The position numbers were made by a program, and so were the translations under genes. Positions 1 to 35,343 of a stretch of DNA of 35,343 nt are shown here, one piece after another. Within the stretch, counting starts at the first letter, position 1. Every line of letters begins with the position of its first letter. The notes beneath the pieces are model-generated. The model saw nothing but the letters and a program-made list of their open reading frames with translations. It ran no database searches and was not told the origin of the DNA. Source of the DNA: Clostridia bacterium (GTDB lineage Bacteria; Bacillota; Clostridia; Oscillospirales; Acutalibacteraceae); assembly GCA_017537245.1 (NCBI GenBank), contig JAFYLD010000026.1, forward strand, positions 1 through 35,343. Direction: 5' to 3'.

Positions 1-3
1 GCC

Positions 4-47
4 AAAAAAGAAGTAACTTTTGTCTACCAAAAGTTACTTCTTTTTTT
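4..47. terminator. Bidirectional intrinsic terminator
   Basis: A 19-bp perfect inverted repeat (arms 4-22 and 28-46) has a 5-base loop and ends in a T run on the plus strand and, because the left arm begins with A6, a T run on the minus strand as well. The upstream gene lies outside the window. Confidence 0.85.
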
Positions 48-50
48 ATC

Positions 51-220
51 CAAGCCGCAGGCTTGGCATATCATCACGCTTTAGCGTGTATATCATCGCC
101 GCAAGGCGTATATCATCACCGAAGGTGCATCCTCCTGCAGCTTGATGATATACCGCAACAAGTTGCGGATGATATGCAAAACTTCGTTTTGATGATATAC
201 AACGGCAAGCCGTTGATTTG
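51..220. repeat. Array of short hairpins separated by TATCATC / GATGATA spacers
   Basis: About seven small hairpins with different stems follow one another. The first four (for example AAGCC-gca-GGCTT) are each followed by TATCATC (69-75, 91-97, 111-117). After a switch near the CTGCAG at 135-140, the spacer becomes its reverse complement GATGATA (144-150, 168-174, 191-197) between hairpins such as CCGCAA-caag-TTGCGG and AACGG-caag-CCGTT. Period is 20-24 bp. The stems differ while the spacers are conserved, so the whole array is an inverted arrangement around its middle. It lies just upstream of the four-helix-bundle gene. I recall similar arrays in front of such genes in other Clostridia, but cannot check this here. 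Confidence 0.75.
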
Positions 221-262
221 TTTCCTGAAATGTGGTATAATGCGTTTGAAAGGAGTGTTTAT

Positions 263-610
263 ATGGCAAAAAATTACTTGTTGATCTATGCAGAACAGCT
301 TGCAACTGATGTCGAATTGCTTTGTCAAAACATAAAAGCACCGTCCAACACTCTTTTCCAAATTCGCAAAAGTTCCAGTAGTGTTTATGCCAATATTCGT
401 GAAGCTAATTACGGACAAAGTAAAGCGGATATGCTTTCGAAATTTGAAATTGCCCTCAAAGAATGTAGTGAAACCGAAGGCTGGTTGCAATTACTGCTTA
501 ATACCCAGGCAATAAGCGAAGAAGCATTTAAAGCGCATCGTAATCTTTGTGGGCGTATCAGACGAATGTTGATTGCAAGTTGCAAAACGCTGAAAGAGAA
601 TGCAAAATGA
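263..610 (+). CDS. Four-helix-bundle protein (23S rRNA intervening-sequence / bAvd-like family)
   Basis: A 115-residue, mostly helical protein with the family pattern of a first helix (LLIYAEQLATDVELLC), a central segment with SSSSVYANIREANYGQS, a third helix KFEIALKECSETEGWLQLL and a basic last helix. Members of this family (TIGR02436-like) are encoded in 23S rRNA intervening sequences or free in genomes, form oligomeric bundles and are thought to bind nucleic acid; the function of free copies is unknown. The start at 263 is chosen because AGGAG (251-255) precedes it at good spacing; a longer reading from 218 lacks such a site. The stop overlaps the start of the next gene (ATGA). It follows the hairpin array directly, suggesting that the two belong together. 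Confidence 0.8.
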   Translation: MAKNYLLIYAEQLATDVELLCQNIKAPSNTLFQIRKSSSSVYANIREANYGQSKADMLSKFEIALKECSETEGWLQLLLNTQAISEEAFKAHRNLCGRIRRMLIASCKTLKENAK

Positions 611-963
611 AAAGATTATATGTTTTGTTTCTTATTGTTGTTTTAATTTTTAGTCTTACCGCTTGTAATGAGGATTTGATAAAAGGAAGTATCGTAAGCC
701 AAGCAAGCGATACAACGGCAGAACTTGATATTATGCCACAAAAACTCTTTGAATTTGCAGAGATTGGCGATACTGTTGTTGTAACTGCTGGGAATTTTAA
801 ATCAGAAATGCCTTTTGTTGATAAATTGATTGCAGAAGACGGTAAATTGCAATTGTTTTATGATTCAGATAAACATAGTTTGATAATATGTGCCTATAAT
901 CAAAACATCTTTGAAAATTACAACCTTTCAATTGATGCTAAAGTTAAGATAACTAAAAAGTAA
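607..963 (+). CDS. Small putative lipoprotein
   Basis: A 118-residue protein with a lipoprotein signal: KR, then a hydrophobic stretch and the lipobox LTAC (Cys19), so it is probably lipid-anchored outside the membrane. The mature part has a short linker and a compact beta-rich domain with GDTVVVTAGNFKSEMPF, a pattern I associate loosely with SAF/SAM-hydroxide-adenosyltransferase-type barrels in clostridial lipoproteins; this is a guess, and no catalytic residue is evident. The ATG at 607 overlaps the TGA of the preceding gene by four bases, indicating translational coupling. A reading from an upstream ATG would place 20 hydrophilic residues before the signal peptide and is unlikely. Confidence 0.7.
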   Translation: MKRLYVLFLIVVLIFSLTACNEDLIKGSIVSQASDTTAELDIMPQKLFEFAEIGDTVVVTAGNFKSEMPFVDKLIAEDGKLQLFYDSDKHSLIICAYNQNIFENYNLSIDAKVKITKK

Positions 964-1025
964 CCACACTACTTTTGGTCGTTCTTACCCCTACTTACGC
1001 TACTTTTAGTCGCTCTTTCGCAAGA

Positions 1026-1058
1026 AAGAACTAACCGATAGGTTGGTTCTTTTTTTAT
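1026..1058 (+). terminator. Intrinsic terminator after the lipoprotein gene
   Basis: The stem AGAACTAACC / GGTTGGTTCT (one wobble pair) with loop GATAG is followed by a run of T. It isolates the upstream gene pair from the Ubl operon. Confidence 0.8.
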
Positions 1059-1191
1059 TTATTTCATCAAACATATTAGTCGGGACTTGAACCTTCGCTT
1101 CTTAATTTTTTCGACATATTCAAAGCAAAATTTACCAATTAAGGTTTTTATTGATTTTTTGCGTTTTTTTCTTGTTATTTTTTAGCAAATA
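1059..1191. other. AT-rich intergenic stretch
   Basis: No supported gene lies between the terminator and the operon promoter. Short poly-T tracts occur (around 1155-1180). A short match to a tRNA T-loop on the minus strand near 1080-1100 does not extend into a tRNA fold. Confidence 0.5.
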
Positions 1192-1220
1192 TTGACAACT
1201 TTCACACTATTATATATAAT
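1192..1220 (+). promoter_or_regulatory. Perfect consensus sigma-A promoter of the Ubl operon
   Basis: TTGACA (1192-1197), a 17-base spacer and TATAAT (1215-1220) match the housekeeping consensus in every position. The start codon of the first operon gene follows at 1270, leaving a leader of about 43 bases with a GGGGG ribosome binding site at 1258-1262. No operator-like palindrome is obvious. Confidence 0.9.
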
Positions 1221-1269
1221 ATTTTTATAATATTAATACTATATTATAGTACGATATGGGGGTTAAAAA

Positions 1270-3375
1270 ATGTCTGACGTTCAAAACAATCCTCTAGTTG
1301 ACACAACCGTTGTTATATGCGATCAGTGTGGCTGCGAGGTAAAAAACGACTCAAAGTTTTGCTCTTCATGCGGCAAGCCTATAATTGCAACACCATCCAA
1401 GTGTTTTTGCAGCGTGTGCGGTGAAGAACTAGAAGCAAACGAAAATTTCTGTCACAAATGTGGTTCTGCTTCAACACAGGTAAAGAACAACATTGCAATG
1501 GAAAACATCAATGCTTACAACAGCCAACTAGCCGGCGGACCGGCACAACCGATTTATACGCCACCGCAACCAGTGTCCCCTCAATACAATGCGTATCAAC
1601 CATATAATCCGCCGATGCAAAATTACCCAGTGCCCGCCAAACCGCCGAAGGTTAAAAAAATTGCTAGAATAAAAGATTTTTCAATTGTTGCAATAATCAG
1701 CTGGCTTCTTATTGCTTTTGCGGGCGTTATGTTTACAGATTACGCTATGTCAAATTTTGCCGCCCCAGAACATATCTATGGTTCGCGCTTTTCTTTTGCA
1801 GCTATTACCAATACCTTTTCTGCCGTTTCGTTATTCCTTGCGGCAGTTTTGGGTACCTTGTTCTGGAAAGACGGTAAAAAATTACGTGTTCTTCCGATAA
1901 TATCATTAACTTTAGGAATATTATCTTGCGCCGCTACTTCTTTTTTGTTCTATGGTTTTATTTCGTTTACAGAACTATTGCTACTTGGAATTATATGTGT
2001 AGTACTTTTGATAACACTCTTATATTCCACAAAAGTAATAAAAAGCAAAGCGCTTGCGTTATCATTAACAATACCATTTGCAGCAATAGGTATTCTAGGT
2101 TATTTTTTAACCATAATAGGAACACTTTCTTACGGCTTTGATATAGATCGGCTTGTACGCGCCTTTTTTAGCATTTCATACAGTGTACAATTCCCTTTCC
2201 TTTATTTTGTACTATTTGCTTTGTTGTTACTTCCATTTTCTCTCACAACCAAAAAGAAAGAGGACGAGCAACAACCCGATTCAACTACTGATTCGGATTC
2301 ACAATCGGATTTAGAGTCAGAACTAGAATCCGCACCCGTTACCACAAACGATAAAAAAGCAATTTTGCCAATTATAAAAAAACACATAGCAATTGCACTT
2401 ATTGCAATTATCGCCATATTTGGTATCATTTGGGCTTATAATCAAACCTGGACAACCATCGATAACGTAGTCGGTCAAAAATACGAGGATGTTTTAGACG
2501 AATACTCCGGCTTTGTAGACGTACAAGGTTACGCATATAGTGATACCATCGAAGAAGGTTGTGTAATCTCTCAAACTGTTGAAGCTGGCACCAAAATTTC
2601 AATACACGAAGGTTTCTTGGTTGTAATTAGTAAAGGCGCTGGCGTAAAAATACCAGAATTGACAAATATGCCGGTATCAACCGCAAAACAAACTATAGAA
2701 AATTTGGGATTAACCGTCTCTCTCGACTACGCATATAGCGATACCGTTGCCAAAGACAATATAATAAATGCCTCTAGTTATCACGTTGACGAAGGCGCAA
2801 CAGTAACTCTAATAGTAAGTATGGGGCCTGACCTTCGTGTTGAGGTACCATCAGTAGTAAATTTAACCGAATCGGAAGCAACCTCTGCTTTAAAGAAGGT
2901 GGGATTCAAAGTTACTGTTGTACGTTCCTACGAAAATTGTAACGCATATTACTCTGATTCTAAAGTTATATCTCAATCACATACAGGCAAGCAAGATCCC
3001 GGCTCTACCATCGTTATTACCATCACTCAGCCATCTATACAAATTACAAAGGTAACTTTTGATCAAAACTATGTTGGCGGCGTAGACGTTGGCATTAGCT
3101 TTAAAAACCTTGCCGGCAAACAAATAAAATACGTTGCATTTACAGCTAGATACAAAAACGCTGTTGGCGATAACGTATATTGCACTATTTGGAATCAATG
3201 CACCAAGATTCTTAATTATACCGGTCCTCTTAATTCAGGAAGAAGCGATACCGCTTATTGGGATGCAACCATCTACAACTGGACTTGTAGCCAAATTCAC
3301 TTTGATAAAATCGAAGTAACGTTTATGGATGGAACAACCCACGAAATGTATTATAGCGGCTATTGGTACAAATAA
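1270..3375 (+). CDS. Zinc-ribbon, seven-TM membrane protein with three extracellular PASTA repeats
   Basis: A 701-residue protein. Two CxxC-x10-CxxC zinc ribbons (Cys17/20/31/34 and 47/50/61/64) begin it, followed by a Pro/Gln/Tyr-rich linker, six hydrophobic helices (about 138-325), an acidic Ser/Asp/Glu linker (326-365) and a seventh helix (372-390). Three PASTA-type repeats follow (about 397-458, 459-524, 525-587), recognised by the VVGxxYEDVL / LTNMPVSTAKQTIENLG / VVNLTESEATSALKKVG pattern and closing beta strands. A beta-rich C-terminal domain (590-701) ends the protein. Seven helices put the zinc ribbons in the cytosol and PASTA outside, where PASTA domains of PknB kinases and PBPs contact peptidoglycan. 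No kinase domain is present. It is the first gene of the operon, so it may be the envelope sensor or anchor. The C-terminal domain is unassigned. Confidence 0.85.
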   Translation: MSDVQNNPLVDTTVVICDQCGCEVKNDSKFCSSCGKPIIATPSKCFCSVCGEELEANENFCHKCGSASTQVKNNIAMENINAYNSQLAGGPAQPIYTPPQPVSPQYNAYQPYNPPMQNYPVPAKPPKVKKIARIKDFSIVAIISWLLIAFAGVMFTDYAMSNFAAPEHIYGSRFSFAAITNTFSAVSLFLAAVLGTLFWKDGKKLRVLPIISLTLGILSCAATSFLFYGFISFTELLLLGIICVVLLITLLYSTKVIKSKALALSLTIPFAAIGILGYFLTIIGTLSYGFDIDRLVRAFFSISYSVQFPFLYFVLFALLLLPFSLTTKKKEDEQQPDSTTDSDSQSDLESELESAPVTTNDKKAILPIIKKHIAIALIAIIAIFGIIWAYNQTWTTIDNVVGQKYEDVLDEYSGFVDVQGYAYSDTIEEGCVISQTVEAGTKISIHEGFLVVISKGAGVKIPELTNMPVSTAKQTIENLGLTVSLDYAYSDTVAKDNIINASSYHVDEGATVTLIVSMGPDLRVEVPSVVNLTESEATSALKKVGFKVTVVRSYENCNAYYSDSKVISQSHTGKQDPGSTIVITITQPSIQITKVTFDQNYVGGVDVGISFKNLAGKQIKYVAFTARYKNAVGDNVYCTIWNQCTKILNYTGPLNSGRSDTAYWDATIYNWTCSQIHFDKIEVTFMDGTTHEMYYSGYWYK

Positions 3376-3405
3376 ATTTAAATCATAAACTGAGGAGATA
3401 AAAAA

Positions 3406-4197
3406 ATGGAAAACTACACTGAATTTTGTTCAAATTGCGGAAACCCCGTCGAAGCTAATCAAAGCTTTTGCGCTGCATGCGGCGCACCTAGAGTTGTTGC
3501 CCCTAAAAAGGTTTGCGAATCATGCGGAATGGAACTTACCGAAACCCAAGAGTTCTGCGGCAGATGTGGAGCAAAAGTGGGCGTACAAATCAGCGCACCA
3601 TCAACCGACGCTATTAATCAATATAACGCCGCTGTTCCAAAAAAGAAAAAGTCTATAGTTTTGCCTATCATACTAGCAATCGTATTATTAGTAGTTGCTG
3701 TAGGCGGTGTTTTGGTTTACACAAACATTCAAGAGCAAAACAGAATTGAAGCAATTGCCGAATACAAAGAAAATGCATATACCTTCTATTACGAGGTGGT
3801 TTCAACAGGCGCAACTATGGAAGACATCGGTAACGAAATTAAAACCTCTTGGTCAGCATACGTTACAAGCTCTCGTTATAACGGGGTAAAATACTCTAGC
3901 GTTGATAGCGCTGTGGCTGCTGCGCAATCATATATGTCATCTGAAATATCAACCGTAAAATCAAACAACTACACAATTGAATCGTTATACGACAGTTTGA
4001 GAGACGTACCTGATTCTAGCGACTATACATTAAGAGAAATTAAAAACCTTGTAGAAGAAGTATATGATGCGTATAAAGAAATGTATTCTTGCATAATATC
4101 ACCAAGCGGCAATTATACAAGCTGGACGTCAGAATTTAAGAGTGTTGATACTGAATTAGCTGACGTAGTCGGCGATTTGGGCGACCTCGTTAGATAA
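3406..4197 (+). CDS. Zinc-ribbon membrane protein with helical extracellular domain
   Basis: A 263-residue protein starting with two zinc ribbons (Cys8/11/22/25 and 37/40/51/54) very like those of the preceding gene, then a KKKK stop-transfer and one hydrophobic helix (84-105). The C-terminal part (110-263) is hydrophilic, predicted helical, rich in Ser/Tyr/acidic residues and should lie outside the cell. A GAGGAG site at 3392-3397 precedes the start, and it follows the PASTA gene by 30 bases. I recognise no named family for the outer domain. The shared paired zinc ribbons suggest that it and the PASTA protein dock on the same cytosolic partner. Confidence 0.8.
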   Translation: MENYTEFCSNCGNPVEANQSFCAACGAPRVVAPKKVCESCGMELTETQEFCGRCGAKVGVQISAPSTDAINQYNAAVPKKKKSIVLPIILAIVLLVVAVGGVLVYTNIQEQNRIEAIAEYKENAYTFYYEVVSTGATMEDIGNEIKTSWSAYVTSSRYNGVKYSSVDSAVAAAQSYMSSEISTVKSNNYTIESLYDSLRDVPDSSDYTLREIKNLVEEVYDAYKEMYSCIISPSGNYTSWTSEFKSVDTELADVVGDLGDLVR

Positions 4198-4200
4198 AAA

Positions 4201-4229
4201 CCATTACATAAAATCATTACATAAAGGAG
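4201..4229 (+). repeat. Short direct repeat before the Ubl start
   Basis: CATTACATAAA occurs twice in direct order, separated by AT, immediately before the AGGAG (4225-4229) of the Ubl gene. It looks like a small tandem duplication in the translation-initiation region and may have no function. Confidence 0.5.
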
Positions 4230-4237
4230 TTTTAATC

Positions 4238-4531
4238 ATGGGTAAAGTAAACGTAGTAATTGTAGATGCAACAGGAAACAAGGAACAAAAAGTAGGATTA
4301 CCTGACGATATCAAGTGCGGTATTATCATGGTAAAACTTATCGAAAAAATCAAACTTCCTTCCGTTGGTCCGGACGGAAATCCTATTAGCTATAAATTCA
4401 TACACAAAGTAACTGGTCGTCAATTGCTTGAAGCACAAACATTATCTGAAGCAGGTATAAAAGACGGCGACGTTCTTCGTCTACAACCAGAAATTACCGC
4501 TGGTGCAATTTGTTGTTTTACAAACAAATAA
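4238..4531 (+). CDS. Ubiquitin-like beta-grasp protein (YukD/EsaB-like) with short C-terminal tail
   Basis: A 97-residue protein with the beta-grasp order: strand VNVVIVDATGN, second strand, helix (CGIIMVKLIEKIKLP), then YKFIHKVTGRQLL, and the closing turn LSEAGIKDGDVLRLQPE, which matches the ubiquitin/YukD pattern (tLxeaGIkdGDvLrL). After the fold comes ITAG (Gly89) and then an eight-residue tail containing two Cys. Mature Ubls end in glycine for adenylation by E1, so removal of the tail after Gly89, perhaps by a JAB protein of the same operon, is a plausible inference. It lies 11 bases upstream of the E1 gene with an AGGAG site at 4225-4229. Without partners it would be called YukD/EsaB (type VII secretion), but no WXG100 or EssC gene is nearby. 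Confidence 0.88.
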   Translation: MGKVNVVIVDATGNKEQKVGLPDDIKCGIIMVKLIEKIKLPSVGPDGNPISYKFIHKVTGRQLLEAQTLSEAGIKDGDVLRLQPEITAGAICCFTNK

Positions 4532-4542
4532 GGGAGTAAAAC

Positions 4543-5739
4543 ATGGCAGAAAACGAAATTCAACTTAACAGTAGTGATTTTGAAGAAGATCGATATAGCC
4601 GTCTGCGCTTGATCCCTTGGTGGGATCAAGAACGTCTAAAAAATGCTACCGTAATGGTAGTAGGCGCAGGCGCTATAGGTAACGAACTTATTAAAAATCT
4701 CGCTTTGCTAGGCATAGGAAAAATACTTGTTTTTGATATGGATGATATTGAAAACACAAACCTTACTCGTTCTGTGCTCTATCGCGCAAAAGACGTAGGT
4801 AGGTACAAAGCAGAAGTTGCGGCCGAACGCGCGATGGAAATAAATCCCGATGTCAAAGCCCAAGCATTTATCGCAAATATTATTGACGACGTTGGTTTAG
4901 GCGTATTTCGCAGAATGGACGTAGTCCTTGGTGGACTTGATAACCGCGAAGCACGCTTATCAATAAATCAGTCTTGTTACAAGGTAGACAAGCCTTGGAT
5001 AGACGGCGCAATCGAAGCGTTGAACGGATTTGCTCGCGTTTTTATTCCAGGACATGGCGCATGTTACGAATGCACCATGACCGAAACAGACTGGATGCTA
5101 ATAAACAAAAGAAAGTCTTGTGCTTTACTTACCCACGCGCAAATGGCCGAAGGAAAAATTCCTACTACTCCGACATCTTCTTCTATTATTGCGGGTATTC
5201 AAGTGCAAGAAATGCTTAAATTGTTACATAGCGACCGCAACCTTCCAACACTTGCAGGTAAGGGTTATGTATTTAACGGACTAACACACGATTCTTACGT
5301 AGTAGAGTATCAAGAAAAAGCAGATTGTATGAGTCACGATACTTACGAAAAAATAATAGAAAAACCTTGGTCTGTTAAAGATACAACTCTTTCTTCACTT
5401 CTCGCTAATATCCGCGCCGACTTGGGCGAAAATGCAATCGTAGATTTTGATAGAGACATTGCTACTGTAGGTAAGTGTACCTGTGGAGAGTGCAAGGATT
5501 TGTACACACCGGTTCACAAACTAAAAGGCGATACGCTCACCTGTCCAAAATGTGGAAATCAAATGTCGTTTGAAAGTTTTCACTCAATAAACGGTACAGA
5601 AGATTATCTGGACAAAACCTTGTTCGAAATCGGCATACCACTACTACACATCGTAGGCGGTCGTGTCGGCATAAACACGACTTACTATGAATTTTCTGGC
5701 GATGAACCAGAAGTTTTCAAAGAACTAAGGAGGGACTAA
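4543..5739 (+). CDS. E1-like Ubl-activating enzyme (ThiF/MoeB/UBA fold)
   Basis: A 398-residue ThiF-fold protein. It has the nucleotide loop GAGAIG (Gly41/43/46), acidic residues after strand 2 (Asp65/67), NTNLTR with Arg76, and GGLDN with Asp133. CYEC (Cys174/177) and, later, Cys262/His265 could bind zinc. Cys193 in RKSCALL sits where UBA3-type E1 enzymes carry the thioester cysteine, followed by PTTPTSSSIIAGIQ, the usual crossover helix. The C-terminal third (about 275-398) is an addition with Cys312/314/317 and Cys334/337 and a beta-rich end, perhaps a UFD-like E2- or Ubl-docking domain. It would adenylate the Ubl C-terminus and pass it to the E2. The next gene starts one base after its stop. 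Confidence 0.92.
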   Translation: MAENEIQLNSSDFEEDRYSRLRLIPWWDQERLKNATVMVVGAGAIGNELIKNLALLGIGKILVFDMDDIENTNLTRSVLYRAKDVGRYKAEVAAERAMEINPDVKAQAFIANIIDDVGLGVFRRMDVVLGGLDNREARLSINQSCYKVDKPWIDGAIEALNGFARVFIPGHGACYECTMTETDWMLINKRKSCALLTHAQMAEGKIPTTPTSSSIIAGIQVQEMLKLLHSDRNLPTLAGKGYVFNGLTHDSYVVEYQEKADCMSHDTYEKIIEKPWSVKDTTLSSLLANIRADLGENAIVDFDRDIATVGKCTCGECKDLYTPVHKLKGDTLTCPKCGNQMSFESFHSINGTEDYLDKTLFEIGIPLLHIVGGRVGINTTYYEFSGDEPEVFKELRRD

Positions 5740-5740
5740 T

Positions 5741-7666
5741 ATGACGGCTAGAATGAGACGTCTTACATCTGACTTTGAACAAATTAAAAAGGATTTCACA
5801 AATCACAAAAACATAATCGTCACCCCAATAGGTGCAGAACCAGCTGAAAAATATCATATTACATACTTTGTTAACGGTATTTATCTTTTACCTGATGGAA
5901 AAATCGAAATGTTGGCGCGACACGAAGTAGAAATAACACTTCACGCCGAATATCCACGTTATAAACCACTTTGTCGTATTCTTACTCCTATTTGGCATCC
6001 TAATTTCAGAGATGGTCAAATTTGTATTGGTGACATTTGGGGCGCTGGCGAATCACTTAGCGATATTATTATAAATATCGGCGACATGATACAGTACAAA
6101 TCCTGGAATTCTTTTAGTCCTCTTTCTGCCGATGCGGCTAAATGGGCTATAGAAAATAAGCACCTATTCCCTGTCGGCAACGCAGAACTCTACGTAGCAG
6201 ACTATGCTTCTGCAAAAGATACTGTAGAAATCGATTTGTTCGATGAAAACGACGAAGTTATCGCCGACGACGATTCGCAAGCACAACCTGCTGTTGAATC
6301 AGAACCAACCGCAGAGCCTATAGCTGACGTAGATTCTACCGACGAACCCTCATTTTCTGCTATGGAAAACGAAGAAAACCTAGACGGCAACGACTTCGAA
6401 ATAACTGCAGAAGAACTTGCCGGCATTGAATTTGTTCCAACCGCGCAAAGAATGCAAACTATTTCTAACAACGGAATGGTCAAGGGCGGAAAAATAAACT
6501 TTAAAACCGTTCTTATAAAAGGCTTGATTTGGGCTCTTATTGGATCAATACTAGGCTTTGCTATAACCGAAATATTTGGCGCGGGTGGCGCAAAGAATAG
6601 CTTTGTTGCCGATATCATGGGTTATTCTTCTCTATCACGTTATTATGAATATTCCGAAATCGCAGACGAAGCTTTTTCAGATGCGTTCGCCTACTTTGAA
6701 AGCTATTGCGCAGCCAATGGCAAGAGCACCGATGATAGCACCGCATTTGCACAATGGTATCTATATGACGCGCCAGAAGCGGCCCAAAACCTCTTGGATA
6801 GATATCAAGAGTATGACGAAATGGCCGATGATGCATTCTACGACGCGTACATGTACGAATTCTACGAAAACGAAGATGAATTAATAGATACGTCTAAAAA
6901 CATTCAGCGAGTTGGTACTGCAATATGGTCAGGATTTATAGCATTATTCATTGGCTTATTCCTTGGCATGGGCGAAGGTATCTTCTACGGCTCAGCATCT
7001 AAGGCTGTTACATACGCTTCTATTGGCGCCGGTATATCACTAGGCTTAGGCTTTATTAGTGGTTATTTAGCTCAATGGATGTACGCAACTCTACTTGAAG
7101 ACAACGAAAGTGATTTGTACGCAGCAATAATCAGAGGTCTAGGCTGGGCAATAATGGGTCTTGGTATCGGTTTGGCAATCGGTCTTATTAAACCTGCCGG
7201 AAAGAGAATTTTGTTCTGCTCTCTCGGTGGTTTGGCAGGCGGTTTCCTAGGCGGTTTCCTATTCAACTACGTATTTGATATAATTCCAGACGATATGATA
7301 GCTCGCGGCGTTGCGATTGTTATTATGGGTCTACTTATCGGTCTTGGTGTTGGTTTCCTTGAGCAGTTCGCAAAACAGGCATGGCTTAAAGTTATACGTG
7401 GCGAATTTGAAGGCAAAGAATATCTCGTATTCTCAGGTACTACAAGCATCGGTAATACTGGTAAAAATACCATTGTTCTTTTCAAGGACAAACTCGTTGG
7501 TCCGCACCATTGCGACATTGTTTTACAAGGAAACAGATATGTCTTGGTTGACTGTGGAACACCTATGGGAACAGTTGTTAACGGTATGAGAATCAACAGA
7601 CACAATTTACGTCACGGTGATACGATAGCAATTGGTAATTCCGTTTTAGTATTCAACACTAAATAA
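5741..7666 (+). CDS. E2-like conjugating domain fused to six-TM region and FHA domain
   Basis: A 641-residue protein. Residues 1-160 form an E2 (UBC) domain: TLHAEYPRYKPLCRI, then WHPN (His86-Pro87-Asn88), then GQICIGDIW with candidate thioester Cys95. A long acidic linker follows (161-250). A helix at about 257-280 leads to an acidic, Tyr-rich outer segment (285-388), then five Gly-rich helices (392-541). The C-terminal 85 residues form an FHA domain (SIGNTGKNTIVLF, HHCDI, RYVLVDCG, TVVNG, LRHGDTIAIG). Six helices place both E2 and FHA in the cytosol. FHA domains bind phosphothreonine; the usual GR and SxxH motifs are changed here to GN and PHH, so binding is uncertain. AGGAGG lies inside the end of the E1 gene (5728-5733), so the two are translationally coupled. 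Confidence 0.9.
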   Translation: MTARMRRLTSDFEQIKKDFTNHKNIIVTPIGAEPAEKYHITYFVNGIYLLPDGKIEMLARHEVEITLHAEYPRYKPLCRILTPIWHPNFRDGQICIGDIWGAGESLSDIIINIGDMIQYKSWNSFSPLSADAAKWAIENKHLFPVGNAELYVADYASAKDTVEIDLFDENDEVIADDDSQAQPAVESEPTAEPIADVDSTDEPSFSAMENEENLDGNDFEITAEELAGIEFVPTAQRMQTISNNGMVKGGKINFKTVLIKGLIWALIGSILGFAITEIFGAGGAKNSFVADIMGYSSLSRYYEYSEIADEAFSDAFAYFESYCAANGKSTDDSTAFAQWYLYDAPEAAQNLLDRYQEYDEMADDAFYDAYMYEFYENEDELIDTSKNIQRVGTAIWSGFIALFIGLFLGMGEGIFYGSASKAVTYASIGAGISLGLGFISGYLAQWMYATLLEDNESDLYAAIIRGLGWAIMGLGIGLAIGLIKPAGKRILFCSLGGLAGGFLGGFLFNYVFDIIPDDMIARGVAIVIMGLLIGLGVGFLEQFAKQAWLKVIRGEFEGKEYLVFSGTTSIGNTGKNTIVLFKDKLVGPHHCDIVLQGNRYVLVDCGTPMGTVVNGMRINRHNLRHGDTIAIGNSVLVFNTK

Positions 7667-7712
7667 TAGTATCAAATTTAAAAACACAAATAATCTCGGA
7701 GGCGAGTGCATC

Positions 7713-8639
7713 ATGAAATTTAGAAAAATCCTATTTGCAATAATTATAATAATAACGATAACGCTCGCCTCCTCTATTCCTGTATCAGCAATTGATTTCG
7801 ATGCCGAAGAAAAATACAACTCTGTTTTTGTTATATCATCAGGTCAAGCATTGGGTAGCGGATTTGCCATTGGAGAAAATTGTGTAGTAACAAATGCACA
7901 CGTTATAGATAATCAAAACAGCATTATTTTGACCGGTTATAACGGAAACAAGTATCCGGCTTCGTTGATAGGATTTGATGATAACAAAGATATCGCCATT
8001 TTAGCGGTTGATAACATAACCTTTGTCCCACGTACAATAGCCACAGTGAAAAATGCCGGAGACGACGTTTACGCAATCGGTGCTCCCAAAAGCATGGCAT
8101 ACACATTAACCAAAGGCGTTGTTTCAGCTAAAGAACGAAAAGTAGGAACTCAAACGTATATACAAACCGACGCAGCAATCAATGAGGGTAATAGTGGTGG
8201 TCCACTCATCGATGCAAACGGAAACGCAATCGGTATGAATACCTTAAAAATGATAGATAGTGAAGGCATTGGTCTTGCTATACCAATGAACGTTGTTAGC
8301 GAATTTGTTAAATCACTAAATATCAAAACAGACAAAAACGGCAACGTTTCAGAAAAAATTTCTGGAACAACGTCGGGCAACTACAACACACCTACCGAAT
8401 CTAACAGCAATAACAGTAGCAGTGATAACAACAGCAACAATAATAACAACAAAACCCCAGGTTCAGCTACTACGAGCAAAAAAATCACTGGCACAAAAAT
8501 ACTCTTTATTGTGTTATGTGCCTCAGTTTTACTTAATGCCGTACTTACAATATTACTAATATTAAGTAAAAGAAAAATTCCACCCGCAAATTACGACCCA
8601 CGCGAAAGAACCGATTTTGAAATCGACATATTGGAGTGA
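7713..8639 (+). CDS. Exported trypsin-like serine protease with C-terminal membrane anchor
   Basis: A 308-residue protein with a signal peptide (charged start, long Ile-rich core, probable cut after SIPVSA). The S1/HtrA-like protease domain carries a complete triad: His63 (VVTNAHVID), Asp93 (DNKDIAIL) and Ser161 (NEGNSGGPLI). An Asn/Ser-rich linker (about 220-255) leads to one hydrophobic helix (265-285) and a short basic-acidic tail. There is no PDZ domain, unlike DegP/HtrA. The catalytic domain should be outside, so it cannot act directly on the cytosolic Ubl; it may process the PASTA or helical ectodomains of the same operon. GGAGG at 7698-7702 precedes the start, and the next gene begins five bases after its stop. 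Confidence 0.9.
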   Translation: MKFRKILFAIIIIITITLASSIPVSAIDFDAEEKYNSVFVISSGQALGSGFAIGENCVVTNAHVIDNQNSIILTGYNGNKYPASLIGFDDNKDIAILAVDNITFVPRTIATVKNAGDDVYAIGAPKSMAYTLTKGVVSAKERKVGTQTYIQTDAAINEGNSGGPLIDANGNAIGMNTLKMIDSEGIGLAIPMNVVSEFVKSLNIKTDKNGNVSEKISGTTSGNYNTPTESNSNNSSSDNNSNNNNNKTPGSATTSKKITGTKILFIVLCASVLLNAVLTILLILSKRKIPPANYDPRERTDFEIDILE

Positions 8640-8644
8640 GATAT

Positions 8645-9604
8645 ATGTCTAAAAAGAAAAACTCTAAAAAAACGCCCAAATCATCGGTAGCAGCTACAAA
8701 TCAACTACCGCAAAATATTATAATGATTGGCGAAATGGTTGAAGAAAATAAAAATATTTATATATCACAACCAGTATATAGAGCCATTCACAAATTCACC
8801 AAAAACAAAACCGTTAACGAAAGCGGCGGCATGCTTATTGGTGAAACAATCGAAAGTTTCGGCAAAACCAACATTATTATAAATGGATTTATCGAAGCAA
8901 AGTTTTGCGAAGCTACCTCAACCACGTTAAAGTTTACACACGAAACGTGGGAATACACTCATAAAGAAATGAACAAAAAGTTCCCAAAACAAAAAATTGT
9001 TGGTTGGATACACACACATCCTAATTTTGGTATATTCCTTTCCGAATACGATAAATTCATCCACGAAAACTTTTTTGGTGACGAGCAACAAATTGCATAC
9101 GTTATCGATCCTATCCAGAACATCGAAGGATTTTATTTTTGGATAAACGGAAAGATTGAAAGATGCAAAGGTTTTTATAAATTTGATAAAACCGGAGTTA
9201 AATTAGAAAGCGCACCAGCAACTAAAAACACCGATAACATAAAAAACAACTCTTATTTTTCAATTAAAAATGCAGTTATTTTTGCACTTGCGATATGTTC
9301 GCTTTTCCTGGTGCTAACCAACAGGCAACAAAGCAAAGAAATAAGCAAATTGCAAAACCAACAAAAAAATACCACACAAGCCTTACAGCAACAAATCGCC
9401 TTTTTAAATGACGAAATTAATACTCTTAAAAATCAATTGAACAATTATTCAGACAAATTAATTGTTGATACTCCAAGCAATAATAATCCTATTATTGAAG
9501 AAACCCAAGAGGATCAAGAAACCCCAGAAAACGAAGAAACTGTTCCTGACACAAACACAGAAGATTCAACTTCTTCGACAAGTACTACGATTGGAGAAAA
9601 TTAA
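8645..9604 (+). CDS. JAB/MPN (JAMM) peptidase with TM anchor, predicted active
   Basis: A 319-residue protein. The N-terminal JAB domain (about 20-195) has every JAMM residue: Glu67 in MLIGE, His123 and His125 in IHTHP, Ser133 and Asp136, giving HxHx7SxxD. These enzymes are zinc isopeptidases that cut after the Ubl C-terminal glycine, so it may mature the Ubl or remove it from targets. A hydrophobic helix (208-226) follows, then a coiled coil (about 228-268) and an acidic Thr/Ser-rich tail, probably outside. The ATG at 8645 is preferred over a GTG nine bases earlier because GGAG (8633-8636) is correctly spaced only for the ATG. Its JAB domain is closely similar to that of the gene at 9971. 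Confidence 0.9.
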   Translation: MSKKKNSKKTPKSSVAATNQLPQNIIMIGEMVEENKNIYISQPVYRAIHKFTKNKTVNESGGMLIGETIESFGKTNIIINGFIEAKFCEATSTTLKFTHETWEYTHKEMNKKFPKQKIVGWIHTHPNFGIFLSEYDKFIHENFFGDEQQIAYVIDPIQNIEGFYFWINGKIERCKGFYKFDKTGVKLESAPATKNTDNIKNNSYFSIKNAVIFALAICSLFLVLTNRQQSKEISKLQNQQKNTTQALQQQIAFLNDEINTLKNQLNNYSDKLIVDTPSNNNPIIEETQEDQETPENEETVPDTNTEDSTSSTSTTIGEN

Positions 9605-9605
9605 A

Positions 9606-9938
9606 ATGAAAAATTACGTTGGAAAAACATGCCCGTTCTGTAGAACTCCTTTTACCGAAGACGACGACATCGTTATTTGCAGCAGTTGCGAAATGCCACA
9701 CCATAAAGATTGTTGGATTGAAAATCAAGGTTGTACAACATTTGGTTGTATGGGAACCATTAATTCCGCAACCAACACCCCTAACACCGTTACAACAAAC
9801 GTAATTTCCTACAACAATGCACCTGAATTTGTTTTTTGCACTCGTTGTGGCGCTCGTCATGCGGCAGGATTATCATTTTGTAGCAAATGCGGTACCCCTT
9901 TAAGGAAAAACACTCCCCCTCAAACCATGATTAGATAA
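9606..9938 (+). CDS. Prokaryotic RING-like protein with C-terminal zinc ribbon (candidate E3)
   Basis: A 110-residue protein with a bacterial RING-like binuclear treble clef at 9-48: CPFC, CSSC, PHHKDCW, GC and a last Cys48, that is Cys9/12, Cys25/28, His32/33, Cys36 and Cys43/48. This is the spacing of the prokaryotic RING family I (Prok-RING). A polar linker and a CxxC-x10-CxxC zinc ribbon (Cys78/81/92/95) follow. RING domains bring E2-Ubl to substrates, so a ligase or E2-docking role is likely by analogy but unproven. There is no membrane segment. The start at 9606 lies one base after the JAB stop with GGAG at 9593-9596; a longer reading in this frame would overlap the JAB gene and has no RING-related content. 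Confidence 0.88.
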   Translation: MKNYVGKTCPFCRTPFTEDDDIVICSSCEMPHHKDCWIENQGCTTFGCMGTINSATNTPNTVTTNVISYNNAPEFVFCTRCGARHAAGLSFCSKCGTPLRKNTPPQTMIR

Positions 9939-9970
9939 AATATATTTTCATAACACAAGGAGCTTTTCTT

Positions 9971-11101
9971 ATGGAAAAAGAATTTGATATTGAAGTAACC
10001 AGCGAAAATACCGCTAAAAGTTCAAATGTACAACTCCCACTCAACATTCTTTCGTTTGGCGAAATAGAACCAGATGACGTGAAAGTATACATAAAACAAG
10101 ACGTCTATAAGGCTCTAGAAAAATATGCATCATCCGATACAAGTAAAGAGCTTGGTACAATATTGATTGGTAATTACTGTGAAGAACTTTCCAAAACACA
10201 CGTTATCATTTCAAATTATATCGAAGCCAAATATACAGATGCCTCTGCGTCTACACTAACCTTCACCCACGAAACATGGGAGTACGTTCACAACCAACAC
10301 GAAACTCTTTACCCAGATCAAAAAATCATTGGTTGGCAACATACCCATCCAAACTATGGCATTTTTCTTTCGAATTATGATCTATTTATACAAGAAAACT
10401 TCTTCAACTTACCTGCACAAATAGCATACGTTATTGATCCAATTCAAAATTTACGTGGATTTTTCCAATGGAAAAACGGTAAAATCGAGAAGTTAAAAGG
10501 CTATTACATATACGATGAAGTAGGCAAACCAATCAAAATAGAGCAAAAGAAAATTGAGAAAAAATCAGAAAAAAGCTCAAAATCCAGCAAAATATTAGGT
10601 GTCTTGCTAGCACTTTTGTTGGTAGCGACAGTTGTTCTAGGTGTGTTCACTATCAACCTAAACAACAAATACAATCAACACTTAAAAGAACTCGAAGCAA
10701 TTTCAGCGCAATTAGAAGAAAAAAATCAAATAATTAGCACCCAAGAAGAAAATATAGGTGTGTTACAGTCAGAATTAGCAAACCTTGTTATTGAAAACGA
10801 TGATGCTACAACGGCACAAACACTTATTGCCGCAATAGAAAACAATGAAATTTCTTTTGACAACCAAGACGAAATTTTATCGCTATTAAAAGAGTTGGTA
10901 AATGATGCGGCTAGCAATGACAATCAAAATGAAATTAAATTTATTGCATACACCATACAACCTGGTGATTCATTGTCAAAAATCTGCAACAAATATCAGT
11001 TGAATTACAGTGCCGTTAAAGATATTATTTTAACTCTAAGTGGAATTACCAACCCAAATTCAATTTATGTTGGTCAAATCATAATTCTACCTGTTCAATA
11101 A
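9971..11101 (+). CDS. JAB/MPN protein with TM, coiled coil and LysM; predicted impaired or inactive
   Basis: A 376-residue paralogue of the JAB protein at 8645. The HxHx7SxxD part is kept (His124, His126, Ser134, Asp137), but the position of the catalytic Glu is Asn68 (ILIGN instead of MLIGE), with no gap in the alignment around it. One hydrophobic helix (207-228) is followed by a coiled coil (232-275), an acidic segment, and a LysM domain at about 324-376 (YTIQPGDSLSKICNKY to VGQIIILP). The JAB part should be cytosolic and LysM outside, bound to peptidoglycan. JAMM pairs with one active and one inactive member are known in the proteasome lid (Rpn11/Rpn8) and signalosome (CSN5/CSN6). This protein may be such a scaffold; that is inference. 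Last gene of the operon. Confidence 0.9.
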   Translation: MEKEFDIEVTSENTAKSSNVQLPLNILSFGEIEPDDVKVYIKQDVYKALEKYASSDTSKELGTILIGNYCEELSKTHVIISNYIEAKYTDASASTLTFTHETWEYVHNQHETLYPDQKIIGWQHTHPNYGIFLSNYDLFIQENFFNLPAQIAYVIDPIQNLRGFFQWKNGKIEKLKGYYIYDEVGKPIKIEQKKIEKKSEKSSKSSKILGVLLALLLVATVVLGVFTINLNNKYNQHLKELEAISAQLEEKNQIISTQEENIGVLQSELANLVIENDDATTAQTLIAAIENNEISFDNQDEILSLLKELVNDAASNDNQNEIKFIAYTIQPGDSLSKICNKYQLNYSAVKDIILTLSGITNPNSIYVGQIIILPVQ

Positions 11102-11128
11102 TTTCAAATTTACAATTTGTTATTGAAC
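11093..11128. promoter_or_regulatory. Long inverted repeat spanning the operon end and the next promoter's -35 box
   Basis: GTTCAATAA (11093-11101) pairs with TTATTGAAC (11120-11128), and inside it CAAATT (11105-11110) pairs with AATTTG (11114-11119), with a three-base bulge. It includes the stop codon of the LysM gene on one side and the TTGAAC -35 box of the XRE gene on the other. No T run follows, so it is not a standard terminator; it could be an operator or an mRNA-end hairpin. Confidence 0.65.
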
Positions 11129-11151
11129 ATAAAAGTGAAATAATATATAAT
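11123..11151 (+). promoter_or_regulatory. Sigma-A promoter of the XRE regulator gene
   Basis: TTGAAC (11123-11128), 17-base spacer, TATAAT (11146-11151). The -35 box is part of the inverted repeat at 11093-11128, so a protein bound there would affect this promoter. Confidence 0.8.
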
Positions 11152-11183
11152 ATACTTAATATGATTTGAAAGGATGTGGCGGC

Positions 11184-11774
11184 ATGCCGGTATGTGAAGA
11201 AAAATTGCGCGAAAACTTTGCAAGAAATTTAACCCATTATCGCAAGGCTTTGTCTCTTACGCAAACCGACCTTGCCGAAAAGCTTAATTATTCTGACAAA
11301 TCTATCTCCAAGTGGGAGCGTGGCGATGGTCTACCCGACCTTACCGTAACGGCGCAGCTTGCCGAAATTTTTGGTCTTACGGTTGACGATATGCTTGCCG
11401 ACAAACCCCGCCGCAAACTTATGACCACACGTAACAAGATAATCATTACTTTACTATCTATTGGTATTGCGTGGCTTGTAGCGACTGTGCTATTCTTCTT
11501 GTTCGAGTTGGTAGCACCTAACTCCTACGATTGGTGGTTACTATACGTTTACGCTATACCTACCAGCGCAATAGTTGGCATTGTATTTTCTTGTATATGG
11601 TGGAAAAAGATACATATATTTGCAAGTATCTCAACACTCATTTGGTCGGTGGCGTTATGTATTTTGCTTACTGTTATCGCCCACGTAAACGAGCCTAAAA
11701 TATACCTTATATTTATAGTCGCAGGCGTTGTTCAAGTAATGACTATACTGTGGTTCTTAATTAAAAAACATTAA
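11184..11774 (+). CDS. XRE-family regulator with four-helix membrane domain
   Basis: A 196-residue protein. An XRE helix-turn-helix occupies about residues 8-62 (LTQTDLAEKLNYSDKSISKW, then ERGDGLPDL and LAEIFGLTVDDML). Four hydrophobic helices follow (about 82-105, 112-135, 140-163, 170-190), so the DNA-binding part is tied to the membrane. The ATG at 11184 is chosen for its AGGA at 11171-11174; an in-frame TTG at 11166 is less likely. It has its own promoter and terminator, so it is not strictly part of the Ubl operon, although its position and the inverted repeat leave open that it regulates it. Confidence 0.85.
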   Translation: MPVCEEKLRENFARNLTHYRKALSLTQTDLAEKLNYSDKSISKWERGDGLPDLTVTAQLAEIFGLTVDDMLADKPRRKLMTTRNKIIITLLSIGIAWLVATVLFFLFELVAPNSYDWWLLYVYAIPTSAIVGIVFSCIWWKKIHIFASISTLIWSVALCILLTVIAHVNEPKIYLIFIVAGVVQVMTILWFLIKKH

Positions 11775-11779
11775 TGTTT

Positions 11780-11816
11780 AAAACCGATTTGCATGAGAAT
11801 ATGTAAATCGGTTTTT
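11780..11816 (+). terminator. Intrinsic terminator after the XRE gene
   Basis: AAAACCGATTTGCAT and ATGTAAATCGGTTTT form a 15-pair stem (one wobble) with a six-base loop, ending in T6. Confidence 0.9.
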
Positions 11817-11820
11817 TCTA

Positions 11821-11849
11821 TTGAAATATTATTTATTATAAGATATAAT
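11821..11849 (+). promoter_or_regulatory. Sigma-A promoter of ychF-alr
   Basis: TTGAAA (11821-11826), 17-base spacer, TATAAT (11844-11849), directly after the XRE terminator. Confidence 0.85.
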
Positions 11850-11891
11850 ATAAAATTAGGATTTAAACAAATTTCAAGGAGATAAATTTAT

Positions 11892-12992
11892 ATGAAACTA
11901 GGTATGGTAGGACTTCCAAACGTTGGTAAGTCAACACTTTTTAACGCTATAACAAATGCGGGCGCGCAGTCGGCTAACTACCCTTTCTGCACAATTGAGC
12001 CAAACGTTGGTATGGTTAGCGTTCCTGACGAACGTCTTGAAAAATTGGCCGAAATCTATACCCCAGACAAATTCACCCCTGCGGTAATCGAGTTTGTTGA
12101 TATTGCGGGTCTTGTAAAAGGCGCGTCAAAGGGCGAAGGTCTTGGTAACAAATTCCTTAGCAATATTCGTGAGGTTGATGCAGTAGTTCACGTTGTACGA
12201 TGCTTTGAAAGCACCGATATCATTCACGTAGAAGGTTCAGTTGACCCAATTCGCGATATTGAAACAATCAATCTTGAACTTATTTTCTCTGATATTGAAA
12301 TTACACAGCGTCGTCTTGACAAAGCGACAAAAGCGCTCAAGGGCGACAAGTCTATGCAAGCAGAGGTTGATTTCTTAAAGCGTCTTATCGCTCACCTAGA
12401 AGAAGGTTTGCCGGCGCGCTCGGTAGAGATTACTTCTGATACTGATGCCGAAGTTTTGGCTACCACCTCTCTTCTTTCTGCAAAGCCTGTAATCTACGCT
12501 TGCAACATGAGTGAAGATGATTTTAAAAACGGTATCGACTCAAATGCCGGCTATCTTGCAGTAAAGGAAGCGGCAGCAAAAGAAAATGCCGAAATTCTTC
12601 CAATTTGCGCAGCTCTCGAAGCAGAGCTTTCTGGTCTTGATGACGAAGAAAAGGCTATGTTCCTTGAGGATTTGGGTCTTGAGCGTTCGGGTCTTGACCG
12701 CATGATTCAAAAATGTTACAGCCTATTAGGTCTTATTTCTTATCTTACCGCAGGCAAGCCTGAAGTTCGCGCTTGGACTATTGAGCGCGGCACCAAGGCT
12801 CCACAGGCTGCCGGTAAAATACACACCGACTTTGAACGCGGATTCATTCGCGCCGAGGTTATCGCGTATGACGACTTTATGGCTTGCGGCGGCAATATGG
12901 TAACCGCAAAAGAAAAAGGTCTTGTTCGTAGCGAAGGTAAAGAATACGTTATGAACGACGGCGATATTGTTCTATTTAGATTTAACGTATAA
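11892..12992 (+). CDS. ychF: YchF/Ola1-family P-loop NTPase
   Basis: A 366-residue protein of the expected length for YchF, an Obg-related NTPase that prefers ATP and binds ribosomes. The P-loop GLPNVGKST begins near residue 7, switch [22 protein letters not shown] is intact, and the G4 motif is NMSED in place of NKxD, as expected for this ATP-preferring family. A coiled-coil insert lies at about 135-170 and a TGS domain ends the protein ([20 protein letters not shown]). AAGGAG precedes the start. Alanine racemase follows 36 bases later without a terminator. An ordinary housekeeping gene. Confidence 0.97.
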
Positions 12993-13028
12993 TTTTTTTA
13001 AAAACACAAACGATTGCGAGGTGATACC

Positions 13029-14159
13029 GTGACAAAGTTTTTAAAACGCGCGTGGGCAGAGATTGACGTTGACGCTTTGATACATAACTTTAATATTATA
13101 AAAAACACCGCGAACTCTAACGTGTGCGCCGTGGTAAAGGCAAATGCCTATGGTCACGATGTCGATATCGTAGCCCCCATTTTGCAAGACGCGGGCGCCG
13201 ACTGCTTTGCAGTATCTAACATAGAAGAGGCTATCGAGCTACGCGAGCTTGGTATAGTTAAGCCTATTCTAATTTTGGGTTATACGCCTTGTGAGTTTGC
13301 AAGCGAGCTTCAAAAACATGATATTTCACAGTGTGTTTATTCGCTTGACTATGCAAAAGAATTATCAAATGAAGCCGCAAAACAAAACTTGAATATAAAA
13401 GTTCACCTAAAGCTAGATACAGGTATGTCGCGCATTGGTTTTGATTGTCGCGATGATAGGCTAAACGGTATTAGCGACGCTATTGTTGCGGCAAAACTTG
13501 ACGGCTTTGCGCTTGAGGGTGTGTTCACCCACTTTGCTTTTTCTGACCGAAACGAATCACAAGATGACGGTTTTACCGCCGAGCAGTATAATCGATTTGT
13601 AAACGCTCTTGCCGCTATCAAAAACGCAGGACTTAATCCTGCTATTTGCCATTGCTCAAATTCGGCGGCAATATGCCTTGATAGTGACAAACACCTTGAT
13701 ATGTGCCGCGCGGGCATTATACTTTACGGTCTTACTCCGTCTAGTGAGCTCGAGCTTGAGCAAAGATTTATTCCGGTTATGGACTTTAAATCGGTTATAT
13801 CACAGGTAAAAGAAATTGCAATTGGCGACACAGTAAGTTACGGCAGAACCTTTAAAGCCGACAAAAACATGACTATCGCTACTGTCAGTTGCGGCTATGC
13901 CGACGGATACCCTCGCCTACTCTCGAACCGCGGTTTTGTTATGATAAATGGCAAACGCGCTAATATTGTTGGTAGAGTATGTATGGATCAATTTTGCGTT
14001 GACGTTACCGATATAAAGGACGTTAAACGCGGTGACGAGGTACTACTTTGGGGCAAAGATTTGGCAGTAGAAACACTAGCTGATATAATCGGCACTATAA
14101 ATTACGAAATGGTTTGCAGCGTATCAAGCCGCGTTAAAAGAATAAAGAAAGAGCAATAA
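13029..14159 (+). CDS. alr: Alanine racemase
   Basis: A 376-residue PLP enzyme that interconverts L- and D-alanine for peptidoglycan. The PLP-binding Lys37 lies in VVKANAYGHD and the second catalytic base Tyr271 in VSYGRTF; CMDQFCVDVT marks the C-terminal domain. The GTG at 13029 is chosen because GAGGTG (13018-13023) precedes it; an in-frame TTG at 13014 would overlap that site. Probably cotranscribed with ychF. The stop codon lies inside the following terminator. Confidence 0.96.
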   Translation: MTKFLKRAWAEIDVDALIHNFNIIKNTANSNVCAVVKANAYGHDVDIVAPILQDAGADCFAVSNIEEAIELRELGIVKPILILGYTPCEFASELQKHDISQCVYSLDYAKELSNEAAKQNLNIKVHLKLDTGMSRIGFDCRDDRLNGISDAIVAAKLDGFALEGVFTHFAFSDRNESQDDGFTAEQYNRFVNALAAIKNAGLNPAICHCSNSAAICLDSDKHLDMCRAGIILYGLTPSSELELEQRFIPVMDFKSVISQVKEIAIGDTVSYGRTFKADKNMTIATVSCGYADGYPRLLSNRGFVMINGKRANIVGRVCMDQFCVDVTDIKDVKRGDEVLLWGKDLAVETLADIIGTINYEMVCSVSSRVKRIKKEQ

Positions 14160-14185
14160 TACCAAGGGGTATTATTGCCCTTTTT
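14153..14185 (+). terminator. Terminator overlapping the end of alr
   Basis: GCAATAATACC (14153-14163) pairs with GGTATTATTGC (14168-14178) around a short loop, followed by CC and T5. The alr stop codon lies in the left arm. No clear promoter was seen between it and glpK, so glpK may depend on read-through. Confidence 0.8.
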
Positions 14186-14201
14186 GATTTAAGGAGAAAT
14201 T

Positions 14202-15683
14202 ATGAAAAAATATATTCTTACTTTAGACGAGGGTACTACAAGTGCTCGTGCGATAATATTTGACGAGTGTGGAAACGTTGTATCAATAGCGCAAAACGAG
14301 TTTACACAGATATATCCTCGCCCTTCTTACGTAGAGCACGACCCTATAGAAATACTCTCGGCGCAGTATTCGGCAATAACCGAGTGCATCATAAAGTCGG
14401 GATTAAAAACTAGCGACATTTCTTGTGTGGGTATTACCAACCAACGCGAAACGGTTGTGGTTTGGAACCGCCTTACCGGCGAGCCTGTTTATAACGCAAT
14501 TGTGTGGCAATGCCGCCGCACAGCCGAGCTTTGCGAAGAATTAAAATCACAAGGTCTAGAAGAATATATAATAAACACCACCGGTCTTAAAATCGACGCC
14601 TATTTTAGCGGCACAAAAATAAAGTGGATTCTTGATAACGTCGAGGGCGCTCGCGAGGCGGCAAACCGCGGCGAGTTGCTATTTGGCACTATCGACACCT
14701 GGCTTATGTGGAAACTATCAAATGGCAAAATCCACTCTACCGACCAAACCAACGCCTCCCGCACAATGCTTTATGATATACATAATCTTTGTTGGGACAA
14801 AAAGTTACTAGAAATTTTAGATATCCCCGAGAGTATGCTACCCACAGTTCAAAAAAGCGGTAGCGTTTACGGTGATATTGATATTATGGGCGCAAATCTC
14901 TCGGTTTGCGGTGTTGCGGGCGACCAACAATCAGCGTTATTTGGTCAACGTTGCGTGAACGTTGGTGACGTTAAAAACACCTATGGCACAGGTTGTTTCT
15001 TGCTTATGAATACAGGTACTACCGCGGTTAAAAGCAATAACGGGCTTCTTACCACCATTGCCGCCACAACCGAAAACTCACCTTGCGAATACGCGCTTGA
15101 GGGTAGCGTATTTATTGGTGGCGCGGTAATTCAGTGGTTAAGGGACGAAATGAAACTTATCGAAAACGCGGCGCAAAGCGAGGAGTTAGCGATTGCAGTT
15201 AGCGATAGCGCGGGTGTGTATATTGTTCCTGCCTTTGCGGGACTTGGCGCGCCTTATTGGGATATGTATGCTCGCGGTACTATATGCGGACTAACTAGGG
15301 GTGCCGGTCGCAACCACATTGTCCGCGCGGCGCTAGAGTCGATAGCATACCAAACAAATGACTTAATTACCGCCATGCAAAATGATGCGGGTGTTTGTGT
15401 TACAAGCCTAAAGGCTGATGGCGGCGCTAGCAAAAATCGCTTTTTAATGCAGTTTCAAGCCGATATTTCAAACGCCGACGTTATCTGCCCAAAAAATGCC
15501 GAGGCTACCGCACTGGGCGCGGCGCTACTTGCGGGACTTACCGCAGGGGTTATTGAAAATACCGACTCACTTAATGCCGATGCTACAACCTTTACACCCG
15601 CTATGAACGATGATATTCGTCAAAGCAGTTTAGACGGTTGGCGTAGCGCTGTAAAAAGCACAATTTCTTTTTCAAAGGAATGA
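14202..15683 (+). CDS. glpK: Glycerol kinase
   Basis: A 493-residue FGGY-family kinase that phosphorylates glycerol to sn-glycerol 3-phosphate. Diagnostic segments are [14 protein letters not shown] at the start, [14 protein letters not shown], the catalytic-region [11 protein letters not shown] and ATP-site [10 protein letters not shown] and [12 protein letters not shown]. Length is standard. AAGGAG precedes the start. The gene is followed after four bases by a monoacylglycerol-lipase-like gene, so the pair probably serves release and use of glycerol. Confidence 0.97.
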
Positions 15684-15687
15684 TGAT

Positions 15688-16605
15688 ATGAGCTTTAAAG
15701 TATTAGAAAAAAAGATATTATCAAGCGACCAAAAAAACACACTTTCGGGGGTTGTATATATTCCCGAGGGTGATATTCGCGGTATATTTCACCTAGTTCA
15801 TGGTATGACCGAATATATCGGTCGATACGAGCCGCTTTTTTCGGATATTGCAAATGCGGGTTATATTTGTTGCGGCTTTGACAACCTTGGTCACGGCAAT
15901 ACAGCCAAAGAGAATGACCTTGGCTTTATCGCGCACAAAAACGGATGGGACTATATGGTGCGTGACGTAAAGGTTTTTGCCGATAGCGTAAAGACCGATT
16001 ACCCCGATTTGCCATATATCTTGATGGGGCACAGTATGGGCTCGTTTATTACACGAATTGTGGTATCACGCTATAGCGACCTTGCCGATAAATATATTTG
16101 TTGCGGCACCGCGGGTAGCAACCCCGTAGCAGGTATGGGACTACTGCTTTGTAATACTATCAAACTTTTTCGCGGTGAGCGCGCAGTATCGCCTTTTTTA
16201 GAGAATATTGCCTTTGGCGCTTATAACAAGCGTTTTGACGGCAACACCAAATACGAGTGGCTTACCAAAGACCGCGAGATAATTGACAAATACGCTAAAG
16301 ACAAGTATTGCACCTTTCATTTTACAGTATCGGCGCTGCACGACCTGATAAAACTTATTAAAGTTTGTAACAATAAAAATTGTTTTACAAGCACCAAAAA
16401 CAACTTACCACTACTCATAATCTCGGGTGATATGGACCCTGTCGGCAATTATGGTAAAGGTATTACCGAGGTTTATAACAACTATAAAAAATGGGGCAAC
16501 ACAAACGTTGCTATGAAACTATACGAAAACTGCCGCCACGAAATACATAACGATAGCTGTAAAGACCAAATGGTAAAAGATATTTTGGAGTTTATAACAA
16601 AATAA
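15688..16605 (+). CDS. Alpha/beta hydrolase, monoacylglycerol lipase-like
   Basis: A 305-residue Hydrolase_4 family protein. It has the oxyanion motif LVHGMTEYIGRY, nucleophile Ser116 in GHSMGS, probable acid Asp250 in GDMDPVG and His284 in CRHEIHND. Family members release glycerol or fatty acid from monoacylglycerols or lysophospholipids. No signal peptide is seen, so it acts in the cytosol. AAGGAATG before the start lies within the end of glpK. Substrate assignment rests on family resemblance and its pairing with glpK. Confidence 0.88.
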   Translation: MSFKVLEKKILSSDQKNTLSGVVYIPEGDIRGIFHLVHGMTEYIGRYEPLFSDIANAGYICCGFDNLGHGNTAKENDLGFIAHKNGWDYMVRDVKVFADSVKTDYPDLPYILMGHSMGSFITRIVVSRYSDLADKYICCGTAGSNPVAGMGLLLCNTIKLFRGERAVSPFLENIAFGAYNKRFDGNTKYEWLTKDREIIDKYAKDKYCTFHFTVSALHDLIKLIKVCNNKNCFTSTKNNLPLLIISGDMDPVGNYGKGITEVYNNYKKWGNTNVAMKLYENCRHEIHNDSCKDQMVKDILEFITK

Positions 16606-16641
16606 AAAAATGGCACTCACGCCGAGCGCTATCTTTTTTTT
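16604..16641 (+). terminator. Probable terminator after the lipase gene
   Basis: GCACTC-acgcc-GAGCGC forms an imperfect stem (one mismatch) flanked by A7 and followed by TATCT8. The stem is weak but the T run is strong. Confidence 0.55.
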
Positions 16642-16797
16642 GATTAAGTTATAAAATTAAATTATTTTTATAACGTAAAGAGTTTTGCTATTGAGAGACT
16701 TGTCTGATGTTAAATAACTATCAATTAGAGAACCGTCCCCTATGTTATTTTTCTAAATTTTTAATAATATCTTTTTAAAAGTTATCCACGTATTCCC
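16642..16797. other. AT-rich intergenic stretch with a REP-like word
   Basis: No gene is supported. GAGAACCGTCCCC at about 16728-16740 resembles half of REP-type elements common in Bacillota; no complementary half lies next to it. A related but complete palindrome occurs at 18109-18137. Confidence 0.45.
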
Positions 16798-16826
16798 TTG
16801 AATAATAAAAAACTATATGGTATAAT
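16798..16826 (+). promoter_or_regulatory. Extended -10 promoter before the HNH gene
   Basis: TTGAAT (16798-16803), 17-base spacer ending in TGG, TATAAT (16821-16826). The TGn before the -10 box makes it an extended -10 promoter. The leader is about 80 bases long. Confidence 0.8.
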
Positions 16827-16913
16827 TTGTAAAATATAGTATACGCAAAATATCGAAGACTAAAGGAAGTTTAAAAGTCCAGTTCTTTGGACACTTGTTT
16901 TGAGATAATGTGA

Positions 16914-17108
16914 ATGGTGAAGGACATTTCACCTAATACTTACTTATGGCAACGCGATAAAGGTCAGTGTGTTTATTGCGGATCAAAAACCAATCTGCAC
17001 TATGACCACATTATTCCTTTTTCAAAAGGCGGGTCCTCCACAACAGCAGCAAACATACAACTGCTTTGCGCAACCTGTAATTTGAGAAAGCATGATAATA
17101 TAGAATAA
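16914..17108 (+). CDS. Mini HNH endonuclease domain protein
   Basis: A 64-residue protein that is little more than an HNH fold: CVYC (Cys19/22), HYDHIIPFSKGG with Asp31-His32, Asn47 and CATC (Cys52/55). All zinc-binding and catalytic positions are present. HNH nucleases occur in restriction, homing and phage systems. A TGA lies directly before the ATG in frame, so it does not extend upstream; no good ribosome binding site is seen. It could be a complete small nuclease or the surviving domain of a longer one. It has its own promoter, and a Cys/His-repeat gene follows 31 bases later. Confidence 0.75.
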   Translation: MVKDISPNTYLWQRDKGQCVYCGSKTNLHYDHIIPFSKGGSSTTAANIQLLCATCNLRKHDNIE

Positions 17109-17139
17109 ATTGACGTGTCAATAATAAAGAAGGTAGATT

Positions 17140-17802
17140 ATGAAAAAGATATTAATAATCGTTTTAATTGTAGTAGGCTTGCTGGTTACAACTCTCTTTG
17201 TATGCGATTTAGCCTTTGATGGGGTTTTTAGAAAGGAATGCAAAGTAATTGATTGTAGCAACAAAAGTGAATCTCCATCCCTGTATTGCTCAAAACATCA
17301 GTGCAACGAGGCAGGATGCAGTGGCGGAAGCACTTATAGTTATTGCTACGACCATAAATGCACTGTACGTCTTTGTGACAACAAGAAAGATCCGGGTATG
17401 GATTGTTGTTCAGAACACAAGTGCCTTTCTGCCGGATGTAACAATGTCACCGATAATCCTAATACTTATTGCAGCGAGCACGCTTGTAAAATTTTGGTAT
17501 GTAATAATCCGTCAATTAATCCTAATGGTTATTGTAGTACACACAATTGCGCCAAATTAGGATGTACTTCTCTAATATTTACCCGTTCAAATTATTGTTT
17601 CACACACAAGTGCAATGTTCCCTCATGCATTAACGGCCAAGATGAAGATAATCCATATTGCATCGAACATCATTGCTTGTATAATGGTTGTACTGAAAGA
17701 ATAATAGATATTCTTGCCAACTACTGTTATTCACATGAATGTCAGTATGGAACATGCCATAACCCCCGTGACGGTTCCAAGTACTGTTATTTGCATGAGT
17801 GA
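17140..17802 (+). CDS. Membrane-anchored or secreted Cys/His-repeat protein, nine units, stop at the tenth
   Basis: A 220-residue protein. A hydrophobic N-terminal helix (4-25) serves as signal or anchor, followed by nine tandem units of 19-22 residues with the pattern C-x4-C-x(7-12)-[YC]-C-x2-H, linked as H-x-C. Units alternate: even ones have GC as the second Cys (EAGC, SAGC, KLGC, YNGC), odd ones do not (VIDC, VRLC, ILVC, VPSC, YGTC), so the true period is about 42 residues. Metal binding is likely from the Cys/His pattern. I do not recognise a named bacterial family; the spacing recalls WRKY19-like plant zinc repeats. A tenth unit continues in frame after the TGA (17803-17868). A longer relative lies at the right edge of the window. 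Confidence 0.8.
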   Translation: MKKILIIVLIVVGLLVTTLFVCDLAFDGVFRKECKVIDCSNKSESPSLYCSKHQCNEAGCSGGSTYSYCYDHKCTVRLCDNKKDPGMDCCSEHKCLSAGCNNVTDNPNTYCSEHACKILVCNNPSINPNGYCSTHNCAKLGCTSLIFTRSNYCFTHKCNVPSCINGQDEDNPYCIEHHCLYNGCTERIIDILANYCYSHECQYGTCHNPRDGSKYCYLHE

Positions 17803-17868
17803 AGGTATCCTGGATGCCAGGATATGGGGTATAATTTCACCGGTGGTTATTGTACCTTACACCGTTAA
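17803..17868 (+). pseudogene. In-frame tenth Cys/His unit downstream of a TGA
   Basis: Reading on in the same frame past the TGA (17800-17802) gives RYPGCQDMGYNFTGGYCTLH and a final Arg, then TAA at 17866-17868. This is a complete even-type unit (PGC, YC-x2-H) whose first Cys falls exactly on the TGA. Either a TGT/TGC codon mutated to TGA and shortened the protein, or the TGA is recoded. An 8-bp perfect hairpin, TATCCTGG / CCAGGATA (17806-17824), starts three bases after the TGA. Confidence 0.75.
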
Positions 17869-17967
17869 ACACAAGATAAAACTTTTAAAACACGGCTGAT
17901 AATTTTTATATCATACGTTTAATAATCAATTTTAACAAATATTTAATATAACAATTGTGTTAATAAA

Positions 17968-17998
17968 AATAAAGGGCGGCTTTGTGCCGCCCTTTATT
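17968..17998. terminator. Bidirectional terminator between convergent units
   Basis: AATAAAGGGCGGC and GCCGCCCTTTATT form a 13-bp perfect stem with loop TTTGT. T-rich flanks occur on both strands. Confidence 0.85.
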
Positions 17999-18113
17999 CT
18001 ATTGCACTAAATATTATATGTGTTCTACCGTCTGCGTGGAATTGAACGTCTATTGTTTTAACTTCATAGATGTCAGTTTCTTCAATCAAGATGGTAGTTT
18101 CATCCGGTATCAA
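17994..18113 (-). pseudogene. Possible 3' remnant of a lost gene
   Basis: On the minus strand an open stretch encodes a sequence such as TILIEETDIYEVKTIDVQF and ends HIIFSAIE, with stop at 17994-17996. It has protein-like composition but no good start: an in-frame TGA lies just upstream inside the REP-like hairpin. It reads like the C-terminal end of a former gene of about 37 residues. I cannot assign a family. Confidence 0.35.
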
Positions 18114-18137
18114 TCAGGGGACTGTTCCCTGATTGAT
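18109..18137. repeat. REP-like palindrome
   Basis: ATCAATCAGGG (18109-18119) and CCCTGATTGAT (18127-18137) form an 11-bp perfect inverted repeat with loop GACTGTT. It follows the end of the HAD gene on the minus strand, where it could also stabilise or end that mRNA; no T run is present. The GGGGAC...TTCCC words are typical of REP elements moved by TnpA-REP-type transposases. Confidence 0.65.
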
Positions 18138-18144
18138 GTCACAT

Positions 18145-18855
18145 TTAACACAACTTGTCAATATATTCCACAAGTTCGTCGAAACTGCCGCTTGGGTATT
18201 TTGTAATATCTTCCTCGTTTTTATTTATTAGGCAATCGGTAAGTAGAAATACCTTCATACCCACGTTTTTTGCCACCATATCGTCAGAAACGTCGTTGCC
18301 GACCATAAGGCACTCTTCTGGCTTGGCGCCGATTCGCTTTGCCACCTCAATAAAGTAAGCGGGGTTTGGCTTGCAACAATTTATGTTTTCGTAGGTGGTA
18401 TAAAATTCGAAATCACTAGTATCTAGTCCTGCCCAATTTATGCGCCAACGAGTAGCGCGCTCGGGGAAAATCGGGTTGGTAGCAAGAGCAATTTTATAAC
18501 CCATTGTCTTTAGTTTTTCGACAGTTTCTTTAGCCTGTGGATTAAAGCCGCAAACCGCCTTTACTTTGTCAAATTCTTGCTCATAAAACTCGTCGAACAA
18601 GTATTTATCGTTTCTTATTTTATCGCCATAAACACTTGCGGCATAGTCCCAAAACACCTCTTCATTACACTTGTCGCTAGTGTTTTTTATCATAGCGTAG
18701 GTGCCTTTCCAGATGGTTTCGATAAACTGTTTTGGCTCGTATCCGTGGGGAGCTAGTTTTGTCGATATTCTTTTAAAATAATCGCCTACAAACGTGTCCA
18801 TATCCATTGGTAGCAAAGTACCGTCAAGGTCAAATAAAACTGCTTTTATACTCAT
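18145..18855 (-). CDS. HAD-family phosphatase
   Basis: A 236-residue HAD hydrolase. Motif I LFDLDGTLL (Asp9, Asp11), motif II ATN, motif III Lys and motif IV GNDVSDDMVAKNVGM are present; an all-helical cap lies between motifs I and II, as in phosphoglycolate-phosphatase-type members. Substrate not predictable. GAGGTAATTT before the ATG overlaps the end of the upstream HprK-like gene, whose stop is only three bases away, so the two are cotranscribed. Confidence 0.9.
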   Translation of the reverse strand: MSIKAVLFDLDGTLLPMDMDTFVGDYFKRISTKLAPHGYEPKQFIETIWKGTYAMIKNTSDKCNEEVFWDYAASVYGDKIRNDKYLFDEFYEQEFDKVKAVCGFNPQAKETVEKLKTMGYKIALATNPIFPERATRWRINWAGLDTSDFEFYTTYENINCCKPNPAYFIEVAKRIGAKPEECLMVGNDVSDDMVAKNVGMKVFLLTDCLINKNEEDITKYPSGSFDELVEYIDKLC

Positions 18856-18858
18856 AAA

Positions 18859-19560
18859 TTACCTCGTCATTTCGTTAAATGAAGTGTTAAACGCCTCTTG
18901 CGATATATCGCAAGAAAGCTCATATACAGGTGTTTTTTCTATCATTGCGCCAAGTAGCGCAAGCGTGCTGGAAAGCGCAACGGCGCTACGCGGTATATAC
19001 ACCTGACGCATAAGATGGTTTATAGCCTCACTAGTGTTTAGTCGAACAATGCTATTAGTTTTGCTTTGTTTTAAAATACAAATAGCTTTTAGTGGCGCTT
19101 TGGCGTTGCGCTGATAACCCTCTTTGCCTGCCCACGGAGTACCGTAAACAGTAATGCTATCATCAATGCCGATTATTGGCTTATCACCGTTTATGATTTT
19201 AACCTTATCGCCTAGGTACTTGCTCCACAAATTTATATGAGTGGTTTTACCCGTACCACTAGGAGCAGTAAAAAGGTAGGTCTTGTTTTCGTACTCTATT
19301 GCGGCGCCGTGAAAAACAAAGCGGTTAAACTCGGGTAGTTTTTCGGCAATAGCGCGATAGATACAAAGGCTCTCGCAAGACTCTATCGGAGCACCGGGTA
19401 CCATAGCCTTTTCTTTTGCGATGGCATCGTCACTGGCTTTTGCCACGATATCTGCCGTGTCAAACTGCGCTACGTAGTCCTTGCAAAACTCGGTCATATA
19501 ATCGTACTTGTGCTCTATATTAACCTTTAAATCTGATAATATAATATCAAGTTTATACAT
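18859..19560 (-). CDS. HprK/PEPCK-like P-loop protein
   Basis: A 233-residue protein with a Walker A SGTGKTTH near residue 100, followed by INGDKPIIG and YGTPWAGKEG, a pattern of the HPr-kinase / PEP-carboxykinase fold. The CBS-like N-terminal part of true HprK and its C-terminal tail are missing, and length is short, so it is probably not the catabolite-control kinase. Similar small proteins occur beside peptide-modification and capsule genes. It sits between CapA-like and HAD genes with gaps of 10 and 3 bases. Substrate unknown. Confidence 0.75.
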   Translation of the reverse strand: MYKLDIILSDLKVNIEHKYDYMTEFCKDYVAQFDTADIVAKASDDAIAKEKAMVPGAPIESCESLCIYRAIAEKLPEFNRFVFHGAAIEYENKTYLFTAPSGTGKTTHINLWSKYLGDKVKIINGDKPIIGIDDSITVYGTPWAGKEGYQRNAKAPLKAICILKQSKTNSIVRLNTSEAINHLMRQVYIPRSAVALSSTLALLGAMIEKTPVYELSCDISQEAFNTSFNEMTR

Positions 19561-19570
19561 ATTTCACCTA

Positions 19571-20902
19571 CTAATTAAAGCGCAACTTGCAACCTAAATA
19601 TTCTTGAACTTCGCCTAGTCCCTCGGACATAATCTTTTTGGTTCTTTCATAAGATGCTTTTGCCTTTTGAACGGTCGCAGCATCCAGACCATAACTCTCG
19701 GCCATAGCCGCGTTTTCTAGCGGATACATTGTGTATTGGTAGTTGCCGGCAGCGCCGTATCTGTCAACCCAGGTAGGAATAAGGTCAACCGCGTCAAGAT
19801 ATACCTCGCCATCCTTATCACGCGCGAAAGTATAACTAAATAATACGCCGTCTTCGGTGTGACCTGTTTCGCAAAGACCCGTCATTTCAGAAATGCGTTG
19901 GTTAGATATTGAGTTACCCATAGAATAAAGGCAAACTGTGGTGTTTTGGCTATCTTCGGAGTGTATTAACTCAACCGGTTGCAAAACGTGTGGATGACCG
20001 CCAACAATTACGTCAACTCCCATATTGCAAAGTTCTTGCGCAATAACCTTTTGATAAGTGCCGGGTTTTGTATGGTATTCGCTACCCCAATGCATATAAA
20101 AGACAATTGCCTCGGCGCCGTCTTTTTCCATATTTTTAATTACTTCTCGAGCCTCGGTATAAAAGGCAGAAGTGTTTGAACTGCTAAAGTAATTTATAAG
20201 CGAACTAGCGCCCGCAGCCGAGCTATTGGTACCATAGGTGTAAGCTACCATACCAATCTTGATGCCGTTAATATTTTTTACAACGTAGGTCGGGTCGCTA
20301 TTGGTTTCTTTTGTGCCCAAAAAGTCAAGATTTTTTGCCTTTATTTGTTGCACGGTACGTTTCATACCCGCAAGCCCTGTATCTAGACAGTGGTTATTTG
20401 CGGTAAGAAGCATATCAAATCCGTCAGCCTTGATATAATCAAGCAAACTGTCAGGCGAGTTAAAACCGGGATAACCGCGATAACTACCCGCAGCCTCGCC
20501 ACCCAAAGTTACCTCTAGGTTAGCAACGGCATAATCGGCCGACTTGATATAGGACTTTGCCTCTTTAAATAGTTTAGAAAAATTATAACTGCCGTCATTT
20601 TGCTTTGCACCCCATAACACGTTATCGTGAATGAGTATATCGCCTGTATTTAAAACGGTGGCGGTAGTTTTGTTAGGTTTGGTTTGTTGTGTTTCGCTAT
20701 TAGTTTGTGATGAATTATCATCAGGCTCATTAGCAGACTGATTTTGCGATTGAGTGTTTGTGTTTTCCTTTTCGCCGTTATCGCTACTAGGATTTATAAC
20801 AAAATACACCACTGCCACTATTGCCGCGAGTAACAGTGCCACAAGGGACACAAATATTCTTCTGCGCCTTATTGCTCTTTGTCTTTTGGTTATCTTTTTC
20901 AT
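19571..20902 (-). CDS. CapA-family (PGA_cap) metallophosphatase-like membrane protein
   Basis: A 443-residue protein with a basic N-terminus, one signal-anchor helix (about 15-33) and a long Ser/Asn/Gln linker. The CapA domain then starts with LNTGDILIHDNVLW and includes VANLEVTLGG, LTANNHCLDTG, FYMHWGSEYHTKP and VGGHPHVLQPVELI. Named after poly-gamma-glutamate capsule protein CapA, the family has a calcineurin-like metallophosphatase fold; many members are outside polyglutamate operons and of unknown substrate. No capB/capC genes are seen here. First gene of a three-gene minus-strand operon. Confidence 0.9.
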   Translation of the reverse strand: MKKITKRQRAIRRRRIFVSLVALLLAAIVAVVYFVINPSSDNGEKENTNTQSQNQSANEPDDNSSQTNSETQQTKPNKTTATVLNTGDILIHDNVLWGAKQNDGSYNFSKLFKEAKSYIKSADYAVANLEVTLGGEAAGSYRGYPGFNSPDSLLDYIKADGFDMLLTANNHCLDTGLAGMKRTVQQIKAKNLDFLGTKETNSDPTYVVKNINGIKIGMVAYTYGTNSSAAGASSLINYFSSSNTSAFYTEAREVIKNMEKDGAEAIVFYMHWGSEYHTKPGTYQKVIAQELCNMGVDVIVGGHPHVLQPVELIHSEDSQNTTVCLYSMGNSISNQRISEMTGLCETGHTEDGVLFSYTFARDKDGEVYLDAVDLIPTWVDRYGAAGNYQYTMYPLENAAMAESYGLDAATVQKAKASYERTKKIMSEGLGEVQEYLGCKLRFN

Positions 20903-20958
20903 TTTTATATACCCTAACCTTAAAAGTTTGATATTTCGACCATTTTTACCTATTATAT

Positions 20959-20987
20959 ATAATATAATAAATTTATAAAAAAATCAA
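20959..20987 (-). promoter_or_regulatory. Probable promoter of the CapA-HprK-HAD operon
   Basis: On the minus strand TTGATT (20982-20987), 17 bases, TATTAT (20959-20964). The region is very AT-rich, so other -10 placements are possible. It is divergent to the promoter at 20996-21024. Confidence 0.5.
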
Positions 20988-20995
20988 TAATTCAC

Positions 20996-21024
20996 TTGTA
21001 TTTGCTAATCTTTTATTGTAAAAT
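20996..21024 (+). promoter_or_regulatory. Promoter of the PRTase-rhaA operon
   Basis: TTGTAT (20996-21001), 17-base spacer, TAAAAT (21019-21024). AGGAGG at 21041-21046 follows, nine bases before the ATG. Confidence 0.7.
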
Positions 21025-21055
21025 AATTCTATACGAATTTAGGAGGACTTAAATT

Positions 21056-21697
21056 ATGCCAAATTCTAACACAATTAAAATTCCAACCAAGCGTAAGGAT
21101 TTGTATTTGCGCGCTACCAAAGGTCACTTTGCTACAAGCAATAGCCACAGCAACTACTATATTGACGTTACCACACAAAAGACACGTCTTTCTGAAGCAA
21201 GAGCTGTTGCAGAAGAACTTTGCAGTTACTATCGCTCCAATACAATAGTTGATACCATCCTTTGCCTTGACGGTATGGAAGTAGTAGGCGCTTGTCTTGC
21301 AAGTCGTCTTACCGAATCTAACTACGTAAATATGAACGCTCACCAAACAATCTACGTTGTAACGCCTGAAATTACAGGTTCTAGCCAACTTTTGTTCCGT
21401 GACAATATCGTTCCTATGATTCAGGGTAAACACGTGCTTATTTTGGCAGTATCTGTTTCAACCGGTCGTACCGTTGAAGCTGCTGTTGACGCTATTAAGT
21501 ATTATGGCGGTAACGTTGCAGGTATATGCTCTATATTCGCTACCAAAAAAGAACGCGCAGGTATTCCTGTAAATTCTATATTTAACCCAACCGACCTTCC
21601 TGACTACCAAAACTACAAGCCACACGAATGCCCACTTTGTAAAGCAGGCGAAAAGATTGACGCGCTTGTAAACTGTCACGGTTGTTCAAAACTTTAA
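21056..21697 (+). CDS. Phosphoribosyltransferase-fold protein with altered PRPP loop
   Basis: A 213-residue protein resembling orotate-type PRTases (IVDTILCLDGMEVVGACLAS early; HVLILAVSVSTGRTVEAAVD as the PRPP-loop region). The usual two acidic residues before the TG (DDvxxTG) are replaced by Ala-Val, so ordinary PRPP use is doubtful. A C-terminal extension carries CPLC and CHGC, a possible zinc site. It precedes rhaA by 18 bases with shared promoter. It may be a specialised transferase or a nucleotide-binding regulator; I cannot decide. Confidence 0.75.
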   Translation: MPNSNTIKIPTKRKDLYLRATKGHFATSNSHSNYYIDVTTQKTRLSEARAVAEELCSYYRSNTIVDTILCLDGMEVVGACLASRLTESNYVNMNAHQTIYVVTPEITGSSQLLFRDNIVPMIQGKHVLILAVSVSTGRTVEAAVDAIKYYGGNVAGICSIFATKKERAGIPVNSIFNPTDLPDYQNYKPHECPLCKAGEKIDALVNCHGCSKL

Positions 21698-21715
21698 TTT
21701 TTTCGAGGTATAAAA

Positions 21716-22966
21716 ATGACTAGACTAGAAGAAGCAAAAAAACAATACGCGGCGCTCGGTATCGACGTTGACGCTGTTATTGAAACACTAAAAAAACAAC
21801 CTGTATCACTTCACTGCTGGCAAGGTGACGACGTTAAAGGCTTTGACCAAGACGGTCCACTCACAGGCGGTATTCAAACCACAGGTAACTACCCAGGCAA
21901 AGCACGCACACCTGAAGAGCTTATGGCAGATATGGACATGGTAATGTCACTTTGCCCAGGTATGAAAAAGATTAACGTTCACGCTTGCTATGCAATTTTT
22001 GAAGACGGTGAATTTGCCGACCGCGACAAGCTTGAGCCAAAGCACTTTAAAAAGTGGGTTGACTTTGCAAAGAAGCACGGCATGGGTCTTGACTTTAACC
22101 CAACCTTCTTCTCACACCCAATGGCAAATAGCGGTCTTACACTTTCAAGCCCAGACAAATCAGTTCGCGATTTCTGGATCGAGCACGGTAAGGCTTGCGT
22201 ACGTATTTCTGAGTATTTTGCAAAGGAAACAGGCGTACCTTGCGTTATGAACATTTGGACAGGCGACGGTCTTAAAGATATCCCTGCTGACAGAATGGGT
22301 CCACGCGTTAGATACAAAGAATCTATCGAAGCTATTTTATCTGAACCATTTGACAAGAATCTTGTTAAGCCTTGCGTTGAATCAAAGGTATTTGGTATTG
22401 GTGTAGAATCTTACACAGTAGGCTCTGCTGAATTCTCACTTACCTTTGCTGCTACTCACGATGGTTGTTTGCCACTTATGGACAACGGTCACTACCACCC
22501 AACAGAAGTTGTATCTGACAAGATTCCTGCTCTTCTCGCTTTCTTCCCTGAAATTGCGCTACATATCACACGTCCTATCCGTTGGGACTCTGACCACGTA
22601 GTTCTATTTGACGATGAAACACGCGAGATGGCAAAAGAAATCGTACGTTGCGATGCATTTGACCGCGTTTATATGGCTCTTGACTATTTTGATGCAAGCA
22701 TTAACCGTATTGCCGCTTGGAGCGTAGGCCTTCGCAGCTGGCAAAAGGCACTCCTTATGGCTATGCTTACACCAAACGCAGCTCTCAAAGATTTGCAGGA
22801 CAAGGGCGCTTATACCGAGCTTATGGTAAAGAGCGAAGAAGTTAAGACCTTACCTTTCGGCGATATTTGGAACTACTACTGCGAATGCTGTGGCGTACCT
22901 GCTGACGGCGAATGGTTTGCTAAGGTGCAAGAATACGAAAAAGACGTACTTTCAAAGCGCGTTTAA
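21716..22966 (+). CDS. rhaA: L-rhamnose isomerase
   Basis: A 416-residue TIM-barrel enzyme converting L-rhamnose to L-rhamnulose. Segments typical of RhaA: VSLHCWQGDDVKGF, GGIQTTGNYPGKARTPEEL, GLDFNPTFFSHP, MNIWTGDG, MDNGHYHPTE and HITRPIRWDSDHVV, which hold the metal-binding His, Asp and Glu residues. Length is standard. No rhaB, rhaD or transporter gene is adjacent in this window, so the rest of the pathway must be elsewhere. Follows the PRTase gene with a TTTCGAGG site. Confidence 0.97.
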   Translation: MTRLEEAKKQYAALGIDVDAVIETLKKQPVSLHCWQGDDVKGFDQDGPLTGGIQTTGNYPGKARTPEELMADMDMVMSLCPGMKKINVHACYAIFEDGEFADRDKLEPKHFKKWVDFAKKHGMGLDFNPTFFSHPMANSGLTLSSPDKSVRDFWIEHGKACVRISEYFAKETGVPCVMNIWTGDGLKDIPADRMGPRVRYKESIEAILSEPFDKNLVKPCVESKVFGIGVESYTVGSAEFSLTFAATHDGCLPLMDNGHYHPTEVVSDKIPALLAFFPEIALHITRPIRWDSDHVVLFDDETREMAKEIVRCDAFDRVYMALDYFDASINRIAAWSVGLRSWQKALLMAMLTPNAALKDLQDKGAYTELMVKSEEVKTLPFGDIWNYYCECCGVPADGEWFAKVQEYEKDVLSKRV

Positions 22967-22976
22967 TATTAAATTT

Positions 22977-23012
22977 AAAAGGGTTGGCAAAACGCCAACC
23001 CTTTTGTTTTTT
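22977..23012. terminator. Bidirectional terminator between rhaA and the CE15-like gene
   Basis: AAAAGGGTTGGC / GCCAACCCTTTT, a 12-bp perfect stem with loop AAAAC, followed by G and T7 on plus; A4 at the left gives T4 on minus. Serves two convergent genes. Confidence 0.9.
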
Positions 23013-24103
23013 TATAATTTAGCTTTTAAGAATTTAATGTAGTGGTTCCAGTCCTCGCGAGAGATAAAGTGCCTACCTGCGCGAAGGTGATAACCGATAT
23101 TACCTTCCATCAAGTGGTCGCCGGGTTCGGGGAGTTTGTCGGGAGTTATAAGTCCCTTGCAGCCTAAAAGCTCCCACGCGCTACTTGCGTGAAGGCTTGT
23201 CAAAAACTCTGACTTTGGGTCTGCGCCTTTGTCCTCTACCGCAGAGCCAACGCACATTAGTCTTGGCGCTATAAGTGCTAATAAATGTGCTTGGTCATAG
23301 GGCTTAAAGTCCTCTTTTTCGTCTTTATAATCCTTAAAGTTTTCGCAATACCAGTCCCAAGAACCACATCGCAAAAAGTCGGTTACCCTCTCGCCTTCGC
23401 CGCGCTTTGAGGTTGCGGCGCCACCATAACCCGAGTTATTAGATATAGCGCACCAAAATCTTTCGTCTTGCGCCGCGGTCCAAAGAGCTGTTTTACCAAG
23501 TCTAGAGTGACCGATAACCGCGGTGTGTCTAGCGTCGATATCATCGCGAGTAAGCAAATAATCGAGTGCACGCGAACCGGCATAAGCCCACATACCAATT
23601 TTGCCCCACTCACTTTTGTCCTCGCGCGGATTTTGAACCCCAAACATTTTACCAAGTCCGTCAGAATAATCGCCGCGCAAATTATCGTTTACAACGTCTT
23701 TATAGCACATTACAAAAAGCGCAAAACCCTGGTCGGTAATTTCCTCAACGGGAATATATTTGTCAGGCACGCGGCGAAAAGCGTGGTTCAAAAACACAGG
23801 TGGCTTTTCTACACCGTTTGGAATATACAACTCGGTATAGACTGTAAAATCGCCGCTTGGCGTGTTAAAAGTAAGATTTATATGCTGCTCTGTTACCTTA
23901 CCGGCATAGGCTAGTTTATCTTCAAAAATCACTTCGCCTCTACCATCGCCACAACATTCGGGAGTGTAGCCGTAAGAATACTCTTGCAACAAATTAAGCA
24001 TCTCTTGACGGCGCTCTTGCCAATTTTCCGGCGTTGCGTCGCTGCCGTCATTCATTTTAACAACAGGTAATAAATCACGTTCTTTTAAAATTTCTTTAAG
24101 CAT
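23012..24103 (-). CDS. Alpha/beta hydrolase of the CE15 / acetylxylan-esterase type
   Basis: A 363-residue protein. The nucleophile Ser200 is in IGHSRLGKTALW, followed by DERFWCAISNNSGYGGAA, and His345 in RAGRHFIS; this matches bacterial CE15 glucuronoyl-esterase-like proteins, which cut ester links of glucuronoxylan or related substrates. No signal peptide is present, so it would act on imported sugars. GAGGTGG before its ATG overlaps the TGA of the PAP2 gene, so the two are coupled. The acid residue of the triad is not clear. Substrate is inferred from family only. Confidence 0.85.
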   Translation of the reverse strand: MLKEILKERDLLPVVKMNDGSDATPENWQERRQEMLNLLQEYSYGYTPECCGDGRGEVIFEDKLAYAGKVTEQHINLTFNTPSGDFTVYTELYIPNGVEKPPVFLNHAFRRVPDKYIPVEEITDQGFALFVMCYKDVVNDNLRGDYSDGLGKMFGVQNPREDKSEWGKIGMWAYAGSRALDYLLTRDDIDARHTAVIGHSRLGKTALWTAAQDERFWCAISNNSGYGGAATSKRGEGERVTDFLRCGSWDWYCENFKDYKDEKEDFKPYDQAHLLALIAPRLMCVGSAVEDKGADPKSEFLTSLHASSAWELLGCKGLITPDKLPEPGDHLMEGNIGYHLRAGRHFISREDWNHYIKFLKAKL

Positions 24104-24112
24104 TTTACCACC

Positions 24113-24667
24113 TCAAGCAAGCTTGGATTTTTTATTATCGATTGCCTTATAGATTTTATCAATAATTATAAATGCAACAAAGCCGTTAATAAGACCTAGC
24201 GCCGCGCCTGCCAAAACGTCGGTCGGATAGTGCATATAAAGGTACATTCTCGAAAAACCGATAAGTCCGCCCAACACAAACGCAACTTTACCAAAACGCT
24301 TGTCGCAAAGGAACATTGCCATACCGGCTTCAAAGCAACAACGTGTATGTCCCGACGGGAATGAAAAATCCTTTAGTCTTTCTACTAGCATATTTGGTAC
24401 AATGCTATCGTTTACGGTATATGGACGAGGACGCGCAAACAAGTTTTTGAGTCCCAAATTGCCAACAAGCAAGCCTAAAAGCAACGCAAGACCTAACGTT
24501 ATACCCATTTTGCGAGTTTGCTTAAAACAAATTAGCGCAATTGCAAGCACTATCCAAACTATGCCATCATCGGCAAGACGGGTAAGCAAAACCATCATTT
24601 TGTCCAAAAATCCAAAACGTAGATGTTCTTGTATAAAATCAAGAATTGTAATTTCAAATGCGTTCAT
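24113..24667 (-). CDS. PAP2-family membrane phosphatase
   Basis: A 184-residue protein with about five hydrophobic helices and the complete PAP2 signature: K-x6-RP (KNLFARPRP), PSGH (FSFPSGHTR) and SR-x5-H-x3-D (SRMYLYMHYPTD). Such enzymes dephosphorylate undecaprenyl pyrophosphate or phosphatidic acid; either is possible. It starts 11 bases after the PRTase stop and is coupled to the esterase gene downstream. Confidence 0.92.
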   Translation of the reverse strand: MNAFEITILDFIQEHLRFGFLDKMMVLLTRLADDGIVWIVLAIALICFKQTRKMGITLGLALLLGLLVGNLGLKNLFARPRPYTVNDSIVPNMLVERLKDFSFPSGHTRCCFEAGMAMFLCDKRFGKVAFVLGGLIGFSRMYLYMHYPTDVLAGAALGLINGFVAFIIIDKIYKAIDNKKSKLA

Positions 24668-24677
24668 AAGTTATACC

Positions 24678-25217
24678 TTATTTAAAAAATAATGGGAGTT
24701 TCTCCAAGAAAATAATATCATCACGATCGGCAGCATCGCCCTCGGCCAAAAATGCGCAAGATGCAGCCTCAATACCACCTGCTTGTTTTACAAGTTCGCG
24801 AACTGCGGCAAGTGATTCGCCGGTAGAGATAACGTCGTCGATTATAAGAACACGCTTGCCCTTAATAGCTTCAACTTCGCTCTCGCCAAGATATAGGCGC
24901 TGCTCGTTTTTGGTGGTAATAGATTTTACCGAAACCTCTAAAGGATTTCGCATATAAACCTTTACACCCTTACGAGCAATTACGTAAGGTTTGCCGCTTT
25001 GACGTGACATTTCGTAAGCCATCGGTATGCTCTTTGCCTCTGGGGTAAGAACAACGTCAAACTCGGGAACTTTTTTAAGAAGCTCTGCGCAACCTGCAAC
25101 GGTAAGTTCAACGTCACCAAAGATTATAAATGCCGCTATATCAAGCTTATCGCTTACAGGGAAAAGTTCGAGTTTGCGCTCGAGTCCTGCGATTTTCATA
25201 GTATAAAATTCAGACAT
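24678..25217 (-). CDS. Purine phosphoribosyltransferase (adenine PRTase-like)
   Basis: A 179-residue type I PRTase with intact PRPP loop VLIIDDVISTGES and an upstream flexible segment (PYVIARKGVKVYM) typical of adenine or xanthine PRTases. It would make a purine nucleotide from the base and PRPP (purine salvage). TAGGAGAAT precedes the ATG. Base specificity is not evident from motifs alone. Unlike the PRTase-like protein at 21056, all catalytic acidic residues are kept. Confidence 0.85.
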   Translation of the reverse strand: MSEFYTMKIAGLERKLELFPVSDKLDIAAFIIFGDVELTVAGCAELLKKVPEFDVVLTPEAKSIPMAYEMSRQSGKPYVIARKGVKVYMRNPLEVSVKSITTKNEQRLYLGESEVEAIKGKRVLIIDDVISTGESLAAVRELVKQAGGIEAASCAFLAEGDAADRDDIIFLEKLPLFFK

Positions 25218-25257
25218 AACTATTCTCCTAGAAAAAATTTACTCATTAAGTATGTAT

Positions 25258-25276
25258 GGGCGACCAAAGGCCGCCC
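25258..25276 (-). terminator. Hairpin between the HIT and PRTase genes
   Basis: GGGCGACC-aaa-GGCCGCCC. The stem pairs fully (one wobble) only in the minus-strand RNA, while the T run lies on the plus side. It could be a partial terminator or an mRNA-processing hairpin inside the operon. Confidence 0.4.
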
Positions 25277-25299
25277 GTTTTTACGTTTTATATTTAATA

Positions 25300-25641
25300 T
25301 CAGCCTGGAGGCCACTGTAAATAACGACGAGCCAAAACGTGGAAATGAATATGACCTACTGTTTGACCTGCGTCTTTACCACAGTTTGTAACAACGCGGT
25401 AGCCGTCTTCGAGATTTTCTTGCACTGCGATTTTTGCAATAGCCTCAAAAACTTTCGCGATAAGGTGGCTATTTTGCGCATTGATATCATCAGCAGATGC
25501 GATATGCTCTTTTGGAATAACTATCGCATGAAAAGGAGCTTGTGGGTTGATATCAGAAAAAGCGTAAACGCTTTCGTCCTCATAAATCTTGCTGCTTGGG
25601 ATTTCTCCTGCAGCTATTTTACAAAATAAACAATCAGCCAT
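25300..25641 (-). CDS. HIT-family nucleotide-binding protein (Hint-like)
   Basis: A 113-residue protein of the histidine-triad family. CLFCKIAAGEIPSSKIYED opens the fold and HIHFHVLARR near residue 96 is the HxHxH active site; WPPG ends it, as in Hint proteins. These hydrolyse aminoacyl- or other phosphoramidates of AMP, so the place directly after alaS (one base between stop and start) fits. Cytosolic, about standard length. Confidence 0.95.
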   Translation of the reverse strand: MADCLFCKIAAGEIPSSKIYEDESVYAFSDINPQAPFHAIVIPKEHIASADDINAQNSHLIAKVFEAIAKIAVQENLEDGYRVVTNCGKDAGQTVGHIHFHVLARRYLQWPPG

Positions 25642-25642
25642 C

Positions 25643-28252
25643 TTATTTTACCATTCCTTCAACTATAGAATTTACTGCAGCGAGAGCCTCGTCTGCTTTT
25701 GCAATTTCTTTACCGCCTGCCATAGCGCTATCCGGCTTACCGCCACCGTTACCGCCGGCAAGCCCAGCTACTGCACGAACAATGTTACCTGCGTGTGCGC
25801 CAGCCGCAAGAGCCGCTTTACCAACGCCTGCGCAGAAGGTAAGTTTTTCGCCGTTTACTGCAGCAAGAACTGCAACAGCGTTGTCGTTTTCTGCTTTGAT
25901 GGTGTCAATCATCTTACGAAGCTCGTCAGGAGCAGTGCCATCAAACTTAGCAACAGCTACCTTCACGCCCTTAACGTCGGTAGCGCCTGCAATAAGGTCG
26001 GTAAGCTTGCCTGAAGCGAGTTTTGATTCGAGTGATTCAATCTTCTTTGAATCTTCTTTCATTTGCTTAACGGTAGCCGCAGCCTTTGTTGCAACGTCTT
26101 CAATGTTGCCAACCTTGAGGGTTGCCGCTGTATCGGTAAGCAATGATTTGTAATGATTGATAAGTTTAACAACGTTAAAGCCTGTGTATGCTTCAATTCG
26201 ACGAGTACCTGCAGCAATACCGCTTTCACTGATTATTCTAAATAGACCAATCTTGCCTGTGTTATCAACGTGGGTACCACCGCAAAGTTCGGTAGAGAAA
26301 TCGCCTGCTTTTACTACGCGAACGATATCGCCGTATTTTTCGCCAAACAAAGCCATAGCGCCAAGTGCGCGAGCCTCGTCGATTGGCATTTCGCGGTTAT
26401 CTACAACCGTACCGTCAAGAATAGCAGTGTTTACAAGATTTTCTACCTTTTCGATTTCTTCAGCAGTTAGGGCTGAGAAGTGAGTAAAGTCAAAACGAAC
26501 TGCATTTTCGTTTACAAGCTGACCAGCCTGTTCAACGTGGGTGCCAAGCACCTGACGGAGCGCTGCTTGTAAAAGGTGCGCCGCAGTATGATTACGGCGA
26601 ATTGCCTCGCGACGAGCAACGTCAATTTTTGCATTTACTTTATCGCCAACAGAAATAGTAGCGTTTGCAGTACCAATATGTGTAAAGATACCGTCAACTG
26701 TCTTTTTGGTGTCAACTACAACAAAGTCACCAATAACACCCGTATCACCAACCTGACCGCCGCTTTCTGCGTAGAAAACAGTTTTGTCAAGAACGATTAT
26801 TGCCTTTTGAGCAGCATTTACGCTAGATACGTGTTCACCTTCCACAACGATATCAACTATTGTAGCTTCGCACTCGTTAGCGGTGTAACCCAAAAATTTG
26901 GTAGCGGCAACATCATCAAAGTTGATGCCGTCACTGCTCCAGCTTTCGCCGTCGCTTGCCTTTCTAGCGTTACGAGCCTTTTCGCGTTGTTGTTGCATAA
27001 GAGCGTTAAAGCCGTCTTCATCAACGGTCATACCCTTTTCTGCCAAAATGTCGCGTGTAAGGTCTAGTGGGAAACCATAGGTATCATAAAGGCGGAATGC
27101 GTCTTCACCAGAAAGTGTGCCGCCGTTTGCAGTCAAGTCGTTTAAAATATTAAGACCTTGGTCAATAGTCTTTGAGAAACTTGCTTCTTCGTTTGCAATA
27201 ACTTTTTTAATAAGTTCTTGCTTATCGATAAGTTCAGGATAACCTGATGCGTTTTCTTTAATAACAGCCTCTACCATCTCTACTAGGAAAGCACGATCGA
27301 TGCCGATAAGACGTCCGTGACGAGCAGCGCGACGAATAAGACGGCGAAGAACGTAACCACGACCTTCGTTAGAAGGGATAATGCCATCGCTTATCATAAA
27401 GGTTGATGCACGAGCGTGGTCGGTTATAGCACGGATAGAGATATCTACCTTTTTGTCTGCGCCATAGGTCTTGCCGGAAATCTCGCAAACCTTATCAAGA
27501 ATATTACGAATTGTATCAACCTCGAACATATTGTCAACGCTCTGCATTACGCATGCCAATCGCTCAAGACCCATACCTGTATCAATGTTTTTGTGTTCAA
27601 GCTCGGTATAGGTGCCGTCACCCATGTTGTTAAACTGGGTGAAAACGTTGTTCCAAATTTCCATATATCTGTCGCATTCGCAACCTGGCTTACAGTCAGG
27701 GCTACCGCAACCGTACTTTTCACCACGGTCAAAGTAGATTTCGCTACAAGGGCCACAAGGACCTGTACCGTGCTCCCAGAAGTTATCAGCCTTGCCTAGC
27801 TTTACAATGTGCTCTTCAGGCACACCGATAACGTCACGCCAAATAGCGTAAGCCTCGTCATCCTCTTCGTAAACAGACGGCCAAAGCAAATCAGCAGGAA
27901 TTTCAAGATCTTTTATTAAAAACTCCCAAGCCCACGGAATAGCTTCGTGCTTGAAGTAGTCGCCAAAAGAGAAGTTACCAAGCATTTCAAAATAAGTACC
28001 GTGACGAGCGGTAATACCAACGCGCTCAAGGTCAGGTGTACGAATACATTTTTGACAGGTTGTGACACGGCTGCGTGGTGGTGTTACCTCGCCTGTAAAA
28101 TACTTTTTCATAGGCGCCATACCCGAGTTAATTAGCAACAAAGACTTATCGTTATTTGGCACCAAAGAGAAGCTGCCAAGACGCAAGTGACCCTTTGATT
28201 CAAAGAAAGATAAGTATCTTTCTCTAAGTTCGTTAAGTGACATCCATTTCAT
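25643..28252 (-). CDS. alaS: Alanyl-tRNA synthetase
   Basis: An 869-residue class II synthetase charging tRNA-Ala. The aminoacylation domain starts with LRERYLSFFESKGH and includes LLLINSGMAPMKKYF; the editing domain has HTAAHLL and CGGTHVDNTG; the C-terminal DHHA1/C-Ala part follows. Start at 28252 is chosen because AAGGAAG lies just upstream; an in-frame upstream ATG at 28288 lies between promoter and this site. The leader is short, without a T-box. First gene of a five-gene minus-strand cluster. Confidence 0.97.
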   Translation of the reverse strand: MKWMSLNELRERYLSFFESKGHLRLGSFSLVPNNDKSLLLINSGMAPMKKYFTGEVTPPRSRVTTCQKCIRTPDLERVGITARHGTYFEMLGNFSFGDYFKHEAIPWAWEFLIKDLEIPADLLWPSVYEEDDEAYAIWRDVIGVPEEHIVKLGKADNFWEHGTGPCGPCSEIYFDRGEKYGCGSPDCKPGCECDRYMEIWNNVFTQFNNMGDGTYTELEHKNIDTGMGLERLACVMQSVDNMFEVDTIRNILDKVCEISGKTYGADKKVDISIRAITDHARASTFMISDGIIPSNEGRGYVLRRLIRRAARHGRLIGIDRAFLVEMVEAVIKENASGYPELIDKQELIKKVIANEEASFSKTIDQGLNILNDLTANGGTLSGEDAFRLYDTYGFPLDLTRDILAEKGMTVDEDGFNALMQQQREKARNARKASDGESWSSDGINFDDVAATKFLGYTANECEATIVDIVVEGEHVSSVNAAQKAIIVLDKTVFYAESGGQVGDTGVIGDFVVVDTKKTVDGIFTHIGTANATISVGDKVNAKIDVARREAIRRNHTAAHLLQAALRQVLGTHVEQAGQLVNENAVRFDFTHFSALTAEEIEKVENLVNTAILDGTVVDNREMPIDEARALGAMALFGEKYGDIVRVVKAGDFSTELCGGTHVDNTGKIGLFRIISESGIAAGTRRIEAYTGFNVVKLINHYKSLLTDTAATLKVGNIEDVATKAAATVKQMKEDSKKIESLESKLASGKLTDLIAGATDVKGVKVAVAKFDGTAPDELRKMIDTIKAENDNAVAVLAAVNGEKLTFCAGVGKAALAAGAHAGNIVRAVAGLAGGNGGGKPDSAMAGGKEIAKADEALAAVNSIVEGMVK

Positions 28253-28292
28253 AATTATTACTTCCTTAAAATTAAGATAAACATACACGATA

Positions 28293-28321
28293 ATTATATA
28301 CCTCTAGTGGTATTTTGTCAA
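28293..28321 (-). promoter_or_regulatory. Perfect consensus promoter of alaS
   Basis: On the minus strand TTGACA (28316-28321), 17-base spacer, TATAAT (28293-28298). The distance to the alaS start leaves a leader of about 35 bases. Confidence 0.9.
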
Positions 28322-28332
28322 TATTTGAAGAG

Positions 28333-28364
28333 GTAAAAATCGGCGTTAAATCTAACGCCGATTT
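28333..28364 (-). terminator. Terminator after the isochorismatase gene
   Basis: AAATCGGCGTTA / TAACGCCGATTT, 12-bp perfect stem, loop of four bases, followed by a T run on the minus strand. It stands just upstream of the alaS promoter. Confidence 0.9.
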
Positions 28365-28368
28365 AAGG

Positions 28369-28893
28369 TTATATCACGTTTATTTGACAACAACGCATTG
28401 TATCAAGCGCTGCATTATGCGTTTGTATAGATACGCCCGCACAACAAGACGAATCAACAAAAATTTCCGCATCCAACAAATTGGCTTTTAAGAGCAACGC
28501 GTTAGACACAACGCAAATATCGGTACATAAACCAATAAGCGTTATTTTTGCTTTTTCGCTACCTATACGTTCCTTCACAAGCTCTGGCAAAGCAGTCGAA
28601 CCAAAGGTAAGTTTTTCTACCGCAGTATATTCTTTTTGACTTAATGCATCGGCAATTTTAGGACTAAGTTCCCAACCAACCGTACCCTTTATACAGTGAG
28701 GTACAGGCAGTTTTTTACCCTCGAGAGTGTCCATATAATTATCATAATGCGTGTCATAAGTCACAAATATATCACCGTCAAAATTCTTGATTTTGTTTGC
28801 GGCATTGTCAACTATCGCGAGCGCCTCTGCGCTACCTAAACTTCCGTCAACAAAATCGTTTTGAATATCGACTACAATTAGAATTTTCTTCAT
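28369..28893 (-). CDS. Isochorismatase-family hydrolase (nicotinamidase-like)
   Basis: A 174-residue cysteine hydrolase. VVDIQNDFVDGS gives the catalytic Asp, KLTFGSTAL the Lys region, and GLCTDICVVSNAL the nucleophile Cys, as in nicotinamidases and isochorismatases. The short length and YDTHYDNYMDT (metal site DxHxxN-like) favour a PncA-like enzyme converting nicotinamide to nicotinate, but related amidases cannot be excluded. Start at 28893 has GAGGTG in front; an upstream in-frame start lies at the -10 box and is rejected. Confidence 0.85.
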   Translation of the reverse strand: MKKILIVVDIQNDFVDGSLGSAEALAIVDNAANKIKNFDGDIFVTYDTHYDNYMDTLEGKKLPVPHCIKGTVGWELSPKIADALSQKEYTAVEKLTFGSTALPELVKERIGSEKAKITLIGLCTDICVVSNALLLKANLLDAEIFVDSSCCAGVSIQTHNAALDTMRCCQINVI

Positions 28894-28912
28894 AATAACA
28901 CCTCTTGGATTT

Positions 28913-28941
28913 ATTATACCCTTACACGCATTATCTTTCAA
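28913..28941 (-). promoter_or_regulatory. Promoter of the isochorismatase gene
   Basis: On the minus strand TTGAAA (28936-28941), 17-base spacer, TATAAT (28913-28918). Confidence 0.85.
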
Positions 28942-28955
28942 CTGTAACTTTTTTC

Positions 28956-28984
28956 GTGACTTTTGTCTCGTTTTGTGGTATAAT
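28956..28984 (+). promoter_or_regulatory. Promoter of the PlsC-like gene
   Basis: GTGACT (28956-28961), 17 bases, TATAAT (28979-28984) with TGG in front, so an extended -10 box compensates for a weaker -35. Divergent to the isochorismatase promoter. Confidence 0.75.
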
Positions 28985-29013
28985 ACTTAAGATATCGTAT
29001 AAAGGGGACTTTT

Positions 29014-30285
29014 ATGGAAGTTAATTACAAAAACAAAAAAAGCTACAACACTGCAAAATATCCTATCAGACAACCTAGATTTTTTACATGGCTTATTTGG
29101 CTTTTAAGCAAGATTATGCTTACTGGCAAAAATTACAAAATAGAAAAAATTAATACCGAGAATCTAAAGCCACCATATATTTTGCTTAGCAATCATCTAT
29201 ACTTTGTGGATTTTGAGCTAGCGGCGCTCGCTACTTACCCACACAGAATAAACAACGTTGTTTCAATAGACGGTTATTATCGCAGACCGTGGCTTATGGT
29301 GCTTATCGGCGCTATTTGTAAACGCAAGTTCACAAACGATTTACACCTTGTAAAATCGATTCGCCGCGTGCTACAAAAGGGCGACGTTTTTTGTATGTAC
29401 CCCGAGGCTCGTTATAGTCCCGACGGCACTACCGCTATACTACCGGAATCTATTGGTAAACTTATCAAAATGAACAAGGTGCCCGTAGCGTGTATGCTAC
29501 ACCGCGGCAACCACCTGCGCACACCGTTTTGGAATTTTAGAAAACCACGCAAGGTGCCGCTACACACCACCTTTACACAAATTCTTACTGCCGAGCAAGT
29601 AGCCGAGCTTTCGATTGATGAAATTAACAAAATTGTTCGCGAAGCGCTCGATTACGACGAATACCGCTACCAAAAAGAAAACGGCATCAAGATTACCGAA
29701 CCTTTCCGCGCAGAAGGACTACACAAAATACTTTACCAATGTCCTGCTTGTAAAACCGAGCACAAAATGGCGTCTAAGGGTGCAGAAATCTTTTGCGAAG
29801 AATGCGGCAAACGTTGGACACTTTTAGAAGACGGAAATCTTAAGGCCAATGAGGGCGAAACGGAATTTAGTCATATTCCAGACTGGTTCGCGTGGGAGCG
29901 TACCGAAGTACGCAAACAGGTCGAAAACGGCACTTATCATTTTGAAGATACCGTTGACGTTTTCTCGCTACCTCGTTGTTGGCGATATTTCCACCTAGGC
30001 GATGCAAAGCTTACTCACGATATTAACGACGGTTTTACACTTACCGGTCACTATCGCGGCAAGGATTATAAAATTGAACGCAAGCCGCTCGGTCAAATAG
30101 GATTACACGTAGAGTATGATTACTGCTACTTAAAACCGTTTGACTGTATTGATATATCTACCGACAAAGACTCGTTTTATTGCTACCCAACAAAGCAAAA
30201 CGTGGTAACAAAATTAAGCTTTGCTACCGAAGAAATTTATCGCCTCAAGTCACTCGAAGCAAAGCGTGAAAAAGAAAAAACTTAA
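29014..30285 (+). CDS. PlsC-like acyltransferase with internal zinc ribbon
   Basis: A 423-residue protein. The N-terminal half is a 1-acylglycerol-phosphate acyltransferase domain with the HX4D motif (His61, Asp66 in NHLYFVD) and YPEARYSPDG (Glu131, Arg133) for the phosphate. A zinc ribbon follows (Cys243/246 and Cys261/264), then a C-terminal beta-rich domain (about 280-423) with WFAWERTEVRKQV. Simple PlsC enzymes are about 200-250 residues, so this is an extended member. It may transfer acyl groups to a lipid or another acceptor; the acceptor is not predictable. AAAGGGG precedes the start. Confidence 0.85.
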   Translation: MEVNYKNKKSYNTAKYPIRQPRFFTWLIWLLSKIMLTGKNYKIEKINTENLKPPYILLSNHLYFVDFELAALATYPHRINNVVSIDGYYRRPWLMVLIGAICKRKFTNDLHLVKSIRRVLQKGDVFCMYPEARYSPDGTTAILPESIGKLIKMNKVPVACMLHRGNHLRTPFWNFRKPRKVPLHTTFTQILTAEQVAELSIDEINKIVREALDYDEYRYQKENGIKITEPFRAEGLHKILYQCPACKTEHKMASKGAEIFCEECGKRWTLLEDGNLKANEGETEFSHIPDWFAWERTEVRKQVENGTYHFEDTVDVFSLPRCWRYFHLGDAKLTHDINDGFTLTGHYRGKDYKIERKPLGQIGLHVEYDYCYLKPFDCIDISTDKDSFYCYPTKQNVVTKLSFATEEIYRLKSLEAKREKEKT

Positions 30286-30292
30286 ATTTATT

Positions 30293-30329
30293 AAAAGCCT
30301 TTACCAGATGGTAATGGCTTTTATTTTTT
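30293..30329 (+). terminator. Terminator after the PlsC-like gene
   Basis: AAAAGCC-TTTACC / GGTAAT-GGCTTTT with one internal mismatch, loop AGAT, then ATT-rich tail with T6. Confidence 0.8.
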
Positions 30330-30351
30330 GAACAAATTATTAAAATTTCAC

Positions 30352-30380
30352 TTGCAAGAAACAATATATTTTGATATACT
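30352..30380 (+). promoter_or_regulatory. Promoter of the DUF1846 gene
   Basis: TTGCAA (30352-30357), 17-base spacer, TATACT (30375-30380). Confidence 0.75.
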
Positions 30381-30419
30381 AATTGTGTATTTGATTTTTC
30401 CTTTTGAGGAGGTTTTTTT

Positions 30420-31904
30420 GTGGCAAAAATCGGCTTTGATAACGATAGATATATCGCGCTTCAGTCCCAAAACATACGCGACCGCATTGATATGTTTGGC
30501 GGCAAACTTTATATGGAGTTTGGCGGCAAACTCTTTGATGATTTTCACGCGTCACGCGTATTGCCGGGTTTTCGCCCCGACTCAAAGGTAAAAATGCTCC
30601 TCGAACTTAAAGATGAGGCAGAAATCGTTATCGTAATTAACGCCGACGCCATCGAAAAGAACAAGCGCCGCGGCGACCTTGGTATAACCTACGACCTTGA
30701 TACACTCCGCCTTATAGACGCGTTCCGCGATATTGGGCTATTTGTTGGCAGCGTTGTTATCACATGCTTTACAGGTCAACCTCTTGCTATCGCTTTTGAA
30801 AACCGACTAAAAGCGCTTGGTATTAAGACCTATCGCCACTACCCTATCAAAGATTATCCTGCCGATATTCCGCTTATCGTTAGCGATGACGGTTTTGGTA
30901 AAAACGATTATATCGAAACCTCTCGCCACTTGGTTGTAATTACTGCTCCGGGTCCCGGTAGCGGCAAAATGGCAGTTTGCCTTTCACAACTTTATCAAGA
31001 CCACAAGCGCGATATTAAAGCAGGCTACGCGAAGTTTGAGACGTTCCCTATCTGGAACATTCCGCTCAAACACCCTGTAAACGTGGCTTACGAAGCGGCA
31101 ACAGCCGACCTTAGCGACGTTAATATGATCGACCCGTTCCACCTAGAAGCTTATGGTCAAACTACCGTAAACTATAACCGCGACGTTGAAATTTTCCCGG
31201 TTCTTAATGCCATTATGCAAAGAATCTTGGGCGAGTCACCATATAAGAGCCCTACCGATATGGGTGTTAATATGGCGGGTTGCGCTATTAGTGACGACCG
31301 CAACGTTTGCGACGCCGCAAAGCAAGAGATTATTCGTCGTTATTATGGCGCCGCTTGCAACGTGCGTCAAGGACTTGGTGAAAAGAGCGAAGTTACAAAG
31401 ATTGAGCTACTTATGAGCCAACTTGGTATTTCTATTAAAGATAGACCGGTTGTAGCGGCAGCTCTCGACAAAGCAGAGCTTACAGGAAATCCCGCTGCCG
31501 CAATCGAGCTACCCGACGGCAAGATTATTACCGGCAAAACTTCTTCCCTTTTGGGTGCAAGTTCGGCAATGCTACTAAACGTTTTAAAAGAACTAGGTGG
31601 CATTTCAGACGACGTATTGCTACTTTCTCCTAGCGTTATCGAGCCTATTCAAAATATGAAAACGTCAGTTCTTGGCAACCATAACCCAAGAATGCACATT
31701 GACGAAATTTTGATAGCGCTATCTATTTGCGCCGCAACCGACGAAAAAGCAAAAATTGCGCTCGACCAAATAGACAAACTAAAGGGACTCGAGGTTCACT
31801 CAAGCGTTATTTTATCACGTGTTGACGAACAAACCTTTAAAAAGCTTGGCGTAAATCTAACCTGCGAGCCAAAATACCAAACCAAAAAATTATATCACGC
31901 ATAA
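30420..31904 (+). CDS. DUF1846 family protein
   Basis: A 494-residue protein of the conserved DUF1846 family, recognised by its start KIGFDNDRYIALQSQNIRDR, GGKLYMEFGGKLFDDFHASR, ITAPGPGSGKMAVCLSQLY and the TDMGVNMAG segment. The PGPGSGK stretch resembles a nucleotide-binding loop, and a Rossmann-like N-terminal half is likely. Function is not established. Start is GTG, supported by GAGGAGG at 30406-30412. Single-gene unit with its own promoter and terminator. Length is standard for the family. Confidence 0.95.
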   Translation: MAKIGFDNDRYIALQSQNIRDRIDMFGGKLYMEFGGKLFDDFHASRVLPGFRPDSKVKMLLELKDEAEIVIVINADAIEKNKRRGDLGITYDLDTLRLIDAFRDIGLFVGSVVITCFTGQPLAIAFENRLKALGIKTYRHYPIKDYPADIPLIVSDDGFGKNDYIETSRHLVVITAPGPGSGKMAVCLSQLYQDHKRDIKAGYAKFETFPIWNIPLKHPVNVAYEAATADLSDVNMIDPFHLEAYGQTTVNYNRDVEIFPVLNAIMQRILGESPYKSPTDMGVNMAGCAISDDRNVCDAAKQEIIRRYYGAACNVRQGLGEKSEVTKIELLMSQLGISIKDRPVVAAALDKAELTGNPAAAIELPDGKIITGKTSSLLGASSAMLLNVLKELGGISDDVLLLSPSVIEPIQNMKTSVLGNHNPRMHIDEILIALSICAATDEKAKIALDQIDKLKGLEVHSSVILSRVDEQTFKKLGVNLTCEPKYQTKKLYHA

Positions 31905-31908
31905 AATT

Positions 31909-31938
31909 AACGAGGCACGTTATCGTGCCTCGTTTTTC
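31909..31938. terminator. Terminator between convergent DUF1846 and AGT-like genes
   Basis: AACGAGGCACG / CGTGCCTCGTT, 11-bp perfect stem with loop TTAT, followed by T5 on the plus strand. The stop codon of the minus-strand gene lies in the loop. Confidence 0.88.
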
Positions 31939-32231
31939 CATCCGTATTTATTTAAATCGACGCATCCGTCGGCTTCAAAAACTACGCCTTCGTCCTCTAG
32001 CATTTTGCGTTGTGTTTCGCCACCGCCAAACACAAATGCATCCGCCACCCTGCCTTCACGATTTACCACGCGATGACAAGGAATAATTCCAGGGGCAGGA
32101 TTATTGTGTAGCGCATAACCTACAACTCGCGCCCAACGTGGATTGCCCGCAAGCATTGCCACTTGACCATAGGTCGCAACGCAACCTTTTGGTATTTGAC
32201 ACACTACGTCATATATCTTTTTAAATACCAT
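31920..32231 (-). CDS. MGMT/AGT-family DNA-binding protein (single domain)
   Basis: A 103-residue protein equal to the C-terminal DNA-binding domain of O6-alkylguanine-DNA alkyltransferases: IPKGCVATYGQVA, then RVVGYALHNNPAP and IIPCHRVVNREGRV. The active-site Cys in PCHRV is kept, so unlike Atl proteins (PWHRV) it might still accept alkyl groups, although the N-terminal domain is absent. The ATG at 32231 is supported by TGGGG at 32240-32244; a GTG nine bases upstream is possible. Role in alkylation repair inferred. Confidence 0.88.
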   Translation of the reverse strand: MVFKKIYDVVCQIPKGCVATYGQVAMLAGNPRWARVVGYALHNNPAPGIIPCHRVVNREGRVADAFVFGGGETQRKMLEDEGVVFEADGCVDLNKYGWKNEAR

Positions 32232-32278
32232 TGCACACACCCCATTTTAGTTTATCGGTGTATATTTTTATCAATTTT

Positions 32279-32318
32279 AGCGTTTATATGCATTAATCAA
32301 ACAAATAACATAAACGCT
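32279..32318 (-). terminator. Inverted repeat at the end of the transporter gene
   Basis: AGCGTTTAT (32279-32287) and ATAAACGCT (32310-32318) form a 9-bp perfect stem with a 22-base loop that contains the transporter stop codon. There is no clear T run, so terminator function is uncertain. Confidence 0.4.
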
Positions 32319-33424
32319 ATAAGAATAGCAAGAATACCAAAGTTAAAAGCGCTAAACTGCTTTATATAACTGAACGTACCGTTAGGGTTATGCTTGGTAT
32401 ATTCGCGGAAAGTAATAAGGCTTGCAAGCGACGCTATAAGCGTACCTGCGCCACCAATATTTACACCAACTAACAAATCGGCATAATTGCCTGTAAACTG
32501 CGATAACAAAATTGCCGACGGCACGTTACTTATAACCTGGCAAGACGCTACGCTAAAGAGCATTGTGTTTTTCTCTAAAAGATAAGAAAACGCGTTTTGC
32601 ACCACGTCTATTCGCGCCATGTTGCCCGCAAAGATAAAGAAAAATACAAAGGTTAACAGTAGAGGGTAGTCCACTTTTTTAAGCGCAGAGCGATCAACAA
32701 ACAACAAGACCGCTGTTATCACTACAACTCCCACATAATACGGTATAGTTCTAAATACTATCGCGATACTTAGCACAAAAAGCGCCAAATAAAGCACTGT
32801 TTTGCCTAGTGGTAAGTTCGCCTTTTCACCGCTTACTTTGAGTGGTTCCGGTCGCACAAACACTATACAACAAAGTGTAATAATTGCAATTGACACAACA
32901 AAGGGTGGCGCCATAATCGACACAAACTCGCCGTTTGGAATGTTGAATTTAGTATATAGGTAAAGGTTTTGCGGATTACCAAACGGAGTCAACATACCGC
33001 CTAAGTTTGCTGCAATATTTTGCATAATAAAGGTAAAAGCCATATACTTTTGTTTGTCTGTACTGCTAAGCACAAAAAAGCCTAGCGGCAAAAAGGTAAG
33101 CAGCGCCATATCGTTTGCGATAAGCATAGAGCCGATAAAGGTTATATAAACTAACGCCAAAACGCAAAGACGAATATTTTTAAACAACTCAACGATTTTT
33201 TGCGCCAAGGTATAGAAAAATCTGATGTTTTTTAGCGCGCAAACAACCGCCAAAACACTATAAAGGCAAGAGATTGTTTTAAGGTCGATATAACCCAAAT
33301 ACTCGCGGTCAACAGGTATAATTATGCTTGTAATAACAGCCGCCACAAGCGCCACGCACATAACCACGTTGCTTTTTAAAAACACAAGCACACTAGAACA
33401 AAAGTTGCTTTTTTGTGTAGTCAT
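32297..33424 (-). CDS. SLC13/ArsB-type anion transporter
   Basis: A 375-residue membrane protein with about ten hydrophobic segments and the inverted-repeat motifs of the ion-transporter superfamily: IANDMALLTFLPLG in the first half, GNPQNLYLY, and ISNVPSAILLSQF in the second half. Family members carry arsenite, dicarboxylates, sulfate or phosphate with Na+ or H+. No arsR or arsC gene lies near, so the substrate is open. GGGGAGGTAAG precedes the ATG. Confidence 0.9.
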   Translation of the reverse strand: MTTQKSNFCSSVLVFLKSNVVMCVALVAAVITSIIIPVDREYLGYIDLKTISCLYSVLAVVCALKNIRFFYTLAQKIVELFKNIRLCVLALVYITFIGSMLIANDMALLTFLPLGFFVLSSTDKQKYMAFTFIMQNIAANLGGMLTPFGNPQNLYLYTKFNIPNGEFVSIMAPPFVVSIAIITLCCIVFVRPEPLKVSGEKANLPLGKTVLYLALFVLSIAIVFRTIPYYVGVVVITAVLLFVDRSALKKVDYPLLLTFVFFFIFAGNMARIDVVQNAFSYLLEKNTMLFSVASCQVISNVPSAILLSQFTGNYADLLVGVNIGGAGTLIASLASLITFREYTKHNPNGTFSYIKQFSAFNFGILAILIAFMLFV

Positions 33425-33442
33425 TCTCTTACCTCCCCTTAT

Positions 33443-33471
33443 ATTTTATTCACTCTAAAAAACCTTGACAA
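33443..33471 (-). promoter_or_regulatory. Promoter of the SLC13-type transporter gene
   Basis: On the minus strand TTGTCA (33466-33471), 17-base spacer, TAAAAT (33443-33448). Confidence 0.8.
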
Positions 33472-33510
33472 TTTTACTGCAACAAGCAAAAAAAGTCAAT
33501 ATTTTATTAC

Positions 33511-33549
33511 GCAAAAAAGACCGCATGCACTCTTGTAAACGCGGTCTTT
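33511..33549 (-). terminator. Terminator after the GtrA gene
   Basis: AAAGACCGC / GCGGTCTTT, 9-bp perfect stem with a 16-base loop; T6 follows on the minus strand. Confidence 0.85.
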
Positions 33550-33559
33550 CATATAATCA

Positions 33560-33973
33560 TTATTCTTTTGTAGCGGTATCAAGACTTTTGCCAAATACCA
33601 CAAAACGTTGATATAAATACTCGCTAACAAAATTGACCGCCATAGTAAACGCCAAAACGATATACTCGTTTATATGTAACTGTGTCGTAAACACGTCGGT
33701 CCACCAAGTAGATAGCGGCGCAAACACCAAATAAAACGCCGCCACTTTTAGCATTGCAATGGGCACGTTATTTGCTGATTTAAAGGTAAATTTGCGATTT
33801 AGGGTGAAATTCCATAACACTGATAAGGTCAAAGATATCAAATAAGAAATCCAAGAATCTAATTGTGCAAACTCGTTTAGTAACGTAAACGTTACCGTTT
33901 CGATTACGCCTGCGCTTATCGAAAAAAACAAAAATTTTGTCGCGCGCCAAATTTCGGTCTTTTTATTAGTCAT
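33560..33973 (-). CDS. GtrA-family membrane protein
   Basis: A 137-residue protein with four hydrophobic helices and the GtrA signature WNFTLNRKFTF after the second helix and YLYQRFVVF at the end. GtrA-like proteins help move lipid-linked sugars or belong to cell-surface polysaccharide synthesis. No glycosyltransferase is adjacent, so its pathway is unknown here. AAGGGGCG precedes the start. Confidence 0.92.
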   Translation of the reverse strand: MTNKKTEIWRATKFLFFSISAGVIETVTFTLLNEFAQLDSWISYLISLTLSVLWNFTLNRKFTFKSANNVPIAMLKVAAFYLVFAPLSTWWTDVFTTQLHINEYIVLAFTMAVNFVSEYLYQRFVVFGKSLDTATKE

Positions 33974-33995
33974 ATTTATCGCCCCTTTAAATAAA

Positions 33996-34024
33996 ATTAT
34001 ATCATAAAAATATTATAAATTCAA
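33996..34024 (-). promoter_or_regulatory. Promoter of the GtrA gene
   Basis: On the minus strand TTGAAT (34019-34024), 17-base spacer, TATAAT (33996-34001). Its -35 box stands two bases from that of the divergent yhcH-type promoter. Confidence 0.8.
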
Positions 34025-34026
34025 TC

Positions 34027-34055
34027 TTGTGCAATAAATTAAAATGGTATATAAT
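34027..34055 (+). promoter_or_regulatory. Promoter of the YhcH-family gene
   Basis: TTGTGC (34027-34032), 17-base spacer, TATAAT (34050-34055). Confidence 0.75.
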
Positions 34056-34082
34056 TATATAAAACAAAAAGGAGTTTTTATT

Positions 34083-34541
34083 ATGGTATTTGATAATCTT
34101 AAAAATTGCGAACTTTATTACAGTCTACACCCACGTTTTCGCGAAGGTTTTGACTTTATTAAAAAAGCCATTGCCGAAAATCTAGAAGCAGGCAAATATG
34201 AAATTGACGGCAAAGAGCTTTGGGCATCGGTACAAGAATACACCAGCAAGCTACCGTCAGATGCAAAAGCCGAGGCACACAAAAACTATATTGATATTCA
34301 GTATATCGTGTCAGGCGCAGAAGTTATCGAAGGCTTTGATATAGCGAGAGCAACCCCCAAAAGCGAATACAACGACGTAAAAGACGTTATGTTTTATGAG
34401 GACGATGCAAGCGCTACAAAGGGTATATTAAACGCCGATGAATACGGCATTTTCTTCCCTAACGACGTTCACAAACCAGGTATGTGCCTAAACGGTATTC
34501 AAAATACAGTTAAGAAAATCGTAGTTAAAGTTAAAATATAA
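34083..34541 (+). CDS. YhcH/YjgK/YiaL (DUF386) family protein
   Basis: A 152-residue cupin-like protein: GKYEIDGKELWASVQEY, EAHKNYIDIQYIVSG and FFPNDVHKPGM are family motifs, with His/Glu residues for a metal. Relatives such as YiaL, NanQ and EbgC lie in sugar-acid, sialic-acid and beta-galactoside operons and some act as sugar anomerases or epimerase-like enzymes. ATG at 34083 is supported by AAGGAG (34069-34074); the upstream in-frame ATG at 34044 overlaps the spacer of the promoter and is rejected. Confidence 0.92.
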   Translation: MVFDNLKNCELYYSLHPRFREGFDFIKKAIAENLEAGKYEIDGKELWASVQEYTSKLPSDAKAEAHKNYIDIQYIVSGAEVIEGFDIARATPKSEYNDVKDVMFYEDDASATKGILNADEYGIFFPNDVHKPGMCLNGIQNTVKKIVVKVKI

Positions 34542-34546
34542 AAACA

Positions 34547-34574
34547 AAAAGAGCCGAGTTGCCTCGGCTCTTTT
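34547..34574. terminator. Bidirectional terminator
   Basis: AAAAGAGCCGAG / CTCGGCTCTTTT, 12-bp perfect stem with loop TTGC, T/A tracts on both sides. It ends the YhcH gene and the convergent Cys/His-repeat gene. Confidence 0.92.
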
Positions 34575-34577
34575 ATT

Positions 34578-35342
34578 TTAATAATCGTGTTCGTCACAAT
34601 AATAGCCATAATCGTTTCGCTTATTACTGCATCCGTATCTCGAGCATTTATGTGCATAACAATAATCTGCATTACTCTCTTTTCCTCTTGTACATCCGCT
34701 TTCAATACAAGTGTGTTCGTGACAATAATCACTAGCACCATAGGTTAACTCATAGCAAAACGAATTGTAGCACGTATGCGAATAACAATACTCAGAGTTG
34801 TAGGTTTTGCTGCTTGTACAACCACTTGCGCCGCATGTGTGGTCAGAACAATAATTACTACCATTTGCAACGCCATTATAACAACCGCTCGACCAACAAG
34901 TGTGAGAATAGCAGTAATTAGACGACGATGATTTTGAAGAATTACATCCGCTCGCTGCGCACTTGTGATCACTACAGTAATATTTACCGTCTACCGCTCT
35001 ATTATCACAATTGTAATTGTCGCATTTATGAGTTGAGCAATACGATGACGAAGAATATCTTGAAGAAGTGCAGCCACTTACAAGACATTTATGGTTAGTG
35101 CAATAATCGCTACCACTCGCCGCCGCACTATTGCAACTATAGTTATAACACTTATGATCATAGCAATAATTAGACGAAGAATACGTTCCGCTGCTACATC
35201 CACTTGCTGCGCACTGGTGCTGATTACAATATGCTCCCCAAACATTAACATTATTGTAACAACCACTCTTATAACAATAGTAACTATTTTGACTTTGTGT
35301 TGACGCCGTACCTGGGACCACTGTAGAATAATCATAATCATA
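34578..35342 (-). CDS. Cys/His-repeat protein, 11 units visible, 5' end outside the window
   Basis: An open frame runs from the right edge to a TAA at 34578-34580 with no stop upstream, so the start is missing; a GTG at 35321 is only an internal codon or weak start. The visible part has a short Ser/Thr/Gln segment, then 11 tandem units of about 21 residues with C-x4-C-x9-[Y]-C-x2-H, joined as H-[KT]-C. Units alternate between SGC types rich in Ser/Lys (second, fourth, sixth, eighth, tenth) and types with a non-GC or N-rich start, giving a 42-residue period. It is a longer relative of the protein at 17140. It is rich in Tyr, Ser, Asn and Cys and probably binds metal. Location unknown because the N-terminus is missing. 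Confidence 0.8.
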   Translation of the reverse strand, partial: YDYDYSTVVPGTASTQSQNSYYCYKSGCYNNVNVWGAYCNQHQCAASGCSSGTYSSSNYCYDHKCYNYSCNSAAASGSDYCTNHKCLVSGCTSSRYSSSSYCSTHKCDNYNCDNRAVDGKYYCSDHKCAASGCNSSKSSSSNYCYSHTCWSSGCYNGVANGSNYCSDHTCGASGCTSSKTYNSEYCYSHTCYNSFCYELTYGASDYCHEHTCIESGCTRGKESNADYCYAHKCSRYGCSNKRNDYGYYCDEHDY

Positions 35343-35343
35343 A

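Follow-up and report, generated by a model that had tools for sequence, protein, structure and literature searches.

A membrane-mounted ubiquitin-like conjugation operon predicted in a clostridial genome

The locus and its components

Here, we describe nine open reading frames (ORFs; genes A to I), all on the forward strand, at positions 1270–11101 of a 35,343-nucleotide stretch of Clostridia bacterium DNA (contig JAFYLD010000026.1; this whole stretch is ‘the window’). Neighbouring genes overlap by 4 bp at the closest (F/G) and lie at most 46 bp apart, and the promoter upstream of gene A (Table 1) is the only full consensus match that a scan of positions 900–11900 returned, whereas promoter-like sites as a whole were as numerous there (36) as in shuffled sequence (34.0, sd 6.4). 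The preliminary description of nine same-strand genes behind one consensus promoter was therefore borne out; its range of gaps (1–46 bases) was correct at the maximum but not at the minimum. Its list of a ubiquitin-like protein (Ubl), an E1, an E2, a RING-like protein, and two JAMM proteins also held, with Pfam matches for all and catalytic residues intact, as did the claim that most parts are membrane-bound, hydropathy placing helices in genes A, B, E, F, G, and I. The right edge of the insert is sharp, at position 11106.

Table 1. Features of the operon, with window coordinates and supporting matches.
Feature	Position	Strand	Evidence
Promoter TTGACA-17-TATAAT	1192..1220	+	12/12 sigma-70-type consensus match
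Gene A: two zinc ribbons, about 7 hydrophobic helices, three C-terminal PASTA repeats	1270..3375	+	PASTA 1.5e-26, Zn_Ribbon_1 2.7e-10
Gene B: double zinc ribbon, one membrane helix, 160-aa ectodomain; receptor-like	3406..4197	+	Pfam zinc ribbon 9.3e-13
Gene C: YukD-type Ubl precursor	4238..4531	+	Pfam YukD 2e-11
Gene C, core to Gly89	4238-4504	+	conserved
Gene C, tail of 8 residues	4505-4528	+	variable
Gene D: E1 (ThiF/MoeB-type adenylyltransferase), CxxC pairs	4543..5739	+	Pfam ThiF 1.7e-56
Gene E: E2 domain (Cys95, HPN motif), about 5 membrane helices, FHA-like domain	5741..7666	+	UQ_con 1e-7, FHA 1.4e-12
Gene E, C-terminal FHA-like domain	about 7388-7663	+	Pfam FHA
Gene F: HtrA/DegP-type serine protease domain flanked by N- and C-terminal membrane helices	7713..8639	+	Trypsin_2 6.2e-28
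Gene G: JAMM/JAB metalloprotease, one membrane helix, Thr/Glu-rich tail	8636..9604	+	JAB 6.2e-10
Gene H: Prok-RING_1 domain and zinc ribbon, no helix	9606..9938	+	Prok-RING_1 1.8e-16
Gene I: JAMM/JAB metalloprotease, membrane helix, LysM	9971..11101	+	JAB 1.8e-8, LysM 9.7e-10
Gene I, membrane helix	about 10592-10648	+	hydropathy
Gene I, LysM	10949-11092	+	Pfam 9.7e-10

The Ubl has 97 residues with a single YukD stretch (Pfam). Of 71 Ubl ORFs that the profile found, 70 carry a PE(I/M)TAG motif, after which come 0 to 318 variable residues; 18 ORFs stop exactly at the glycine. The motif thus ends in one glycine, not Gly-Gly, and the residue after it is variable or absent; the patterns scanned for were not located at the C-terminus. 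This combination of motif and variable tail is the signature of a predicted precursor trimmed to a C-terminal glycine. The Ubl, which had no significant sequence match in the PDB, is the most conserved part of the system (median identity 0.89, or 89%), and 0.69 of its fourfold sites differ, meaning that silent sites are near-saturated. By these measures it is a putative ultra-conserved modifier, behaving like ubiquitin in evolution.

Failure of E1 and E2 to match ubiquitin-system enzymes had been set beforehand as a refuting result; both match such enzymes in the PDB by sequence. The best matches of the E1 are ubiquitin E1 (2.8e-38), and its Cys193 is invariant (67/67 aligned rows). The E2 matches eukaryotic UBE2A/B best (phmmer to UBE2B, 8.1e-7), with the HPN motif, cysteine, and tryptophan in 48/48 aligned rows. 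Fusion of E2, membrane segment, and FHA-like domain in one protein recurs at 37 loci, the window included, and these proteins carry four to six membrane helices by hydropathy. Phosphothreonine binding by FHA domains uses a conserved arginine and residues of the Ser-x-x-His type. The family alignment (40 rows) lacks these canonical residues: asparagine sits at the usual arginine position in 35 rows, and a PHHC-like loop is present. The FHA module reported earlier is therefore present but non-canonical, and because of that asparagine its reading of phosphothreonine is doubtful.

Gene H scores 60.2 bits against PF14446 (cut-off 29.1), and by family alignment its start is most likely the ATG at 9606 and not the longer TTG at 9462. 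The Cys/His ligands of the RING-like domain are kept in 76–77 of 77 rows, with a C4HC3-like spacing under the RING and PHD ligand-spacing rules used for comparison; in the PDB, the domain matches, weakly, chains of histone methyltransferase and Pygopus, which we take to be PHD fingers. Gene H has no helix, whereas 45 of 50 RING-like proteins of E2-FHA loci have at least one. Other parts of the set adjoin PF14446 genes in only seven of 53 matching genomes of the class (loci examined, window's genome included), and the latter has a second PF14446 gene elsewhere; the RING-like protein is thus no more than a candidate E3.

Catalytic residues are kept in both protease families. The JAMM ligands are invariant (61/61 rows), the best PDB sequence match of the JAB domain is eukaryotic RPN11, and 47 of 53 JAB proteins have one membrane helix by hydropathy. 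The HtrA-like catalytic triad is kept in 30/30 rows, and two membrane helices were found by hydropathy in 24 of 28 proteins.

Occurrence in other genomes

A recurring order—Ubl, E1, E2/FHA, HtrA, JAB, RING, JAB/LysM, with gene losses—is conserved in Clostridia, and the association of HtrA, JAB-LysM, and E2-FHA is repeated across that class and a few other phyla. At 26 clostridial-type loci, HtrA was found in 21 and JAB with LysM in 18, the profiles missing them in the remaining five and eight, respectively. Where upstream sequence is available (26 loci), the Ubl is preceded by zinc-ribbon or RING-like proteins in 22, and 35 ectodomains fall into six unrelated clusters. Judged by this comparison, the core is not a chance assembly, and the suspicion that the LysM and protease genes were accidental is answered by their retention at homologous loci. 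PASTA is another matter: a profile search detected it at none of the 26 other E2-FHA loci whose upstream sequence is long enough, so the gene, present as described, is a predicted local accessory found only here, not a recurring part, and the nine-gene order as such did not survive comparison.

Four loci (L040, L087, L088, and L091) have an E2 of 189–192 residues without FHA and no HtrA, and keep JAB-TM-LysM (TM, membrane helix). In the Ignavibacteria class (genome G870), the 16 of 197 genomes with a Ubl are also the 16 with an E2, the two genes always lying on separate contigs. A membrane-bound JAB nevertheless adjoins the E2 in all seven cases examined, with LysM on that JAB in five (Pfam) or six (our own profile). 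Since JAB-LysM is kept there despite the split genes, the LysM-tethered putative deconjugase is a deep feature of the system.

The system is rare. Among relatives, one genome in 99 carries it (the window's own); it also occurs in three of 398 genomes of the phylum (own included), and in one of 116 in the family of G481 (G481 itself). This rarity argues against a general wall pathway, and the patchy distribution looks like that of an accessory system, possibly one for defence, and not like that of a constant wall-sensing pathway. An HTH gene lies upstream in ten of 26 loci and an M78 peptidase in seven, and an integrase occurs in four; Pfam found six M78 and five phage integrase proteins among 131 flanking proteins. 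Together with the patchiness, the HTH-M78 pair near integrases in some relatives suggests an inducible, mobile stress or defence function. Named carriers include Massiliimalia massiliensis (L062) and Anoxynatronum buryatiense (L087).

Proposed function and alternatives

We favour, at a probability of roughly 60%, an operon that would reversibly conjugate the Ubl along the cytoplasmic surface of the cell membrane, as predicted from the genes, their order and conservation, their co-occurrence, and the invariant catalytic residues; its role is probably an inducible envelope-stress or defence response, sporadically carried. The Ubl would be made as a precursor whose variable tail is cut off by a JAMM protease, exposing ...PEITAG, as the tail pattern implies. 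Given their intact motifs, the E1 would adenylate the Ubl and hand it to the E2 cysteine. The E2, anchored in the membrane through its own helices beside an FHA-like scaffold domain, would direct conjugation to membrane-proximal proteins, with RING and zinc-ribbon membrane proteins as possible guides and their exchangeable ectodomains as receptors. The conserved JAB-TM-LysM architecture suggests that these proteins remove the tag, and that LysM, outside, holds JAB at peptidoglycan such that wall state or position would control deconjugation. Speculatively, the outward-facing HtrA-like protease may process the same envelope proteins or receptors. Membrane sidedness throughout is inferred from hydropathy only. 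We also put forward, tentatively and with less than even confidence, a fuller form: transmembrane Ubl signalling in which wall state or position, via LysM and the exchangeable ectodomains, would balance membrane-fixed E2 against wall-tethered JAMM, receptor-linked, conserved across several phyla, and distinct from Bil, CBASS, and Bub.

A membrane-mounted anti-phage or anti-invader system in the style of Bil, Bub, or CBASS is the strongest rival, a possibility that we take seriously without favouring it. Stress would lead the M78 peptidase to remove the HTH repressor, the Ubl would be conjugated to invader or membrane proteins, and the envelope modules would sense or act on the infected envelope. 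The patchy presence, the HTH, M78, and integrase neighbours, and the sharp right edge of the insert fit this account, and the available part of one report describes an HTH–peptidase regulator pair in some Bub operons (PMC13373217). The 1.27 kb that precede gene A, however, show no such pair (the contig starts at window base 1). Among the best 25 of 182 PADLOC families, a figure without a control set, the 131 flanking proteins gave a few restriction-modification and mad3 models, and no match was found in viral contigs (E1, E2) or in phages and plasmids (E2-FHA). Nor do the ultra-conserved Ubl and E2 resemble fast-evolving immune parts, and JAB-LysM is left unexplained.

A type VII secretion (T7SS) accessory, with the Ubl as YukD/EsaB and the FHA protein as part of the secretion machine, is improbable. 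The Ubl does match Pfam YukD, T7SS commonly includes YukD and FHA proteins according to the section available of a published account (PMC11217815), and WXG100 was found in three of nine other carrier genomes tested (two over the cut-off; in the L083 genome apparently on the same contig). It was absent from the other six and from the window's genome (79.6% complete), and Pfam found no EssC-like (EssC/EccC) ATPase among the nine operon proteins. In the same partial account, Ubls of T7SS lack a C-terminal Gly-Gly, whereas here an invariant glycine accompanies E1, E2, and JAMM (PMC11217815). Very unlikely is that the Ubl cascade is itself soluble and adjoins the envelope genes by chance: PASTA occurs only here, and the four loci with a short E2 lack FHA and HtrA, but HtrA and JAB-LysM recur as counted above, E2-TM-FHA is a single protein at its 37 loci, and JAB-TM-LysM persists in minimal loci and in unlinked loci of another phylum, so this view is largely refuted for LysM, HtrA, and FHA and stands for PASTA. 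Least likely of all is a sulfur-carrier pathway, in which Ubl, ThiF-like E1, and JAB make a thiocarboxylate for cofactor or cysteine synthesis: the E1 is ThiF/MoeB-like and Ubl/E1 sets with sulfur-metabolism genes figure in the accessible part of an earlier survey (PMC1779556), but the canonical E2 (HPN and catalytic cysteine), RING-like proteins, and membrane mounting do not fit, and Pfam assigned none of the nine proteins a sulfurtransferase or biosynthetic domain.

Here, a single bacterial operon holds what appear to be all parts of a eukaryotic ubiquitin cascade—an HPN/Cys E2, a ubiquitin-E1-like E1, an Rpn11-like JAMM, a RING-like protein, and an ultra-conserved modifier—and is possibly a bacterial cousin of the eukaryotic protein-tagging machinery, acting at the cell surface. 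That another phylum keeps membrane and LysM tethering although its genes are unlinked makes it possible to ask whether the cell wall controls intracellular protein tagging. Since some carriers have species or strain names (e.g. the two above), study in culture is probably feasible.

Comparison with known systems

Systems of YukD-type Ubl, E1, E2, Prok-RING_1, and JAB were reportedly predicted from comparative genomics by Burroughs, Iyer, and Aravind in 2011, and bacterial Prok-RING_1 versions have membrane helices according to Pfam. The present locus shares with them a YukD-like Ubl operon-linked to E1, E2, and JAB, and a PF14446 protein. For covalent conjugation of the Ubl, a further trait of that kind, the indications here are indirect: the invariant PE(I/M)TAG and the catalytic residues. 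The preliminary phrase ‘distinct type of system’ was accordingly too strong: the general kind was predicted earlier, and the envelope-tethered form appears new.

The first prediction of bacterial Ubl/E1-like/E2-like/JAB operons (Iyer, Burroughs, and Aravind 2006; PMC1779556) counted YukD among the Ubls. In the portion available, YukD is linked to the export of ESAT-6 and, unlike here, not to E1 and E2, and the classical active site is incomplete in the E2-like families (PMC1779556).

Bil (BilABCD) unites Ubl, E1, E2, and JAB in one operon of four genes (PMC11354881). As far as the available text describes it, BilA has two Ubl domains, in contrast to the single YukD stretch here, BilB has a CEHH active site in contrast to HPN and cysteine, and RING, FHA, LysM, and HtrA, all present here, are lacking (PMC11354881). 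E2-FHA and the Ubl matched no PADLOC family at E 0.01; the E1 matched BilD (1.9e-7) behind 23 E1-E2 models among the best 25 of 33 families. With Bil models not the best match and no two-domain Ubl, membership of Bil was rejected. CBASS Cap2/Cap3 shares E1/E2-type conjugation, Cap2 being an E1-E2 fusion in CD-NTase systems in the part of the source at hand (PMC12355090); type II CBASS was rejected, as Pfam found no nucleotidyltransferase among the nine proteins and E1 and E2 are separate. Bub, as partially documented, shares E1/E2-type conjugation and the HTH–peptidase regulators beside some operons, as at some loci here (PMC13373217). T7SS YukD/EsaB shares the Ubl fold family and FHA proteins; WXG100 and EssC define T7SS in the excerpt available (PMC11217815), and a search of the window's genome, 79.6% complete, gave no WXG100.

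The canonical E2 active site (HPN and cysteine) and Rpn11-type JAMM of archaeal and eukaryotic ubiquitin systems are present here, the C-terminal Gly-Gly is not. In the Caldiarchaeum subterraneum operon, which has E1, E2, and a small RING, cutting of the ubiquitin precursor tail by an Rpn11-like JAMM is biochemically proved, according to the parts available of two reports (PMC5654768, PMC6043591). The precursor tail, JAMM, E1, E2, and RING are shared with the present, predicted system. The archaeal ubiquitin ends in Gly-Gly, in contrast to the single glycine of the YukD-type Ubl, and membrane- or wall-binding parts are not mentioned in those portions (PMC5654768, PMC6043591), whereas membrane- and LysM-linked parts mark the operon described here.

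The operon and its enzymes

The window starts at the first base of its contig, in a draft genome of 1,587,611 bases in 56 contigs with a completeness of 79.6%. Nine forward-strand genes follow a consensus promoter, with spacing that ranges from 4 bp of overlap to a gap of 46 bp. We predict that the locus most likely encodes a working cascade for conjugation and deconjugation, mounted in the membrane, in which LysM anchors the deconjugase to the wall; to the predicted cascade itself we assign a probability near 0.85. Every domain named in the preliminary description is backed by Pfam. PADLOC, at E 0.01, returned no model matching the ubiquitin-like protein (Ubl, YukD-type), the E2-FHA protein (E2 domain, membrane helices and FHA-like domain) or the RING-like protein.

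Coordinates of the features discussed (window positions unless another contig or locus is named)
Feature	Location	Strand	Remark
Left-flank stretch	1-616		four-helix-bundle-like ORF and neighbourhood
Promoter	1192-1220	+	12/12 consensus match, ahead of the nine genes
Nine-gene operon	1270-11101	+	
Right-hand junction	11106/11107		
Downstream HTH gene	11166-11774		
Second Prok-RING_1 protein of the window's genome	G000:C33:50325-50483 (L018, L042:7573-8493)		
Upstream M78 peptidase	L057:8145-8957		
Roseiflexaceae locus	L071:3-8791		apparently beside a type I restriction-modification cluster
Locus with two E2-FHA genes	L074:241-5500		
Ignavibacteria RING-TM protein	L098:11456-12310		
Locus with two E2 genes	L108:8532-17152		Armatimonadetes

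The enzymes were compared by sequence with PDB chains. Searched as a single sequence of 160 aa, the isolated E2 domain, in which a cysteine follows HPN, matched eukaryotic E2s; UBE2B was the best (8.1e-7), and 119 distinct sequences lay at or below E 0.01. With six E1s combined in a profile, the top match was ubiquitin E1 (2.8e-38), and for the JAB domain of the last gene (JAB-TM-LysM) it was RPN11 (8.7e-9). A C-terminal UFD-like domain was sought in the E1, which is covered up to residue 228 at most among the PDB matches listed. No PDB sequence matched the Ubl significantly. The RING-like domain weakly matched (0.0022) histone methyltransferase chains, which we take to be PHD fingers, and the name ‘RING’ thus rests on the Pfam family.

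Among alignment rows that are profile hits, which very divergent members would escape, the E2 residues H, P, N, C and W are conserved in 48/48 rows with a letter (1/49 gapped), the JAMM Glu, His, His, Ser and Asp in 61/61, the HtrA triad in 30/30, the RING-like ligands in 76-77 of 77 and E1 Cys193 in 67/67 (1/68 gapped); the usual Arg of the FHA domain is replaced by Asn in 35 of 40.

Relatives and locus layout

Of 391 genomes of the class searched for Prok-RING_1, 53 had a match, above the cut-off in 21; six of the 53, besides the window's, led to operons or fragments of the same layout (L035-L040); these and the window supplied the locus profiles. A Ubl-profile scan of contigs of at least 3 kb from 84,980 species genomes yielded 68 loci, mostly in Clostridia and, as labelled in their records, also in Synergistota, Chloroflexota, Armatimonadota, Ignavibacteriota and Bacteroidota, although a bin may contain contigs of foreign origin. 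Profile search of the loci found the E2-TM-FHA fusion in 37, window included, five of which had fed the profiles (the window and four duplicating L035-L038).

Where at least 4.5 kb is available downstream (n=26), JAB is present in 26, HtrA in 21, a RING-like protein in 20, JAB with LysM in 18 and two or more JABs in 15. With as much sequence upstream (n=26, window excluded), a zinc-ribbon or RING-like protein occurs in 22, HTH in 10, M78 peptidase in 7 and integrase in 4; PASTA occurs in none of these 26 and was rejected as a core part. A minimal set of Ubl, E1, short E2 without FHA, JAB-LysM and RING is found in four loci (L040, L087, L088, L091). In a tree of 64 E1 rows, whose bootstrap had not fully settled, all 36 E2-FHA loci included and six cut or incomplete loci form one group with support of 100/100, and Synergistota and Chloroflexota rows are nested inside it. 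Among individual layouts, the Armatimonadetes locus with two E2 genes carries FHA as a separate protein, besides three RING-like proteins, two JABs and HtrA; no E1 was found by profile in the locus with two E2-FHA genes; and in L083, a further E2-FHA locus, a 324-aa protein without a Pfam match sits between E2-FHA and HtrA.

The Ignavibacteria-type Ubl loci have, by profiles, Ubl, E1 and usually the RING-like protein, and neither E2 nor JAB by the same profiles. Seven such genomes were searched for E2, six with Ubl-E1-RING and one (L106) in which only Ubl was seen. Each of the seven has exactly one E2 with a JAB gene adjoining, and this JAB carries a hydrophobic helix in 7/7 and LysM in 5/7 by Pfam or 6/7 by profile. 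Across 197 genomes of this class, Ubl and E2 each occur in the identical 16, on different contigs every time, although the earlier scan had already turned up at least six of the 16, and perhaps others, and relatedness leaves fewer than 16 independent events. One Ignavibacteria RING-TM protein (L098) has a C-terminal NTF2/SnoaL-like domain.

The window's genome encodes a second Prok-RING_1 protein; with the nine proteins as queries, tblastn and blastp detected nothing else of the set in L018 or in the 20 kb of L042. Twelve same-family or same-order loci from the Prok-RING_1 search have stronger matches than this second protein and likewise show none of the other parts within their short spans, so the domain is also used outside Ubl systems. 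Membership of type VII secretion was rejected, the window's genome (79.6% complete) having no WXG100 gene; L083 (G1170:C89, apparently the 71-kb contig G369:C89) has five WXG100 matches about 13 kb from the operon, seemingly on the same contig.

Flanks, mobility and regulation

An E2 search of 99 genomes of relatives matched the window's own genome alone; the 60 other same-genus genomes searched, a number of them incomplete, gave no E2. The operon's right edge is clean: in three of six congeners compared (L119, L120, L122), matching DNA starts at the junction, just past the last stop, and beyond it lie other genes in L119 and L120, while the contig of L122 soon ends. The left-flank stretch resembles a repeat scattered over many genomes of the genus, 41 of 61 matching part of 1-1250. 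No viral contig matched E1 (single sequence) or E2 (alignment), and no plasmid or phage matched the E2-FHA protein. Among 131 flanking proteins, the families listed include a few restriction-modification and mad3 models, no clear excess in a count made without a control set. The Roseiflexaceae locus apparently adjoins a type I restriction-modification cluster (by eye), and models of this type are among those matched by the flanking proteins.

The downstream HTH gene was rejected as the operon's regulator, since congeners without the operon there keep the same gene beside YchF. Several relatives have an HTH gene and a membrane-bound M78 peptidase upstream, some with an integrase too. Passages of one source describe HTH-peptidase pairs as regulating some Bub and CBASS operons (PMC13373217). 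The upstream M78 peptidases of L057 and its kin have a membrane helix, followed in L057 by a short Cys-containing tail, and the putative repressor-cleaving enzyme may therefore itself sense something outside.

Membrane setting, the Ubl tail and known systems

Helices called by a hydropathy script rather than a trained predictor, with inside and outside inferred, number four to six in E2-FHA proteins (n=38), one in 47/53 JAB proteins, two in 24/28 HtrA proteins, none in 36 E1s and one in 35/40 upstream zinc-ribbon/RING proteins. Thirty-five ectodomains longer than 60 aa fall into six clusters (11, 10, 7, 5, 1 and 1) without significant mutual similarity. The upstream proteins would thus combine a constant inner zinc module with swappable outer parts, as receptors would have. 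Control of the predicted cascade by the wall is, in our judgement, an evenly balanced proposition, and a role in defence rather than stress is a tentative suggestion that we favour less.

Ubl ORFs recovered by profile number 71: the 68 scan loci supply 67 and the other four come from L040, L113, L114 and the window; the Ubl of L111 had no ORF match. PE(I/M)TAG is present in 70, the exception being a 59-aa fragment (L110), and is followed by no residue in 18, one in 13, 2-10 in 32, 23 in one, 107 in one, 249 in one and 318 in four. The patterns used for the scan fall in other parts of the protein, so this end was unselected by the search. The six tails longer than 100 aa contain hydrophobic or lipoprotein-like stretches (by eye). 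Five Ubls (L061, L073, L077, L080, L082) are fused in frame to C-terminal extensions of 249-318 aa, a membrane- or lipoprotein-like segment coming first (by eye); these would be membrane-held until trimmed.

Median pairwise identity among E2-FHA loci is 0.89 for Ubl, 0.80 for FHA, 0.79 for E2, 0.71 for E1, 0.63 for the RING-like protein, 0.57 for JAB and 0.50 for HtrA. With fourfold sites near saturation for all parts (0.68-0.73), the Ubl is old and very strongly constrained, not recently spread. An invariant Gly ahead of a free tail is what protease-trimmed precursors show, as has been demonstrated for ubiquitin and Rpn11 of C. subterraneum (PMC5654768, PMC6043591).

The literature searched contained no description that we recognised of this arrangement, which does not prove its absence from print; nor did we find there the cross-phylum JAB-TM-LysM tether, the E2-TM-FHA fusion with HtrA, the trimmed-tail signature of the YukD-type Ubl or the HTH-M78 pair. 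A system of this kind was reportedly predicted earlier, by Burroughs in 2011. Operons of E1, E2 and JAB already appear in passages of PMC1779556, and complete operons in some bacteria are mentioned in passages of PMC5654768.
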